Positions 1 to 61,198 of a stretch of 61,198 nt of DNA are shown here, in pieces. Position numbers and translations under genes: made by a program. The notes under the pieces were generated by a model. The model made no database searches, was not told where the DNA came from, and was given only the letters and a program-made list of their open reading frames with translations. The stretch is taken from positions 1-61,198 of the forward strand of contig JAFYYN010000055.1 of NCBI GenBank assembly GCA_017557525.1, read 5' to 3'. The DNA is from Lachnospiraceae bacterium (GTDB lineage Bacteria > Bacillota > Clostridia > Lachnospirales > Lachnospiraceae). The stretch's first letter is position 1, and each line of letters opens with the position of its first letter.

Positions 1-44
1 AAATTCCACAGCTAACGGGACGCGACTTAGTTCACTTAGAGAAA

Positions 45-122
45 AAACGGCGTGAAGCCCAAACAAAAGGGTAGATTGCAATAGACCGCTAATCTGCTTT
101 TTTGTTTGGTCTTACACCGTTT
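45..122 (-). terminator. Large imperfect inverted repeat, possible terminator; gene-free left edge
   Basis: Arms at about 45-69 and 97-122 are imperfect inverted copies of each other, with a small inner stem (AGATT/AATCT) in the centre. Read on the minus strand the structure ends in a GCCG stem followed by six T, as in an intrinsic terminator with a very long stem. It could close the minus-strand polysaccharide operon about 270 bases after its last stop codon, or be part of a mobile or structured RNA element cut by the window edge. The rest of 1-393 is AT-rich and I see no gene in it. Confidence 0.45.
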
Positions 123-393
123 GTTTCCGTATCAAGATAACACTATCAAACAACATATAATAATAAAATAATAACGCTTTTTTAATATCATCAATAACAT
201 CCTTTTTTACTATCTTTCTAGCGAAGTCAAAAGCCCCCAACACTTAATTGAATATAAATAATACGAAGAAGCTACCTTATGTCTTATTACAATAGCAACT
301 TTTTTTCTCTTCAACATCATATCATAAATAAAGAGCGGCCTTTCGCTGAATCATATGGTTAACCCACATTAATCACAATTGATATCTGCAACA

Positions 394-1851
394 TTATTTG
401 CCATTATTTATCTTTATGGATTCTCTTGCATATCCCAACCCCATAAATACAAAAAGGTACATTGTTGTAGAAAACAAAGTTAAACCGAAGAAAGAATTCA
501 CAAGATATCCTAATGCTCCGGATAAACAAACCAGCGTTGCTCCATCCATAATCTTTCTTTTTCGTAATGCACGTATAAACACTCCTAAACACCCAATAAA
601 ATAAGCAATAGCCGTGGGTATTCCATGAAAAAGGGCATACTGCAAAAATTCATTATGAGGTCTTCCATTAGAAATGTAAAAATCCACATCTTTTACTGCC
701 AATCCTTCAAACCCTACCCCTAGCCACTTATAATCCTTAATAATATCCAAAGTTTCACGCCACAGCATCAACCGATGACTCCCTGCAGCTTCATCCCCAT
801 TCATAAACATTTCCAATTCTTCTCCCATAGATCGTCTTTCTCCAAATTCACTTATCCCAAATATATGGCTGGGAATAATAAGTAACACAATAAAAGCTGG
901 AACAATTACAATTGTCTGCCAATTAATCTTTTTTTCTATAATAAGGTGAGAAATGACTATGAAAGCTATAGCAAAACCAGCCCCCAGCATAGCTCCTCTT
1001 GCATTGCATATAGATAATCCAAACATGTTAATAACGAAAGAAACAACAGATACCAATTTCCAAACAACTTTCTTCTCATAAACAAAAGACGCTGCAGCTA
1101 CCGGTACAGCAATTACAATATAATATCCAATATAATTCGTATTAGTAAAAATACCTGAAAAACGAGTCGACCAATCACCAAATATCTTTGAATCAGCTTG
1201 TACATCCCATAATACAAATGCTGTAATAATTACCAAAGCACTAATAAACAAATGAGATCTTAACAAAAAACTTTTATGGGATTCCTTTCGTACCTGTGTA
1301 GCCCCAAACAGAATAAATATGAAATATGTAATTTCCATATCGAACGATTCACCTACAATTGTAATATAAAAAGCATGCGTAGCTGTCCAAACATCATTAT
1401 ACAATTGACTAACTACCATTAAAAGAACAACGATAGAAAAAATTACAAAAATAGGATTTCTTTTTACAACAGCGATTAATCGTATATTTTCGTTTCGCAA
1501 TTTTAAAAATACAAAGAGATAAATTATAAATACCATAACGCTGACCAAAGGGAATGCCCATATCTGTACAACATCCAAATAGTATGCAAGCGTAAAGTCT
1601 ATGCTCTGCTCAAACAAATCCACAATAGACATAAATGCAGGAATAATTAATAGAATCATCATAGCCGATGTAGCAAGCAAACTTATTACATTATCAGATA
1701 CATTTCCAATTTTATAAAGAATTCCTGACTTTTTTATCCCTTTTTCCCTGCATGTAGCATTTTTTTCTGTATCCTCATTATTTACATTTAATAGTTCATT
1801 GTCGTTAATTTCAACGATATTATCTTTCATTTTTTCAGTACTATCATCCAT
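394..1851 (-). CDS. O-antigen ligase/polymerase-like (Wzy_C type) membrane protein
   Basis: A polytopic membrane protein of 485 residues with about ten or more hydrophobic segments after a hydrophilic N-terminus of about 45 residues. The C-terminal half has the large extracytoplasmic loop typical of Wzy/O-antigen ligase proteins, including an RPHNEFLQY stretch matching the family's HNxxLQ/E motif, and an upstream ARGA segment. In Gram-positive bacteria such proteins polymerise surface polysaccharide repeat units or transfer glycans. Start ATG is preceded by AGGAG with a 9-base gap. It is the last gene of a four-gene minus-strand run and follows a GT-C-like membrane protein by 78 bases, supporting a role in a cell-surface glycan. 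The gene is strongly AT-rich compared with most of the window, so horizontal acquisition is plausible. The substrate is unknown. Confidence 0.7.
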   Translation of the reverse strand: MDDSTEKMKDNIVEINDNELLNVNNEDTEKNATCREKGIKKSGILYKIGNVSDNVISLLATSAMMILLIIPAFMSIVDLFEQSIDFTLAYYLDVVQIWAFPLVSVMVFIIYLFVFLKLRNENIRLIAVVKRNPIFVIFSIVVLLMVVSQLYNDVWTATHAFYITIVGESFDMEITYFIFILFGATQVRKESHKSFLLRSHLFISALVIITAFVLWDVQADSKIFGDWSTRFSGIFTNTNYIGYYIVIAVPVAAASFVYEKKVVWKLVSVVSFVINMFGLSICNARGAMLGAGFAIAFIVISHLIIEKKINWQTIVIVPAFIVLLIIPSHIFGISEFGERRSMGEELEMFMNGDEAAGSHRLMLWRETLDIIKDYKWLGVGFEGLAVKDVDFYISNGRPHNEFLQYALFHGIPTAIAYFIGCLGVFIRALRKRKIMDGATLVCLSGALGYLVNSFFGLTLFSTTMYLFVFMGLGYARESIKINNGK

Positions 1852-1929
1852 AGTTTGAAACTCCTATTCTGTTTTTTACCTATACTTTCCATGTATCACC
1901 ATTTCTCATTTTGGATAACTTGTATTCTA

Positions 1930-3678
1930 TTATCGATATTTCAACACATATACATTTTCCTCATAATTTTCCGGAATTCCTTTCCAAATACTTCCAGCTT
2001 CAATACTTAGAGGAACATCATAATCTTTTAAGTTTACCAAATTAGGAGAATATATACTCATAAAAGCTGCGGTACCTACTATCACATATGGTCTTCCTTT
2101 TTCAACTAATTTATATTTTAGATCTTCTGTCTCTTTTTCCGAAGGTATTTGACCAAATCTGGCATAACTTCTTTTCAACGCATATACTGAATTCAATATA
2201 TAGTACTGATTTTTTGAACTATTTAAATATGGTTCAAGTTCAAGCGCCATATTACTGTATGTTATCGCTTCACATCCATCATCCACCCGGGGAATACTTT
2301 CTTCCCACCGTACCAACATCTCTTTATCCGTTAACCCATTATCTTTCAAATATTCATATTCCGCCCTTCCATATGAGTAATAATTAAAAATATCCAGTAT
2401 GCAGCTTGAAATGCTCCAATATAAATTTATCATTATCAGTATTATCAATACAATTAGTCCAAATGCTTTAAGTGTATCATAATCTCCAATTCTACTTTTT
2501 TTTTCAGTATCCTCTTTAACTATTCTTTTATCTAGTACTGATTTATCACTCAGAACATTCCTCTCATCTTCGCTTACCCAAAATAAAAACATAAGAAACA
2601 ATAAAACTATCCCTATATTCTGTCTTACAAAAGGCATCCAACATGCTGCAATCGAAAACATCGTCATGGGAACAATAAATAGAAGTATCTGCTTTTTTTC
2701 AATTGATCGCCTTATGAATAATATACAAATAACAGCCCCAATTATAATGGCAACCACAAATTCGCGACTATCAAGAGTAGTTTGTGCCAAATATCCAGAT
2801 TCAAAAAAAGTATTAGTAACAAAAATATCCGATATGCTACCTAATAAAGCATATCCTAACTTAATAAAAATAGAATGTCCTGGTATAGCATTTAAATGTT
2901 TTATATATGAATCACTCGTTGGTATTATTCGTAATATTAAAAAAATAAGATATACAAAGAACGCCAACAAGAAAATAAAATTATTTTTTCTCAACTTCTT
3001 ATTATTTTCAGTTTTTGTCTTGTGAGTTACAATATCAATTAACCATATTAAACTAATTCCAGCCGCCATAACTGCTGGGAAAATGCCACAAGCGCTCAAA
3101 AAAATCAATGAACTAATAAAAATAAAAGGCTTTATATTTCTATGTTTAAAATTCATTGCTAATATAGCAAATGCAAACATCATCATACTTTCTCCAGTAT
3201 TAATTACACCAAACTGAAAAAAAGGGAAGTATGTAAATGGTAATATTAACTTAATAATTCGTTTAATTGGTGATTTAAATATTAATAACCACATTGCAAA
3301 ACCAGAAAATGTCAGATTAAGAATATTTAAAGATAATTCATACGGAGCACTCAACTTAGCAAAAGGCATTATTACCAAATACCACAAAGAAGTGGTAATT
3401 TCATAATGCGGCACCACAAATATTACCTCATAAATAGAAGAATCTCTCGCTATGAGCCATGGAAGCGCTTCGTCAGCTCCAGGCTCATGTACAAATATCA
3501 TACATATCTGTCCAGCTATATATAAGAGAAACACTACAATTTCAAATTTTATTCTTTTGTTATTCTCAACCTTTTCAAAAACACTTTCTATAGCCTTCCC
3601 TATGTAAATAATTATTCTAGAGACTCTTCCTTTTTCATTCAGTATTTTATTTAACTTACCAGATTTTTTATAAATCAT
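1930..3678 (-). CDS. Polytopic membrane protein, GT-C glycosyltransferase-like
   Basis: An integral membrane protein of about 582 residues. I place the start at the ATG at 3678 because the longer open frame (to 3855) would overlap the upstream lipoprotein gene by about 145 bases. The first loop after the first membrane segment carries an acidic HEPGADEA motif followed by WLIARD, as in GT-C type lipid-phosphosugar glycosyltransferases, where such acidic residues bind metal or catalyse transfer. About ten to twelve membrane segments follow, then a soluble C-terminal region of about 110 residues. It lies 31 bases after the FKBP-like lipoprotein gene and before the polymerase-like gene, so it probably adds sugars to a surface glycan or protein. 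No strong Shine-Dalgarno is visible at this start. The sequence is AT-rich. Confidence 0.55.
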   Translation of the reverse strand: MIYKKSGKLNKILNEKGRVSRIIIYIGKAIESVFEKVENNKRIKFEIVVFLLYIAGQICMIFVHEPGADEALPWLIARDSSIYEVIFVVPHYEITTSLWYLVIMPFAKLSAPYELSLNILNLTFSGFAMWLLIFKSPIKRIIKLILPFTYFPFFQFGVINTGESMMMFAFAILAMNFKHRNIKPFIFISSLIFLSACGIFPAVMAAGISLIWLIDIVTHKTKTENNKKLRKNNFIFLLAFFVYLIFLILRIIPTSDSYIKHLNAIPGHSIFIKLGYALLGSISDIFVTNTFFESGYLAQTTLDSREFVVAIIIGAVICILFIRRSIEKKQILLFIVPMTMFSIAACWMPFVRQNIGIVLLFLMFLFWVSEDERNVLSDKSVLDKRIVKEDTEKKSRIGDYDTLKAFGLIVLIILIMINLYWSISSCILDIFNYYSYGRAEYEYLKDNGLTDKEMLVRWEESIPRVDDGCEAITYSNMALELEPYLNSSKNQYYILNSVYALKRSYARFGQIPSEKETEDLKYKLVEKGRPYVIVGTAAFMSIYSPNLVNLKDYDVPLSIEAGSIWKGIPENYEENVYVLKYR

Positions 3679-3709
3679 AGTTTTCTGTCCAAAATAAAAA
3701 AACTTCAAA

Positions 3710-4978
3710 TTATTTCCCTGTATAAATAGTATTTTCCCGTACCAACTCAAATGCCTTTTCTTTAAGCACCGATTCAGTAAGTATTCTATCGATTTCTTCT
3801 TTGGTAAAGTCTTTGTATAGTTTTGCTTTTGAATCTGTACTATAGTTTTCTGCAAAAAGCGCCTGCCCAGCAGCTATCATTTCCTCATCTGAGCAACTTA
3901 AGCCTTCTGCCTTTGCTATAGCAAGCAGTGCCCTGTCAAACTTTGTGTTGCGGTCACTTGTTTTTCTAGCCTGATTATAGTATTCCTCTTCCGTAATATC
4001 ATTGACCATCGAAAAATACTGTGCCCCCGAATCATACATCATTTCATAAGCATAGTCATCATTATATGTAATATACTTGCCATACATATAGTCGAGTTCT
4101 TCGTCTATCTGCCCACTATATGTACAACCGTCTATAATAGTATTCATCAGGGTTTCTTCTGCCTTCTTTGCAGCTTCAGATTCTGCTTCGGCTTCCAACT
4201 CAGCTCTGGTACCGGCTTTATAATCGTCAAAATTTACATAGCCGGTAAGTATCTGTATAAACTCGTCAGTAACTTCTGCAGGTACATAATCATACGCATC
4301 TCTTATGTGTATTTTATAATCTATCTCTTTTCCCTTAAGGGTTTCCTTTCCCTGATAGTCTTCTGGATATATTATTTTTATCTCTAGATCGTCACCGATT
4401 TTGTGTCCCACAAAATCATAGGCAAAAGAGTATTCCACAGGAGCTTCGGGTATTGTTATCTCTGCAAAATATGCCATAGCTTCGTCATACTGGATACCCT
4501 GATAGTACCCTTGGTAATCAACCCGAAGGGTGTCTCCGGGCTCTAAGGTTCTGTCACCTATTGCTTTCTTATCAGGATATACTTCTCTTAGCACATCGAG
4601 TTTTGCCTGTATATCTTCATCTGAAACTTTCTTTACAGTATAAGGTATCTCCAGACCTTTATATTGTCCGAGCTCTACTGTTACGTTAAACTCTTGAATG
4701 GTATTTGGTCTTTTCAAGGGATTATCGTTACTCTCAAAAAGGTTTCTGTCTTCGGTTTTGTCGGGTGCTTCTGTTGATATTGGGGTAGGCGTTGTCTCAG
4801 AACCGGTTGTAACAACAGGAGTTACTGCTGTTTCTTCTTGCGTAGTTATTTCTGCTGTCGGAGTAAGCTCGGTTGCTACAGGCTCATTGTCCTTTGAACA
4901 TGCTGAAAGGCAGACCGCTACCCCGACTGCAATTACAAAACCCTTTATACTAACTTTATCTAGTAGTTTTCTCTTCAT
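3710..4978 (-). CDS. FKBP/trigger-factor-like peptidyl-prolyl isomerase lipoprotein
   Basis: A predicted lipoprotein: a basic, hydrophobic signal peptide ends in the lipobox LSAC with the modified Cys at residue 27. A TP-rich spacer of about 60 residues is followed by a segment like the trigger-factor N/PPIase region (LGQYKGLEIPY near residue 100, then an FKBP-like fold with PGDTLRVDYQGY) and an alpha-helical C-terminal half like the trigger-factor chaperone domain. Such secreted foldases assist proteins emerging from the Sec machinery on the outer face of the membrane. It is 9 bases after the CAP-domain protein gene, whose product is an obvious candidate client. It lacks the ribosome-binding N-terminal domain of true trigger factor. 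Assignment to an exported FKBP-type foldase is fairly secure; enzymatic activity is not shown. Confidence 0.75.
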   Translation of the reverse strand: MKRKLLDKVSIKGFVIAVGVAVCLSACSKDNEPVATELTPTAEITTQEETAVTPVVTTGSETTPTPISTEAPDKTEDRNLFESNDNPLKRPNTIQEFNVTVELGQYKGLEIPYTVKKVSDEDIQAKLDVLREVYPDKKAIGDRTLEPGDTLRVDYQGYYQGIQYDEAMAYFAEITIPEAPVEYSFAYDFVGHKIGDDLEIKIIYPEDYQGKETLKGKEIDYKIHIRDAYDYVPAEVTDEFIQILTGYVNFDDYKAGTRAELEAEAESEAAKKAEETLMNTIIDGCTYSGQIDEELDYMYGKYITYNDDYAYEMMYDSGAQYFSMVNDITEEEYYNQARKTSDRNTKFDRALLAIAKAEGLSCSDEEMIAAGQALFAENYSTDSKAKLYKDFTKEEIDRILTESVLKEKAFELVRENTIYTGK

Positions 4979-4987
4979 TTTTCTCCT

Positions 4988-6751
4988 TTAGCTTTTTACC
5001 TTTACCTTGCTTCCTATACCACTGTCTATTATTTTTTTCTCATACTTATCTTTCACGGATGCAGGTACGGTAATGACTGCTTTTTTGTATATTTTTGCAA
5101 ATGAGCTCTTACCTATAGATGTTATATTTGTTCCCTTAATTGTTATATTCTTGAGTTTTGAACAATTATAAAATGCCTTTTTACCTATAGTTTTTACATC
5201 TGTTCCGATGATCAGTTTTTTAATTGACTTGTTACCTTTCAAAGCACTTGCTTCTATCTTGGTAACCTTATAAGTCGTTCCTTTATATTTTACCGTATTG
5301 GGTATTGTCAGTTTGGTAGCTGTTGTGTTCTTGGTGGAAACAAAGGATACTGTTTTCTTGTCTAATATCACATATACATTTTTCTTGTAGGTAAATTTTG
5401 TTCCCACAAGAGAGTCCACTGTATTGTTATTATCTTTATTATCATTGTTTTCAGTAACTACTGTGGTTGGTGTAGGCGCCTGAGTTACTGTATTTATAGG
5501 TTCCGGAGCCTGTGTTACCACTGTATCGACAGGACTTGGTGCCTGCGTTACCACTGTGGTTGTAGGGCTTGGTGCCTGCGTTACTATTGTGGTTGTAGGG
5601 TTAGGTGCCTGCGTTACTATTGTGGTTGTAGGGTTAGGTGCCTGCGTTACTACCGTGGTTGTAGGACTGGGCGCCTGCGTTACTATTGTTGTTGTAGGGC
5701 TGGGCGCCTGTGTTACTACTGTGGTTGTAGGGTTAGGTGCCTGCGTTACAGTATTGGTAGGCCTTGGTGTAGGTGTTGCTGTACTTGTTGGTAGCGGTGT
5801 AGGTGTTGCCGTGCTTGTGGGCAGCAGTGTGGGTGTCGGTGTACTTGTAGGCAGCGGTGTAGGTGTTGCTGTATTACCATTTCCGCCGGTAACTGTCACA
5901 TTACATGAAAAAACCTGGGATCCAACAGTTGCAGTTACGGTACCTGTTCCTTGTGATAGCCCGTAAATTTTCCCATTGCTTACCGATACGTATGTGTCAT
6001 CACCCTTAAACGGTCCGATACCTGTAGCTATCAGGGGCTTGTCCATAAATCTGTTTGCTATGGTCACCTCACCTGTATAGTCAGGTAAATCTATATAACT
6101 TCCAACAGCTACTGTAGGTGCTGCATATGTTACAAGATTAGCCCCTGTGATCATACTGTTTTTGAAACGGATCTTTACTGATTCTTCAGAGTTATTCTCG
6201 GGGATGGGATTAGGATCTTCAACTTTGGTAGAGAAAAGGATTACCCAATAATCTCCATCGTCTACCATAACATGTCCTATGCCAACTGCGGCATAGTTAC
6301 CTAAAAGGTTTCTTCTTGTGAGCTCGTTGCCTTTCCATTCCTGGATTGCTCCTTCGGCTGTCATTCTTTCGCCTTCTCCGGCTACGAGATTCTGACCTAC
6401 GAGCGGACCACGGCCTGAAAACTCAAAACCATAGTCTGTAAGTGCTGTAGTATAGTCTGAGCCGTCCGGTCTCACATCTTCAAAATAGAAAGCTATTTCA
6501 GCAGCTCTCTGCATAGCTGCGCGTTCAAGTATATAGTCAATAACATAGGGCTCAGTGCTGTTGGTATCCGGTTCGGTTGCCCTCATATTATTGATGAGAC
6601 CAAGCATATCATGTGCTTCTTTCTGTCCAAAGGTTACTTTAGCATAAATCTCTGTAAATTCATCTGCTTTAGCGGTGTTTAGCGGGATCATCAGGCCTAT
6701 AACCAAAGATAAAACTATAAAAGCACCTACTAATCTTTTTTCTGTTTTCAT
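4988..6751 (-). CDS. Secreted CAP-domain protein with TP-rich repeat linker and BspA LRRs
   Basis: A secreted protein of 587 residues. A signal peptide ends near AKA (about residue 28). A CAP/SCP-type domain follows (about residues 35-190; VGQNLVAGEG and the IGHVMVDDGDYWV region are typical), then a Big-like beta domain (about 200-290), a low-complexity Pro/Thr linker with nine copies of an 11-residue VTQAP-type unit (about 295-440), and a C-terminal BspA-type leucine-rich repeat region (IKKLIIGTDVKTIG pattern). LRR and CAP domains are usually involved in cell-surface binding. It is first in the envelope operon and separated by only 9 bases from the foldase lipoprotein gene. No sortase signal is visible, so retention at the wall would rely on the C-terminal domain. 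Confidence 0.8.
   Translation of the reverse strand: MKTEKRLVGAFIVLSLVIGLMIPLNTAKADEFTEIYAKVTFGQKEAHDMLGLINNMRATEPDTNSTEPYVIDYILERAAMQRAAEIAFYFEDVRPDGSDYTTALTDYGFEFSGRGPLVGQNLVAGEGERMTAEGAIQEWKGNELTRRNLLGNYAAVGIGHVMVDDGDYWVILFSTKVEDPNPIPENNSEESVKIRFKNSMITGANLVTYAAPTVAVGSYIDLPDYTGEVTIANRFMDKPLIATGIGPFKGDDTYVSVSNGKIYGLSQGTGTVTATVGSQVFSCNVTVTGGNGNTATPTPLPTSTPTPTLLPTSTATPTPLPTSTATPTPRPTNTVTQAPNPTTTVVTQAPSPTTTIVTQAPSPTTTVVTQAPNPTTTIVTQAPNPTTTIVTQAPSPTTTVVTQAPSPVDTVVTQAPEPINTVTQAPTPTTVVTENNDNKDNNNTVDSLVGTKFTYKKNVYVILDKKTVSFVSTKNTTATKLTIPNTVKYKGTTYKVTKIEASALKGNKSIKKLIIGTDVKTIGKKAFYNCSKLKNITIKGTNITSIGKSSFAKIYKKAVITVPASVKDKYEKKIIDSGIGSKVKVKS
5455..5880 (-). repeat. Tandem coding repeats (33-base units and TP-rich units)
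   Basis: Within the CAP/LRR gene, roughly nine tandem 33-base units encode variants of VTQAP(S/N)PTTT(V/I). They are preceded in the protein by degenerate units encoding TPTPLPTSTA. The near identity of adjacent units at nucleotide level suggests recent slippage or recombination, so linker length probably varies between strains. Confidence 0.85.
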
Positions 6752-6808
6752 AACTCGTCCGTCTCCATCTTATTATTGCAAGAACTATGCTTTATAAAAG
6801 CCAGCCAT

Positions 6809-6830
6809 CTTGTACATTGTCCTTGTACAT
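6809..6830. promoter_or_regulatory. Two direct CTTGTACAT repeats upstream of the CAP gene
   Basis: Two exact 9-base repeats (6809-6817 and 6822-6830), 13 bases apart, lie about 60-80 bases upstream of the envelope operon's first gene. The spacing, just over one helical turn, is compatible with a direct-repeat operator. I see no well-spaced -35/-10 pair to anchor it, so this is tentative. Confidence 0.3.
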
Positions 6831-6869
6831 CCTTTATATAATACTATATTTTTTGCAATTCTTCAACTA

Positions 6870-6904
6870 AAAATTTCCCCTGTCTGCCAATTGACAGACA
6901 GGGG
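6870..6904 (-). terminator. Intrinsic terminator closing the pilus operon
   Basis: Perfect 10-bp arms CCCCTGTCTG (6877-6886) and CAGACAGGGG (6895-6904) with an 8-base loop, followed on the minus strand by a short A/T-rich tract with five T. It lies about 30 bases after the stop codon of the large secreted protein and separates the pilus locus from the envelope operon. A T-rich tract also follows on the plus strand, so it may work in both directions. Confidence 0.8.
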
Positions 6905-6934
6905 ATAATTATTTTTTTTAAGCTTATTCTATCA

Positions 6935-9900
6935 TTAGTTAATGATAAACATTCCACGTCTTACGATGGTAAGCTCATTGTACTCCTGCTTGGTGTTATC
7001 GCCATCTGTAGTTACTACAAGATCAAGTTTGAAATCATCTCTTGCAGTAAGACCAAGTCCATCAGCTACACTAGCATTCATACCGGCATCTGTTACTAAC
7101 TTTTCAAATCCTGAATCTTGGATAGGAACATACAGGTAGTAAGTTGTACCATTTGTGATATTATAATGATAGTCTGTGCCATTATTTGTCATAGCTTCTG
7201 TTGTTCCATCATCCTTAACCTTCTCGATAGTTATAGGAAGAATCTGACCGCTCTTTGAAGTCTTATCATAAGACTTGTATATTGCAATTTCTGCAGTTGT
7301 TGCAACTGTTGCCTCATAAGGTATCTTTCTGCAAAGAATGCCGTCTTTTTCAACTATGTAAGGATTATCGATAGGTGCCGAGCTTGATCCGGTCATGCCT
7401 GTCTTGGTTCCATCATAATCTACATAAACAAAATCTTTGTAAGTCTTTCCGGTCCCGGAAGTTCCATTAACAACTGTTGAACTGCTATCAGGATCTGTAC
7501 ACTCTACAAAACCATTTTGTGAGTTACCCTTTATCTGACGCTGTGAACCAGCAATAAGTGCATTTACAAGAAGTGCTGACTCAGGTAATGTGAAGATACC
7601 ACCACGCTGGCTACCATCAACTTTATCACTATTATGACCTATACATGAGAAGGTAACATTATCTTTCTTATATACGTAATAAGTATTTCGAGTATCTCCC
7701 CAATTTGTAGATCCATTAAGATGTTTAGCAAATGCAACTACTGTTCTTTCAGCTTTACTAGTATCATAATCAAGATTTAACTGATAGAAATTAGGATTAC
7801 CAGCTGTACACTTAAACTTATCCGGTATTTTATAAGGATAGTTTGATAAGACTGTCTTATTAGTCTCCATCGCTGAAGACATAGTATTATCAATAGTTAA
7901 ACTATAGTACTTAGTTAATCCTTGGAATAGGTATTTATCACCTGACTTATAACTTTCAAGTGAATATGTTTCTGATGCAGGTCTGGAACTCTTTGAGTCA
8001 CCGGCATTTACAGCAACATTAAATCTATCCATTCCAACTAGACCTCTGATTTCTTGTGCTAACTCATTATCTCCAAGAGGTGAAACTGCCCCTTTTCCTA
8101 TAAATACAGGGTTGCCATTAGCTATATGATCACGTATAAGTATGACTCCATTATGATCAATATCCTGCATGTCTATGCAAAAACCGAACATCAAAAGATC
8201 ACAAGAAATTGTCTGAGTTGTTTCAACTGGAGCTTTATTTTTTGAAACTGTAACATTATTTGCAGAATCGATTGAAAGTCTGATTATATAACCTTCATCA
8301 TCAGTAGCTTTGATTTCTTTCTCCCATGTGGATCCGGTATAACCATTAAGTCTTTCCTTAAGGAAGTCTGCATATGTCCAACCTTCTTTAGATTCTGTAC
8401 TTCCAGAATCATTTGTGTAAGTAGCTTTTACATTCCAACCTTCTGATGTAAAGATAAGATCCAAATTTACATCCTTTCCTACAGAAGCAGGAATATCTGT
8501 TCTTATCTCATTAGCAATAGCTGTTTTCTGTTCAGCTGTTAAGTTATTGATTCCTGTATGAATGTAATTATACATTGTTACATTTTCAAAGCCAATCTTC
8601 TCAGGATACATTATCCTCTTTGTAGAATCATTTTTTGTTATCTGAGCTGGATCTGAGCCTACCTTGGTATTAAACTCATCAACTGACATTCTGGTAACCG
8701 TAATATCATAGTCTTTCTGCTTATCCATAAAATAGTAGTAAAGACCGATATTAGATAATATCTGCGAACTTCTGATACTATCATCCCATGTGATTGGATC
8801 GGGTGTTGCAGAGCCTACAATATCAGTGCTTATATAGCCGGAAAAATACTTCTTTATACTATCAAGCTCTCCATCGCCCTTCTTCGTGCTATAACTCTGA
8901 ATATTTCCTAAGCTAAAGGTTCCCGAAATATTCTTATGTCCCCAATTAGCATTGAAAATCTCTTCTTTTGTAGGAAGCAACATGCTGATATTATAGCGCT
9001 GTGTAGAAGCCCCCCATTGACCCTTATCATCTACAGGTACAATCTGAAGAAGATGTACTGTCTGGATACCTTTATCACTTGTTCGTCTGCAAGCACTAAA
9101 ACCAATTTCGCTAGCTGTATGCCCATCTTTTTCAATTTCAAACTTCCAAGTAACAGGACCTACATACCCGCTCGGAACAGGATTAGCTGATACAGATGCT
9201 ACCATATCTCCATCAGTTGTAGGAAGTGTAACACTTGTCGACTTAACAAGTTCTCCACCTACTCGCTGTTTATTTGAATCATAACCACCAGGTGTAGTAT
9301 TAAATACACCATCTGAGTTATAATCTACATATATCTTTACAGTATACGTTCCAGTTGCTTTGGCTGTAAATTTAAAGTCGAGTGAATATCTGTTCGGATG
9401 AGCTGAATCATTTATGTAATTACTATAATTACCAATTGTAACATCATCACTCTGATACGAATATCCACCATTTTCATCTAAGAAGTCAAAATTTGTTCTT
9501 GATGTATAAAGATTAGGAGTGGATATAAGCTGCAATCCAATCGGGTTTGCTGTATTGATAGAACCAATAATAGTAGATGCATCAAATCCAGTAGAATAAC
9601 CAGATAAAAATGAAGCTGCTAAAGTTCCATCTGTCGGATTTGTTGTATCATTGAGTATTATACCATCAAAATTAAGGAGTTCATCTCTTTTAGCTTCAGT
9701 AAGATCAATTCCTGAAGTATATGAATTTTTATCAAGTACCCACTTTGCATATGTATTATAGTCTGTATCACCTTCCCAGTATTTCGCTCTAACTAATGAA
9801 AGTTCATCACCTAGAATACAATATTTTGAACCATCACCGGTAAAATAAATGCAGTCATATTTATCTGATAACGGTTCAGATACATTAATAAAATTACTCA

Positions 9901-11107
9901 TACTTAAGCAATCCACAGTTATTCCACCCAAGTATCTATGAGATCTGTCGGAACCTATGATGCTGGCAATAATAGACCTGTTGGCAGTAGAACTTAAAGT
10001 AAGAGGAGAAACAATCAAAAATCTATAGTTTTTTACATCATTAGTAACAGGATTTGAAGTACGCTTATATGATACAGCAGTATTTACAATATTTGTCAAA
10101 TCTGCTGATGATGCTCCTGCATCTGCAATAGTTTTACCAAATCCATCATCAGTCATACATACAAGGGTTCCGTTATTTCTATTTACTGATGATCCGGAAA
10201 CTGCTGTATCATTTTTGAAATCAAATATCCAATCCACCTGTGAAGATAAAGTCGAGTTGCCATCTTTACTTCCGTATCCCTGAATTTTTACATTTGAATT
10301 ATCCAAAAAATAAGGATAGAGAGCAGCCTCACTCCAAATAGCATTTTTGTAACTCGGATCAAACACAGTACCATTTAATGGTCTTCCATCAGATTTTTTA
10401 TTATCAAAACCAACTCCGATTATAGAGCCATCTGTTTCATCGATACCCCAATAATAACCATTCTGAGCAATATACAATCCATAGAATGTCGCAGGATTTA
10501 ATTCTTCAAGCATCAGGAAAAGCTTAAATGCGGCATTATTAGTTCCCATTATACCATCTGCTGCCGGGTCGATAAAATCAGCATCGTTACACTGATCATC
10601 ATATCTTGCTGTATAGAAAGCATACCAGGTTTTGTTGGACTTGCTGATATCTGTACCTATGCTCTTGTCGATGACAAAGGGAGTAGGATCGCATCCAACA
10701 CCTGCGATCTTCTTAAAAATCTTGTAAGCCCATTCCCAATCTAATGTTACATCATTAAAGGTTTTTCCGGTAATCTTACCACCCGTACCTGTCTGATTAA
10801 TAACTATTAAATCAGCACTTGCTATTAAAGCGTCTGACAACTCATTAGGCTGAACAGTTGTTACAGAAACAGATGATATAGCACCATCTATCTGATTGTT
10901 ATAAGCTGTCATAAAGCTGTCCTTGATCAGATTAAACTGTTGTAGCTTAGATTCGGAACTGTCAGGAACCAGTTCTAAGACTTGAAAGTTAATGCCTGCT
11001 TTTGCCTGAGTCGCATTTGAAAAATCAAACAAACGGATTCCTGCAAACAGAGAAACGACCATTGCCATAACAAGTACTACTGACAACGTTTTCTTCAATC
11101 TTCTCAT
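6935..11107 (-). CDS. Large secreted pilus-operon protein (DUF5057-like), candidate tip adhesin
   Basis: A 1,390-residue exported protein at the 3' end of the pilus operon. I choose the ATG at 11107 because GGAGGAGAT sits just upstream and the protein then starts with a basic, hydrophobic signal peptide (RRLKKTLSVV... ending near AKA). I recognise it as resembling the DUF5057 proteins annotated in Lachnospiraceae; no enzyme motif is visible. The mature protein is rich in Asn, Ser, Thr and Asp and looks mostly beta-structured. An EF-hand-like calcium loop, DYNSDGVFN, occurs around residues 590-600. There is no sortase motif or C-terminal membrane anchor, so attachment may be through the minor pilins encoded just upstream. 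By position and size it could be the functional counterpart of PilY1/PilC adhesins, but there is no evident homology; that role is inference. Confidence 0.6.
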   Translation of the reverse strand: MRRLKKTLSVVLVMAMVVSLFAGIRLFDFSNATQAKAGINFQVLELVPDSSESKLQQFNLIKDSFMTAYNNQIDGAISSVSVTTVQPNELSDALIASADLIVINQTGTGGKITGKTFNDVTLDWEWAYKIFKKIAGVGCDPTPFVIDKSIGTDISKSNKTWYAFYTARYDDQCNDADFIDPAADGIMGTNNAAFKLFLMLEELNPATFYGLYIAQNGYYWGIDETDGSIIGVGFDNKKSDGRPLNGTVFDPSYKNAIWSEAALYPYFLDNSNVKIQGYGSKDGNSTLSSQVDWIFDFKNDTAVSGSSVNRNNGTLVCMTDDGFGKTIADAGASSADLTNIVNTAVSYKRTSNPVTNDVKNYRFLIVSPLTLSSTANRSIIASIIGSDRSHRYLGGITVDCLSMSNFINVSEPLSDKYDCIYFTGDGSKYCILGDELSLVRAKYWEGDTDYNTYAKWVLDKNSYTSGIDLTEAKRDELLNFDGIILNDTTNPTDGTLAASFLSGYSTGFDASTIIGSINTANPIGLQLISTPNLYTSRTNFDFLDENGGYSYQSDDVTIGNYSNYINDSAHPNRYSLDFKFTAKATGTYTVKIYVDYNSDGVFNTTPGGYDSNKQRVGGELVKSTSVTLPTTDGDMVASVSANPVPSGYVGPVTWKFEIEKDGHTASEIGFSACRRTSDKGIQTVHLLQIVPVDDKGQWGASTQRYNISMLLPTKEEIFNANWGHKNISGTFSLGNIQSYSTKKGDGELDSIKKYFSGYISTDIVGSATPDPITWDDSIRSSQILSNIGLYYYFMDKQKDYDITVTRMSVDEFNTKVGSDPAQITKNDSTKRIMYPEKIGFENVTMYNYIHTGINNLTAEQKTAIANEIRTDIPASVGKDVNLDLIFTSEGWNVKATYTNDSGSTESKEGWTYADFLKERLNGYTGSTWEKEIKATDDEGYIIRLSIDSANNVTVSKNKAPVETTQTISCDLLMFGFCIDMQDIDHNGVILIRDHIANGNPVFIGKGAVSPLGDNELAQEIRGLVGMDRFNVAVNAGDSKSSRPASETYSLESYKSGDKYLFQGLTKYYSLTIDNTMSSAMETNKTVLSNYPYKIPDKFKCTAGNPNFYQLNLDYDTSKAERTVVAFAKHLNGSTNWGDTRNTYYVYKKDNVTFSCIGHNSDKVDGSQRGGIFTLPESALLVNALIAGSQRQIKGNSQNGFVECTDPDSSSTVVNGTSGTGKTYKDFVYVDYDGTKTGMTGSSSAPIDNPYIVEKDGILCRKIPYEATVATTAEIAIYKSYDKTSKSGQILPITIEKVKDDGTTEAMTNNGTDYHYNITNGTTYYLYVPIQDSGFEKLVTDAGMNASVADGLGLTARDDFKLDLVVTTDGDNTKQEYNELTIVRRGMFIIN

Positions 11108-11178
11108 AATCTCCTCCATGTTTAACAATTAACAACGAGTTACTATTGTTACTGTAATGCTCATATGCATCACATAAA

Positions 11179-11838
11179 TTACTTTATTCTAATATTTCTT
11201 GAAAGGACATTTATATTTGAGCTAAAGTCCTTATCTGCATAACTAAACTCTAAAGTTCCTGATATCAACGAACCATTAGGCTGAATCTGGGGATCATTTA
11301 TATTCATAGCTGTTACATTCTTTGCTATAAGCTGATACTTGTCACCTACGATACCGTAATAATAATTATCTCTTACAGCAGTAAGCATAGGTGGTACTGC
11401 CCATTTATAACCACCACTGATAGCAGAGGGATCACCGGGTATCATTAGCCCCGCAGGTACTTTTGCATATCTAAGTACCCCAACATCTTCACCATGTACT
11501 TTCTCAAATAGAATAAAATATGTACAATACTCATTTATGGATGCTCCTTCAGCATTATCTCTTGCGTAAATCCATAAAAGTTGAAGATCATATGTAACGC
11601 CGTCTATTGTTTTCTGTTCAGTGGCTTTGGTGCCATATGCTTGCGCCTCAAGAAACAACTCCGTTAAAAAGGTGTTAGCGGTTACTGCTTCTTCCTGAAG
11701 TCTCGCACTGGTGTCAACGGTTTTATATGCTGTCCTAGACGTATTCATAAACACACCAACACCCAGCATCAAAATACCTGTGATAAGTACGGCTACAACC
11801 ATTTCAACAAGCGAGAAACCATTATTATTCATTTTCAT
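11179..11838 (-). CDS. Minor pilin, PilW-like
   Basis: A 219-residue prepilin. The short positively charged leader ends in NNNG followed by FSLVE, the type III signal with Gly(-1) and Glu(+5), and a hydrophobic helix of about 20 residues continues (MVVAVLITGILML). The C-terminal domain is a predicted beta-rich head containing a few Tyr-rich loops. Processing by the prepilin peptidase encoded at 19.6-20.4 kb is expected. A good Shine-Dalgarno (GGGAGGTG) precedes the start. It lies 18 bases after the next minor pilin gene and before the large secreted protein, consistent with a priming or tip complex. The PilW-like label rests on size, order and N-terminus only. Confidence 0.75.
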   Translation of the reverse strand: MKMNNNGFSLVEMVVAVLITGILMLGVGVFMNTSRTAYKTVDTSARLQEEAVTANTFLTELFLEAQAYGTKATEQKTIDGVTYDLQLLWIYARDNAEGASINEYCTYFILFEKVHGEDVGVLRYAKVPAGLMIPGDPSAISGGYKWAVPPMLTAVRDNYYYGIVGDKYQLIAKNVTAMNINDPQIQPNGSLISGTLEFSYADKDFSSNINVLSRNIRIK

Positions 11839-11856
11839 ACATTCACCTCCCGCTTA

Positions 11857-12426
11857 TCACTCATCAAGATAACATCTACCTGTAACAGGAACTATTATTA
11901 GATTCTTTGTTTCTGAAGTACCCTCAATTTCTAAATTATCACAAGGACCAAATTTAGTTTCTCCTCCCCACTCTAATGCTGTAGAAGTTATAGCTCCGGT
12001 ACCTTTTTCATAATAAAATCTAATTTTATAATTTGTAGCAGATGAACCATCGTGAGGTTCGAATTCAGAACCTGTTGTATCAGTATGAATAGAGAACTTG
12101 AGTTTTAATATGTCACTGCAAATCTTATCATCGGAAATTACCGTTCCATCATCAACGATATCAACATAATAATATCCGTTCTTCTCAAAAAACTCAACAA
12201 AAACGGATGCAGATCCTAAAGAGGTGGCTTCTTTTTTTCCCATCGCGCGGGTTCTGGCCTGTTTCATAGCATTCATTACCGTTTGTGCTGCAGTACTTAC
12301 TCTGGCATTATGTACAGAAGAAAAACCCGCTACTGCTATTCCAGAGAGAATACCAAGTATAAGAACAGCTACTATCAGTTCAACCAAACTGAAACCATTA
12401 TTATCTCCCCTTATCTTTTTCCTCAT
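11857..12426 (-). CDS. Minor pilin, FimT/GspH-like
   Basis: A 189-residue prepilin with leader MRKKIRGDNNG and mature N-terminus FSLVELIVAVLILG, giving Gly(-1) and Glu(+5). The helix is followed by an NAMKQARTRAM segment typical of the alpha-1 C region in FimT/GspH-type pseudopilins, then a beta-rich head. It is co-directional and closely packed with the other minor pilin genes (45-base gap upstream). Such proteins sit at the tip and prime fibre assembly. A GAGGAGA ribosome binding site precedes the start. Confidence 0.75.
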   Translation of the reverse strand: MRKKIRGDNNGFSLVELIVAVLILGILSGIAVAGFSSVHNARVSTAAQTVMNAMKQARTRAMGKKEATSLGSASVFVEFFEKNGYYYVDIVDDGTVISDDKICSDILKLKFSIHTDTTGSEFEPHDGSSATNYKIRFYYEKGTGAITSTALEWGGETKFGPCDNLEIEGTSETKNLIIVPVTGRCYLDE

Positions 12427-12471
12427 ACACTATCTCCTCTTAATGTACATGTTGGCCAAGCCGAACATTTA

Positions 12472-14925
12472 TTAACCAATCTTTGAATAGTTAGTAGTAT
12501 CAAGTCTTACAAGGTCATCAGAACCAAGACTTCCACCCGCTCCACCTGAACCACTTGCAATACCAAAGATGCGTCTTAAAATAGTATTACCATTTGCTTT
12601 TGTTTCTTCCTCGCCTTCAGCATTAGTAAATGTAATCTCGTCAGAATCATTATTCCAAACTACATCAAGAAGTGCACGGAACTCAGAAATATATTCAACC
12701 GTAACATCTGAACTATCGGTCTTACTGGTCTTAGTTCTCTTGTAATTTGCAAAGCAGTTATAATTTCCTGTACCGTTAAATGTTACAGTACCTTTAGCTA
12801 TAACTATGCCATTGAAAGCAGAATTGATAGTTACATTTCCGGGTGATACAACAACGTACTTCTTATTAGGATTAGGATTAAGTGAAATATTGCTTCCTAC
12901 TACCAATTCATATGTCCATCCGGATTCAGGTGAGCCATACTGGTTTAGTACTGATCCGCTATATTCATATTCTGAGTCTCCCCAACTATTCATACCATAA
13001 AGCGGATATGACCTCTGTGCGCCTGAAGCTACGTCTATACCTTCAAGTGAAGAACCTGATTTGAACATTGTATTAATCAAATCTGTTCCAACGGTTGTAT
13101 CGCTCTTGTTAAGAGTTGTCTTAAGTCCTTTGTACCAGTTTTTGTATTTATTGCAATCATCGGAATCATTTGAATTCCAATTAGAATTAATATGTTTATA
13201 ACTACCCAAATCATAAATGATAGAGTTTCCTTTCATTCTGATCTTACTTAAATCATAGGATCCATCATCTTTAACCGGAAGTTTGGTTATAGTTCCCTTG
13301 CTTAAATCTAAAGTTCCATCACTCTTAACAGGTAGGTTATTCATCATGTATAACTTATTAATTAGATTCTCTTCCGTACCGGATTTAGCAAGAAGCCTAT
13401 TAAAGTATTTTACTGCCTGCTCTGTGCTTTTGAAATCCCAGTATACATAGAAATATTCCGGCTTAGAGGTATCGTTTACATATCTTACGCCTGCACTCTT
13501 AAATATATCTGTACCAAGTACCTGATCAAGATCAGAAACCTCAAGTAGAGACTTTAACTGACCTAACTGGATATTAGAAGAACTGAAGGTTGCAAACTCG
13601 CTGGCAGTCATAGGATTCCTTCCTATCCCTGTAATCCAACTACCGGGTATAAGATAAAGAGGCTGAACTGATTTATATGTCAGTGATTCACCCTGTACAA
13701 AATATCTACAGCTTATATCTGCCATCATACCAGCTATTGAAGGAACCTGAGTATATGCTGTTCCCGCAAATTTAATCATGGATGCTTGAGAAAGATCCAT
13801 CTGCGCATTAATACCATTTATAACTATTGAACTGCTCTTCTCATGGTCACTAACATCTCCAGCCGACTTCTGACTTGAACTGAATCCAACAAGGGATCCC
13901 CCTGAAGTCATACTAAACTTAGCATTATCTCCCTCAACTGAGATGTCATCTTCAAGATATATCTCAGAAGAGGTTGCTGTCATATTAGCTAGTCCTTCTA
14001 TTTTCAGGTTACCAACCCATAAGTTGCCATTATCCGCATCGGTAACTTCGGTAAATTCATCTTCTTTTACATCATTATAAGGAAGAGCAAGTTTGCCAAA
14101 ATTAAGATTTCCATTAGAAACATCCATTATACCGCCACAGATAACATACTTTGAATTTACAACAACAGTATCTGTGTGTATTGATGTACTGCTCATCCAG
14201 AAATTCAGATTATCCTTGGCGTAAAGACTTCCATTAATCGTACCTGCCATAGCACCATACTGAATATCAGCACCGCTTAAAGCGATAAACTTATCTATTT
14301 CATATGGGAAATCTTTCTCTGTGCCGCCCCACTTTAGCTTAGGCATAATAGAGTCAAAAGTAAGGCTTGTATTGATTATTGTCTGATAATCTTTACCGTT
14401 AAGAAAATCAATAGTGATGTCATTAAGAGTAAGTGTATCTTTATCATATCCACTGGCACCAAATGTTATCTTTACAGAGTCGGTTCCGTACTCACCGCCT
14501 GCATATGTACTGTATTCAGCAGGATGTGAAGTGTCTGTCGTAAATTTCCCATAGGTGATGATCTGTGGAGTAAGTGCAGCTAATTTAGTAGGCGTCAGTT
14601 CCTGTGAAAGATACTCACTGAATTTCTCCCTGTAAATACTCTCCATATCTACACTTCCATAGATAGCCATTTCCTGAAGGACGTCAGCGTACGCCTTTGT
14701 AGCAGCACCATTTGCTATCTTCTGAAAATACATTTTCAGGTCATCAACAAAGTCTTCAGTATCATAGAAGTTTTTTGAAGTGTCTCTGGTCATCGTAACA
14801 TTATTGTTATTACCTACTGTCATAAGAAGAACAGCAGCAGATATGATGCCGACAAAAAGCATACAAACAATAACAAGCACGAGAGATGCACCTCTGTTGT
14901 CCACTCTGTCTCCGATTTTTAACAT
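12472..14925 (-). CDS. Very large minor pilin lacking Glu5, PilX/GspK-like
   Basis: An 817-residue protein with a prepilin-like N-terminus: DNRG followed by ASLVLVIVCMLFVGII. Glu at +5 is absent (Leu is found there), as is usual for GspK/PilX-type tip subunits. The remaining ~770 residues are far larger than a normal pilin head and appear beta-rich, with repeated short strands, many Asn/Ser/Gly turns and motifs such as LEDDISVEGDNAKF, suggestive of a beta-solenoid-like surface domain. A Gly/Ser segment (GSGGAGGSLGSDD) lies near the C-terminus. The AAAGGAGA ribosome binding site is strong. Located between PilV-like and FimT-like genes, it is best read as a tip subunit with an added adhesive or structural domain. 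Confidence 0.65.
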   Translation of the reverse strand: MLKIGDRVDNRGASLVLVIVCMLFVGIISAAVLLMTVGNNNNVTMTRDTSKNFYDTEDFVDDLKMYFQKIANGAATKAYADVLQEMAIYGSVDMESIYREKFSEYLSQELTPTKLAALTPQIITYGKFTTDTSHPAEYSTYAGGEYGTDSVKITFGASGYDKDTLTLNDITIDFLNGKDYQTIINTSLTFDSIMPKLKWGGTEKDFPYEIDKFIALSGADIQYGAMAGTINGSLYAKDNLNFWMSSTSIHTDTVVVNSKYVICGGIMDVSNGNLNFGKLALPYNDVKEDEFTEVTDADNGNLWVGNLKIEGLANMTATSSEIYLEDDISVEGDNAKFSMTSGGSLVGFSSSQKSAGDVSDHEKSSSIVINGINAQMDLSQASMIKFAGTAYTQVPSIAGMMADISCRYFVQGESLTYKSVQPLYLIPGSWITGIGRNPMTASEFATFSSSNIQLGQLKSLLEVSDLDQVLGTDIFKSAGVRYVNDTSKPEYFYVYWDFKSTEQAVKYFNRLLAKSGTEENLINKLYMMNNLPVKSDGTLDLSKGTITKLPVKDDGSYDLSKIRMKGNSIIYDLGSYKHINSNWNSNDSDDCNKYKNWYKGLKTTLNKSDTTVGTDLINTMFKSGSSLEGIDVASGAQRSYPLYGMNSWGDSEYEYSGSVLNQYGSPESGWTYELVVGSNISLNPNPNKKYVVVSPGNVTINSAFNGIVIAKGTVTFNGTGNYNCFANYKRTKTSKTDSSDVTVEYISEFRALLDVVWNNDSDEITFTNAEGEEETKANGNTILRRIFGIASGSGGAGGSLGSDDLVRLDTTNYSKIG

Positions 14926-14980
14926 TGTTGTCTCCTTTCCATATAAATCCCGTTATACTTTTTTACATTAATTAACTCTA

Positions 14981-16312
14981 TCATGATGTGATTACATCTA
15001 CCATTGTAGAGTTTTTTGTTGATCTTAACTCACTATCTGAATCATAGACCTGAATCTTCAGATCGTACATTTTCTTAATCTTATCTGTATTTGTAGCATC
15101 TCGTATAATATTAGTGGATACTGGAATAGCTGACGCACTCCCATCTATCTCCACAGGAACTATATCATTAAACTGATTATAAAATTTCACAGCTCCAGTA
15201 GTTGCTTTAAAATGATATTTCATTTTCCCGGAATGTTTTAGCGAGCCATCAGCATTAAAGTCCTTCTGCGAAATCTGCTTACATATAGTATAGAAAGACA
15301 TATCCTCAGGAATATCTTTTTCTATCTGAATGATTTCTTCGGGAGATCCTGCGTTTATATTATTAAGATTATATTTATAGGTAGTATTACCTTCCTCATC
15401 AGTTACCTCATCAATACTGTAATTCAATACTGAGTAGAATAATAATATTGCATCAGGTGCTACTGCACTTTTTCTGTATTCACAACTGGGTGTCTCAGGA
15501 ACCTTAAATACTCCTCCGTTATGGGTTGCCCCCTCAAACGGGATCGAATTTAAACAGTTATAAATAATCTGTTTCTCTATCTTGTACTGTCCGGCATGCT
15601 TTTTATCTTCAGCTGATGCTGTGTCCGGTAGAGTATCCGGCAACTTTGAAATTTTTACAAAAGTAGTTTTCTTTTTTATCCAACTTTTCGCAATCGCGAA
15701 TCTCTCACTATCGGTTTTACCCTCAAAGTAGTTTGTGATATTCTCAGGTATCGCTTCGGCAGCTTTAACAATTTCCTTAATGTTTTCTTCATCCTGGTTC
15801 TCGGCCAGATTGACCCTTAAAGCCTGGCCATTTGAAATTTCCGAAATAACAGAATACCCATCAAGTGAATTCTGAGCAGGTATAGGCGTAGTACCTCCCT
15901 CAGGAATCGTAGGCTCATAAGGGGTATTATCAAAGCTAAACTTTGCAGTATATACTTTAGTACCTTCCTTTATCCCGCTAATAATAAATGCATTCGTTAA
16001 AGATGTATCCTTTTGTAGTTTTGCTCCAGAACCAGCCTCAGGGAAATCAACAATTCCTCCGACTGCAGTAGGCGAATGATCTATATAATCATTAAGTCCC
16101 TGTATTCCGTAAGCTTTAACTACTTCCATGCAGTTTGTAGCCACTGTTTCAGCATACAATTCAGATTCAGATTTAATATTTGCTTTCAAAGCCACATTTA
16201 AACTCATAAGCAATGGTACAAATACAATTCCAACAATCAATACGCTAACTATAATTTCAATCAAAGTAGACCCACGATTGTCAGTTCTTAACCTCAATTC
16301 TCGGCTGACCAT
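14981..16312 (-). CDS. Large minor pilin, PilV-like
   Basis: A 443-residue prepilin. The leader ends in DNRG and the mature protein starts STLIEIIVSVLIVGIVFVP, retaining Glu(+5). After the N-terminal helix the sequence ESELYAETVATNCMEVVKAYG resembles PilV/GspI-type pseudopilins. The head is about 400 residues, twice the usual size, with lysine- and glutamate-rich stretches. A strong AAAGGAGAG site precedes the start. It follows a 161-base gap containing a stable hairpin, so its expression may be set apart from that of the inner-membrane alignment genes pilM/N/O. Confidence 0.7.
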   Translation of the reverse strand: MVSRELRLRTDNRGSTLIEIIVSVLIVGIVFVPLLMSLNVALKANIKSESELYAETVATNCMEVVKAYGIQGLNDYIDHSPTAVGGIVDFPEAGSGAKLQKDTSLTNAFIISGIKEGTKVYTAKFSFDNTPYEPTIPEGGTTPIPAQNSLDGYSVISEISNGQALRVNLAENQDEENIKEIVKAAEAIPENITNYFEGKTDSERFAIAKSWIKKKTTFVKISKLPDTLPDTASAEDKKHAGQYKIEKQIIYNCLNSIPFEGATHNGGVFKVPETPSCEYRKSAVAPDAILLFYSVLNYSIDEVTDEEGNTTYKYNLNNINAGSPEEIIQIEKDIPEDMSFYTICKQISQKDFNADGSLKHSGKMKYHFKATTGAVKFYNQFNDIVPVEIDGSASAIPVSTNIIRDATNTDKIKKMYDLKIQVYDSDSELRSTKNSTMVDVITS

Positions 16313-16387
16313 ACAATCTCTCCTTTCATAACTTCTTACCGCATCTCCTCAAAATCCATTTTTCATCTTCATATAAAGATTCTTGAA

Positions 16388-16442
16388 AATATTCATATTC
16401 CAACCGAATTCCATATATGGTATTCGGTCGGATATAAATATT
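16388..16442 (-). promoter_or_regulatory. Long hairpin between pilO and the minor pilin genes
   Basis: Arms of about 21 bases (16388-16409 and 16422-16442) include the core CCGACCGAAT/ATTCGGTTGG on the minus strand and enclose a loop that contains CCATATATGG. No long T-run follows directly, so it is more likely an mRNA processing or stabilising structure or a weak attenuator than a full terminator. Confidence 0.6.
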
Positions 16443-16473
16443 TACATGAATATACCCCCCATATCCAAAAAGC

Positions 16474-17235
16474 CTACTCTTCTGAACTATTGTCTTCAGT
16501 ATTTTCGTTACTGATATTTTCAGACTGATTAATCACTGGATTAAACGTATTTTCTTCCCCCATTTCATCCTGTTCCTCGACTAAACTTGGTTCATAATTT
16601 TTAAATACATTTCCTATACCCAACTCTATATCTTCAAAAACAGGATCAACATAAACATGATTTTCATCTAAAACAGCATAAAGATTTATAGTCATAACCG
16701 TTCTAAGTCTGCCATTCTGCTGATTATACGATACATTAAAACTTTCAATATTCATCCTTTCAGGATATCCGTTAATAAAGTCAACAATTTTTTTTAGCTG
16801 TGTATATCCCGATTCTATTGTGATGTTTGAAGGACTAGTAATTAATTGTCTTTTAGGAACTTCGTTTTCATCTTTTTCTTCAGAAACATAAATAACAGTA
16901 GCATCGCTAAAAGAAATTGAATCAATCGTACATCCTACTTTATGGCACAAATCTATAACCGTTTTAATTGTTTTTTCTGGAGTAATACCCGGGCCATATT
17001 TTTCAAAAATGCTCTCACACATATCTTCAGCTAAATCAATTTTCTCTTGATAAAGAGAGCGCGATGCCATCTTTGTATTTAATTCATTTAATCTTTCCTG
17101 GAGACTTCTATTTTCATTCTCTATAGTTTCTGCTTTTTCTGCATTGGGTTTATATAAAAACTGGTAACTTACAAAAACAAGAATAGCAGCAATAACAACA
17201 GCCCCAAGTAGAATTTTTTGTCCTTCTACTTTCAT
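16474..17235 (-). CDS. PilO-like inner-membrane alignment protein
   Basis: A 253-residue bitopic protein: a short cytoplasmic N-terminus, one membrane helix (about residues 8-27), a coiled coil (about 30-75; ENENRSLQERLNELNTK) and a ferredoxin-like outer domain, the architecture of PilO/GspM. In T4P machines PilO pairs with PilN and links the platform to the outer parts of the system. The start codon overlaps the stop of the PilM-PilN gene (ATGA), showing translational coupling. The last 50 residues are acidic and probably disordered. Identification rests on architecture and position more than on sequence identity. Confidence 0.7.
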   Translation of the reverse strand: MKVEGQKILLGAVVIAAILVFVSYQFLYKPNAEKAETIENENRSLQERLNELNTKMASRSLYQEKIDLAEDMCESIFEKYGPGITPEKTIKTVIDLCHKVGCTIDSISFSDATVIYVSEEKDENEVPKRQLITSPSNITIESGYTQLKKIVDFINGYPERMNIESFNVSYNQQNGRLRTVMTINLYAVLDENHVYVDPVFEDIELGIGNVFKNYEPSLVEEQDEMGEENTFNPVINQSENISNENTEDNSSEE

Positions 17236-19214
17236 CTTACCCCCTCCTCGCCTTCAGCAGTTTCATCAGGAACAATTCCGGCTTCCTCATTAGCAAACAT
17301 TTCACGATCTAAATCATCTATAACCCCATCCGCATTAATATCATCAAGGAAATCGACAACTCCATCGTTGTTAATGTCGTTTTCTATAAGTTCCCAAGCC
17401 CTGTTCTTTTCATCACGTTTTCCTGCTTCAACATCTCTCCTGTCAATCCTACCATCGTGATTGAAGTCGCCGTATTTGTCAAGATTATCTATCACACCAT
17501 CTTCATTTATATCGTCATTTAAATCAACTTTGCCATCATGGTTATTGTCAGCAAAAACATATTCCTGAAGTTCACAAGCCAAAGAAAATGATACTGTAGT
17601 ATAAGCTGGAATTGGTTCAGCTTCAGGGTCATCTCCTGGTAGTTCAGGTTTTGTAGTTCTTTCTTGAATTCCCGAAATATGTAAGGCTTTAATATACGGA
17701 ATTGTTTGAAACTGAAGAAGTGTCTTTGCAGCAGCTTCTTTGCTATCTACAACCAGATTCAAAATTGCCTGATCACCATTTACTGTGATAGAGCTAACTG
17801 TCATTGATGCCACAGCTTTTTCTTCTATTTCCTTAAGCAATTGATTCCACTGTTCTGTATTGCGATAAGTGCTATCATCCGCAAGAATCGCATTATTCAT
17901 TACTTCTTCAGCTTTATTGCTTTGCATTTCTAAATCTTCTATGCCACTATTTACAATTTCTTGTATCTGTACTTCAAGTTTCGCCTTATTACTTTCTTGA
18001 CTAGAAACTTTTCCTTTCCCTAAAATAAATAATCCGATTGCTCCAGCGACAGCCGCCATGACAACAACAGCTCCAACAAATACCATTTTATTGGCTTTTT
18101 CTGTTTTTGAAGCAACTACGAAAGTAAGTGTGCCTTCAGCTGCGCCAAGACAAGCCATCAGCTCTGAGGTATTAATGCCTGACTTATTAACCTGCGAACT
18201 AACTCTAACTTCCGGAAGCTGGTCGAGTATAACCACTTCTATTCCCGAAAATTCGTTTTCAAGGAAGGCTTTCAATCCCTTAATTCTTGCACCGCAACCT
18301 CCGATAAAAATATTGCTGAATTCTGCATTTTGATTTTTTGAATGATAATATTCCAAAACTCTAGAAAGATTTCCGAGAAGCTGCCTCATGCCTTCTGTAA
18401 CCATTTCTTTTGCGCTATGAAGCCTTTCAGCTGCTTCAGAATCTGGTTCACTTAGTTTTATGGCTGCAAAACTAGGAAAAACATATTCTTCCTCAGATAA
18501 TCGTTTTAAAGCATCCGCCCTCGTCATAATTTGGTCGGTCATCTCACTATCAAAGTATCCGCTCTGAATAAGCCGATCCGACAAAGCATAAGCTCCAAAA
18601 TTTATGTTTCTCTGTAATGCAAACTTTCTGTTTTCAAGAACAGTAAACAAAGTACTACGTTCATTAATTTGAAGATACATATCCATTTTTTTGTGATTTT
18701 CATTAGATAACCACTGATAAATAGCATTGCCATTATAGTCTATGCTAATAATATTAAGCCCTGCTAAAGATGCGAAAGTCTGATAATTTGATACTAGCTT
18801 CTGAGGTACAGCATAAACTATAATCTTGATCTGTTTTTTATCTTTGTCCATATCTAACACACGATGAACCATCGTATGTCCCGATGTGTCCATAGGAAAA
18901 TACTCGCTTTTCTGATTTTGGATAAAATCAGCAATCTGGTCATCCTTCATCTCGGGAATAGTCACTTCACGGCTCATCACTTTGTTGGATGCAAGAACAA
19001 ATACCACATTTTTGGTTCCAAATCCATGTATTTGTCTTTGAAACTCTTTTGCAAATGTTTCTACACCTTCAATAACACCATCACTAACTGTTTTTTCAGG
19101 TGTAGGGAAAATTATAGCCCTGTGGACTACCGGATCTTTTTTACCATAGTCTACCTCAATGACTCTGGTAACAATATCCGTGACTTCAACACTTAGTACT
19201 TTTGTTACAGCCAT
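17232..19214 (-). CDS. PilM-PilN fusion protein with C-terminal calcium-loop repeats
   Basis: A protein of about 660 residues starting at 19214, where TTGGAGGAATGTA precedes the ATG; upstream in-frame starts lack this. Residues ~1-350 are an actin-like PilM domain, including IFIGGCGARIKGL like the family's C-terminal nucleotide-binding GG motif. A single membrane helix lies at ~377-399, and a PilN-like domain with a coiled coil runs to ~550. The C-terminal ~105 residues, expected outside the membrane, hold five DxNxDGx(V/I)D motifs at about 556, 568, 583, 613 and 625, spaced much like dockerin or EF-hand calcium loops. PilM is normally a separate cytoplasmic protein that binds the N-terminal tail of PilN, so a fusion keeps their natural contact. 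The calcium tail is not part of standard PilN. Confidence 0.8.
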   Translation of the reverse strand: MAVTKVLSVEVTDIVTRVIEVDYGKKDPVVHRAIIFPTPEKTVSDGVIEGVETFAKEFQRQIHGFGTKNVVFVLASNKVMSREVTIPEMKDDQIADFIQNQKSEYFPMDTSGHTMVHRVLDMDKDKKQIKIIVYAVPQKLVSNYQTFASLAGLNIISIDYNGNAIYQWLSNENHKKMDMYLQINERSTLFTVLENRKFALQRNINFGAYALSDRLIQSGYFDSEMTDQIMTRADALKRLSEEEYVFPSFAAIKLSEPDSEAAERLHSAKEMVTEGMRQLLGNLSRVLEYYHSKNQNAEFSNIFIGGCGARIKGLKAFLENEFSGIEVVILDQLPEVRVSSQVNKSGINTSELMACLGAAEGTLTFVVASKTEKANKMVFVGAVVVMAAVAGAIGLFILGKGKVSSQESNKAKLEVQIQEIVNSGIEDLEMQSNKAEEVMNNAILADDSTYRNTEQWNQLLKEIEEKAVASMTVSSITVNGDQAILNLVVDSKEAAAKTLLQFQTIPYIKALHISGIQERTTKPELPGDDPEAEPIPAYTTVSFSLACELQEYVFADNNHDGKVDLNDDINEDGVIDNLDKYGDFNHDGRIDRRDVEAGKRDEKNRAWELIENDINNDGVVDFLDDINADGVIDDLDREMFANEEAGIVPDETAEGEEGVR

Positions 19215-19397
19215 TACATTCCTCCAAATCCCTTTATATACAAGGTTATTTTTCTGAGAATAGTTATAAACCTTTAGCCACAACTCTTCTCAGTATTTTT
19301 AGTGAATGCTTGGTAAAGCATTTATATCCATTCAACGCTAAACCATATACCCACACTTTAACATAAGAATTATACCACAAACATACATAAATGTATA
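19215..19397 (-). promoter_or_regulatory. Extended -10 promoter and structured leader of the pilM/N operon
   Basis: On the minus strand TGGTATAAT (hexamer 19369-19374) is a strong extended -10 with only a weak -35 at 19392-19397. The predicted leader to the pilM/N start is about 150 bases. It contains a 7-bp hairpin AATGCTT/AAGCATT, a TTTAGC/GCTAAA long-range pairing and a CTGAGAA/TTCTCAG stem whose loop contains the GCTAAA, so the two pairings could form a pseudoknot. This is riboswitch-like architecture. The remaining gap up to 19575 is poly-A/T rich and I see nothing else in it. Confidence 0.5.
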
Positions 19398-19575
19398 TAG
19401 ATTTCACAAATTTTTTATCAAAAAATCGTTTTTTTTTATTTGTTTCAGTTGCTAATCTTGTCTAATTTTTTCAAGTAAATCGTTATATTTTCAGTTTTTT
19501 TCTTTTTTTTTCTTTAATGTATATATTATGCATTTTTCTTATTTATCTGCTTGCATTAGCCAAGTCAAATAACAT

Positions 19576-20397
19576 TTAAGAGAAAAAACCTGCATACCAT
19601 TCTACTATATGTCTGCCAAACCAAAGAGAAGTAATTATACCCGCTGCCAAATATGGTCCCATAGCCAATTGCTTTCCTTCTCCCGATATCTTCATTCGAG
19701 CTATATGGATAATACTACCATATAAGCAACCAGTAAAAAAAGCAACTAGGCATAGTTTCCATCCAAGAAACAAGCCTGCTGCAGCCATTAATTTTACATC
19801 ACCTCCGCCTATCGCCTTTCCTTTCGAAAAGTAATAAATTGCAGTAAAAGGAATGCTAACGATAAAAAATCCAGCAACAAGGTCAGCCCAATTTCCATCA
19901 GAACCATATACTACTATATTAGCTATAAGATGCAATATGCCAAGTATAAGAATTATGATATTTGCGCCCAACGGGATTTCGAATGTTCTCCAATCAATCA
20001 CAGAGATAACCAGCAAGACAGAACATAATATAGCTGAGAGCAACATTGTAAAGAACCAATAAACAATCATGATGTTGTCCATACTTTTATCAATATCATT
20101 GACTAAAAAACCTTCTATTAAGAAACAAAGTACAGCAAAAACACCATTGATTAATTCAATAATTGGATACTGTTTGCTAATCTTTGCTTTACAATATCTG
20201 CATTTTCCACTTAAAAAAATATAACTGAATAATGGAAATAAATCATACCATGCTAACTGGTGTCCACATTTCATGCAATGAGATCTTTTTAAAACAATAG
20301 TTTCTTTAAGCGGTACACGTAAAATACAAACATTCAAAAAACTACCAATAATTATACCATACAAAAAAAGAAATATATAAAACACAATTGTAACCAT
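19576..20397 (-). CDS. Prepilin peptidase (type IV leader peptidase, PilD)
   Basis: An aspartic membrane protease of about 273 residues that cleaves and N-methylates the prepilins encoded nearby. The N-terminal cytoplasmic domain has two CxxC pairs (CMKCG near residue 40 and CRYC near 67) expected to bind zinc, as in bifunctional peptidase/methylases. Around eight membrane segments follow. Catalytic Asp residues are present in the DWRTFEIP region (after the third or fourth helix) and in GGGDVKLMAA, the GxGD motif. I choose the second of two adjacent ATG codons because GGAG is six bases upstream; the first is only three bases away. It sits between the pilin and pilM/N genes. Confidence 0.92.
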   Translation of the reverse strand: MVTIVFYIFLFLYGIIIGSFLNVCILRVPLKETIVLKRSHCMKCGHQLAWYDLFPLFSYIFLSGKCRYCKAKISKQYPIIELINGVFAVLCFLIEGFLVNDIDKSMDNIMIVYWFFTMLLSAILCSVLLVISVIDWRTFEIPLGANIIILILGILHLIANIVVYGSDGNWADLVAGFFIVSIPFTAIYYFSKGKAIGGGDVKLMAAAGLFLGWKLCLVAFFTGCLYGSIIHIARMKISGEGKQLAMGPYLAAGIITSLWFGRHIVEWYAGFFS

Positions 20398-20460
20398 CAT
20401 CAGCTCCAATATAAAAGTAGAAAAAACTAAATTAAAATAATGAATCGCTCCAACTTTTTT

Positions 20461-20967
20461 TCAATCTAATTCAATAGTATCACTAATTACCCCGGACATA
20501 GTGCTAAATGTATATCCTCCTTCATATACATGAACATCCAATATCACTTCATTTCCATCTGTTGGGGCTGATTTTATAACAAAAGCATCCTCAAATTCAT
20601 CAAAATCTGAAACTCCGCAAACTTCAAACAAGCTTTCCCAAAAGGCATCCATCGGAGGTTGACTGCCAACATAAGGTGTAATCCCTCCTAAAGAATTCTT
20701 TATATTATACGAATACGATATTCCCATTTCATCTTTTGTAAGAATAATTTCATAACCTCCATCTTTGACGCAATCAAATGCATTATTGTCAGTTATAGCC
20801 AATGAACACATTTTTTCAATATCTGCTTTTGTTTGAAGATCGCTGGCAATTCTAGAATTCTGGACCCATTTCATGACCTGTGGAGCTAATGCAACTGCGA
20901 CTATAGCCATTATAAGAACTACAACAATTAGTTCTACCAGAGAAAATCCTTTGTTATCATTTTTCAT
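20461..20967 (-). CDS. Second type IV major-pilin-like protein
   Basis: A 168-residue prepilin whose first ~40 residues are nearly identical to those of the major pilin 320 bases upstream (leader ending in NKG, mature FSLVELIVVVLIMAI, then APQVMKWVQNSR). The head domain is unrelated, acidic, and has three Cys residues. It probably arose by duplication followed by replacement or rapid divergence of the exposed head, and may be an alternative or minor subunit. It lies beyond the pilA terminator, so it is probably expressed at a lower level by readthrough or from a weak promoter not confidently seen. AAGGA precedes the start. Confidence 0.8.
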   Translation of the reverse strand: MKNDNKGFSLVELIVVVLIMAIVAVALAPQVMKWVQNSRIASDLQTKADIEKMCSLAITDNNAFDCVKDGGYEIILTKDEMGISYSYNIKNSLGGITPYVGSQPPMDAFWESLFEVCGVSDFDEFEDAFVIKSAPTDGNEVILDVHVYEGGYTFSTMSGVISDTIELD

Positions 20968-21080
20968 ATATTATTCCTTATAAAAATTTTAACATCAGCA
21001 AAATTTTATATATTCTTTACAAACAATATATATGTTGTTGAAAATATATATTTCGAGCAGAAAAAATATTGAAATACATA

Positions 21081-21155
21081 AAAAATCCTTTGAGGGCTGA
21101 TAAAGAATTTTTAACAATGATTAAAAAACTCTTTACCATTAGGGACTCAAAGGAT
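21081..21155 (-). terminator. Extended intrinsic terminator after the major pilin gene
   Basis: On the minus strand arms ATCCTTTGAG (21146-21155) and CTCAAAGGAT (21085-21094) close a long structure with an inner AAAGAGTTTTT/AAAAATTCTTT stem and are followed by six T. It lies about 135 bases after the pilA stop and should end most pilA transcripts before the second pilin gene. The rest of the 320-base gap (20968-21288) is AT-rich with no further gene. Confidence 0.8.
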
Positions 21156-21215
21156 AAAATAATTTAATTTTTGCACTACGTAACTACAAAAATTATTCAC
21201 GGCAAACTCACCGTA

Positions 21216-21254
21216 TTTTCTCTACCTGAGTCTCCCCGCTCAGGTAGAGAAAAA
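21216..21254 (-). promoter_or_regulatory. 15-bp hairpin in the pilA 3' untranslated region
   Basis: Perfect arms TTTTCTCTACCTGAG/CTCAGGTAGAGAAAA with an 8-base loop lie just after the pilA stop and upstream of the true terminator. There is no U-run after it on either strand, so it is unlikely to terminate transcription and would instead protect the abundant pilin mRNA from 3' exonucleases. A second small ACGG/CCGT hairpin follows at about 21199-21214. Confidence 0.65.
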
Positions 21255-21288
21255 ATGAAATAATAAATTATCATCAAATATAATCCTA

Positions 21289-21759
21289 TTAGTTTTCTGT
21301 AGCAGGATTGTAAGGAGCCCAGCTTCTCTCAACTGTTCCATCTTCCTTAACAGTAATAAAGTAACCACAAGTACCAGTTCCAGAACTAGGGCTCTTGCAA
21401 TCAAGAATAGCTGCTTTAACTTTAAGGGTTGTTGCCCAACCTGATCCAAGAGTCTCGGCCATCTGATCAGCCCAACCGGTAACTGATGATAAGCCATCTG
21501 TATAACCAGAATTAGTAGCTGTAGCAGAAATAGTAGCATTACCGCCCATATTTCTTACCCACTTCAGAACTGTTTCATTTCCCAAAGCAATATTAGCTGC
21601 TGAATAGATTGAATCATAGTTTGAAGCATCTGTTGACTTTCTTGAATTCTCAACCCACTTCATAACCTGAGGTGCAAGAGCTACAGCAATGATAGCCATA
21701 ATAAGAACTACTACGATAAGTTCTACCAGTGAAAAACCTTTGTTGTTCATTTTCTTCAT
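21289..21759 (-). CDS. Major type IV pilin (PilA)
   Basis: A 156-residue prepilin and the best candidate for the main pilus subunit. Leader MKKMNNKG is followed by FSLVELIVVVLIMAIIAVALAP with Glu(+5) and the family's helix-breaking Pro. The head has two Cys near the C-terminus (LDCKS and GTCGY), able to form a C-terminal disulfide loop, plus Thr/Ser-rich segments that may be glycosylated. It has a strong AAAAGGAGA ribosome binding site, a protective 3' hairpin and its own terminator, all in keeping with high expression. It is immediately downstream of pilC, from whose promoter it is probably transcribed. Confidence 0.92.
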   Translation of the reverse strand: MKKMNNKGFSLVELIVVVLIMAIIAVALAPQVMKWVENSRKSTDASNYDSIYSAANIALGNETVLKWVRNMGGNATISATATNSGYTDGLSSVTGWADQMAETLGSGWATTLKVKAAILDCKSPSSGTGTCGYFITVKEDGTVERSWAPYNPATEN

Positions 21760-21805
21760 AACATTTTCTCCTTTTGTAATTATAGAATATTGTTTTTATC
21801 TTAAA

Positions 21806-21843
21806 CCTAATAGTTTCGTTCCCTTGCCCCTCGAAACCATAGG
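21806..21843 (-). promoter_or_regulatory. Hairpin in the pilC-pilA intergenic region
   Basis: On the minus strand CCTA/TAGG and GTTTCG/CGAAAC pair around a purine-rich loop (AGGGGCAAGGGAA). It sits about 45 bases upstream of the pilA start. It could be a processing site that separates pilA mRNA from pilC, or a regulatory leader; no T-run follows. Confidence 0.45.
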
Positions 21844-21856
21844 GTCTAATTCAAAT

Positions 21857-23071
21857 TTATAACTTATTCAAATCACCATACATATTGATCATAGGTGAGT
21901 ACATTGCCATAACCATCCAACCTACAAGACCACCAAGTACCACGATAATAATGGGTTGCATCATCTCTGACATGGACTGAGTAGCAAGTTCTGCTTCTTC
22001 TTCATAATACTCTGCTACCTTATCGAGCATCGTCTCGATGTTACCGGTTTCCTCGCCGATTGCAATCATGTTCGGAACCAAAGTAGGATAAACTTTTGCT
22101 CTACGGATTGGTACTGAAAGATTTACACCTTGTTCCACTTCCTGCTTTGCTTTTATCAGTGCACGTTTAAATAGGATATTTTTCATAGCCTTAGCAGTTA
22201 TTTCAAGTGATTGAGAGATACCCATACCAGATGAAACTAAAGTACTCATTGTTCTTGCAAAGGAAGCGGATTGCGTTTTAATATTAACCTGTCCAATAAT
22301 CGGTATTTTAATTGCTATAGTGCCAAATACCTCTTTCCCTTTTTCCGTCTTGCCAAATAATCGAAGACTAACAACAGCCGCAACTACTATAATTATAAGT
22401 AACCACCATTTATTTATAAGGAAGTCTGCAAGTGCCATAACCGCCTTTGTCGAACCTGGCAGCTCAGAACCCATCCCGGCAAACATTTCAGCAAACTTAG
22501 GAACAACGGCAGTTGACATAACAATCAACACTACTAAGGCTACTGCAATGACTGCTATAGGATAAATCATAGCCTTTTTAATTATACCCGCCAACTTTGC
22601 ACTTTTTTCAAATTGGGTACCCATACGGCTTATAGCTTCTTCAAGTGAACCGGAAACTTCACCGGCTTCAACCATATTTACAAACATCTCAGGAAATACT
22701 TTCGGGTGTTTGCTCATAGAAACCGCTAATGTCTCGCCTTGTTGAACTGATTCAGAAGTTTTCCTAAGTGTCTTGACCAGTGTTTTATTCTGTGTCTGAT
22801 CAGCCAACATATTCAAAGCTTCAACAACCGTAACTCCCGCATTCAATATTGAAGTAAACTGTCTACAAAATACTGACAAGTCTCTTTTTGTAACTTTAGG
22901 ATCACCGCCTATATTAAAGTCCTTAGAAAAAATACTTTGACCTTTTACCGATATAGGAGTAAGACCGCTTGTTGTAAGTTGTAGCTTTACAGCTTCAACA
23001 TTTTTTGCTTCAATAGTTCCTTTTGTCTGATCACCATTTCTAGTGACCGCTACGTAAGTATACTGTGCCAC
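21857..23071 (-). CDS. Type IV pilus platform protein PilC (GspF family)
   Basis: A 404-residue inner-membrane platform protein that couples the PilB/PilT ATPases to pilin insertion and removal. It has two GspF domains (about residues 70-190 and 270-395), each with the conserved ArgGln-type start (FCRQFTSILNAGV and FARTMSTLVSSGM), and three membrane segments near residues 170-190, 215-235 and 375-395. Translation starts at a GTG with AAGGAG eight bases upstream. It has its own promoter and precedes pilA by 97 bases. Confidence 0.95.
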   Translation of the reverse strand: MAQYTYVAVTRNGDQTKGTIEAKNVEAVKLQLTTSGLTPISVKGQSIFSKDFNIGGDPKVTKRDLSVFCRQFTSILNAGVTVVEALNMLADQTQNKTLVKTLRKTSESVQQGETLAVSMSKHPKVFPEMFVNMVEAGEVSGSLEEAISRMGTQFEKSAKLAGIIKKAMIYPIAVIAVALVVLIVMSTAVVPKFAEMFAGMGSELPGSTKAVMALADFLINKWWLLIIIVVAAVVSLRLFGKTEKGKEVFGTIAIKIPIIGQVNIKTQSASFARTMSTLVSSGMGISQSLEITAKAMKNILFKRALIKAKQEVEQGVNLSVPIRRAKVYPTLVPNMIAIGEETGNIETMLDKVAEYYEEEAELATQSMSEMMQPIIIVVLGGLVGWMVMAMYSPMINMYGDLNKL

Positions 23072-23087
23072 GTTTTTTCTCCTTCGT

Positions 23088-23124
23088 GTGATTATAATAT
23101 ATCACATGTTTTTTAGTTTGTCAA
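23088..23124 (-). promoter_or_regulatory. Sigma-A-type promoter for pilC-pilA with palindromic operator
   Basis: TTGACA (minus strand, 23119-23124) and TATATT (23096-23101) are separated by 17 bases. An 18-base near-palindrome with GTGAT/ATCAC arms (23088-23105) overlaps the -10 box, where a repressor would block transcription. The start site would lie about 15-20 bases before the pilC GTG. This uncouples pilC and the pilins from pilB-pilT. Confidence 0.8.
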
Positions 23125-23239
23125 CACTTTTTTTAAAATTTGTTCATTTTTTGTTCATATTTTTATTCATAATTCACAAACCACTTTATATATGACTTGT
23201 GCATTATTACCAATACAATATGTATTAGTATTTCAGTTT

Positions 23240-24301
23240 TTAGAATGACAACCTCTGCCCCAACGTTCCTGCATCCTGCGCGAAACTTATTGCAGTCTCT
23301 CTGTCTATAAATCTTGCATTGTAAAGGTCAAGCAGGTCATCATCCAGAGTCTTCATGCCCATCTTACGTGATGTCTGCATTGTTCCGGCTATCTGGAAGG
23401 TCTTGTTCTCACGGATAAGGTTTCTGATAGCGGGTGTTGCTAGCATGACTTCGAATGCTGCTTTTCGTCCATTTCCGCCTATGATGGGACACAGTGCCTG
23501 GGAGATAACGCCTTCAAGCACCATGGCTAACTGGGACCTGATCTGTGTCTGCTGGTAAGGCGGGAATACGTCTATGATACGGTCTATGGTTGCTGCTGCT
23601 CCTATTGTATGCAGTGTACTAAATACCAAGTGACCGGTCTCTGCTGCGGTGATGGCTGTTGCTATTGTGTCCAGGTCACGCATCTCACCTACGAGGATTA
23701 CGTCAGGGTCTTCACGCAGTGCAGATGTAAGCGCCTGTGAGAAGCTCTTTGTATCAAGTCCTATTTCACGCTGGTTTACGATACATCTCTTATGGGGATG
23801 CAGGTACTCTATAGGGTCCTCCAGTGTGATTACGTGGTAAGGCGACCTGTCATTTATTACGTTTATTAAGCTAGCCAAAGTTGTAGATTTTCCTGATCCT
23901 GTAGGTCCGGTTACAAGTACCAGTCCTCTCTTTTTAAATGTCAGGTCTACTACGGCATTCGGTATACCTAACTGTGAAGGTGAAGGGATATCCATACCTA
24001 TGAGTCGGAGTACTGCTGCTACCGAGCCTCTCTGATGGAATACGTTTGCTCTGTAACGTCCCTCTCCCATGATGGCGTATGAGAAGTCGAGCTCGCCCTG
24101 CTCCTCAAATCTTTGTACCAGCTGCGGCGGTATTATGGAGTACCCAAGTTCCGCTGTATCCGCAGGGGTTAGTATTGAGCATCCTTCGATGTCTACCAGG
24201 TCACCGAATACTCTGACCTTGGGCGGTACGCCTACCGACAAATGTAAGTCGGATGCATGCATCTGGTTTGCTATTACGAGCATTTCGTTTATACTTAACA
24301 T
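23240..24301 (-). CDS. Pilus retraction ATPase PilT
   Basis: A 353-residue secretion ATPase of the PilT class, which powers pilus retraction, twitching and DNA uptake. Visible motifs: an N-terminal PAS-like domain (HASDLHLSVGVPPKVR), Walker A GPTGSGKST (~residue 130), an Asp box region (EDPIEYLH), Walker B with DVILVGEMRD, the His box GHLVFSTLHT, and a C-terminal region with TLDDDLLDLY. Length fits the family. It lies downstream of pilB; a 137-base spacer between them carries a repeat element. Its presence implies dynamic, retractable pili rather than static fibres or a pseudopilus. Confidence 0.95.
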   Translation of the reverse strand: MLSINEMLVIANQMHASDLHLSVGVPPKVRVFGDLVDIEGCSILTPADTAELGYSIIPPQLVQRFEEQGELDFSYAIMGEGRYRANVFHQRGSVAAVLRLIGMDIPSPSQLGIPNAVVDLTFKKRGLVLVTGPTGSGKSTTLASLINVINDRSPYHVITLEDPIEYLHPHKRCIVNQREIGLDTKSFSQALTSALREDPDVILVGEMRDLDTIATAITAAETGHLVFSTLHTIGAAATIDRIIDVFPPYQQTQIRSQLAMVLEGVISQALCPIIGGNGRKAAFEVMLATPAIRNLIRENKTFQIAGTMQTSRKMGMKTLDDDLLDLYNARFIDRETAISFAQDAGTLGQRLSF

Positions 24302-24330
24302 ATTCCCTCTCCTAATAAATTTGTAGTTTT

Positions 24331-24440
24331 ACACCTCATCCGCGACTGCATCGCATGTCATAAGGTATCTTCCCGCTACGCGGGCCCCTCCTTATGACGT
24401 ATTACCCCTCAGGGGAAGCCTTTATCTGGGGAAGCCTTTA
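24331..24440. repeat. Dispersed palindromic repeat, long variant, at the pilB stop codon
   Basis: On the minus strand it begins TAAAGGCTTCCCC, supplying the pilB TAA, repeats AAAGGCTTCCCC once more, then has paired segments (CCCGCGTAGCGGG; GTCATAAGG/CCTTATGAC) and ends GATGAGGTGT. Two shorter relatives are at 26223-26275 and 34340-34392. It occupies most of the pilB-pilT spacer. Confidence 0.8.
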
Positions 24441-26177
24441 GCTGGTTGCCTCCACATCATCCACATCTTCGCCGGCGTATACGATACGTTTGAGCTCGTT
24501 TATGGAGGTTACTGCGTTCTTTACATGCTTACTGCAGGCCATCTGCAAGGTGTACATACCGTCTGCAAGTGCTGCGTTTTCTATCTGCTCCGTGGTACCC
24601 TTGCTTGCTATAATGTTCCTAATACGTGCTGATATAGGCATGAGCTCGTATACACCGATACGACCTCTGTAGCCATTGTAGCCGCACTGAGGACAGCCAA
24701 CAGGATCCCAGATCTTTACCTCATCCTCACCTTCCATGCCAAGGATTTTCTTTTCTCTCTCGTTTGCTAACCTCTCCTTACGGCAGGCCGGGCAGAGACG
24801 TCTAACAAGTCGCTGTGCGATAACGCCAACTACTGAGTCTGCTATAAGGTAGTACTCCAAGCCCATATCTGCAAGACGTGTGATTGATGCTGCAGATGAG
24901 TTGGTATGCAGTGTAGATACGACCAAGTGACCTGTGATAGATGCCGTTACGGCTATACTTGCGGTCTCCTGGTCACGGATCTCACCGATCATGATGATGT
25001 CCGGGTCCTGACGCAGAATAGAACGAAGGGCTGATGCGAAAGTAAGACCTGCTTTTACGTTAGTCTGTACCTGGTTGATGCCCTCGATGTTCGCCTCGAC
25101 AGGGTCCTCTACTGTGATGATGTTAACATCTTCTTTATTTAGCTCTGATAATGCCGTGTAAAGTGTGGTTGACTTACCGGAACCGGTAGGTCCTGTAACC
25201 AGGATGATTCCGTTCGGGTTGGAGAATATTCTGTCGAATGTTCCAAGCTCCTGCTCGTCGAAACCAAGGTTTCTCTTATCGCGGGAGAGTGCCTTCTTCT
25301 GAGTAAGACGCATAACGGTTTTTTCGCCGTATACGGTGGGTAGCAAGGATACACGGATATCGTATTCTACTTTATCTACGATGGATGTGATACGACCGTC
25401 CTGTGGTTTACGCTTTTCCGAGATATCCATACCGCCTATGATCTTGATACGGGTATTGATAGCGGATAGCATGTTTATCTTGTAGTCACCGGAATTTTTC
25501 AGCACACCGTCGATACGATAGCGGACTCTGATGTGTTTTTCAAATGGCTCGATATGAATATCGGATGCTCTCTGACGGGCTGCCTGCTCGATGATGCGGT
25601 TTACAAGGATAACTACGGGGCTGTTCTCGACTGCGGCGTTTGCCTCAGTCATTTCCTCGTCCTTGTACTGCTCTTCTTCCTCTGCACGCTCTTTTGCGAA
25701 CAGGTCTGCCACTGCCTGGTTCTCCAGGTTACCGAAGTACTTATCGATAGCTGCTAAAATGTCAGTGGTGGTCGCGATACAAGGTGATATCTGCATACCT
25801 GTAAGGAGCGTCATGTCATCTATGACCTTGATGTCCATAGGGTCTGCCATGGCAACCTTTAAGTATCTTGAGTCGTACTCATCGAAGTCGAACGGGATCA
25901 CCAGGTTCCTCTTTAAGACTGTATGGTCTTTTATGAGGTTAAGGATATTTTCCTTAATGTTAACTCGGTTCGGGTCTACAAGGTCAAGGCCAAGCTGTCT
26001 GGATAGTGCCGTTGCTATCTGCCTCTCCGATGCGAATCCCAGTTCTACTAATGTTTCACCTAATTTGTGCTTTGTTTCCTGTTGTCTCGTCAGTGCCTGG
26101 TTTAACTGGTCAAGGGTTATAACGCCCTCGTCCATCATTACGTCACCGAGGCGGACTTTTTTGTTCACAAATGCCAT
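24438..26177 (-). CDS. Pilus assembly ATPase PilB with N-terminal MshEN c-di-GMP-binding domain
   Basis: A 579-residue extension ATPase; the ATG at 26177 is preceded by GGAAG. Residues ~7-30 and ~34-57 each match the 24-residue MshEN motif ((R/K)LG at 1-3, Gly at 10, Leu/Ile at 17, Leu at 21, Gln at 24), the signature for c-di-GMP binding. The ATPase domain follows with Walker A GPTGSGKST (~330), Asp box (VEDPVEANIEG), Walker B region (PDIIMIGEIRD), His box (GHLVVSTLHT) and a zinc-binding CPAC/CPQC pair near 470-505. It provides energy for pilin polymerisation and is probably activated by c-di-GMP, for which two candidate phosphodiesterases are encoded in this window. Confidence 0.95.
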   Translation of the reverse strand: MAFVNKKVRLGDVMMDEGVITLDQLNQALTRQQETKHKLGETLVELGFASERQIATALSRQLGLDLVDPNRVNIKENILNLIKDHTVLKRNLVIPFDFDEYDSRYLKVAMADPMDIKVIDDMTLLTGMQISPCIATTTDILAAIDKYFGNLENQAVADLFAKERAEEEEQYKDEEMTEANAAVENSPVVILVNRIIEQAARQRASDIHIEPFEKHIRVRYRIDGVLKNSGDYKINMLSAINTRIKIIGGMDISEKRKPQDGRITSIVDKVEYDIRVSLLPTVYGEKTVMRLTQKKALSRDKRNLGFDEQELGTFDRIFSNPNGIILVTGPTGSGKSTTLYTALSELNKEDVNIITVEDPVEANIEGINQVQTNVKAGLTFASALRSILRQDPDIIMIGEIRDQETASIAVTASITGHLVVSTLHTNSSAASITRLADMGLEYYLIADSVVGVIAQRLVRRLCPACRKERLANEREKKILGMEGEDEVKIWDPVGCPQCGYNGYRGRIGVYELMPISARIRNIIASKGTTEQIENAALADGMYTLQMACSKHVKNAVTSINELKRIVYAGEDVDDVEATS

Positions 26178-26222
26178 TTGTTTTGCTTCCTTATTATATA
26201 TAGTAGTCTTACTGAGGGTATA

Positions 26223-26275
26223 ACACCTCATCAGTCAGCTACGCTGACAGCTTCCCCTCCGAGGGGAAGCCTTTA
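26223..26275. repeat. Dispersed palindromic repeat at a gene stop codon
   Basis: A 53-base element with hairpins GTCAGC/GCTGAC and GCTTCCCCTC/GAGGGGAAGC, conserved ends TAAAGGCTTCCCC and GATGAGGTGT on the minus strand. The TAA at its edge is the stop codon of the gene at 26273-27499. The copy at 34340-34392 is nearly identical. Confidence 0.85.
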
Positions 26276-27499
26276 TTGACTGTATCTCGAAATATAATCA
26301 CGTACCGAGTACTGCCAGTCGCCTACATGCATTCTTCTCCAGTTGTTGCCGGCAAGGTCTGTCTTGCCACCGAGATATGCATTCATATCTGACTCGTTAT
26401 CGATATCGATGATGTTAGGCATTACGTTCTCTTTATAGTAGTTGTACTCGTAGAAGTATGCGGTATTATCATCTACTACCTCTATTACTACGAACTTGCC
26501 AAAGTCGAGTATCAGGCTGCCGCACTGATGTACAGATACGGATATCTTCGATGCATATGATAGCCAGAAGTCTGCGACTCCGCCCTTGCCCAGCATCTTT
26601 GTGATGAGGAACTGGTTGAGCCATACTGAGTACCTCGCCTGGAACTGGGGTGCCAGCTCATCCATGATTGCTGTGTACTTGTCACTGCCCTTTGCTCCGG
26701 TGATGGGCTCAAAGAGTTCAACAAGCTTTGCGTACTTTCTGAGCTGTACTGTATCAAGGTTCTTTACCATATTGAGCAGGAGCTTCTTTCTCATTTCCTC
26801 ATCGAAGTCCTTAGCCATGTCGTAAAGATCTTCTTCCTTGAACTTTCTATACTCTTCTGCGTTACATATTACTATGAAGTATACCATACACTCGTTGTAG
26901 AGTGATGTATCCTTTACTACGCCTACTGCCACGAGTGCCTCGGCATAATTGCCGGTCATGGCGGTCTTGTCCGTTGCAAGCTTGTTGAAATATGCTGCAA
27001 CCGTGCCTGCCGAGAACTGCTTCATGAGTTCCTTTGAGTCCTGTCCGGTCTGCCTGCGGAGTGAATCAAGGAACGCATCATTCTTCTCCAGGCTCTTGTA
27101 CAGAGGCTTTAATGCAGGGGACTTATAATTCTCAAGGCAGCCCTTGTAAATCTCGAGTACCATGTCGTCCGGCAGTTTCTCGGAGCTCTCGGTGAGGATG
27201 CTGATGTATTTGTTTACATGATCCTCTACCTTGGCTGCATCAGCCTTTCCCTCCTGCGCTGCCCTCATCTGGTTGAACATATACGGAATGAGCAGGTTTT
27301 TCTCCTCGCTGCTCAGGCAATATGCTATGCCCGACATTTCCTTCATGGGCTTTTCGCCTATTTTCTCAAATATCTTGGCGCATTCTCCAAGTCCCGCAGC
27401 TGCCTCCTCGGACTTACGCTGTATGCGGTCCTCTCTTTGCTGCCGGATGTTCTCCGCAGCCTCGCCTAAGATTTTAGGTTGATATATGTTGTAATCCAT
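26273..27499 (-). CDS. Conserved protein with EH_Signature-like C-terminus (possible ZorC relative)
   Basis: A 408-residue soluble protein with no signal peptide or membrane segment. The N-terminal ~250 residues are helical and rich in charged residues. The C-terminal ~130 residues have FWLSYASKISVSV, then FVVIEVVDDNTAYFYE and finally MHVGDWQYSVRDYI. This order of an aromatic FW helix, an IE strand with an NxAYFY segment and a terminal HxxxW(E/Q) matches what I remember of the EH_Signature domain, named for conserved Glu and His and found in ZorC of Zorya anti-phage systems. It precedes pilB by about 95 bases in the same direction, so it may also be a pilus accessory. AAGGATG precedes the start. 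Function is unassigned; the domain call needs a profile search. Confidence 0.4.
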   Translation of the reverse strand: MDYNIYQPKILGEAAENIRQQREDRIQRKSEEAAAGLGECAKIFEKIGEKPMKEMSGIAYCLSSEEKNLLIPYMFNQMRAAQEGKADAAKVEDHVNKYISILTESSEKLPDDMVLEIYKGCLENYKSPALKPLYKSLEKNDAFLDSLRRQTGQDSKELMKQFSAGTVAAYFNKLATDKTAMTGNYAEALVAVGVVKDTSLYNECMVYFIVICNAEEYRKFKEEDLYDMAKDFDEEMRKKLLLNMVKNLDTVQLRKYAKLVELFEPITGAKGSDKYTAIMDELAPQFQARYSVWLNQFLITKMLGKGGVADFWLSYASKISVSVHQCGSLILDFGKFVVIEVVDDNTAYFYEYNYYKENVMPNIIDIDNESDMNAYLGGKTDLAGNNWRRMHVGDWQYSVRDYISRYSQ

Positions 27500-27516
27500 A
27501 GATTATCATCCTTTTT

Positions 27517-27927
27517 TTATACAATCATAACATACTTTTCATTATACAACTTTATTTTTGAGTCATGCGTTATCAATACCATTTTTTCAAACTTCGATTG
27601 TGCTATCAACATTCTATCAAAAGGGTCTCCATGTTTAATATCATCGTTCGCAAGCTTTAAGCCGTTTAAAGTAAAGATATGTTCTTTATTTATCAATAAT
27701 TCATAAAAATTTGCTTTCAAACACAATTTAGCAAGATTTTCTGCAGAAATACCGATTGATGAAGGATTCTTAGAATATTTTATTGCAACTTCCCATAAAG
27801 AAACAATGCTAAAGTATATTTTATTTTCTTTATTTTCAATTAAATTAATGACTTCATCGGTCAAAAAACTGTTATCACCTTTTAAAAACCAGATAAGAAT
27901 ATGTGTATCAAGCAAATATTTCATCAT
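27517..27927 (-). CDS. PIN-domain toxin (VapC-like)
   Basis: A 136-residue PIN-domain ribonuclease, the toxin of a type II toxin-antitoxin pair. Acidic active-site residues are visible: Asp in LLDTHILIW, Glu in SLWEVAIK, Asp in HGDPFDRMLIAQ and Asp in LITHDSKI. The start ATG overlaps the antitoxin stop by four bases (ATGA), so the two are translated together. Base composition is much more AT-rich than the genes on each side, pointing to recent acquisition. Confidence 0.85.
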   Translation of the reverse strand: MMKYLLDTHILIWFLKGDNSFLTDEVINLIENKENKIYFSIVSLWEVAIKYSKNPSSIGISAENLAKLCLKANFYELLINKEHIFTLNGLKLANDDIKHGDPFDRMLIAQSKFEKMVLITHDSKIKLYNEKYVMIV

Positions 27928-28151
27928 GACTCTCCGTAAAACATAGCGGCTATTTCATCATTCATATCGTCGAAATGCTCATAAAAATCATCTGGTAATT
28001 TAATAATATCTTTACCAATTCCAAATTTTCTTATTTCCTTAGATTTTTTTTTAGGTTTAACGGTTAAGCTTTTTATAAAATCCACAATCGCTTTCATATT
28101 TTCATTAGGTTGTTCCTGAATTAATTCTATAGCTTCTTGTTTCAGTGTCAT
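27924..28151 (-). CDS. Antitoxin of PIN-domain TA module
   Basis: A 75-residue protein upstream of and overlapping the PIN toxin gene. The first half (KQEAIELIQEQPNENMKAIVDFIKSL) is helical as in the DUF2281/Phd-like small antitoxins. The second half is rich in Lys and then acidic (FYEHFDDMNDEIAAMFYG), the likely toxin-neutralising tail. An AAAGGAGAGTGA ribosome binding site precedes it. It probably represses its own operon. The family label is tentative, the role is secure from context. Confidence 0.75.
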   Translation of the reverse strand: MTLKQEAIELIQEQPNENMKAIVDFIKSLTVKPKKKSKEIRKFGIGKDIIKLPDDFYEHFDDMNDEIAAMFYGES

Positions 28152-28225
28152 TTAGGATCACTCTCCTTTCGATTAAAATCCCCTAATGTCACTTATTCAT
28201 CTAAACCCAACGAAATAATGTGATA

Positions 28226-29215
28226 TTAGGTTAATCCCCTCAATGCCTTAGGCAGCCTTGCTGCGGCCTCGTTGATCTCCTCTGTGGTCTTGCCAAGGGT
28301 TGTAGCTACGTCTGCCAACTGCTTGTCGAGTAACTCGAAGATATCGTTGATGGTCTTTGCCATCATCTCTTCGAATGAAGGCAGATTTACCTTCATGTCT
28401 GCGGATACCTCGTTGAGTGCTACGGTGTAGCTTGTCATAGACTTTGTGTACTTGGTCATCTGTGCAAGGAGTTCCTCTGAGTTCTTGTTTACCTCTTCGT
28501 CTGCCTTTACATAGTTCTGAGCCCAGCTTGACTGATGTCCTTCGAGTATCTTCTTCTCTTCTGCTAAGTGCTCGCCCAAACGGTTGAGTACTGTACCAAG
28601 ATCTGACAGGTTTGTTGCCTGTGTCTCTGAGATGTTCTTTAAGCTCTTTGAAATATCGTCGTATACGTTCTTCAAGCTGTTGATCGTGTCTGTTGTAAGA
28701 CTGTTCATACCGTCTGATACACCGATGGTAACAGTCTTCATAGCGTCTGATGCATCTTTGATTGACTTCTGCATTTCAACTGATGCAAGTGAGATGGTTG
28801 AACGAAGATCCTCTGTAGCGGTCCTCATGTCCTCCAAGATTGCCTTCTGTGCGTTTGAGATTTCCTTCATCTCATCAAGTGTGCTGGAGAAACCGTCTAC
28901 TAATGTCTTAACTGCCTCAGCGCTTTCCTTCTGCATCCTTGCGCCCTCAACTGCTGAACGCGAAAGGTCCTGGAATGTACCCTGTGTGGACTCCTCTAAC
29001 CTGTCCATGAATGCCTGGGTAAGTCTGCCGATAGCGTCTGCCTGAAGGTCCTTGGAAACCTCGAGTGACTTCTTTACGTTTGCTGCGAATACGGTAAATA
29101 CCGGTGTTAATGCATCCTGAATTGCACGAGATACTGTCTCGGCGATGCCTGATACTACCTGCTCAGCTACCTGCTGATTTGTGTTTCCGCTCTTTGCGTC
29201 ATTAAAAATAGCCAT
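28226..29215 (-). CDS. Soluble coiled-coil protein resembling the ZorA tail
   Basis: A 329-residue, almost entirely helical protein with long heptad stretches and no membrane segment or signal. The pattern (a conserved LTPVFTVFAANVKKS start, QADAIGRLTQAFMDRL, then long Ser/Thr/Glu/Lys-rich coiled coils ending in FELLDKQLADVATTLG) resembles the cytoplasmic tail that follows the MotA-like channel in ZorA of Zorya systems, and superficially also the signalling part of methyl-accepting proteins. No MCP hairpin-tip consensus is present. It has a strong promoter and GGAGG site and is followed by the TA pair and the EH_Signature-like gene. Function unknown. Confidence 0.5.
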   Translation of the reverse strand: MAIFNDAKSGNTNQQVAEQVVSGIAETVSRAIQDALTPVFTVFAANVKKSLEVSKDLQADAIGRLTQAFMDRLEESTQGTFQDLSRSAVEGARMQKESAEAVKTLVDGFSSTLDEMKEISNAQKAILEDMRTATEDLRSTISLASVEMQKSIKDASDAMKTVTIGVSDGMNSLTTDTINSLKNVYDDISKSLKNISETQATNLSDLGTVLNRLGEHLAEEKKILEGHQSSWAQNYVKADEEVNKNSEELLAQMTKYTKSMTSYTVALNEVSADMKVNLPSFEEMMAKTINDIFELLDKQLADVATTLGKTTEEINEAAARLPKALRGLT

Positions 29216-29279
29216 AATGTTCCTCCATCTATGTATGTTATTTTCTTGTATATACTAAACTATATAACCATACCTTATG

Positions 29280-29308
29280 ATTATATCGTCTTTTACCAAA
29301 AATTTCAA
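29280..29308 (-). promoter_or_regulatory. Promoter upstream of the coiled-coil gene
   Basis: TTGAAA (29303-29308) and TATAAT (29280-29285) on the minus strand with a 17-base spacer. The start site would lie about 60 bases before the coding start. No clear terminator is seen before pilB, so transcripts may extend into the pilus ATPase genes. Confidence 0.8.
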
Positions 29309-29336
29309 GTTTTTTATTAACTTTTTTGTAATAAAT

Positions 29337-32300
29337 TTATACCTCAAACACCACTCCATTTTCGATGCGCCTCGGCTTTAGTCTCTCGCGGCGCTCATCG
29401 AATACTGTCACATCCGTGTCGTGCTTACAGGTAATACTGCCATAATGAAGTATCGTCTTGCCCTTCTGGACACCGAAGCTCCTCGGGATGCCGGCCAGGA
29501 TCTCGACATTAAGGCTTCCGCCATACATATTGACGCCGACCTTACCTTCGCCGCCTCCGATACCGTTGATCTGGGTGCCCTCGGCGTAGATCTCGGTATT
29601 CGCATCCTCGAGCTTGACCTCGCCCGTTGACATCAGAGACCCGATACCTATACCGCAGTATGAATGCAGCGTGACATTAAAGTCGTTGCTGAGCAGGTTC
29701 GTCATCGTTGTCCCATTAAGAGACCCGATACCAACCGTCTTCTCGCCGTCACCGGTGATGTCCAGCTTGCCCCTGCAAAGTATCTCGGAATTACCGCTGA
29801 TGGAACCCAGAGCCACCGAATCATTACCGTCACTCTTGAGCTTACATTTTGCAGTTCTTCCTATATATATGTCAGTGTCACCGATATCGCTTCCGATGGC
29901 CACCGCATGTATCGCCTTGGCACTGATGTCGAAATTGCCGTTGATGAGACGGATCCTCGAGCCCTCGCACCTGCCGCCGCCGATGCCCACAGCCTTGTCT
30001 CCGTTTGCGACGATCTTAACAGAGCCCGTCATATCAAAGGAAATGTCGCCGTGCGGCTCATTGCAGTTTGAACCGATGCCAACGCTTAAGTTCCTGCTGG
30101 TTATGATATGCAGGTTTCCGTCGCCGCTCACTGTGAGTCTCGAGCCTGCCGGCACGTAGATGCCGTCCTTGTTGAGCGTGCATTCGCCCTGAATGTACAG
30201 CGCCGTCTCGGTATTCCTACCCAGCTGCACCGTGGTCTCGAGCGTACCCCTCAGGTTTACATTCTCAAAGGTAAGCTCTGTCTTCTTGTCGTCCGCCGTC
30301 TTAACTATCATGTCAATGACGTTATCCGGCTCGCCTACCAGCTTGACCTTTCCTCCGAGAACGTTTACTATCGTGTATTTCTTTAGCGCAATGTCCAGGA
30401 GATTTACGGTCTCGCCCGCTTTTGCATTGTAAACCAGATTATCGCTGTCAAAGCTTGCAGCCTTGATGCTCTCCGAAAGTATCTCATTCCTTACATTCGT
30501 CGGGATCTGCTGCATTATCTCCGCATCGGGATGCGCCGTGTAAAAGCCCTGGATGTAGTCGACGCCGTACTCGATGACTTTCTTTAATTCCTCGTAGGTC
30601 TCGACACCTTCTGCCAGCACCTTCATATTGTTCATCGCCGCGAACTCGATGGTGTTCTTTACGAACATCTGCTTGTTCGAGTCGTCCTGGATGTTGCTGA
30701 TTAGGTAATGGTCGATCTTTATGATCTGCGGCGCGTACCTCATCAGGTTAACGATGTTCGAATGGCCCGTGCCGTAATCGTCTACCGCAACGCCCGGCGT
30801 CTGACCGCCCGGTGCAGGTTTTCTTAGCTTCGCGAGCTCATCATCCGTTACCGTATCGCTTTCTGTCACCTCAAATACGATGGAATCGAAGTACTGCCCG
30901 TATTTCTCGATTACCTGCTGCCTGTCTTCGTCGTTCAAGTAGTAGCCCGGCAGCGTGTTTATGAATATCTTCCTGTCACCGAATTTATCAAGATTGTCCA
31001 CATAGAACTGTAGGACGTTGAAAATGGTGGCACGCTCTATGTCATATAGCCTGTTTGCGTTCTTCGCGATCTCAAGCACGTCGAGCGGTGTCATCGATAT
31101 ACCTCCGCCGGTACGCATGAGCGCCTCATATGCGCAGATGTTTCCGGTTGCCGCGTCCACTATCGGCTGGAAGTGGTATCGGAACAGGTTCCTGTCTACT
31201 AAAAGCTCGAATGTGGTGAAATACTCGCGGTCAAAGGTCTTGTCACGGATAACCGGAGCGGCCTTGCCCTGACGCAGGCGCCTCAGGTACATGTCCGACA
31301 TCGCCATACGCACAAGGTTTTCAAGTGTTGAGTCCCAGCCCTCTTCAACCGTTGCCGTACCAAAGTTGACCTCGAGGTAGTACTCCTTGGTACTGCCCCT
31401 GTTGTACTCCTCCATATCTTTAGAGAAGTCCTTGAAAATTTCCTCGCCGTAGTTGCCGTCTTCCCGTTCAAAGTCGATAACGACATATTCGCCCTCGGCG
31501 AACTGGCCTAAGAAGCTTGACTTTTCACAGGAATTTCTTAATTTCTCTACCACGAGCCTTACCGCCTCTTCTATCTCGTACAGGCCGTAATTTTCGTAGA
31601 TGTATGTGTATCTCGGCATCGCGAATACGCTGACGCTGATCTTTCTCTTGTGGTTCTCCTCGTTTTCCGCAAAGCCCTCAAACCACCTGGTTGAGCCCTT
31701 GAGGTTAGGCAACCCGGTCATCGAGGATACATATACCGAGTTTTCGATGCTGTAGAGCATCCTCTGCTGCCTGTTCTGGTTAGCAAGGAATCTGAATACC
31801 ATATTGAGACCGAAGTTAAGGAGCTTTGTCTTGCTCCTGATCTCACTCAGGACTCTGGTCTTAACTGCGTAGTAGCCGCACACGAAATCACCGATAAATA
31901 CAGGGCTAAGTACCAGCATGCACCCGTCGGTTTCTGTATTTAGATATGCTTTGCCGATATCCTTTACCGAAATCTCATCCTTCGTGGAGAGGTGCGGGTT
32001 CTTTGAATTTGGTGCTACGTCCTCCGCTGAGATTATGCGGGTAAGGGTGAGATTTAGGTATTCGTTATTAGGGTTAGTGTTGTTTTCGCTATCAATCTCT
32101 TTGAGGTGCTCCTTCTCGAAAGTCTCAATATCAAAATTCGACTCAAGGAGCTCCGTATACATATACAGGACCGTCCCGCTCGGGATACGTTTAGATATCT
32201 CATCACATATATCCGGTAACTCCGACAGCTCAAGCATCCTGTCAAGCCATGCTATGAACGAATCCTCGCGGCGCTCTATCTCGTCAAGCTCCTTGTAGAT

Positions 32301-34058
32301 ATACGCTACATGGTTGTTTGAGCGGTATCTTTCCTCGCTGTGCCCGCCAACGCAACGCTTGTCATCCGCTACCTCCATGGCACGCTTGGCTGCTTTGTCA
32401 AGGTCCTGAGTTGCATGCTCGTTATTAGCAGCATCTATGGCTTTCGCAAAGGAGATTGTTTCGTTTTCGTATCTGGATTCATCTACGGATCTGGATTTCT
32501 CCCCGCTTCCCAGCCACGGTGATATGTGAATGCTGTCGGTTAGGCGGGTGGCATTTCTTATTACTCCCGAATTATCCTCCGGAATATTATCTTTATCATT
32601 ACCTGGGTGACGGAATATATCAGATGGATATATTTTCGCCATATGCTCAGCATTTTCTGAATTCTCGCAGTCCGTCACACTGTTTTCATCAACTACTCTT
32701 CCTGCGCCATATGTTATATCATATGACCCGACCTTCATGTCTGCCAGTTTGGGATTTGATGCTGCAAACTCGCTTAATGCTTTCTTGTCATATAACGGCT
32801 CTTCGTCCTTAACTCTACCACTGTTCTCTGTTACACCTTGCTCAGATGGAGGATTATTTTCAGATATCTGTACCGCTGCAGTATCATCAGCAGCCCCTGC
32901 ATCGATCTGGTTATCATCATAAATACCGTCCTTCTTATAAAGAACTACTGTACCCTCTCTTGCTGCACCCGGCTCAAATACTGTATCTTCCAACTCACTA
33001 TTTGCACTATTCGCGTTTCCGGTTACATTGTCGCCAGCGCTTGTTCTTATATCTGCAGTATCTGTGTTTGAAGGCCCACCGTTCGCATTTCCTGCTGCAG
33101 CCTGCTTCTCTTCCTCTGTAGGCACATAAATCCCTGCTGCCTTAGCCGCCTCAAGGTCATATGCACGTCTGCCAGCCGACATATATGAACGCATGTCACA
33201 GCCACAGGATCTCCTGATGCGTGCCTTAAATATATCCCTGTATACGCCGGGCTTCTTATGGCCCATAGCATCTTTTGCTGCCTGGATGACGATTTTCGCG
33301 AACTCCTCTACATCATCTGAACAAGATGTAATACTCGGATGATAGTAATAAGCGGCCGGTATGCCACCGAATCCTGTAACTATTATATCATCCGGTGCCT
33401 TAAGGTCGTATTCGTGCAGTTTGTCGCAAACCGTAATAGCGGTCTTGTCATCGATACAGATAATAGCCTGCGGTATGCTGCTCCCGGACATGAGCCTGTC
33501 GATGCCTGCTGTTACAACCTCGTCCTTGTAGTCACCATAAAACATCCTTGTATCATCGAACTCGATGCCGTTTTTTGCCAGCACTTTCTTTAGAATATCA
33601 AACCTGCCGGCACTTCTCTCGTCATCGTATTTAAAGCCGCTGACGAAGTAGAAATCCTTGATGCCATGCTCGTTAATAATGTGCTCGAGCATCTCGGTAA
33701 AAGCTACCTCGTAGTCACGAACTATCGAATAGCAGCCCTGCTTTTCAGGTCCGACGCAGATAACCGGCTTTCCTGCTGCCTTAGCGCTTTCTATCAGCGT
33801 ATCCGACACCTCCGAGTTGTTGATACTCTCGGGAAATACGGCTATTACATCTATCTCGTCATAATTTATTATCTTATATATGGACTTTGCGCCCTGAAGG
33901 CTGCGGTCGTTCTTACGGAAGTCGCGGAAGCTGTTGTAAGCCATCGTCTTCCAGCCTTCTATCGCTGCTACCCTGTTTATGGCGTTCAAATATTCAGTTC
34001 TTACTCTGTCCTGCATTTTAGCAAGGCATATACCTAAAACCCGCTTTTTTTCGCTCAT
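29337..34058 (-). CDS. Giant LacI-type sensor / degenerate GGDEF / EAL / beta-solenoid protein
   Basis: A protein of about 1,573 residues; the ATG at 34058 follows GGGGGAG. Residues ~1-310 are a LacI/GalR-type ligand-binding domain without the HTH (VFPESINNSEVSD, DIIVTGFGG). A disordered acidic linker runs to ~600, then a helical region. A degenerate GGDEF domain (~780-900) keeps GLPN but has AEGEY at the active loop. The EAL domain (~955-1200) has YEALMR, FEVTESD, VDDYGTGHSN, IKID, AEGVET and QGF, so the c-di-GMP phosphodiesterase residues look intact. The last ~370 residues are a beta-solenoid with about seven V(G/A)(I/L)G(S/G) repeats, a style usually seen in secreted proteins. No signal or membrane segment is visible, so it is apparently cytosolic. 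Predicted role: a ligand-controlled phosphodiesterase. Confidence 0.8.
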   Translation of the reverse strand: MSEKKRVLGICLAKMQDRVRTEYLNAINRVAAIEGWKTMAYNSFRDFRKNDRSLQGAKSIYKIINYDEIDVIAVFPESINNSEVSDTLIESAKAAGKPVICVGPEKQGCYSIVRDYEVAFTEMLEHIINEHGIKDFYFVSGFKYDDERSAGRFDILKKVLAKNGIEFDDTRMFYGDYKDEVVTAGIDRLMSGSSIPQAIICIDDKTAITVCDKLHEYDLKAPDDIIVTGFGGIPAAYYYHPSITSCSDDVEEFAKIVIQAAKDAMGHKKPGVYRDIFKARIRRSCGCDMRSYMSAGRRAYDLEAAKAAGIYVPTEEEKQAAAGNANGGPSNTDTADIRTSAGDNVTGNANSANSELEDTVFEPGAAREGTVVLYKKDGIYDDNQIDAGAADDTAAVQISENNPPSEQGVTENSGRVKDEEPLYDKKALSEFAASNPKLADMKVGSYDITYGAGRVVDENSVTDCENSENAEHMAKIYPSDIFRHPGNDKDNIPEDNSGVIRNATRLTDSIHISPWLGSGEKSRSVDESRYENETISFAKAIDAANNEHATQDLDKAAKRAMEVADDKRCVGGHSEERYRSNNHVAYIYKELDEIERREDSFIAWLDRMLELSELPDICDEISKRIPSGTVLYMYTELLESNFDIETFEKEHLKEIDSENNTNPNNEYLNLTLTRIISAEDVAPNSKNPHLSTKDEISVKDIGKAYLNTETDGCMLVLSPVFIGDFVCGYYAVKTRVLSEIRSKTKLLNFGLNMVFRFLANQNRQQRMLYSIENSVYVSSMTGLPNLKGSTRWFEGFAENEENHKRKISVSVFAMPRYTYIYENYGLYEIEEAVRLVVEKLRNSCEKSSFLGQFAEGEYVVIDFEREDGNYGEEIFKDFSKDMEEYNRGSTKEYYLEVNFGTATVEEGWDSTLENLVRMAMSDMYLRRLRQGKAAPVIRDKTFDREYFTTFELLVDRNLFRYHFQPIVDAATGNICAYEALMRTGGGISMTPLDVLEIAKNANRLYDIERATIFNVLQFYVDNLDKFGDRKIFINTLPGYYLNDEDRQQVIEKYGQYFDSIVFEVTESDTVTDDELAKLRKPAPGGQTPGVAVDDYGTGHSNIVNLMRYAPQIIKIDHYLISNIQDDSNKQMFVKNTIEFAAMNNMKVLAEGVETYEELKKVIEYGVDYIQGFYTAHPDAEIMQQIPTNVRNEILSESIKAASFDSDNLVYNAKAGETVNLLDIALKKYTIVNVLGGKVKLVGEPDNVIDMIVKTADDKKTELTFENVNLRGTLETTVQLGRNTETALYIQGECTLNKDGIYVPAGSRLTVSGDGNLHIITSRNLSVGIGSNCNEPHGDISFDMTGSVKIVANGDKAVGIGGGRCEGSRIRLINGNFDISAKAIHAVAIGSDIGDTDIYIGRTAKCKLKSDGNDSVALGSISGNSEILCRGKLDITGDGEKTVGIGSLNGTTMTNLLSNDFNVTLHSYCGIGIGSLMSTGEVKLEDANTEIYAEGTQINGIGGGEGKVGVNMYGGSLNVEILAGIPRSFGVQKGKTILHYGSITCKHDTDVTVFDERRERLKPRRIENGVVFEV

Positions 34059-34130
34059 AAACTCCCCCATGTTTCTTCAACAAATCCCTGCTTTTCAAGT
34101 TAAGTTTAGACTCCACCCCAACTTTACCAT

Positions 34131-34136
34131 AGTATA
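34131..34136 (-). promoter_or_regulatory. Extended -10 promoter of the giant EAL gene
   Basis: TGTTATACT on the minus strand (hexamer 34131-34136) is an extended -10; no good -35 is seen at the right distance. The start site would be about 65 bases before the coding start. The 331-base gap 34059-34389 otherwise holds the lysA terminator and a repeat element. Confidence 0.5.
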
Positions 34137-34263
34137 ACAAATTTGCCATTTTTTTTGTACTCAAATTATTGGTGTTTTTTACTTTAATTTTTTGACTTTT
34201 TGTGGATATGATAAAGTATTTTGCACTTTGTTCTACGGGTGTAGATTTAGGGGTGAGTGCCAT

Positions 34264-34301
34264 AAAAAAGAGGCATCTCCACCATTGTAGGTAAAGATAC
34301 C
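34264..34301 (-). terminator. Intrinsic terminator of the S1-lysA operon
   Basis: A 12-bp stem with G-T pairs (34272-34283 with 34290-34301, loop of six bases) followed on the minus strand by TCTTTTTT. It lies about 90 bases after the lysA stop codon, beyond the repeat element. Confidence 0.85.
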
Positions 34302-34339
34302 TTTGATAATTCAAGAAATATTATGCATGCCACTAATTG

Positions 34340-34392
34340 ACACCTCATCAGTCAGCTACGCTGACAGCTTCCCCTCAAGGGGAAGCCTTTTA
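34340..34392. repeat. Dispersed palindromic repeat at the lysA stop codon
   Basis: Nearly identical to the element at 26223-26275: hairpins GTCAGC/GCTGAC and GCTTCCCCT/AGGGGAAGC, ending GATGAGGTGT on the minus strand. It starts at the lysA stop codon and lies before the operon's terminator. Confidence 0.85.
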
Positions 34393-35649
34393 AAGGACTC
34401 TCTTCATGATATCACAGAAATCAAATGTTGCGAAGTAGTCCTTTGCGGTTTCTGCACGGCGGATAAGCTCAACACTGCCGTCCTCGTGGAGCAGAAGCTC
34501 CTTTGATCTAAGCATGCCATTATAGTTGTATCCCATTGAGAAGCCGTGTGCTCCGGTGTCATGGATGCAGATGTAGTCGCCCATGTCAATCTTCGGAAGC
34601 TGCCTGTCGATAGCAAATTTATCGTTATTTTCACAAAGGTTTCCAACTACATCGTAGGTATGATCCTTCGGCTCGTTTTCCTTGCCGAGCACGGTCAGAT
34701 GATGGTATGCGCCGTACATCGCAGGTCTCATAAGGTTTGCTGCGCAGGCATCAACGCCGATATACTCCTTATATGTATGCTTCTCATGGATAGCCTTAAC
34801 TATCAGATGCCCGTAAGGTGCCAGCATGAAGCGGCCAAGCTCGGTGAATATTGATACTTCCATACCTGCGGGCTCGATTACCTCTTCGTAGGCTTTCTTT
34901 ACGCCTTCTCCGATCTTAAGGATATCACAGCCTTCCTGGTCAGGTCTGTAAGGGATTCCTACACCGCCTGAAAGATTGATGTATTTCACGTCTGCGCCGG
35001 TTTCGTCCCTAAGTTCTACAGCAAGCTTGAAGAGATCCTTTGCAAGCATCGGATAATAGTCATTCGAAACGGCTCCGCTGCAAAGGAATGCGTGAATACC
35101 AAAGTTCTTTGCGCCGAGCTCTTTAAGTTTCTTAAACGCCTCTGCTATCTGGGCTCTCGTCATGCCGTACTTTGCATCTCCGGGGTTATCCATGATGCCG
35201 TTTGATACATTATATACTCCGCCGGGATTAAAGCGGCAGAATATGGTCTCAGGTACGCCGCATTCTTCGTTTAAGAAGTCAACCAGGGTTATGTCATCGA
35301 GGTTGATGTAACCGCCAAGTTTCCTGCATTTCGTAAACTCTCCTATGGGTGTCTCGTTCGACGAAAACATGATCTCACCCTCTCCAAGTCCGCAAGCCTC
35401 TGCGATCAACAGCTCCTGCATCGATGCGCAGTCTACTCCACAGCCTTCGCTTTTCAGTACATTGATGATAAAGGGGTTGGGAGTTGCTTTTACTGCAAAG
35501 AACTCCTTAAAGCCCTTATTCCATGAAAATGCCTGCTTGAGCTTTCTGGCGTTTTCCCTAATGCCCTTCTCGTCGTAAATATGAAAAGGGGTGGGGTATT
35601 TTTTTACGATTTCTTCTATCTGTTCTTTTGTTACGAAGGGTATTTTCAT
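34390..35649 (-). CDS. Diaminopimelate decarboxylase-like PLP enzyme
   Basis: A fold-III PLP-dependent decarboxylase of about 419 residues, probably making L-lysine from meso-diaminopimelate. The PLP lysine is in FFAVKATPNP (~residue 52), the glycine-rich phosphate loop in NLSGGVGIPY (~223), and the substrate/active-site Cys region in GNLCENNDKF (~330), where the usual CESGD is replaced by CENND. I start at ATG 35649, after AGGTGA. It is last in an operon with S1, MerR/RDD and cytidylyltransferase genes. The variant loop means that a related amino-acid or polyamine-precursor decarboxylase cannot be excluded. Confidence 0.8.
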   Translation of the reverse strand: MKIPFVTKEQIEEIVKKYPTPFHIYDEKGIRENARKLKQAFSWNKGFKEFFAVKATPNPFIINVLKSEGCGVDCASMQELLIAEACGLGEGEIMFSSNETPIGEFTKCRKLGGYINLDDITLVDFLNEECGVPETIFCRFNPGGVYNVSNGIMDNPGDAKYGMTRAQIAEAFKKLKELGAKNFGIHAFLCSGAVSNDYYPMLAKDLFKLAVELRDETGADVKYINLSGGVGIPYRPDQEGCDILKIGEGVKKAYEEVIEPAGMEVSIFTELGRFMLAPYGHLIVKAIHEKHTYKEYIGVDACAANLMRPAMYGAYHHLTVLGKENEPKDHTYDVVGNLCENNDKFAIDRQLPKIDMGDYICIHDTGAHGFSMGYNYNGMLRSKELLLHEDGSVELIRRAETAKDYFATFDFCDIMKRVL

Positions 35650-35667
35650 GTAAGTCACCTGGCTTTC

Positions 35668-36075
35668 TTAATTATTTAATTCCTGTTTCTTCTCAAACAG
35701 ATCCTGCTTTATCTTAGTAGTCGATATTCCTTCAGTTCTGGGCAGATATACGACCTCGCAGTAGTCCTTCAGGAAATCGAATTTCCCTTTCCAGTCATCT
35801 CCCATGACAAAAACATCCACGTTGTTGTTTACCACATCATCTATCTTCTGTTCCCATGTGTATTCCGGGAGGACCTCATCGACATAGCGGATTGCCTCAA
35901 GGATCTTCTTTCTGTCTTCAAAACTGTAATATGCCTTTTTACCCTTGATGGCGTTAAACTCGTCAGACGAAAGGACTACTATCAGGTAGTCACCGTATTC
36001 TCTGGCGCGCCTAAGAAGATTGATGTGCCCAACATGGAGCAGGTCATAAGTTCCGTATGTAATTACTTTTTTCAT
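35668..36075 (-). CDS. Glycerol-3-phosphate cytidylyltransferase-like protein (TagD)
   Basis: A 135-residue nucleotidyltransferase that makes CDP-glycerol from CTP and glycerol-3-phosphate, for teichoic-acid-type polymers or glycerol-modified glycans. The HxGH motif is in YDLLHVGHINLL (~residue 15) and the family motif RTEGISTT is near residue 113; length matches TagD. It is 18 bases upstream of the lysA-like gene and 29 bases after the MerR/RDD gene. A close relative acting on another small alcohol phosphate is possible. Confidence 0.88.
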   Translation of the reverse strand: MKKVITYGTYDLLHVGHINLLRRAREYGDYLIVVLSSDEFNAIKGKKAYYSFEDRKKILEAIRYVDEVLPEYTWEQKIDDVVNNNVDVFVMGDDWKGKFDFLKDYCEVVYLPRTEGISTTKIKQDLFEKKQELNN

Positions 36076-36104
36076 TCTCTTACCTCAAACTTATTAATAT
36101 TTTA

Positions 36105-38066
36105 TTACTTCGACATCGTAAATGTCTGGTTGAATGCCGGTATCGTTGCCTCGGTGCCATACAGCATCGAATAGAGCAGGCTGTAGTTGCTTGCATCCCT
36201 GATCTCGCTGTCGGAGGTGTTAAGTATGTTCACACCACCATAGCTGTCCGAAAAATCCGCATAATATGATTTCAGCTTGTTCATGACCGATGTAGTCATC
36301 AGTGTGATCCCGTTTGAATTATCGGATGCTCCGGCAAAAGCCAGGAAACCTAGGTACATCTCGTCATACCTGTTTTTGTCAGTCTGTTCGCTCGTGTAGT
36401 TCAGGGTTACACGCTTAACATAGCCGCCTTTTATATCAAGCTCGAATTCCGGTATATCGCCTGCATACCCTGTGTATTTCATGAGTTCGACCACATTTTC
36501 ATAAAATTGCTCGGATGTAAGCTCGCCTCTGTTTTCAGGGATAAGTGCCTGTTTTGAAACAAGTTCGTCACCAACATTAAGCAGCACGATTGCGATAATG
36601 ACTAAAGCTATCCTTGCAGGAGCTTCGTCCACCAGCTCCACATCTATGCCGTTGTCCCATGGCATCGTATCGTCAACCTTGCACCGCATGAATGACATTA
36701 CGCGTTTAAACACTGTATAAATTGGGATCATAAAGCCGAATCCCTGCCAGGCAAGCTTCAAAGCCCTGATATAAGCCTGTTTTAGTTCAAGCTTGTTTTT
36801 GGTTTTCATGTCCCGTATCTTGATACCCATGATGAATTTCCCGGGCGTTGTGCCAAAGGTAGTGAGAAGCAGTGGCTCTATCATCATTTCGAACAGCCAG
36901 AATATGATCTCGCAATATGCCACCATTGATAGGGAAATGCCCACATTTACCCTGAATCCAAGTCTTAGGATTGCTCCGCCGATCAGTGTTACCAGAGTAG
37001 TGTCCAGTATTCTCGCGGCAAACCGCCTAAATGGATGCGGGCAGGTCTTCTCACCATTATTAATACGTTCTCTGGCTCTCAGCGGCTTTGCATAGGTTCC
37101 GTACCCTGCCGACCAGCCCTGCCAGTTGCCTGAGCCGAGGTTTGATGCCCCAAAACCCCTGTCGGTATACGGGCTCCAGTTTTCATCATAGCCTGCGCTT
37201 TTTTGTGATGTGCTTTCACGGGAATCATAACCGGCGCTGTCTGTAGGGTTGTCTGTTTGATATTTTTTCGAATTACTATTATCTGTATTGTTGTCCCCAC
37301 CGCAATCAACTTTCACCGATGTGGAATCTACACTATTTACTACTTCATCACGTGTGTTTTGAGAGAAATATGACTGATTTGAGTATCCCTCTTGATTTTT
37401 TCCCAAATCATCTCTCTCTGTATTGCTTTGCGTTCCTTCTATGCCGTTTTTATCTACATTTTCCCTAATGTCCCTATTATCGCAGAAATTATCTTTATCT
37501 TCAAATTTTATCTCGTTCGTATTGTTCTCAGAAGACTTACTATTTCCATACCTGTCTCTAAATGACTCCTCGCCCTTCATCCATCCGCCTAGGAATGCTG
37601 AAAAGCTCTTGTTTTTCTCATTCCTTTGTGTACCGAATGACTCTTTCTTATCATCCAGATGCCCTGAGTTTACATCGTAGAAAAGCCCGCCGGAATGCTT
37701 TAATTCCTTTATATGCTGCAGGAATGGTACCGGATCCAGCTCATCAATGCTGCTGCATTCACGCCTGATATTCTGTAAGACAATCGCCGCCTGCGTATGA
37801 TTGGAATCGTCTGAGAGAATACTGTCAACATGCTTTTTTAGGGTAGCTTTCATATCAATCTCGTTTTTGATTATCGATACGGCCTCATCGTCAGAAACTC
37901 CAAGCATACTAAACAGGCAGTGTGTCCTGATAATCTTAACGTCTTCATCGTCAAAATTACCAAGTAACGCTGCCGGGCCTCTGCTTTTTAACAACCCCTC
38001 CGCTTCAATCATCTGAAGCTTAGAGGCACTTAACCCGAGTTCCTTTGATAATTCCCTGTATGTCAT
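36105..38066 (-). CDS. MerR-like HTH fused to RDD-family membrane domain
   Basis: A 653-residue protein. Residues 1-~70 resemble a MerR-type winged helix (MTYRELSKELGLSASKLQ, then a wing and FDDEDVKIIR). A long polar, Asn/Ser/Asp-rich and probably disordered linker spans ~130-325. An RDD-type membrane domain follows (~330-480; FRRFAARILD with the Arg-Asp pair, TTPGKFIMGIKI) with about four membrane segments counting one near 490-505, and a soluble C-terminal domain of ~150 residues, outside or inside unknown. A DNA-binding head tethered to the membrane suggests a one-component sensor. It overlaps nothing and starts 7 bases after the S1 gene. No ligand can be named. Confidence 0.65.
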   Translation of the reverse strand: MTYRELSKELGLSASKLQMIEAEGLLKSRGPAALLGNFDDEDVKIIRTHCLFSMLGVSDDEAVSIIKNEIDMKATLKKHVDSILSDDSNHTQAAIVLQNIRRECSSIDELDPVPFLQHIKELKHSGGLFYDVNSGHLDDKKESFGTQRNEKNKSFSAFLGGWMKGEESFRDRYGNSKSSENNTNEIKFEDKDNFCDNRDIRENVDKNGIEGTQSNTERDDLGKNQEGYSNQSYFSQNTRDEVVNSVDSTSVKVDCGGDNNTDNSNSKKYQTDNPTDSAGYDSRESTSQKSAGYDENWSPYTDRGFGASNLGSGNWQGWSAGYGTYAKPLRARERINNGEKTCPHPFRRFAARILDTTLVTLIGGAILRLGFRVNVGISLSMVAYCEIIFWLFEMMIEPLLLTTFGTTPGKFIMGIKIRDMKTKNKLELKQAYIRALKLAWQGFGFMIPIYTVFKRVMSFMRCKVDDTMPWDNGIDVELVDEAPARIALVIIAIVLLNVGDELVSKQALIPENRGELTSEQFYENVVELMKYTGYAGDIPEFELDIKGGYVKRVTLNYTSEQTDKNRYDEMYLGFLAFAGASDNSNGITLMTTSVMNKLKSYYADFSDSYGGVNILNTSDSEIRDASNYSLLYSMLYGTEATIPAFNQTFTMSK

Positions 38067-38073
38067 GTTTTCC

Positions 38074-39003
38074 TCAAATTTTCAGCTTAGCCAACAATGC
38101 CCCCAGCCCTGTAGACGGTGAATCCCCGTCACTGTACTCTGTAGGCTCGTCGAGTGCTTCCTCGACTGACTCGCTTTTTTCCTCTTCCTCAACCGCTATC
38201 ATGGAGAGTGAAAGCTTGCCGTCTTTGACGTCTATAACCTTTACTGTTACCTCATCGCCAACCTTTAATACCTCAGCAGGTGACTTGATCTTTTTATATA
38301 CAATCTGCGAAATATGTACGAGACCTGTGATGCCGTCGCCAATATCCACAAATGCGCCGAATGGCATGAGTTTCTCGACTTTTCCGGTGACCACTGTACC
38401 TTTCTGAAATCTCGAAACCTTGAGATTTCTGTCCGCTTCGGCTTTTTCAGCAAGCACTGACTTGGCAGAAAGGATTACCTTTTTGTCCTCCCTGTTTACC
38501 TCTGTGACACGGCACTCGAGAGTTTTTCCGACAAACTCGGATGTATCCTCAGTATAGGTAAGCGCCAGCTGGGATGCGGGTATGAATGCCCTGATGCCGT
38601 AAATATATGTTACTGCACCTGCCTTTACAGCCTCGTTTATCTTTACTTTCTCGATGGTACCTTCAGCCTTGGCCTTTGCTAATCTATCCCAAGAGAGCAT
38701 GTCGTCGGCTTCTTTCATTGAAAGGATAAAAGCACCTTCCTTGTTTTCACGGAGCACAATACAGCTTACCTTGTCTCCGACATGGATATCTGCTTTTATG
38801 GAAAAAGTCGGGTCATTGCTCAGCTCTTCCAGCGGTATGATACCCTCGGAATACAGGTTTAGATCAACCGTTACTTCCTTATCTGAAACACCGCAGACAG
38901 TTCCGTTTACAACATCTCCGGGATTTATCTTTTTGAAGCTGTGCTCCAGTTCTGTTTTAAAATCATCCATTGACGGAATCCCGTCATAGTTTGTTTCGCT
39001 CAT
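38074..39003 (-). CDS. S1-domain RNA-binding protein (ribosomal protein S1-like)
   Basis: A 309-residue protein with three S1 domains: about residues 20-90 (GDVVNGTVCGVSDKEV), 100-180 (diverged) and 190-265 (GTVVTGKVEKLMPFGAFVDIG, GLVHISQI). The tail is acidic. Such short S1 proteins in Firmicutes bind mRNA and help translation, but are not always ribosomal. I start at ATG 39003, preceded by AAAAGGAGAAGG; the upstream in-frame ATG has no such site. It leads the four-gene operon ending in the lysA-like gene. Confidence 0.88.
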   Translation of the reverse strand: MSETNYDGIPSMDDFKTELEHSFKKINPGDVVNGTVCGVSDKEVTVDLNLYSEGIIPLEELSNDPTFSIKADIHVGDKVSCIVLRENKEGAFILSMKEADDMLSWDRLAKAKAEGTIEKVKINEAVKAGAVTYIYGIRAFIPASQLALTYTEDTSEFVGKTLECRVTEVNREDKKVILSAKSVLAEKAEADRNLKVSRFQKGTVVTGKVEKLMPFGAFVDIGDGITGLVHISQIVYKKIKSPAEVLKVGDEVTVKVIDVKDGKLSLSMIAVEEEEKSESVEEALDEPTEYSDGDSPSTGLGALLAKLKI

Positions 39004-39065
39004 CTTTGCCTTCTCCTTTTCGCTAGAGTGCTTTGTTTGCAAGCGAATTATTCACTTAATATTTT

Positions 39066-39094
39066 AGTATATCCCTTTTTCGATAAAAAAGCAA
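39066..39094 (-). promoter_or_regulatory. Promoter of the S1-lysA operon
   Basis: TTGCTT (39089-39094) and TATACT (39066-39071) on the minus strand, 17-base spacer. It is divergent from the PII-like gene promoter; the two -35 boxes are only about 10 bases apart, so a regulator bound here could affect both. Confidence 0.75.
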
Positions 39095-39104
39095 TAAAAA
39101 TCAC

Positions 39105-39132
39105 TTGACTTTTTGAATTTACACACTATAAT
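39105..39132 (+). promoter_or_regulatory. Promoter of the PII-like gene
   Basis: TTGACT (39105-39110) and TATAAT (39127-39132) with a 16-base spacer; expected start near 39139, about 40 bases before the coding start. Confidence 0.8.
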
Positions 39133-39178
39133 GCTTTGTTAACGAATAAGGAAAGTTTAGGAAGGGAAGGTGTATGAT

Positions 39179-39514
39179 ATGCAATTATTAGTTGTAATCC
39201 TAAAAAATGAAAAGCTTTTGGATGATATTTTAAAGAAACTGGCGGAGGAAGGTGTAAAGGGCGGTACCATCCTCTCAGGCAAGGGTATGGGTGAGGAGCT
39301 TATGAACATGGAGGATATACCTATGTTCAGTACCCTGCGCCGCTTGATGAAGGATGAAGACAGAGAAGCGGTCCATGTTGCTCTCTTCGTAATCAGAGAC
39401 GAGCAGGTTGTTGAAGCCAGAGAGACCGTAAAGCAGATGGTTAACCTTAAGGAACCCAATACAGGTATCATGTTTGTGGTACCGATAACATATGTTGAGG
39501 GACTCGGGAAATGA
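39179..39514 (+). CDS. PII-like small signalling protein
   Basis: A 111-residue protein with a ferredoxin-like alternation (QLLVVILKNEKLLDDILKKLAEEGVKGGTIL, then VALFVIRDEQVVEARETVKQM, then MFVVPITYVEG), as in the PII/CutA-like superfamily. The GGTILSGKGMGEEL segment falls where PII proteins have their T-loop start. I choose the ATG at 39179, with GGAAGGGAAGG upstream; a GTG three codons earlier is possible. It is the first of two co-directional genes, followed by a cation antiporter after 151 bases. PII-like proteins often gate transporters in response to nucleotides, so it may regulate the antiporter. True PII signature sequences are not intact. Confidence 0.6.
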   Translation: MQLLVVILKNEKLLDDILKKLAEEGVKGGTILSGKGMGEELMNMEDIPMFSTLRRLMKDEDREAVHVALFVIRDEQVVEARETVKQMVNLKEPNTGIMFVVPITYVEGLGK

Positions 39515-39665
39515 TATGGCTTCTCCCATCTTAAATTGGTAGGGGTACTATGTTCTGTCACATTCTATAACACCATATGATGTATTCTCTACAATGAATG
39601 GTATCGTAAGATAAGTCATAAATATACAATAAATTATGGAAAGTGAGAAAATGATCTAACATATC

Positions 39666-40835
39666 ATGGAATTAAATCTTCTTATATACATATCGATAGC
39701 TCTGGCATTTACACTGCTTTCGAGCAAGCTGATGAAGGTCGTCAAGCTGCCAAACGTAACAGGCTATCTACTGGTCGGCCTCCTTGCAGGACCATACGTA
39801 CTAAACATCATCCCTCAGGGAACCGTTGACAGTCTGGGGATAATACCCGAGGTAGCTCTCGGATTTATAGCATTTTCAATTGGTGCTGAATTCCGTTTCA
39901 GTTACCTGAAAAAGGTTGGTAAAGCCCCGATCATCATTGCCTGTCTGGAATCTTTAGGTGCAGTACTGGTAGTTGACTTTGTCCTGATAATCACAGGGAA
40001 TGACGTACCTTTCTCCCTCTGCCTTGGAGCAATCGCCGCTGCAACCGCTCCCGCTGCCACGCTTATGGTTGTAAAGCAGTACAAGGCGCATGGTCCTGTG
40101 ACCGAAACCCTGTTGCCCGTCGTTGCGCTCGATGATGCAACCGCACTCATGTGCTTTGGCATTTCCGTTGCTATAGCCAAGACCATTGAGGGCGGAGTCG
40201 GAGACAGCCTCATAATGACTATCTTAAAACCGTTGCTTGAAATTATCGCTGCTTTAGCGATCGGCGTTATATTTGGAATACTCTTCCGTTTCGCAGTAAA
40301 ATGGTTCACCGGACGCGGAAACAGGCTTGCCATCACCTATGCTCTCGTATTTGTCTGCATCGGACTCGGCGAGATGCTGAATGTATCTTCACTGCTAGCC
40401 TGCATGGCACTTGGTGCAACACTTGCAAATACTTCGAACTTCGCTGATGTAGTTTTCGAGCAGACAGACCGGATGACACCTCCGATTTTCATGATGTTCT
40501 TCTTCCTGTCAGGCGCTGCGCTGGATATTTCAATCATACCTTCTGTCGGTGTAATAGGCATCATATATATTCTTTTTAGGGTTCTCGGAAAAATGCTCGG
40601 TTCATTCGCCGGAGCCAAGATTTCCAAGGCTAATAAAAATGTGCAGAAATACCTTGGGTTTACTCTTATCCCTCAGGCCGGTGTTGCAATTGGTCTCGCA
40701 ACCACCGCAATGAGTATCGTACCAGACTACGGTCCGAGGATCCGTACAATCATACTTTGTGGCACGGTCATCTACGAGTTAACCGGCCCGGTAATCACTA
40801 AATTGGCACTAAAGAAAGCAGGAGAAATCTCATGA
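39666..40835 (+). CDS. Cation:proton antiporter (CPA2/KefB-like)
   Basis: A 389-residue polytopic membrane protein of the sodium/proton exchanger fold with about 12-13 helices. The conserved pair of acids in the ion-binding helix is present as ALDDATALM (~residue 157), and LPNVTGYLLVGLLAGP near the N-terminus is typical of CPA2 transporters. There is no C-terminal TrkA-N domain, so regulation may come from the PII-like protein encoded upstream. Its stop codon lies inside a hairpin shared with the convergent trmO gene, overlapping that gene by six bases. The ribosome binding site is weak (GAAAGTGAG some distance upstream). Confidence 0.88.
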   Translation: MELNLLIYISIALAFTLLSSKLMKVVKLPNVTGYLLVGLLAGPYVLNIIPQGTVDSLGIIPEVALGFIAFSIGAEFRFSYLKKVGKAPIIIACLESLGAVLVVDFVLIITGNDVPFSLCLGAIAAATAPAATLMVVKQYKAHGPVTETLLPVVALDDATALMCFGISVAIAKTIEGGVGDSLIMTILKPLLEIIAALAIGVIFGILFRFAVKWFTGRGNRLAITYALVFVCIGLGEMLNVSSLLACMALGATLANTSNFADVVFEQTDRMTPPIFMMFFFLSGAALDISIIPSVGVIGIIYILFRVLGKMLGSFAGAKISKANKNVQKYLGFTLIPQAGVAIGLATTAMSIVPDYGPRIRTIILCGTVIYELTGPVITKLALKKAGEIS

Positions 40836-40850
40836 TCTCTCCTGCTTTTT
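40815..40850. terminator. Bidirectional terminator overlapping two convergent stop codons
   Basis: An 11-bp stem (AAAGCAGGAGA/TCTCCTGCTTT) with a 12-base loop and flanking A and T tracts. The stop codons of the antiporter (40833-40835) and of trmO (40830-40832) both lie in the loop, an unusually economical arrangement. Confidence 0.85.
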
Positions 40851-41516
40851 AATTTCTACAACAATTACTTCGTCATCAATCACTTTAAACTTAACATTGT
40901 ATCCTGCATATGCCATACCATAGATACGGTCCGGATCATTTTGGTAGTGAGGACGCGGATCGTTAGAAAGCAATTTGTTCAGACTATCATATGTATTTTC
41001 CGGAATATTGCTCTCACACTCCCACTCTACCTTGAGCGTTTTATACTCCATACTATCCGTAAATCCGCCCTTGGCATCCGGGATGGAATCTGCATATGGT
41101 ATATACGGCTTAATATCATATATCGGCGTATTATCAACCATATCGGCGCCTTTGACATGGATTACCGGGCCCTCCGGGGTATCAGTCTCTATCCTGTCTA
41201 TAGTCACTACCGAAAGTCCAATAGGATTTGGTCTAAACGGAGAACGCGTTGCAAACACACCTATCCTGGTATTTCCACCAAGTCTCGGAGGCCGCACCGT
41301 GGGTGACCACTTTGCATTTCCATCTGTGTCAAGATTCTCAGAGAACTGCCAGATGATCCACAGATGTGAGAAATCCTCTAACCCACGTATCATATCAGGG
41401 TTCCTGAACTCCGGCTCAAACACAATTTTCCCCTTGAGCTCCGCTACCACACCTGACTGGCGGGGTATACCGAACTTCTCCGGGAAATCTGTGTGTATAT
41501 TTGCTATTTTTTTCAA
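40830..41516 (-). CDS. tRNA (N6-threonylcarbamoyladenosine37-N6)-methyltransferase TrmO
   Basis: A 228-residue TsaA/TrmO-type beta-barrel SAM methyltransferase that methylates t6A37 in tRNA-Thr. Family motifs are visible: [12 protein letters not shown] near the N-terminus, [61 protein letters not shown]. The start overlaps the trpS stop by four bases. Being next to trpS and near a tRNA-Thr gene fits a translation role. Confidence 0.93.
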
Positions 41517-42598
41517 TTATTATATTTCTCCATCTGCTCTTTGATCAAGGCCCCATCGTCGAAATAATTAATCTTCATGGCAGCCTTAACATCTGCAAGG
41601 GTTTGAGCCGCAACGGACTCAGCATACTCGCTGCCTTTCTTGAGGATCTCGTATACACCGGGGATATCCTGCTCCCACTTCTTTCTTCTATCGCGAATGG
41701 GCGCAAGTTCTTTCTCAAGCACCTTGATCAGGAATTTCTTAACCTTAACATCCCCTAAGCCACCACGTTTATAGTGATCCTTAAGCTCGTCAAGATTCTT
41801 GTAATCAGGCAGGAACTCCTCAAAATCCTCTGGCTTGCTGAATGCATCAAGATAAGTAAATACAGCATTACCCTCAACCTTACCCGGATCTTCAACTTTG
41901 ATATGGTCAGGGTCGGTATACATCGACATAACCTTGGTCTTTAAGGTCTTTTCATCATCTGCAAGATAGATGGCGTTTCCTAAGGACTTGCTCATCTTAG
42001 CCTTTCCGTCTGTACCGGGGAGCCTTAAGCATGCTGAATTCTCAGGAAGCAGTATCTTAGGCTCAACAAGTGCCTCGCCATAAACAGAATTAAACTTGTG
42101 CACGATCTCCTGACACTGCTCAAGCATGGGCATCTGATCCTCACCTACAGGAACTACGGTAGCCTTAAACGCAGTGATATCAGCTGCCTGGCTGATAGGG
42201 TATGTAAAGAACCCAACCGGGATGCTTGTCTCGAAGTTTCTCATCTGTATCTCAGACTTAACGGTAGGGTTTCTCTGAAGACGGGAAACCGTTACCAGAT
42301 TTGCATAGTAGAATGTAAGCTCAGTAAGTTCCGGCACCATTGACTGGATAAACAGAGTGGACTTCTCAGGATCAAGTCCAACTGACAAATAATCCAGAGC
42401 CACCTCCACTATGTTCTGCCTTACCTTTTCAGGGTTGTCGGCATTGTCTGTCAAAGCCTGAGCATCTGCTATCATTATAAAAATCTTGTCGTATTCACCT
42501 GAATTCTGGAGCTCAACCCTCCTCTTTAAAGAGCCCACATAATGTCCCAAATGCAACCTTCCTGTGGGGCGATCTCCTGTCAAAATAATCTTGTCCAT
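41513..42598 (-). CDS. Tryptophanyl-tRNA synthetase
   Basis: A class I aminoacyl-tRNA synthetase of 361 residues charging tRNA-Trp. The HIGH-type motif is HLGHYVG (~residue 17), the KMSKS motif is intact (KMSKSLGNA, ~205), and [12 protein letters not shown] and [17 protein letters not shown] are typical of TrpRS. It is 27 bases after the HD-GYP gene and overlaps trmO by four bases. No T-box leader is present in the short upstream gap, so it is probably regulated with the HD-GYP gene. Confidence 0.95.
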
Positions 42599-42625
42599 TT
42601 CCTTTTCCTCTCTTATAATAAATTT

Positions 42626-44536
42626 TCATTTTATCAGTACCTGCTCAATAAGGATCTCCGGATCCTCTTCCTTGTCGGAGATATACCTTCTGTAAATGTC
42701 GTAGTAAATATCGGTACGCCCGGCATCGGTGATGTATGAAATACTTTTACAGGTCTCCTCGTCATTCTTTATGATATTGACGATTTCCTGATTGTACCTC
42801 ATATACTCATCATTCTCCAGCTCGTCCGCAAGTGCCGGGAGCCAGGTCTTGCTCTTGGTATAATTTCGCCCGAGCGTATCCGTTGCCGCATCGATACAGT
42901 CTGCAATGGTGATGATGTCTATCAGGATCTTCATCTTGTCATGCACATTGTCAAAGCTGGCCGGATAACCGCCCCTGCCGTCAAAGCTCTTGTGATGACC
43001 TTCGATGACCGAATTGTATTTCTCTGCGATCTTAGTACCTGCCAAAATTTCCGAACCAAATGTCGGATGCTGCTTGATGAGTGCTCTTTCCTCATCGGTA
43101 AGCTTACGCGTCTGCTGGTTGATGACATCGGAAATATAAGCTTTTCCTATATCGTGCAGATGCGCGCACCTGTCTATATAATTAAGCAATGACTGCCGCC
43201 TGCTCTTTACCAGATGCACGTCTCTTGTACCAAGGATTTCCAGAAACATATCCGGTTTCTTGTCGATCAGCGCATTTGTGATGATTATCGCAATCTTTCC
43301 AACCATCATCGAATGGATCAGCGTCATGGAATTACGGTTTAGGATAACCTCCTGAATGTACTCCAGCGATTCTTCCTCGTCGTATGCTGTCCTGAGCATC
43401 AGCCGCACGGTACGGCATAGGTCATCGTTTACAAAGCCGTTACTTGAAAGATGGGGTACGGATGTGTAAATCTGGCGAAATTCCCTAGCCATCTCGTAGA
43501 AAAGGCTCTCCCTGTTTTCGAGTGTTATGTCCGGCAATGCCAGGATTCTGAAACATTCCTGCAGACAGGTGATCTTTTTCTGGTAAGCGTCGTTTGAAAC
43601 GTGTGTATTTAAAACTTCCTTATAGTCGATATCCTCGTCATTTGCCTCGTAGTACCTGAAAAGCAGGATAACCGCTGTGTCCGCAGGGAAATTGTGCGCA
43701 TACAGGTTGCACCAGACGTATGCCGCCGCATTGACCGCCGTCTGGTCGTTGATGTTCTCACGGGTTATACCATCGGGAAGCAGTTCCCTTGTCATATATT
43801 CAAGCACAGCCCTGTTAGGTGCTGAGTCCGATCTCAGCAGTGCCCACATCAAAACTTCCTTTGTTACGTTAAGGAATTCGTCAAAATCAATCTTATCCCC
43901 ATCGAGTGCACGTACATCCTCACGCTTCAGAAACTTTTTGAAATTCTCATACTGTACAATACGGATAAGGCGTTCCTCGTTATTCCTGATCTCCTTGTCC
44001 TCGATACTGTAATAGTTGGACATGATGATACGGCGCCTGGTTTCCCACTCCGTGAATTCACAGTATTTATCGCTCATCCCGGCCACCTGCTCAAAGCAAT
44101 CGCGTGCCTTTTCTATCGATATGTCATTTGATTTGTCATTGTATGAAACCCCGAGCATATATGTGGAAAGGATCCACTTTTCCTCTTGCTTTTCTTTTTT
44201 GTAAAATGGTACAAGCTTTATCAAGACTTCGGTGGTAAGCAGTGAATCATTTTCCACGTCGGTGGTCATGGCCCTAATATTCTCAAAGAATTCATCGGCG
44301 GTCTCAAGGTCAAGAGCAAGCTCGTCACGGATAAACGGATATACCAATTTCCCTAGTTTTTCCTCATTATAGGCATAGGTTGACCGTAGAAAATCCGACT
44401 TTTCAGCCAGCTTTTCCACCCACTTGCTCCTGTCGGACGCCTTGACCAAACCGGATTCTATCTCCCTGATTTTAGCAAGGTTCGCCCTGTACTGCATATA
44501 AAATTCAGTTATCAAGCCTTTTTCAATAACTGCCAC
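42626..44536 (-). CDS. HD-GYP domain phosphodiesterase-like protein
   Basis: A 636-residue soluble protein. The first ~400 residues are helical, TPR-like, with no membrane segment. The C-terminal ~200 residues carry an HD-GYP domain: HSMMVG helix, HLHDIGK metal site (~residue 467), IKQHPTFGSEIL, EGHHKSFDGRGGYP (~510) and DIITIADCIDAATD. These match the metal-ligand pattern of c-di-GMP (or related dinucleotide) hydrolases; the usual GYP is part of GRGGYP. It is first in an operon with trpS and trmO. It is the second candidate c-di-GMP phosphodiesterase in the window. Confidence 0.88.
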   Translation of the reverse strand: MAVIEKGLITEFYMQYRANLAKIREIESGLVKASDRSKWVEKLAEKSDFLRSTYAYNEEKLGKLVYPFIRDELALDLETADEFFENIRAMTTDVENDSLLTTEVLIKLVPFYKKEKQEEKWILSTYMLGVSYNDKSNDISIEKARDCFEQVAGMSDKYCEFTEWETRRRIIMSNYYSIEDKEIRNNEERLIRIVQYENFKKFLKREDVRALDGDKIDFDEFLNVTKEVLMWALLRSDSAPNRAVLEYMTRELLPDGITRENINDQTAVNAAAYVWCNLYAHNFPADTAVILLFRYYEANDEDIDYKEVLNTHVSNDAYQKKITCLQECFRILALPDITLENRESLFYEMAREFRQIYTSVPHLSSNGFVNDDLCRTVRLMLRTAYDEEESLEYIQEVILNRNSMTLIHSMMVGKIAIIITNALIDKKPDMFLEILGTRDVHLVKSRRQSLLNYIDRCAHLHDIGKAYISDVINQQTRKLTDEERALIKQHPTFGSEILAGTKIAEKYNSVIEGHHKSFDGRGGYPASFDNVHDKMKILIDIITIADCIDAATDTLGRNYTKSKTWLPALADELENDEYMRYNQEIVNIIKNDEETCKSISYITDAGRTDIYYDIYRRYISDKEEDPEILIEQVLIK

Positions 44537-44703
44537 CGCTGTTCTCCGTTCATCTTTTACAGATAGGCAAGCCTTTAGAGACGGATCTCTTGTCTTACTA
44601 TCTTATCAAATACACATTTACTCAAAATATTATGATAACACAAATTTCCCAAAAATGCAAACATACTGGATTAAAATTTTTAGTGGAAATTTTATTGAAT
44701 GTC

Positions 44704-44920
44704 TGATATAATGATTTTGATTTCGGGTTCGTTCATAATTTTATGAAAAACCATATTTTACCTAAAATGTTCTAAATTTTGAAGTATATTGGAATATAAG
44801 TATGATCATGTCATGCTTACGGTCTGTGGCGCAGGCACCTCAGACCGGATAACCGCAAGACTCCCCTGTTTATTGGGATGTTTTACGACGAATGCATATG
44901 TCTGCAGGTTAGCAAATAAG
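44704..44920 (+). promoter_or_regulatory. Extended -10 promoter and ~200-base leader of the Na/Pi gene
   Basis: TGATATAAT (hexamer 44707-44712) with a weak TGGAAA -35 (44684-44689, 17-base spacer). The leader to 44921 is about 200 bases and includes a GGTCTG/CAGACC hairpin at about 44820-44847 plus ACTCCCC/TTGGGAT pairing after it. It matches no riboswitch I can name. The rest of the 384-base gap from 44537 is AT-rich with no gene. Confidence 0.45.
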
Positions 44921-46732
44921 ATGAGTATATTTGACATCATTTCCCTCCTTGGCGGACTGGCTCTCTTCCTCTACGGTATGAAGCTCATGGGCAATGCCCT
45001 TAAGGAAGGGTCATCAGGAACACTAAAGATCATAATGGAGAAGGTCACGAACAATCCGATCAAGGCCTTCTTTCTTGGAGTTATAGTCACCGCGGTAATC
45101 CAGTCTTCTACTGCGACGATCGTAATAACCTCCGGTCTGGTTGCCGGCGGGATCATTTCGTTAAGGCAGTCACTCGGTATCATTATCGGCGCGAATGTTG
45201 GTACGACTGTTACCGGCCAGATCATAAGACTTTTGGATGTAAATGCTGAGGGCGGATCTTTCTTAAAGCTGTTCACCCCTTCCACACTTGCTCCACTGGC
45301 TCTGATCTCAGGCATTATCCTTATAATGTTCCTTAAGTTCAATAAGTCCAACAATATCGGCAATGTCTGCATGGGTTTCGGTATCCTGTTCACCGGTCTT
45401 ATGAATATGACCGCCGCCGTAAGCACTCTGACTGAGGGCGGCTTGATTGAAAAGATTTTCTCTAGTCTCGGAGATAACCCCATCCTCGGCTATGCGGCCG
45501 GTACCGGTGTCGCCTTCGTGCTGCAAAGCTCCTCGGCCACGATCGGTATCCTGCAGGCATTTTCCATGGCCGGAGATATTCCGTTCAGGACTGTCTACAT
45601 CATCATCGTCGGCGTATATCTTGGCGACTGTGTGACCACCGCTATCGTGTGTTCAATCGGCGCAAAAGCTGATTCGAAACGTGTTGGTATCATTAATATC
45701 CTGTACAATCTGAGCAAGACACTCCTGGTAATCATTGCCGTAACTATATTCCATAAGCTCGGCTTCCTGGATGAGCTTTGGAATTCATCTATGACACCCG
45801 GAACCATCGCCAATGCCAATACCGTTTTCAACCTTGGCTGTGCGGTGCTCCTGCTCCCGCTTGTCGGCGTTTACGAAAGACTCAGCCACGTGATTGTTAA
45901 GGATGAAACCGTTGCCCGCGGTAAGTATTCTGACAAGCTTGACGCTTTGAACCCTGTATTCTTCAGCACTCCGGCGTTGGCGCTCAGGTCCATTTATGAT
46001 GTGCTCCGTACTATGCTTGAAAGCGCTACCAACAATATCGACAAGGCTATGAACCTGATCTACGAATATAAGCCCGGTATTGCTGCAGAGATTGAAAAGG
46101 AAGAAAATGCGATTGACCAGATGACCGATGCCGCGAGCAGCTACATGATGAAGCTGAGCCCTCACGTAAAGGATGATACGCATAACAAGATTTTGGACCA
46201 GTATTACAAGGACGTTACTGAATTTGAGCGTCTGGGCGATCATGCGGTTAATCTGATGGAAAGTGCAAGGGAGCTTGCCAAGGATGACTCTAAGCTTTCT
46301 CCCGAGGCTCTGGATGAGATTGATATCCTAAGAAGACTTATCGGCAGAATCTTAGAGAATGCCAATCTTGCTTTTGTAAAGCGTGATGTTGTGGCGGCCC
46401 GTCACATCGAGCCCATGGAGGAGGTTGTCGATGACCTTGTTAATTCCCTCCATGATAACCACATCGACAGATTAAAGGATGGCAAATGTAAAGTTAATGC
46501 TGGTATCATTTTCCTTGATATTTTAGGAAATATCGAGAGAATCTCCGATATCTGCTCAAATATCGGCGTTGCTACCATCGCCCGCGCCACTCCAGGAGTC
46601 GATACACTGGCACATTCCTATATTTCTTCACTTCATCAGGGAAACGATGCAGACTACAACATGGAATATAGTAAAATCCATTCCGAGTACTACGGAATGT
46701 TTAAAGAGATTAAGAGTGCTAAGAACAAGTAA
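44921..46732 (+). CDS. Na+/phosphate cotransporter with PhoU-like C-terminal domain
   Basis: A 603-residue NptA/YjbB-type transporter. Two inverted PNaS repeats are visible, each with the QSSTAT/QSSSAT motif (VIQSSTATIVITSG ~residue 65 and VLQSSSATIGILQAF ~200), among about nine membrane segments; the last ~230 residues are a PhoU-like helical domain. I place the start at 44921 because the protein family begins with this MSIFDII...GLALFLYGMKLMG sequence; the longer frame from 44789 is not family-like. It imports phosphate with sodium, or may export it. Confidence 0.9.
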   Translation: MSIFDIISLLGGLALFLYGMKLMGNALKEGSSGTLKIIMEKVTNNPIKAFFLGVIVTAVIQSSTATIVITSGLVAGGIISLRQSLGIIIGANVGTTVTGQIIRLLDVNAEGGSFLKLFTPSTLAPLALISGIILIMFLKFNKSNNIGNVCMGFGILFTGLMNMTAAVSTLTEGGLIEKIFSSLGDNPILGYAAGTGVAFVLQSSSATIGILQAFSMAGDIPFRTVYIIIVGVYLGDCVTTAIVCSIGAKADSKRVGIINILYNLSKTLLVIIAVTIFHKLGFLDELWNSSMTPGTIANANTVFNLGCAVLLLPLVGVYERLSHVIVKDETVARGKYSDKLDALNPVFFSTPALALRSIYDVLRTMLESATNNIDKAMNLIYEYKPGIAAEIEKEENAIDQMTDAASSYMMKLSPHVKDDTHNKILDQYYKDVTEFERLGDHAVNLMESARELAKDDSKLSPEALDEIDILRRLIGRILENANLAFVKRDVVAARHIEPMEEVVDDLVNSLHDNHIDRLKDGKCKVNAGIIFLDILGNIERISDICSNIGVATIARATPGVDTLAHSYISSLHQGNDADYNMEYSKIHSEYYGMFKEIKSAKNK

Positions 46733-46734
46733 AC

Positions 46735-46767
46735 AAAAAACTCAGGTGAATCACCTGAGTTTTTTTA
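46735..46767. terminator. Bidirectional terminator between convergent genes
   Basis: Stem ACTCAGGTGA/TCACCTGAGT with an A-run before and a seven-T run after it on the plus strand. It serves the Na/Pi gene and, on the other strand, the DHH gene whose stop codon abuts it. Confidence 0.9.
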
Positions 46768-47688
46768 TCACTCGTTAGCGAGCATGCACAGTTCGTTCAG
46801 CATCTTAGGAAGGTCGGACTCCATGTTCTCATCCGAGAACTGGCAGGTACCAACTGCCTTGTGGCCGCCGCCGTTGTATTTCAGCATCAGTGCACCGACA
46901 TCAAGTGTACAGGTACGGTTAAGGATGCTATAGCCAACAGCTGCTGAACAACCCTTTCCACCACGGCCCGAAACTATCCATGCAGAAATGTTCTGCTCAG
47001 GATACAGGCTATAAATCATGAAGCGGTTGCCGGTATAGATCGGGTCAACGCCTCTTAAGTCGCTGATGATTACGTTTCCTCTGGTAGTTGTGTACTTAAC
47101 TACCATCTCCTTGAATTTCTCGGTCTGCTCGTTGTATACTTCGATACGTTCCTGGACATCGGGCAGTCTCAGGATTTCTTCTATAGTCATTGTACGGCAA
47201 GCATCGATCAGCATTTCCATCAACTGATAATTTGAGATGGTGAACTGTCTCCAGCGTCCAAGACCGGTTCTGGGATCCATGAGGAATCCGATGAGTATCC
47301 AGCCTGAAGGATTAAGTACTTCTTCCCTGGTAAGATTTCCGGAGTCAACCTTGTCAACAGCTACCATCATGTCGGTGAACTGAGGAAAACGCTCTGCTCC
47401 GCCGTAATATTCATATATAATGCGGGCGCATGAGGGTGCTATCCTACTCTCGCCCTTGTACTGACCCTTTAACTCATTTCTTTCAAATTCGCTGGAATGA
47501 TGGTCGAACCAGAGCCCGCAGCCAGGAACAAAAGGAACGTTTGCCAGACAGTCGTTCTCATTTACTTCTACGATGCCGTCCTGCAGATCCTTCGGATGCG
47601 CAAATTTCCAGCAGTCTATAATCCCTGCTTCTTTGAGCAGCGCACCACATGCCAAACCGTCAAAATCCGAACGTGTAATCAGTCTCAT
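46768..47688 (-). CDS. DHH-family phosphoesterase
   Basis: A 306-residue DHH/DHHA1 phosphoesterase. Metal-binding motifs are DFDG (~residue 8), WFDHH (~67), VDKVDSG (~115, DHH-family third Asp region) and the DHHA1 motif YNGGGHKAVGT near the C-terminus. Relatives hydrolyse short oligoribonucleotides (NrnA/NrnB), cyclic-dinucleotide products such as pApA or pGpG, or polyphosphate. The start at 47688 follows GGGGG. If it degrades pGpG it would complete c-di-GMP breakdown, but the substrate cannot be read from sequence. Confidence 0.85.
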   Translation of the reverse strand: MRLITRSDFDGLACGALLKEAGIIDCWKFAHPKDLQDGIVEVNENDCLANVPFVPGCGLWFDHHSSEFERNELKGQYKGESRIAPSCARIIYEYYGGAERFPQFTDMMVAVDKVDSGNLTREEVLNPSGWILIGFLMDPRTGLGRWRQFTISNYQLMEMLIDACRTMTIEEILRLPDVQERIEVYNEQTEKFKEMVVKYTTTRGNVIISDLRGVDPIYTGNRFMIYSLYPEQNISAWIVSGRGGKGCSAAVGYSILNRTCTLDVGALMLKYNGGGHKAVGTCQFSDENMESDLPKMLNELCMLANE

Positions 47689-47702
47689 ATCAATACCCCC
47701 AA

Positions 47703-47750
47703 ATACATTTGATGTATCTTTAATATACAGAAAACAAGCGGTTTTGTCAA
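47703..47750 (-). promoter_or_regulatory. Promoter and start-site palindrome of the DHH gene
   Basis: TTGACA (47745-47750) and TATATT (47722-47727), 17-base spacer, minus strand. A perfect palindrome ATACAT-TTG-ATGTAT (47703-47717) covers the expected start site, a classical repressor position. Confidence 0.75.
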
Positions 47751-47759
47751 CTAAAAAAA

Positions 47760-47834
47760 TCGAGGTGACAGGACTTGAACCTGCGGCCTCCACGTCCCTA
47801 ACGTGGCGCTCTAGCCAAACTGAGCCACACCTCG
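47760..47834 (-). tRNA. tRNA-Pro (anticodon AGG)
   Basis: A full 75-base cloverleaf on the minus strand: 7-bp acceptor CGAGGTG/CACCTCG, D-arm GCTC/GAGC, anticodon stem CCACG/CGTGG around loop TTAGGGA, T-arm GCAGG/CCTGT with TTCAAGT and discriminator A. The body is clearly tRNA-Pro. The anticodon is AGG, with A at position 34, which is rare in bacteria. No CCA is encoded. A seven-T run follows. Confidence 0.9.
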
Positions 47835-47881
47835 AAATTACAAAACATATATTTAGTTAGCTGTCGAACCTGTGACAGCAG

Positions 47882-47954
<73 letters not shown>

Positions 47955-47985
47955 ATACGAACCCCTTTTCTGAAGTCCGAATGCT

Positions 47986-48014
47986 ATATTACCACAGCAT
48001 TGTATAAATTGCAA
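47986..48014 (-). promoter_or_regulatory. Promoter of the tRNA-Thr/tRNA-Pro unit
   Basis: TTGCAA (48009-48014) and TAATAT (47986-47991, preceded by TGG) on the minus strand with a 17-base spacer, about 25 bases before the tRNA-Thr start. Confidence 0.75.
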
Positions 48015-48108
48015 GCACTTTTTTAAAAAATTTGTAAAATTTTAATGTGACATGATCCCAATCAGTACTTACAAGGATTTAATATGCTTTTTAAAAGCTT
48101 ATTGCCAA

Positions 48109-48447
48109 TCAATCCTCGTGCTTTTCACCGGCTTCATCTTCTTCCTCGGCATCAAGAACACCGGCAGCAAGCTCCTTGTTAAGTTCCGACATAAAGCTTT
48201 CTTCGTCGTTCTTTGCAGGCTCAGGCTCAGATGAAGCTTCCTTTTTCTCTTCGACAGAATAATAAAACTCCATATCATACTTTTTTACAAGCATTCTACA
48301 GAATTTCGCTGCTTCTTCCTCTTCCATAAAAAAGCGTGCGCCCTCGATACTCCCCGTTAATCCGGGCGACTCACAACCCTGTACGACCTTTTTCTTTCCG
48401 GTAAAATATGCAATACCGGTAGGAAGGTCTATTTTCAATACATACAT
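48109..48447 (-). CDS. Small acidic hypothetical protein
   Basis: A 112-residue soluble protein. I start at ATG 48447, with GGAGACGG seven bases upstream; longer in-frame starts lack this. The first ~75 residues form a compact alpha/beta region (MYVLKIDLPTGIAYFTGKKK, then a GSIEGARFFMEEEEAAKFCRML segment), the rest is a disordered acidic tail. I do not recognise the family. It is followed by the tRNA unit and preceded by a long intergenic hairpin. Confidence 0.7.
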   Translation of the reverse strand: MYVLKIDLPTGIAYFTGKKKVVQGCESPGLTGSIEGARFFMEEEEAAKFCRMLVKKYDMEFYYSVEEKKEASSEPEPAKNDEESFMSELNKELAAGVLDAEEEDEAGEKHED

Positions 48448-48545
48448 GATCCGTCTCCATATATACCCGCTTTTGTTTAATGTACCATAAACTTGTTGTT
48501 TACAAGTATTTTCCGATATATGCGGGTTATTTGTGGAAATCCCAA

Positions 48546-48594
48546 CCTGACGAATTATACCTGTAAAAGTATAAATCACCTAAAATTCGTTAGG
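48546..48594. repeat. Long inverted repeat upstream of the small acidic gene
   Basis: Arms CCTGACGAATT (48546-48556) and AATTCGTTAGG (48584-48594) pair with one G-T, with an inner ATAC/GTAT stem. It lies in the 279-base gap between rlmB and the small acidic protein gene. No long T-run follows directly, so a terminator is uncertain; an operator or RNA structure is equally possible. Confidence 0.5.
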
Positions 48595-48726
48595 ATCAAC
48601 CACGAGTTAAATTATACCATATTCGCTAAAATAATTCAAATTTTTTTTATAAATATGCGGATCATTCCCCACTTATATGGGTTTTTTGCCCCATTTTAGC
48701 ATTTTTCGTGTTAAGAAATATAGAAA

Positions 48727-49473
48727 TCACGCCTTACCAATTCTCTGGCGCACTATCTCATATGCCAGTACTCCGGCAGCCACGGAAGCATTGAGCGAAT
48801 CAATGTCGCCTTTCATCGGGATGGATGCAACGATATCACAGTGCTCTTTTACAAGTCTTGATACTCCCTCGCCCTCGTTTCCGATAACTAGCCCGATAGG
48901 CCCTGTGAGGTTGCACTTATACATGCTTTCACCGCCCATGTCGCCACAGACAAACCAGAGGCCTTGTTTCTTAAGCTCTTCCATCGTAGCAGTTAGGTTG
49001 GTAACCTTTGCAACAGGGGTATAGTTTAGTGCTCCGGCACTTGTTTTAGCTACGGTTGAAGTTAGTCCCACTGCTCTCCTCTTGGGGATTATCACGCCAT
49101 GAGCTCCACAAAGGTTTGCCGTACGGATTATCGCCCCGAGGTTATGCGGATCCTCTATCCCATCCAAAAGGAAGATAAACGGAGGCTCGCCTTTTTCCTT
49201 TGCTTTCTCAAGTATTTCACTTACTTCTGCGTATTCATATGCCGCAGAATAGGCTATAACTCCCTGATGATTATGAGTCTGCGACATCTGGTCAAGCTTT
49301 TCCTTGTCCATGAACTGGATGACCGCATCTGTTTTCTTGGCTTCCCTGAGGATTGTGTTGATAGGTCCGTCATTTAAGCCTTTTTGAACAAAAAGCTTGT
49401 CTATGGTTTTCTTAGCTCTGAATGCCTCAAGTACTGCATTCCTGCCTTCTAATGTAAGTTCTTCGAATCTCAT
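48727..49473 (-). CDS. 23S rRNA (guanosine-2'-O)-methyltransferase RlmB (SpoU family)
   Basis: A 248-residue SPOUT methyltransferase with an N-terminal substrate-binding domain (LEGRNAVLEAF) and the three SpoU motifs: DGIEDPHNLGAIIRTA (~100), IGLVIGNEGEGVSRLV (~190) and SIPMKGDIDSLNASVAAGVL (~210). It methylates G2251-type positions in 23S rRNA or a tRNA site. Start at ATG 49473 with AAAGGAAA. It follows mrnC in a rRNA/tRNA maturation operon cysS-mrnC-rlmB, as in many Firmicutes. Confidence 0.93.
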   Translation of the reverse strand: MRFEELTLEGRNAVLEAFRAKKTIDKLFVQKGLNDGPINTILREAKKTDAVIQFMDKEKLDQMSQTHNHQGVIAYSAAYEYAEVSEILEKAKEKGEPPFIFLLDGIEDPHNLGAIIRTANLCGAHGVIIPKRRAVGLTSTVAKTSAGALNYTPVAKVTNLTATMEELKKQGLWFVCGDMGGESMYKCNLTGPIGLVIGNEGEGVSRLVKEHCDIVASIPMKGDIDSLNASVAAGVLAYEIVRQRIGKA

Positions 49474-49494
49474 ATATTTTCCTTTATTTGTGAA

Positions 49495-49563
49495 GTGACA
49501 GGGGGACGATTCTCTTGTCACTTTTTTTGTGACAAAAGAACCGTCCCCCTGTCACCCTGTCAC
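49495..49563. repeat. Dispersed GTGACAGG palindrome, copy 1
   Basis: 27-base near-perfect inverted arms (49495-49521 and 49529-49555) separated by seven T; core GGGGACGRTTCT / AGAACCGTCCCC. An extra CCTGTCAC follows, so the mrnC TGA stop lies in the element's edge. Related copies are at 54824-54883 and 56660-56727. Confidence 0.85.
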
Positions 49564-50066
49564 ACTTGTTTTATGTTTAGCTCAGTAATTCCTTTGGACA
49601 CAAGCTCCAAAACTCTGTCGATTTTTCCGTCAAGATAAAGATATCCCATCAGGGCCTCAAATCCGGTTGCCACACGGTATTCTGCAACTGTCCCGCTTTT
49701 TGCGACACTTCCCGATTTGGCATTACGGCCTCTCTTATAACAAGCCATTTCATCTTCACTTAAGTCAGGCTCTATGATATGAAATATCTTTGCCTGTGTC
49801 GGCGCTTTTGCGTATCCTGACGCCTTTTTATTAAGGCTGTCAACATGGCACATACCTTCTTCTACAAGCGTAGTGCGAATGATAAGCTCATATATGGCGT
49901 CGCCGAGATATGCAAGTGTTAATGCGGGAATCTGACGGATATCCCGCAAATGTTCATTTTTCCCTGTGATCATGGAAACCTGTTCTATAATCTCATTTGT
50001 GTTTTCTAATTTAGTATTGTCCATTTGTGTGCGCTTTTCTATATGCCCCCTTATGCCAAATGCCAC
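49560..50066 (-). CDS. Mini-ribonuclease III (MrnC)
   Basis: A 168-residue RNase III-type endonuclease lacking the dsRNA-binding domain, which matures 23S rRNA. The catalytic motif is in ALTLAYLGDAIYELIIR, and EFEALMGYLYL-like sequence (GFEALMGYLYLDGK) gives the second acidic site. I use the GTG at 50066, which overlaps cysS by 16 bases and has GAGG seven bases upstream; the ATG at 50024 has no good site. Overlap with cysS matches the conserved Firmicute cysS-mrnC-rlmB cluster. Confidence 0.92.
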   Translation of the reverse strand: MAFGIRGHIEKRTQMDNTKLENTNEIIEQVSMITGKNEHLRDIRQIPALTLAYLGDAIYELIIRTTLVEEGMCHVDSLNKKASGYAKAPTQAKIFHIIEPDLSEDEMACYKRGRNAKSGSVAKSGTVAEYRVATGFEALMGYLYLDGKIDRVLELVSKGITELNIKQV

Positions 50067-51538
50067 TTAACACCCTCTCTGGTATCCTCGAGGACTACGC
50101 CCTTCTCTAAAAGTTCTGCCCTGATCCTGTCTGCTTCAGCGAAGTTCTTTTCCTTCTTTGCTGCCTTGCGGAGTTCTATCTGCTCTAAGATATACTTTTC
50201 AAGCTCAGGGTCAATAGCGGGAGCTGCTGATTCTTTCTCAACAGTTAAGTCAAGTCCAAGCACCTTGTCAAAATTCTCAACAAGTGCCAGTTTCTCTGCT
50301 GCACCGATATCAGCCTTTAATACATCGTAAACAAGAGTTGTAGCCATGGATGTATTTATGTCATTTGAAATAGCATCCTTAAACTTAGCGTCAAAATCCT
50401 TTATAGCATCGACATTAAGGCCAAGTTCCTTTAAAGCCTTTAATCCCTCTTCATTTAATCCTGCAGCTAAGATAGCATTAGCCTTTTCCTCACCTAAAGC
50501 CTTTACAGCCTCCTGCTTAATCTCAATGCATCTCTTCTTAAGCTTCTGATATGCAGTATTGGCGTTATCAAGTGCATCAAATGAGAATTCAAGAGGCTTT
50601 CTGTAATGTGACTGCAAGCAGAAAAATCTGTATACAAGAGGATCATATCCTTTTTCCTCCAACAGTGAAACCGTAAGGAATGTTCCCTTTGATTTACTTA
50701 TCTTGCCATCCCTGTCATTTAAGTGATGAACATGGAACCAGTAATTGCACCACTTGTGCCCCAGATAAGACTCACTCTGAGCAATCTCGTTTGTATGATG
50801 GGGGAAGATATTGTCAACGCCGCCACAGTGAATGTCCATGTATTCACCGAGATGCTTCATGCTGATGCATGAGCACTCAATATGCCAGCCGGGATATCCA
50901 ACACCCCAAGGGCTGTCCCACTTTAATGCCTGGTCTTCAAACTTTGACTTTGTAAACCAGAGCACGAAATCATTCTTATTCTTCTTGTTTGTATCCTCGG
51001 TTACGTCATCGCGAACACCGACCATAAGCTCGTCCTCGCTCTGATTGCCGAAAACATAGTATTCCTTGAGCTTTGATGTGTCAAAGTAGATGTTTTCACC
51101 TGCCTTGTAGGCATAACCCTTCTCCAAAAGCACCTCGATCATGTGAATGAACTCAGCTATGCAATTGGTTGCAGGCTCTACAACATCAGGAGTTTTTATG
51201 TTCAGTTTCTTACAATCGGAAAAGAAGGCGTCCGTGTAAAATTTTGCAATCTCCATTATGGTCTTATGCTCGCGCTTTGCGCCTTTAAGCATCTTGTCCT
51301 CGCCGGTATCGCCGTCGCTTGAAAGATGTCCAACGTCCGTGATGTTCATAACACGCTTTACATCATAGCCTATGTATCTCAAGGTCTTCTCAAGGATATC
51401 CTCGCAGATATAGCTTCTTAAGTTTCCTATATGTGCAAAGTGATATACGGTAGGACCGCAGGTATACATTGCAACCTTGCCCTCTACGTTCGGCTTGAAT
51501 TCTTCTACTCTTTTGGTCAGTGTGTTGTAAATTCTCAT
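50051..51538 (-). CDS. Cysteinyl-tRNA synthetase
   Basis: A class I synthetase of about 495 residues. HIGH-type motif YHFAHIGNLRSY, zinc Cys in TCGPTVY, the GWHIECS active-site motif, GGVDNIFPHHTNEIAQSE and KMSKS-type KISKSKGTF are all present. I start at ATG 51538 as in the family (MRIYNTL). A 179-base upstream gap holds two stable hairpins but no T-box. Confidence 0.95.
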   Translation of the reverse strand: MRIYNTLTKRVEEFKPNVEGKVAMYTCGPTVYHFAHIGNLRSYICEDILEKTLRYIGYDVKRVMNITDVGHLSSDGDTGEDKMLKGAKREHKTIMEIAKFYTDAFFSDCKKLNIKTPDVVEPATNCIAEFIHMIEVLLEKGYAYKAGENIYFDTSKLKEYYVFGNQSEDELMVGVRDDVTEDTNKKNKNDFVLWFTKSKFEDQALKWDSPWGVGYPGWHIECSCISMKHLGEYMDIHCGGVDNIFPHHTNEIAQSESYLGHKWCNYWFHVHHLNDRDGKISKSKGTFLTVSLLEEKGYDPLVYRFFCLQSHYRKPLEFSFDALDNANTAYQKLKKRCIEIKQEAVKALGEEKANAILAAGLNEEGLKALKELGLNVDAIKDFDAKFKDAISNDINTSMATTLVYDVLKADIGAAEKLALVENFDKVLGLDLTVEKESAAPAIDPELEKYILEQIELRKAAKKEKNFAEADRIRAELLEKGVVLEDTREGVKWHLA

Positions 51539-51588
51539 CTTCTTTTCCATCCTCTTATCTTAATCTTCTCTGTATCTTTCTTTAGTTA

Positions 51589-51701
51589 GGAAAAGTCTAA
51601 AATCGCAGCGTACTCGCCGGCTTTACAGATGTTCTATGATCTAAACTTTTCCCTCAAATAACGAACTGTCATTCCGAACCAATTTATAGTCCGGAATGAC
51701 A
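51589..51701. promoter_or_regulatory. Two hairpins in the cysS leader region
   Basis: Hairpin 1: TGTCATTCCG... arms at 51667-51679 and 51689-51701 (13 bp). Hairpin 2: 11-bp arms GGAAAAGTCTA (51589-51599) and TAAACTTTTCC (51642-51652) enclosing an inner GCG/CGC stem. They lie between the NlpC/P60 stop and cysS. No U-run follows either on the minus strand, so they may be structured leader elements. Confidence 0.5.
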
Positions 51702-51717
51702 TTAATTGTTTAAAATA

Positions 51718-53679
51718 TTAATCAAATATTCTCCATGCGCAGATGAAGTTTCTTCTCCACCAGCTGCCCATGGTTCTTTCAACTACCTTACCGTTTGACG
51801 AAGAAGCGTCAATAACAACTCCGTTTCCGGCACCAATACCGACGTGACCGTAAACTACTACGATATCACCCTTCTTGATGCTGTCGAAATCTGTAATCTT
51901 CTTATACTTTCCAACTGTTCTCCAGCCCTTGGAAGTAATGTAGCTCTGGTTTACTCCGATCTGGTTCAGACACCAGTAAACAAAGCCCGAACAGTCAAAG
52001 GTACTGGGTCCCTTGCTGCCCCATACGTACTTACAACCAAGCTTGGATCTTGCAACCTTAATCAGATCGTCAGGTGAAAGACTGTATGAAACCGTTCCGC
52101 CTCCGCCTGAGCTGCCACCACCTGAGCCGCCGCTTGAGCCTGAGCCCGAACCGCCGCTGCCTGAACCGCCGCTTGAGCCTGAACCAGCCTTAACTACGCT
52201 CGATCCTGTCAGTTTAGACATTGTCTTCTGTCCGACGTTACCGTCTGCAGAAAGTCCGTTATTTGACTGGAATTTCTTAACTGCCTTTTCTGTAAGGTCA
52301 CCGAAGTAGCCTGTATCACAGCCCTTTTCAAGATATCCGTACTTAATCAGCAGCTGCTGAACCTTCTTTACCGTATCGTTCTGATCACCGAGCACAAGAC
52401 CGTTTGCCTTGGCACTGCTGCTGTTAAGAGCTTCCCTCGTGGATGGTCCTAAGAAACCGTCAACGATACAGTCATTTCTTGACTGGAAAAGCTTTACAGC
52501 CGCCAATGTATCTTCACCATAGAAACCGTCGGGAGTAGTTGTAAGATAACCGAGCTCCTTCAGTCTCTTCTGACACTCTAAAACAACATCGCTCTTATCG
52601 CCGAAGGAAATAAGGTTAGCCTTTACATCCTCGCTGTATAAAAGTTCGAAGGTCATAACGCCAATCTTGCCGTCGGCTGTCAGATAATTTGCTTTCTGAA
52701 CTGCTTTTACAGCTGCCTCGGTATCATCGCCGAAATGTCCTGTAACGAGCTCAGCCTTAGCCAGATATCCCAATTCATACAGACGACTCTGGACACGCTT
52801 TACATCATCGCCGTCCATACCTTTCTTAAGCAGGTAGGACTTAGCATTGTCATCAAACAGCATTGCTATGGTCTGCTGACCGATTATACCGTCCTGTGTC
52901 AGATCGTTCTGACGCTGGAACAGCTTTACAGCCTCCATAGTGATTGGACCGTAATGCTCGGTAGGCTCCGAGAATTCCATGAAGCCCAGCTGCATCAGTC
53001 TTTCCTGGATCTTAGCAACGCTGCGGTCATCCGTACCCTGATAGTAAATATCAAGGAATACTATGGGTTCTTCGGCATCCGGATTGTTTTCGCCAGGATC
53101 GACTGTAGTCAGATCAGAATCCGAATGGTTGCCTGATGCCGCCATATTTACCGTATATCCGAGTATTTCAAGCCAGTGCTGGCTGTTTTCGTGATAGGTT
53201 AAAAGCATGTTGGCACTCTCGGCAGCGTTTTCAACGATATTGCTGAGCGAACCGGGATTATCCACATTACTGCTGGTTACAGGATCATTTTTTTCTGTAA
53301 CAACAGGTACATCTGTAATATCCGGAGCATCTGTTATATCGGGATTATCCGTTGTGGATGGTGTCCCGCTTTCTGAATCGTTTCCGGGCTGTACAGCTGC
53401 CTCCTGTGTCTCGTCCGATTTACTCAGGCTGTCAGAGATCAGTCCCATACTTCCTGTTAATCCGCCAAGTACAACGACATTGTCCGGAACAGTTGTTATT
53501 TCACCATTGTTGTTTATTACCGTCTTACCGGTATCGGTTGAGTATCCAAGCACTCCTTTATACGCAGGTTCGTTCTGAGCACTGAGCTTTGAATAACCTA
53601 TAAGTCCGCCAAGTGCAGCTATGAGTACGATAATGACCACAACCGCAATACCGAGCGGGCTTTTTCCACCCTGTTTCAT
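51718..53679 (-). CDS. Membrane-anchored NlpC/P60 peptidoglycan hydrolase with four PG-binding repeats
   Basis: A protein of about 653 residues. A single N-terminal membrane helix (~8-28) acts as uncleaved anchor or signal. A Ser/Thr/Asp-rich linker is followed by four PG_binding_1 repeats (~residues 225-505; each with LQ/RL..LGY, FG..T..AVK.FQ, DG..G..T), a Gly/Ser linker (~510-535) and a C-terminal NlpC/P60 domain with catalytic Cys in FDCSGF (~563) and His in GHVGIG (~615). It cleaves peptide stems in the cell wall. The start follows GAGGTGA. It sits between purC and cysS with no functional link evident. Confidence 0.92.
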   Translation of the reverse strand: MKQGGKSPLGIAVVVIIVLIAALGGLIGYSKLSAQNEPAYKGVLGYSTDTGKTVINNNGEITTVPDNVVVLGGLTGSMGLISDSLSKSDETQEAAVQPGNDSESGTPSTTDNPDITDAPDITDVPVVTEKNDPVTSSNVDNPGSLSNIVENAAESANMLLTYHENSQHWLEILGYTVNMAASGNHSDSDLTTVDPGENNPDAEEPIVFLDIYYQGTDDRSVAKIQERLMQLGFMEFSEPTEHYGPITMEAVKLFQRQNDLTQDGIIGQQTIAMLFDDNAKSYLLKKGMDGDDVKRVQSRLYELGYLAKAELVTGHFGDDTEAAVKAVQKANYLTADGKIGVMTFELLYSEDVKANLISFGDKSDVVLECQKRLKELGYLTTTPDGFYGEDTLAAVKLFQSRNDCIVDGFLGPSTREALNSSSAKANGLVLGDQNDTVKKVQQLLIKYGYLEKGCDTGYFGDLTEKAVKKFQSNNGLSADGNVGQKTMSKLTGSSVVKAGSGSSGGSGSGGSGSGSSGGSGGGSSGGGGTVSYSLSPDDLIKVARSKLGCKYVWGSKGPSTFDCSGFVYWCLNQIGVNQSYITSKGWRTVGKYKKITDFDSIKKGDIVVVYGHVGIGAGNGVVIDASSSNGKVVERTMGSWWRRNFICAWRIFD

Positions 53680-53811
53680 TAGAATCACCTCATCAAGAAA
53701 ATGCCTTCTTCCCCGTAAATTGAATTTCCCCTAATAAATTCACAAATCTGCCGTCGTACCCTCTAATATTATCAGTGACACTATGGCAGTCTTTGCATTC
53801 TAAGTTGTAAA

Positions 53812-54681
53812 TTACAGATCCTTGCCTGTAAGCTTCTTGTAGCCCTCAAGATATTTCTCGATAGTCTTGTCAACTATCTCCTGAGGAAGTGTCCAGTTAT
53901 GACCCTCGTGGCTCTTTAACCAGTCTCTTGCAAACTGCTTGTCAAATGAAGGCTGTGAATGACCAGCCTCATATCCGTCAAGTGGCCAGAAACGTGAGCT
54001 GTCAGGTGTGAGCATCTCATCGCCAAGTACGATATTGCCATCCTCATCAAGACCAAACTCAAACTTTGTATCTGCAATTATGATACCCTTTGAAAGTGCG
54101 TAGTCAGCGCACTTCTTATAGAGAGCAATGGTGCATTCCTTAAGCTTCTCAGCATACTCAGCACCTTTTCCCGGGAATCGTTTCTCGAGATACTCAATAC
54201 TCTGCTCGTAGCTGATGTTCTCGTCATGGTCACCGATTTCGGCCTTTGTTGAAGGTGTATAGATCGGCTCAGGCAGCTTGTCTGACTCTTTTAAGCCTTC
54301 GGGGAGCTTTATACCGCAAACCTCTCCTGTCTTCTGGTAGCTTGCCCAGCCGCTGCCGGTGATGTATCCGCGGACGATGCACTCTACGGGCAGCATGTTA
54401 AGCTTTCTGCAGAGCATGCTCTTTCCCTCAAATTGAGGAGTCCTGAAATACTCGGGCATATCGTTTACATCCACGGAAATCATATGGTTGGGAATGATAT
54501 CCTTTGTCATATCAAACCAGAACTTACTCATCTGTGTAAGAACGGTTCCCTTCTTGGTTACAATGTTATTAAGGATAACGTCAAAACAGCTGATCCTGTC
54601 TGTTGCTACCATTATAAGTGTATCGCCATTGTCATAGATTTCACGTACTTTACCTTCTTTTACAGGCTTTAAAGCTTCCAT
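53812..54681 (-). CDS. SAICAR synthetase PurC
   Basis: Phosphoribosylaminoimidazole-succinocarboxamide synthase, 289 residues, purine biosynthesis. Motifs: VKEGKVREIYD at the N-terminus, ATDRISCFDVIL, VECIVRGYITGSGWASY, IADTKFEFGLDEDG with LGDEMLTPDSSRFW. AAAGGAGAT precedes the start. It stands alone with its own promoter; the rest of the pur pathway is not in the window. Confidence 0.96.
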   Translation of the reverse strand: MEALKPVKEGKVREIYDNGDTLIMVATDRISCFDVILNNIVTKKGTVLTQMSKFWFDMTKDIIPNHMISVDVNDMPEYFRTPQFEGKSMLCRKLNMLPVECIVRGYITGSGWASYQKTGEVCGIKLPEGLKESDKLPEPIYTPSTKAEIGDHDENISYEQSIEYLEKRFPGKGAEYAEKLKECTIALYKKCADYALSKGIIIADTKFEFGLDEDGNIVLGDEMLTPDSSRFWPLDGYEAGHSQPSFDKQFARDWLKSHEGHNWTLPQEIVDKTIEKYLEGYKKLTGKDL

Positions 54682-54769
54682 TTTTAATCTCCTTTATCTC
54701 TTACCATCGGTAAAATTTAACTATATTTTGTTATGAGGCTTTAACCATCCCCCACACTTAGTCAATGAT

Positions 54770-54798
54770 ATCTTACCATATTGCTAAATTTTTGTCAA
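54770..54798 (-). promoter_or_regulatory. Promoter of purC
   Basis: Consensus TTGACA (54793-54798) and TAAGAT (54770-54775), 17-base spacer. Leader of ~80 bases; no purine riboswitch seen. Confidence 0.85.
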
Positions 54799-54823
54799 AT
54801 TAAGGAAATATGAACTATAAATA

Positions 54824-54883
54824 TGACAGTGTGACGGTTCTACCGGCATACAAAAAGTGACAGCAGAACCGTCCCGCTGTCAC
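54824..54883. repeat. Dispersed GTGACAGG palindrome, copy 2 (diverged)
   Basis: Arms TGACGGTTCT and AGAACCGTCCCGCTGTCAC; central part diverged. It begins seven bases after the prfC stop codon. Confidence 0.75.
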
Positions 54884-54889
54884 AAAATA

Positions 54890-56476
54890 TTAATTCTTTG
54901 AGAATTCTGCAAGTTCAAGACCTTTGTTTCTCTCCATGACTGTCCTTATGCTCCATTCATGAGCGAATAACAGCAGGGGATTTCCCTTCATATCCTTTAC
55001 ACGCTTGGTGTCGGAGGTAAGGTTAAGCTCAGGGAGCGGTGCCGGTGTATCGGTTACCCAGCGGATATATTCATAAGGAAGCGTTTCCATCTTTATCTCA
55101 ACACCGTATTCCGACTCCATCCTGAATCTCATAACGTCAAACTGCAGCACGCCGACAACTCCGACAATTATCTCTTCCATACCGGAATTGAATTCCTGGA
55201 AGATCTGGATTGCGCCTTCCTGTGCAATCTGCGTTACGCCCTTTAAGAACTGCTTACGCTTCATGGTATCTACCTGGCGGATCTTTGCGAAATGCTCGGG
55301 TGCGAATGTGGGGATGCCCTCGTAGCTAAATTTTAGTCCGGGTGCACATACCGTATCTCCGATTGAAAAGATACCGGGATCGAATACACCGATGATATCG
55401 CCTGCATATGCTTCCGAAAGAATCTTTCTTTCCTGTGCCATAAGCTGCTGGGGCTGCGAAAGGCGGAGCTTTCTGCCGCCCTGCACGTGGTATACTTCTG
55501 CTTCTGCGTCAAACTTACCGGAACAGATCCTCATGAATGCGATCCTGTCGCGGTGTGCCTTGTTCATATTAGCCTGGATTTTGAACACAAATGCCGAGAA
55601 ATCCGTTTCCATAGGGTCTATAACCTGATCTCCCGCAGTCCTGGGGAGCGGAGTAGGTGCAAGCTTTAAGAAATATTTTAAGAAATTCTCAACACCGAAG
55701 TTATTTAAGGCTGACCCGAAAAATACAGGAGTAAGAAGTCCGTTCTGAACCTTTTCGAGATCAAACTCATCCATAGCGCCTTCTACAAGGTCGATCTCTT
55801 CTTTAAGTTTTTCGTGCGCTTTCTTTCCTATTATATCATCAAGCGCAGGATCGCCGATAACTGCGGATACCGATTCAACCTCCTTCATTCCGTAGGTTGT
55901 AGCAAAGTATCTGTTGATCTTTCCTGTCTGTCTGTCGTAAACTCCCTGGAACTCCTTGCCTGAGCCGATGGGCCAGTCCATAGGGCAGGTCCTGATACCG
56001 AGCACGCTCTCAATCTCGTCTAAGAGCTCATAGGTATCCTTTGCTTCCCTGTCCATTTTGTTTATAAAGGTGAATATCGGGATATGCCTCATGACACAAA
56101 CCTTGAAAAGCTTGATAGTCTGCGCCTCAACACCCTTTGATCCGTCTATTACCATGACTGCAGAATCTGCCGCCATAAGTGTTCTGTAAGTATCCTCCGA
56201 GAAGTCCTGATGACCCGGCGTATCAAGGATGTTTATGCAGTACCCGTCATAATTAAACTGCATAACTGATGATGTAACGGAAATACCTCTTTCCTTTTCT
56301 ATCTCCATCCAGTCAGATACGGCATGCTTTGCAGTCTTCTTTGCTTTTACCGAACCGGCCAGATTGATGGCTCCGCCGTAAAGCAGCAGCTTCTCGGTAA
56401 GTGTCGTCTTACCTGCATCAGGGTGCGATATGATCGCAAATGTTTTTCTTCTCTCGATTTCTTCTCTTGTACCCAT
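54890..56476 (-). CDS. Peptide chain release factor 3 (PrfC)
   Basis: A 528-residue translational GTPase that recycles RF1/RF2. G-motifs: SHPDAGKTTLTEKLL (G1), a GIS switch I (ERGISVTSS), DTPGHQDF (G3), NKMD (G4). KTAKHAVSDWMEIEKERGISV is diagnostic for RF3 versus EF-G. Size is full-length. The ribosome binding site is AGAGG. Confidence 0.96.
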   Translation of the reverse strand: MGTREEIERRKTFAIISHPDAGKTTLTEKLLLYGGAINLAGSVKAKKTAKHAVSDWMEIEKERGISVTSSVMQFNYDGYCINILDTPGHQDFSEDTYRTLMAADSAVMVIDGSKGVEAQTIKLFKVCVMRHIPIFTFINKMDREAKDTYELLDEIESVLGIRTCPMDWPIGSGKEFQGVYDRQTGKINRYFATTYGMKEVESVSAVIGDPALDDIIGKKAHEKLKEEIDLVEGAMDEFDLEKVQNGLLTPVFFGSALNNFGVENFLKYFLKLAPTPLPRTAGDQVIDPMETDFSAFVFKIQANMNKAHRDRIAFMRICSGKFDAEAEVYHVQGGRKLRLSQPQQLMAQERKILSEAYAGDIIGVFDPGIFSIGDTVCAPGLKFSYEGIPTFAPEHFAKIRQVDTMKRKQFLKGVTQIAQEGAIQIFQEFNSGMEEIIVGVVGVLQFDVMRFRMESEYGVEIKMETLPYEYIRWVTDTPAPLPELNLTSDTKRVKDMKGNPLLLFAHEWSIRTVMERNKGLELAEFSKN

Positions 56477-56607
56477 AAACTAACCTCTATTATCCGTAAC
56501 ATCGACCCATTATAATTCGGCTTTACCGAAGGGTGATGTACAACTTATTACAATACATCTTCCATTTCTACTGATTAATGTGCTGAATGTTGCGCACAAA
56601 CACTAAC

Positions 56608-56635
56608 ATTTTATCATATATTAAAAATTTAGCAA
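56608..56635 (-). promoter_or_regulatory. Promoter of prfC
   Basis: TTGCTA (56630-56635) and TAAAAT (56608-56613), 16-base spacer, minus strand; leader about 125 bases with a small TTCGG/CCGAA hairpin. The remaining part of the 351-base gap 56477-56827 carries the palindrome and the mscL terminator. Confidence 0.65.
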
Positions 56636-56659
56636 CTGTTTTTTTATAATGGCCAGAAA

Positions 56660-56727
56660 GGGTGACAGAGGGACGGTTCTCTTGTCACAAAGTCATTGGT
56701 GACATGAGAACCGTCCCCCTGTCACCC
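56660..56727. repeat. Dispersed GTGACAGG palindrome, copy 3
   Basis: Arms at 56661-56688 and 56698-56725 are near-perfect inverted copies (core GGGACGGTTCTC / GAGAACCGTCCC). It adjoins the mscL terminator. Confidence 0.85.
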
Positions 56728-56761
56728 ATAAAAAATTCGGGACCTGTAAAAGTCCCGAATT
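56728..56761 (-). terminator. Intrinsic terminator of mscL
   Basis: AATTCGGGAC/GTCCCGAATT stem with an 8-base loop, followed on the minus strand by six T. Confidence 0.88.
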
Positions 56762-56827
56762 ATGTAATCTTTGATTATAAAACAATCCCATATCAAATGC
56801 ATCTAATAAGCATCTGATAAAGTCACA

Positions 56828-57304
56828 TCACTTCTTAAGTTCAGATGTACAATGAGGACATCTGGTAGCCTTGATGCTGATCTCTGACTGGCAGAAAGGA
56901 CAAACCTTTGTTGTAGGCTCTGCTTTCTTCTCTTCCTTCTTGGTAAGCTTCTTGCCTGACTCTGCCATCTTATTGAATGCCTTAACAATAAGGAATACAA
57001 CGATAGCCATGAGTAAGAAGTTGATAATAGCGGTAATGAAATTACCATAATTCAATGTAGCAAGACCTGCCTCCTGGGCTGCTGCCAAAGTTGCTGGTTT
57101 TTCAGTCATGCCTGCAGGAAGATCTCCCAGAACTACGTACAGATTTGAAAAATCTGTGCTTCCTACAAGTGCGCCAATAATAGGCATGAATATATCATTT
57201 ACAAGTGAAGTAACGATTGCGTTGAATGCAGCACCGATGATCATACCGACTGCTAAGTCTATCATGTTGCCACGCATGATGAATTTCTTAAATTCTTTAA
57301 TCAT
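56828..57304 (-). CDS. Large-conductance mechanosensitive channel MscL with C-terminal zinc ribbon
   Basis: A 158-residue MscL. Two membrane helices (about residues 15-45 and 88-112) and the N-terminal FKKFIMRGNMIDLAVGMIIG motif are typical. After the cytoplasmic helix the protein carries a CPFC...CPHC zinc-ribbon at the C-terminus (about 135-152), which the E. coli protein lacks. It releases solutes under membrane tension. The terminal ribbon may bind metal and modulate the helix bundle. Monocistronic with its own terminator. Confidence 0.95.
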   Translation of the reverse strand: MIKEFKKFIMRGNMIDLAVGMIIGAAFNAIVTSLVNDIFMPIIGALVGSTDFSNLYVVLGDLPAGMTEKPATLAAAQEAGLATLNYGNFITAIINFLLMAIVVFLIVKAFNKMAESGKKLTKKEEKKAEPTTKVCPFCQSEISIKATRCPHCTSELKK

Positions 57305-57409
57305 AATGTTTTATTGACCTTTCCGCAAACACTTTTATTTTGAATCCAATTCTATAAATTCATTTGTCTGCATAAATCATCATGTAAAATATGATGTATT
57401 ACATGAAAT

Positions 57410-57778
57410 TCAAACTTCCTCAACAGGTGAATCGGGAGCATTCTTCTTGACACTCTCAACACCGTTTACACAATTCTTCATGGTTGTGTAGCCCTCGCCG
57501 ATAGCGATGATCTGTCCGTTTGTAGCCTTAAGACGGAATCTGAACTCGCCTGACTTATCTGAATAAATCTCAAACTTAGGGCACTTCTCTGTCTTAAAGC
57601 CCTCTACGGTCTGGTCCTCAATGTTAGCGATAGGAGCATTTTTCTTTACGCTCTCGATACCGTTTACACAGTAGGACTTATCCTTGTAAACCTGAGAAGT
57701 AGCAACTACCTGTCCGTTCGTAGCCTTAAGGTCGAACTTGATGCCTGTGTTAGTTTTCTTGATGATAAATTTTCCCAT
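57410..57778 (-). CDS. DUF1508 (YegP-like) tandem-domain protein
   Basis: A 122-residue protein made of two ~55-residue copies of the DUF1508 module (GKFIIKKTNTGIKFDLKATNGQ and FEIYSDKSGEFRFRLKATNGQ, each followed by VNGVESVKKNAP). Small and cytosolic; function in the family is not established. A strong AGGAGGAG site precedes it. The upstream region has repeated TTATTTCSG motifs. Confidence 0.85.
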   Translation of the reverse strand: MGKFIIKKTNTGIKFDLKATNGQVVATSQVYKDKSYCVNGIESVKKNAPIANIEDQTVEGFKTEKCPKFEIYSDKSGEFRFRLKATNGQIIAIGEGYTTMKNCVNGVESVKKNAPDSPVEEV

Positions 57779-57831
57779 ACTCTCCTCCTGAAATCTTTTA
57801 TAGATTATTGCAGTTTTTTATCTGCATTCCT

Positions 57832-57902
57832 CGGAAATAACTTTTATCATACTATCCTCCGAAATAAACTTGGAAACATAGTCAGAACTATGGTTATTTC
57901 CG
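57832..57902. promoter_or_regulatory. Repeated CSGAAATAA motif and palindrome between divergent genes
   Basis: Copies at 57832-57841, 57859-57869 and, inverted, 57892-57902, with a perfect ATAGT/ACTAT palindrome at 57878-57893 near the third. Position between the DUF1508 and XRE genes suggests operator sites for the XRE protein. No clear promoter for the DUF1508 gene was seen. Confidence 0.4.
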
Positions 57903-57974
57903 CACTTCCACCCAGAATTATAATATATATTCAGTAAATTTTCAATAATTTTTTTAATATTTTGTTAATAATTC

Positions 57975-58004
57975 TTGATTTTATATAACGTTTTATATTA
58001 TAAT
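57975..58004 (+). promoter_or_regulatory. Promoter of the XRE regulator gene
   Basis: TTGATT (57975-57980) and TATAAT (57999-58004), 18-base spacer. The transcript begins near 58011; AGGAGG occurs at 58023 but is ~45 bases from the coding start. Confidence 0.65.
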
Positions 58005-58074
58005 ACAGGTAGCAAAAATATCAGGAGGTAACGCAGAGGAAGCAAGGGGGTGTCCGTCTGCAACAAGTAAAACT

Positions 58075-58578
58075 ATGGGTAAGAAATCGATCAAGGAAAA
58101 CAAGAACATTTACCAGCTCTGCCGTGAGAAATGCGAATATACAAGGCAAAAGGCCAGTGAGGAAATGATTTACATTTCTGACGACAGAATTGAAAAGATA
58201 GAAAGTGAGAAATCTCTTCCTCATCCGGATGAGATCATCGCTATGGCTGAATGCTACAAGGCTCCCGAGCTCTGTAACTATTTCTGTGCCAATGAGTGTC
58301 CCATCGGACAGAGATCTGTTCCCGAGCTTAAAGTGCAGGATCTTTCTCAGATAATCCTCGAGATGATCGCATCTCTCAATGCCATGAACAAGGAAAAGGA
58401 CAGACTTATCGAGATTACGGCAGACGGCGAGATCACCGATGACGAGTTAAGGGATTTCAATAATATTAAGGAGCAGTTAAGCCGCATCTCCGTTTCCATC
58501 GAAACCTTAAAGCTCTGGGTTGACAAAACTATCGCAGACGGCAGGCTTGATACCTCAATCTCATTCAAGAAAGAATAA
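58075..58578 (+). CDS. XRE-family helix-turn-helix protein
   Basis: A 167-residue protein. Residues ~8-70 form a Cro/C1-type HTH (YQLCREKCEYTRQKASEEM, DDRIEKIESEKSLPHPDEIIAMAECYKAP), followed by a CNYFCANECPIGQ segment with three Cys (possibly metal or redox-linked) and a helical C-terminal half. The ATG has no close Shine-Dalgarno; no in-frame alternative exists upstream, so translation may be weak or depend on leader structure. It is divergent from the DUF1508 gene. Targets unknown. Confidence 0.8.
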   Translation: MGKKSIKENKNIYQLCREKCEYTRQKASEEMIYISDDRIEKIESEKSLPHPDEIIAMAECYKAPELCNYFCANECPIGQRSVPELKVQDLSQIILEMIASLNAMNKEKDRLIEITADGEITDDELRDFNNIKEQLSRISVSIETLKLWVDKTIADGRLDTSISFKKE

Positions 58579-58649
58579 CAAACTATCTTTTGGCATTAGG
58601 ATAACGAACTATATATACCACAGTACAAATAAAGCGAAGGATTACCTGG

Positions 58650-59477
58650 TCATCCTTCGCCTTCATTTTTGTTAAGCACTATAATGTTTTCTCCCGGCTT
58701 CCTTCTCTCATATATTGATTCAAGCTGGCGTATAACCACCTTCTTAGGCCTGACGAACCGCTTTTCGTGGCTTACAAGGCATTTTTCTGCCTTGATGCTC
58801 TTTAACAGGTCTATCTGTTCCTTTAATTTCTGGACATTATATTCCGCATAATCCTCTTCGCCTTGCTTTTTGGGGATATACCTGCAGTAAGTCGAATCCC
58901 CCATAAAGATGTACTCATCATTGACTATCAGAGCTAATGACCCCTTTGAATGCGAGGATGGCATGGGGATAATTTCTAATTTCAAGGCTTGAGAAATATT
59001 TTTACTGTCTCCGCTTGAAGCACGGGCTCCAGTAAGATTGTCTCCGTCAGCGTTTCTCCCCTTGCCTGCTTCTATGCCTGTTTCTTGGTCTTCGAGCTTA
59101 GATGGTGCAGTCTCATCCCATATGATCACAGACTCCCGCACGATTTCCCCGTCCGGCAGGTATTTCTCCGTACCCTTTCCAATATAAAGCTTTTCATATT
59201 TAACAGGCTCGTAGGTCAAGCTCAAAGTATCATTTGGGAGCATTCCGTCCTCTCCGGCCCTGTGTCTTGTAAGCCACCATGTATGATCCCCATGGAAATG
59301 CGAAATAACAATCTGCATCTTACCCTTTAGTGAATATAAAAATTTTAGGCATTCCTCCGTACTTCCCACATCAAATAAATATGTGCTGTTCTTACCATAT
59401 ATTATCCCGACATCGGAAGAGATCGGTACCTCCGCAGCCGGGATATAAGATATATACTCGTTAATTTTTTCTATCAT
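58650..59477 (-). CDS. Metallo-beta-lactamase fold hydrolase
   Basis: A 275-residue MBL-fold protein with the zinc motif HFHGDH (~residue 63), further ligands in PSSHSKGSL (His, ~175) and MGDSTY (Asp, ~195), and VSHEKRF (His, ~240). I start at 59477, preceded by AAGGAAAAGGA. It could act as a glyoxalase-II-like or lactonase-type hydrolase; substrate unknown. A stretch of about 40 polar residues inserts between the third and fourth metal regions. Confidence 0.85.
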   Translation of the reverse strand: MIEKINEYISYIPAAEVPISSDVGIIYGKNSTYLFDVGSTEECLKFLYSLKGKMQIVISHFHGDHTWWLTRHRAGEDGMLPNDTLSLTYEPVKYEKLYIGKGTEKYLPDGEIVRESVIIWDETAPSKLEDQETGIEAGKGRNADGDNLTGARASSGDSKNISQALKLEIIPMPSSHSKGSLALIVNDEYIFMGDSTYCRYIPKKQGEEDYAEYNVQKLKEQIDLLKSIKAEKCLVSHEKRFVRPKKVVIRQLESIYERRKPGENIIVLNKNEGEG

Positions 59478-59619
59478 ATTTTCCTTTTCCTTCATCATCC
59501 GGTCAAAAACCGTTCAAAAACACATCAGGCATTATTATATGAATAATAATTTCAAAAATCAAGCAAAAAAAGAAACCCATTATAATATCATTGTCAAATA
59601 TATAATGGATTTCCAAAAT

Positions 59620-61198
59620 TTACGCGATTTCCTCAATCTGCGCGGTATAAAGCCTGTAATATGCACCCTTCTTGCGCATCAGCTCCTCGTGGTTTCCTGT
59701 CTCCACGATACCACCGTCATCGATGTACATTATCTTGTCACAGTTTCTGATGGTTGAGAGACGGTGAGCAACGATAAACGAGGTCCTGTCCTTAAGCATC
59801 GTGTTAAGTCCCTGCTGGAGTGCCTTTTCTGTCTGCACATCTATACTTGAGGTTGCCTCATCAAGCACCAAGATGGCAGGTGCGGAAAGCAGGGTTCTTG
59901 CAAAGGAAATAAGCTGCTTCTGGCCCTGACTTAAGAGCGAGCCTCTCTCCTTTACCTCAGTATCATATCCGTCAGGCATCTTTAGGATGAACGGCTCAGC
60001 ACAAACCTTTTCGCTCGCCTCCCTGATTTCCTTATCGGTCGCATCAAGCTTTCCGTATAGGATATTGTCCTTGATGGTACCTGAGAATATAAAACTGTCC
60101 TGCATCATGATACCCATCTGTGAACGAAGAGACTTAAGCGTTACCTTAGAAATATCCTGCCCGTCGATAAGTATCTCACCGCTTCCGACATTGTAGAATC
60201 TTGAAAGCAGGTTTACTATCGTGCTCTTTCCTGCTCCTGTAGGTCCTACCAATGCAATGCTCTCACCCGGCTGTACCTCAAACGAAACATTGTGCAGGAC
60301 TTCTTTGCCTTCCTCATATGAAAAGCTTACATTCTTAAACTCAACATGACCCTTGATGGGCTGCATCTCTGTCGCATTCTCAGCGTCGTCGACTGTTACC
60401 TTTTCGCCCATGGTCTCGAAGATACGCTCTAAGTAGGCCATATTGTTAAGGAAATTGTTGAAAATATTTCCCATGTTCATAATGGGCTGCCAGAAACGTG
60501 CCGAATATCCGGATATAGCAATGATGGTACCTATGGACTTGGCGCCGCTTTCAAATACCATGATACCAAAGATGAATATCGCAGCTCTGATAAGCACTGA
60601 TATAGCATCGATTCCGGGCCACATAAGGTTGTTGCACTGTACTGCCTTCATCCAGGTCTTTCTGCAGTCCTCCGAAAGTCCTGCAAAGATCTCGGCATTC
60701 TCGTTTTCTCTTGCGAATATCTGGGTGATACGTGCGCCTACTATATTTTCCTGAAGGTACGCATTTAAGTTCGAGCTCTTGTTCGAAACTGCCTGCCATG
60801 CCTTACGCTGTCTGTTTTTCATCCAGAGCATAAATACTGCAAGCACCGGCACACCGCACATAACAACCAGTGACATCTGTACATCAACCATCAGCATATA
60901 GATTACGATGATTATAAGGTTGATGGTCTCTAAGATGATGTTTATCAGGCCGTTTGAAAGCATGTCTGATACGGAGTTTACGTAGTTTACGACACGGATA
61001 AGGATTTTGCCGTGAGGACGGTCATCATAATACTGGAATGACAGCTTCTGCAGATGTGCAAAAAGATCTTTTCTGATATCATAGATGATACGCTGTGATA
61101 CCTTTACCATCATCTTTGAACGGATCGTCGTAAACAGGATACTCACTGCATAAACCGATACCAGTAGCACTGCCAGTATGATCAGCAGCTTCATATCA
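59620..61198 (-). CDS. ABC exporter (multidrug/lipid type), N-terminus cut by window edge
   Basis: The frame stays open to the right edge, so the N-terminus is missing; 524 residues are visible from the first internal Met. A six-helix exporter membrane domain (partly present) is followed by the ATPase: Walker A GPTGAGKST (~320), Q-loop MMQDSF, signature LLSQGQKQ (here L-S-Q-G), Walker B ILVLDEATSSID and H-loop VAHRLST. This is the half-transporter layout of BmrA/MsbA-like or heterodimeric BmrCD-like exporters. A partner gene may lie just beyond the window. Confidence 0.92.
   Translation of the reverse strand, partial: DMKLLIILAVLLVSVYAVSILFTTIRSKMMVKVSQRIIYDIRKDLFAHLQKLSFQYYDDRPHGKILIRVVNYVNSVSDMLSNGLINIILETINLIIIVIYMLMVDVQMSLVVMCGVPVLAVFMLWMKNRQRKAWQAVSNKSSNLNAYLQENIVGARITQIFARENENAEIFAGLSEDCRKTWMKAVQCNNLMWPGIDAISVLIRAAIFIFGIMVFESGAKSIGTIIAISGYSARFWQPIMNMGNIFNNFLNNMAYLERIFETMGEKVTVDDAENATEMQPIKGHVEFKNVSFSYEEGKEVLHNVSFEVQPGESIALVGPTGAGKSTIVNLLSRFYNVGSGEILIDGQDISKVTLKSLRSQMGIMMQDSFIFSGTIKDNILYGKLDATDKEIREASEKVCAEPFILKMPDGYDTEVKERGSLLSQGQKQLISFARTLLSAPAILVLDEATSSIDVQTEKALQQGLNTMLKDRTSFIVAHRLSTIRNCDKIMYIDDGGIVETGNHEELMRKKGAYYRLYTAQIEEIA

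Follow-up and report, generated by a model that had tools for sequence, protein, structure and literature searches.

The window, that is the whole 61,198-nucleotide stretch of Lachnospiraceae DNA that was analysed, carries on its reverse strand a two-gene set next to pilus genes. Both open reading frames of the set exist as an earlier sequence-only reading had them, encoding proteins of 408 and 329 amino acids, which we call EH and CC, respectively. The features are as follows.

21857..23071, reverse strand: open reading frame that presumably encodes the platform protein PilC
23240..24301, reverse strand: open reading frame that is presumably the retraction ATPase PilT, a name taken from the earlier reading
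24438..26231, reverse strand: assembly ATPase PilB (T2SSE, E 8.5e-132) with an MshEN N-terminal domain of the c-di-GMP-binding type (E 3.5e-17)
26273..27499, reverse strand: open reading frame of EH (408 aa), which resembles ZorC and carries an EH_Signature-like domain at its C-terminus
26312..26329, reverse strand: H391-x-G-x-W395-Q396 motif of EH (coordinates worked out manually from the reading frame)
26450..26572, reverse strand: core of EH, residues 310-350, with FW..Y, the E340 strand and AYFY (coordinates likewise computed by hand)
27517..27927, reverse strand: VapC-type PIN toxin (PIN, E 7.2e-16), between CC and EH
27924..28151, reverse strand: DUF2281 antitoxin paired with the PIN toxin (PF10047, E 6.6e-9)
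28226..29215, reverse strand: open reading frame of CC, a 329-aa coiled-coil protein related to the ZorA cytoplasmic tail, without a MotA-like motor
29337..34070, reverse strand: Peripla_BP_3-GGDEF-EAL protein of the c-di-GMP turnover type (Pfam), upstream of the pair

The VapBC pair between CC and EH was unmentioned in the earlier reading. The gap between the two genes is -1 to 125 bases in the 7 other complete loci, which is too small for such an insertion, and VapBC is therefore found at this position in the window only.

The features that had been pointed out in EH, namely FW, IE and HxGxWQ, were located at F311 W312, I339 E340 and H391-W395-Q396. Invariant residues in all 8 family members include F311, W312, Y315, I339, E340, F349, Y350, H391, G393 and W395, of which E340, H391 and W395 are also present in the ZorC of L012, and the order E, H, W is the same in four named ZorC proteins (E400, H443 and W458 of A4). 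The Pfam family EH_Signature (PF15611) matched EH with the right end of its profile, at 16 bits and E 0.0076 against a curated cut-off of 27.5 bits, and was matched at E <= 1 by 3 of the 8 family members. EH itself had no match in PADLOC or in a sequence search of PDB, the PDB search with EH profile A3 returned unrelated weak matches only, and NCBIfam gave weak matches far under the cut-offs.

A 4-row EH profile found, in one of 392 genomes, a 410-aa protein of L012 (E 1.3e-8), which lies in an operon of the order ZorA-ZorB-ZorC-Sel1/UvrD-DrmA-DrmB and itself matches EH_Signature (5.2e-5) and ZorC1 (2.9e-4). This protein, inside a Zorya operon, is also below the PF15611 cut-off (23.2 vs 27.5 bits). 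In hhalign, the 8-row EH profile matched the four named ZorC proteins with E 2.4e-4, score 40.9 and probability 44% over 200 columns, and a scripted rerun gave a score of 40.1 on 70 columns, where the highest of 150 column permutations was 22.1; the 4-row profile A1 gave E 0.0019 and probability 14%. The comparison of A3 with the four ZorC proteins (2.7e-7) was set aside as circular, because A3 includes L012. When 361 targets (355 of them decoys) were ranked singly by the EH profile, the L012 ZorC came first and the Nitrosospira ZorC second, with the Polaromonas ZorC 70th and the E. coli ZorC 273rd; of the four named ZorC proteins, two are in the top 6 and two outside. The decoys of this ranking include L006-L010, which are biased since the EH profile itself had selected them. 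The same five were among the decoys for an ordinary HMM built from the four named ZorC proteins, which alone did not reach the EH family, window protein included, in contrast to the profile-profile comparison. Taken together, the profile tests support remote homology between EH and ZorC (EH_Signature), and the earlier assignment holds in this remote sense, the Pfam check itself being below the cut-off.

CC had been read as a ZorA tail devoid of a MotA-type channel. PADLOC ZorA models matched CC with a best E of 4e-7 and its relatives with up to 2e-10 (4e-7 to 2e-10 on four CC family members), and MotA_ExbB (PF01618) was absent from the Pfam matches listed, which were 25 out of 35. A simple Kyte-Doolittle scan of CC and EH revealed no hydrophobic segment of transmembrane strength in either. 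The CC family profile scored 36.5 with the ZorA of L012, 18.8 with that of Nitrosospira, whose single listed stretch spans residues 250-604 in a protein of 607, and 13.8 with that of E. coli. Controls reached at most 6.9 (618 decoys) and 9.5 (600 heptad shuffles), and thus three of five ZorA proteins were above all decoys and shuffles; the other two, from Polymorphobacter and Polaromonas, did not exceed the decoys. When the tails were shuffled in heptad blocks, which keeps their coil character, the observed score was reached 0 times in 100 for each of six tails. The tail-tip profile of CC, used alone, did not raise the named ZorA proteins above noise, and matched L060 (E 0.0012 among 1194 targets). 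In PDB, CC searched singly had no match and its family profile matched coils. These profile tests with their controls agree with the earlier reading and support homology between CC and the rod formed by the ZorA cytoplasmic tail.

Coiled coils, however, draw non-homologous matches, and CC could be an accessory rod of PilB that is unrelated to ZorA, with EH alone as the Zorya relative and the ZorA-tail signal due to convergent coiled-coil composition. Apolipoprotein matched CC at E 4.5e-7 in Pfam, apolipoprotein A-I matched the CC family profile at E 0.002 in PDB, the coils of JetC and LmuB were also matched in PADLOC, and the two ZorA proteins inseparable from decoys fit this explanation as well. 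We nevertheless consider it unlikely, in view of the heptad-block shuffles and of five controls picked by eye, which reached at best E 1.9e-4 (LmuB) and 0.002 (ZorA) compared with 4e-7 to 2e-10 for ZorA models on four members of the CC family.

Other Zorya parts were searched among 26 window proteins scanned with Pfam, comprising 25 of the 59 open reading frames of at least 120 aa and the 75-aa antitoxin. Among these 26 there was no motor gene, no ZorB (MotB plug plus OmpA) and no Zorya effector (ZorD helicase, ZorE HNH or ZorF/G), and the single nuclease domain was the PIN domain of the inserted VapC. Within this set of proteins it is borne out that no ZorAB motor is encoded beside the pair. 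The CC-EH and EH-PilB gaps of the 7 other complete loci are likewise too small for ZorB.

All 8 complete loci showed the gene order CC-EH-PilB-PilT-PilC, with EH directly followed by PilB. PilT orthologues after PilB and PilC orthologues after PilT were identified by BLAST in 6 other uncut loci of the genus and by eye in L013, and in L083 one extra open reading frame separates PilB and PilT. L003/L078, L004/L079 and L002/L013 are in each case two labels of a single contig, which was counted once, and L084 entered the gene-order count only, because its EH gene is cut. Eight loci have the upstream side on the contig, and 7 of them carry the Peripla_BP_3-GGDEF-EAL gene before CC, with L013 as the exception.

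Of 24 genomes of the genus, 7 carry this PilB (67% identity or more) and all 7 have EH, 16 have neither, and in the remaining one (G970) a contig end cuts the locus, leaving CC and the beginning of EH. In a tree of 36 proteins, the 8 PilB proteins accompanied by the pair grouped as a single clade (support 0.877). We read 34 stretches around the 36 PilB places of the family, the window's own and the partial G039:C144 being excluded, and no pair was seen next to 33 of these 34 other PilB genes, nor at the second pilus locus of the own genome. Its absence beside the 33 indicates that the pair is not a core part of the pilus. In the neighbourhood survey CC and EH homologues co-occurred in 8 of 8 complete loci, and these data support, as judged from sequence, that the pair and the PilB/PilT/PilC operon have been inherited together as a unit. 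Gene order and co-occurrence with PilB support the pilus accessory that had been proposed as one of two possible roles. The other, a stand-alone soluble defence, is not supported by the context, with no Zorya effector among the scanned neighbours and the pair inherited with PilB as one clade.

Both CC and EH are under purifying selection, with dN/dS values against the window of 0.03-0.09 in 4 of 5 relatives. When five operon proteins were compared with those of the window, EH was the least conserved in 4 of 5 comparisons, and in one PilC was slightly lower. An arms race acting on EH was considered and rejected, because its dN/dS was only 0.04-0.09, next to 0.02-0.06 for the other operon genes in the same four relatives. 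In L082, dN/dS was 0.21 for CC, 0.14 for PilB and 0.10 for PilT, and EH and PilC were saturated; dS was near saturation in other relatives, too.

The ZorA tail is thought to pass a signal to its partners in Zorya, and to our knowledge the role of the tail and of ZorC between motor and nuclease is among the least understood steps of that system. Similar to Zorya type I (ZorA-ZorB-ZorC-ZorD), a gene for a tail-like coiled coil adjoins one for an EH_Signature-like protein here, the signature E, H and W are kept in EH, and profiles support the homology of both parts. Unlike in Zorya type I, the pair has no MotA-like motor domain, neither ZorB nor ZorD was found beside it among the scanned proteins, both proteins are without transmembrane segments, EH has 408 aa compared with 560-606 aa in the four named ZorC proteins, and the pair sits in a pilus operon with which it is inherited. 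The ZorC of the L012 operon is the closest by profile and with 410 aa of the same length class as EH, and the ZorA tail of this operon is the closest true one to CC. The operon differs in having a motor, ZorB, a helicase and DrmA/DrmB, and inspection of 17 kb by eye brought no pilus genes to notice. The pair also resembles the known PilB cofactors (PilZ, FimX, MshEN/c-di-GMP) in being cytoplasmic and linked to the PilB motor, and the PilB here has MshEN; PilZ and FimX, however, are not known to be coiled-coil or EH proteins. PilZ, FimX and MshEN are covered in PMC11656802, in whose main text the word coiled-coil has 0 occurrences.

We favour, with somewhat more confidence than doubt, the explanation that the pair is a Zorya-related two-protein module, from which the ZorAB motor was lost or in which it was never present, and which now serves a type IV pilus. 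That a motorless Zorya-like pair sits in a pilus cluster and is inherited with it suggests that a defence machine and pilus parts may share a mechanism. The soluble CC rod would bundle into a coiled coil, and its conserved C-terminal tip LPKALRGL would engage EH, in the way supposed for signal transfer from the ZorA tail to its partners in Zorya. Input from the pilus machine, either the PilB/PilT ATPases or the PilC/PilM base, could replace the ion-driven motor. The module might then regulate or report the extension or retraction state of the pilus, perhaps in the same circuit as c-di-GMP, through the MshEN domain of PilB and the adjacent GGDEF-EAL protein. More speculatively, the ZorA-tail/ZorC pair could be a general, motor-agnostic cassette, driven by an ion-powered rotary motor in Zorya and by a pilus ATPase motor in these Lachnospiraceae, that converts mechanical events at the envelope into a cytoplasmic response, the events meant being pilus contact, phage adsorption or DNA uptake. 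If so, a mechanosensing module would be common to, and exchangeable between, Zorya and type IV pili.

An alternative is that the pair has a defence role coupled to the pilus, sensing phage or foreign DNA that arrives by way of it and acting on what arrives, with the pilus motor in place of the ZorAB trigger; the pilus would be a receptor or a route of DNA uptake. CC and EH each have homologues among the components of a system proven to act against phages, the first EH profile had its best foreign match in a Zorya-like operon that includes a helicase, DrmA and DrmB, and according to PMC11890865 ZorAB has been reported to recruit ZorC and ZorD. Nevertheless, the scanned window genes hold no Zorya-type helicase or nuclease, the inserted VapC aside, the pair tracks this PilB as one clade in the PilB tree, and CC and EH are under purifying selection, which make us doubt this alternative. 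Least credible, and in our judgement very improbable, is that neither protein is related to Zorya and the motifs are coincidental, as the weak direct database matches and the Pfam match under its curated cut-off would allow, since two different proteins each point to Zorya, the EH profile lands in the very operon whose ZorA is the best true ZorA for CC, and permutation and shuffle controls never reach the observed scores.

On the reading of a Zorya-related module serving the pilus, a natural pair with neither motor nor nuclease isolates the ZorA-tail/ZorC step in two proteins, which look soluble and should be purifiable. If CC and EH bind each other by way of the tail tip, or if they react to PilB/PilT, a defence signalling cassette and a pilus motor would be shown to be capable of coupling, and Gram-positive type IV pili would have a new regulator. 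In the literature on Zorya, EH_Signature and type IV pili, no listed title or abstract described such a pair, most subscription papers being outside the scope of that search.

Wider searches for relatives gave few matches. A class-wide profile search found one of 391 genomes, the own genome, and a family-wide search with A8 found 5 of 397; three of these (G000, G245 and G050) belong to the rows of A8, and the other two are chance hits. EH_Signature exceeded its cut-off in 0 of 200 family genomes, a scan that says little on other copies because it missed the window protein as well (at E <= 0.001). There was no relative on 14 stretches of viral contigs, and none was found on the plasmids searched with the L012 ZorA. 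Several candidates were dropped as chance: L006-L010 as EH relatives (17-24.5 bits; the matched genes of L006, L009 and L010 being by eye a response regulator, a sigma factor and a Jag-like protein), L011 (a coiled coil by eye), L122/L124 (17.7 bits; a helix-turn-helix antitoxin-like gene by eye) and L123 (15.4 bits).

One further locus, L060, encodes a 423-aa EH-like protein and a 794-aa, membrane-anchored coiled coil with N-terminal hydrophobic segments beside PilD/PilB/PilT. Its PilB is distant from the pair-bearing clade in the tree, the N-terminus of its coiled coil fails to score as a ZorA motor, and its EH-like protein, which has no Pfam or PADLOC match, differs from EH in having lost FW, E, H and W. 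As in the window, the two genes adjoin a pilus ATPase operon, and both are related to the window pair by profile, the coiled coil matching the A6 profile at E 1.3e-17 in a match that extends to the C-terminus.

The coiled-coil protein of 329 residues (CC) and its 408-residue neighbor (EH), which the sequence-only reading had described as a possible motorless Zorya-related module, exist as open reading frames as described, and neither has a segment of transmembrane strength. Their surroundings in the window are as follows.

29337-34070, upstream of the pair: Peripla_BP_3-GGDEF-EAL protein, 1577 aa (Pfam)
28226-29215, minus strand: CC, 329 aa (ORF)
27517-28151, between CC and EH: PIN-domain (VapC) toxin and DUF2281 antitoxin (Pfam)
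26273-27499, minus strand: EH, 408 aa (ORF)
Downstream of the pair: PilB (T2SSE, E 8.5e-132; MshEN, E 3.5e-17)
Downstream of the pair: PilM-like protein (PilM_2, E 2.3e-14)
Downstream of the pair: PilT, PilC, pilins and prepilin peptidase

The identities of PilT, PilC, the prepilin peptidase and the two pilins adjoining PilC are presumed from family knowledge and an earlier reading. The EAL domain of the 1577-residue protein ends at residue 1181 and is followed by a long C-terminal part without confident Pfam match. The window corresponds to contig 24 in a 3.9 Mb draft genome of 196 contigs; the two named relatives are Lachnospiraceae MAGs, one of them from goat omasum.

Close homologs were rare, being found in 2 of 250 family genomes by single-sequence search, and the EH gene was present in 8 of 24 genomes of the genus, in one of which (G970) it is cut off by a contig end. 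Nine loci were counted: the window, L003 (the same as L078), L004 (L079), L080, L081, L082, L083, L084 and L002 (L013). CC adjoined EH in all nine, the toxin-antitoxin insertion of the window apart, and PilB, PilT and PilC came after EH in all 8 uncut loci. L083 carries one extra ORF between PilB and PilT (4596-5105, 169 aa). The gap between CC and EH was -1 to 125 bases, except in the window (726 bases), where the VapC-PIN/DUF2281 genes are inserted between co-directional genes that adjoin in the 7 other complete loci. Of the 8 loci with the upstream side on the contig, 7 have an EAL/GGDEF gene ahead of CC and L013 lacks it; L083 starts at the contig edge. Within the genus (n=24), the 7 genomes having a PilB of at least 67% identity were exactly those with complete EH, 16 had neither, and G970 is cut; these absences are not certain because the genomes are drafts. 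A second PilB type (about 41%) occurs in genus genomes with the pair, but also in G979, which lacks it, and is absent from pair-bearing G986; the pair therefore tracks the first PilB. In a FastTree phylogeny of 36 PilB sequences (midpoint root), the eight with the pair formed one clade (support 0.877). Compared with four close relatives, EH had a dN/dS of 0.04-0.09, CC one of 0.03-0.05 and the three Pil genes values of 0.02-0.06; against L082, dN/dS was higher or saturated.

In the Pfam check of EH against EH_Signature (PF15611), the match (E 0.0076, 16 bits) lies at the C-terminal end of the profile (residues 329-401 on 342-422 of 423), but under the cut-off of 27.5. Since only 3 of 8 family members matched at E <= 1 and PADLOC gave no match to EH, a family alignment was built. 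When 392 genomes from the order were searched with its 4-row profile, 7 gave matches: the own genome, one foreign genome with a strong match (G524, E 1.3e-8, 34.6 bits), and five whose matches, none above 24.5 bits, were taken as chance. The G524 protein (410 aa) lies directly behind ZorA (MotA_ExbB, 2.6e-9) and ZorB (PADLOC ZorB1, 8.2e-75), precedes a Sel1/UvrD helicase, DrmA and DrmB, and matches EH_Signature (5.2e-5) and ZorC1 (2.9e-4). Independently of this locus (L012), an 8-row EH alignment was compared with four named plasmid ZorC proteins (E. coli, Polymorphobacter, Nitrosospira and Polaromonas), giving an hhalign E of 2.4e-4 at 44% probability; the 200 columns keep W-LNQ, FW..Y, the E strand and the H...W end in register. 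A scripted rerun scored 40.1 over 70 columns, against a maximum of 22.1 in 150 column permutations and 18.0 for the reversed profile. Among 361 single sequences, 355 of them decoy ORFs, the alignment ranked L012 ZorC first (E 2.7e-10), Nitrosospira ZorC second (4.1e-5), Polymorphobacter sixth, Polaromonas 70th and E. coli 273rd. E340, H391 and W395 are invariant in all 8 EH members and common to L012. The named ZorC proteins have 560-606 aa, whereas EH and L012 ZorC have 408 and 410. On the strong profile match, the comparison with named ZorC and the permutation controls, the earlier assignment is supported at the remote-homology level, and EH is taken to be a remote but real relative of ZorC, of a short form.

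Because coiled coils mislead, the resemblance of CC to the ZorA tail needed controls. ZorA models were the top PADLOC matches for CC of the window (4e-7), L002 (1.4e-8), L082 (2e-10) and L083 (1.3e-7); among five eye-picked coiled-coil or similar controls the best were 1.9e-4 (LmuB) and 0.002 (ZorA), and two had no match. A profile of nine CC members, without ZorA, was run on five ZorA proteins, a protein of the distant pilus locus L060, 618 decoy ORFs and 600 heptad-block-shuffled tails. L060 (58.8) and the ZorA proteins of L012 (36.5), Nitrosospira (18.8) and E. coli (13.8) scored above the best decoy (6.9) and the best shuffle (9.5), but those of Polaromonas (6.9) and Polymorphobacter (4.3) did not; a protein's own shuffles never equaled its score (0 of 100 each). 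For Nitrosospira ZorA (607 aa) one stretch was listed (10.2 bits), which begins past the motor at residue 250 and ends at 604. By these scores three of five ZorA proteins favor the tail assignment and two do not. The family assignments of both CC and EH are supported at the remote-homology level. The CC family has 32 invariant columns, 16 of them in the last 37 residues (LPKALRGL at the tip in the window); the last 52 columns alone matched the L060 protein at its own C-terminus and did not reach the named ZorA proteins.

In the wider family, a 60-genome search supplied 34 stretches with other PilB genes, several of them cut by contig ends; the CC and EH profiles found relatives in one of these, L060. 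There, a protein of 794 aa that carries hydrophobic segments at its N-terminus and a very long coil (CC profile, E 1.3e-17) is followed by a 423-aa protein, then PilD (minus strand), PilB and PilT. The 423-aa protein ranked fourth among the 361 sequences, no longer has FW, E, H or W, and had no Pfam or PADLOC match. With a score of 19.8, against a maximum of 21.4 in 60 shuffles, the N-terminus of the 794-aa protein was not recognizable as a ZorA motor. A single-sequence search of 249 further family genomes found no relatives, and the L060 PilB lies far from the clade with the pair. L060 may be a second case, a diverged one, in which a tail/EH-like pair is linked to a pilus ATPase; of our positive results this is the weakest.

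In the available text of one report, the ZorAB tail consists of the bundled C-termini of five ZorA subunits, tail, ion flow and peptidoglycan binding play a part in defense, and ZorAB is reported to mediate recruitment of ZorCD (PMC11890865); ZorAB is treated as a remote homolog in the available part of a paper on MotAB evolution (PMC12505986). Unlike in Zorya, no motor, ZorB or effector was found beside CC and EH among the 26 window proteins scanned with Pfam, and a pilus motor adjoins the pair. For this reason the pair is not classed as a Zorya system, and an economical reading would be that tail and EH form a detachable signaling unit re-used at the pilus base. The function of CC and EH may still resemble the step from tail to ZorC in Zorya. 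Of the two functions first proposed, that of a pilus accessory is favored by context, while phage defense is possible but not favored. The accessible sections of a review of PilB regulators name PilZ, FimX and c-di-GMP binding by MshEN, including that by a Clostridium perfringens PilB2, and do not contain the term coiled-coil (PMC11656802). Direct contact of the pair with PilB, a role of c-di-GMP in its function and the direction of its signal would be guesses.

The L012 operon (6071-17001; ZorA, ZorB, short ZorC, Sel1/UvrD helicase, DrmA, DrmB), from a genome of the same family, looks like a Zorya/DISARM-like hybrid and may deserve a separate look; the available part of a paper on YprA/DrmA-type helicases has no mention of ZorA or ZorC. 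In the window, a DUF5057 protein of 1397 aa (6935-11128), possibly a large pilus-borne surface protein, adjoins two genes (11179-11838 and 11857-12426) that carry pilin-type N-methylation motifs. The 14-mer GACAGCTTCCCCTC is present twice outside the described genes, at 34363-34376 and at 26246-26270, where it overlaps a 9-pair hairpin just 3′ of the EH gene.
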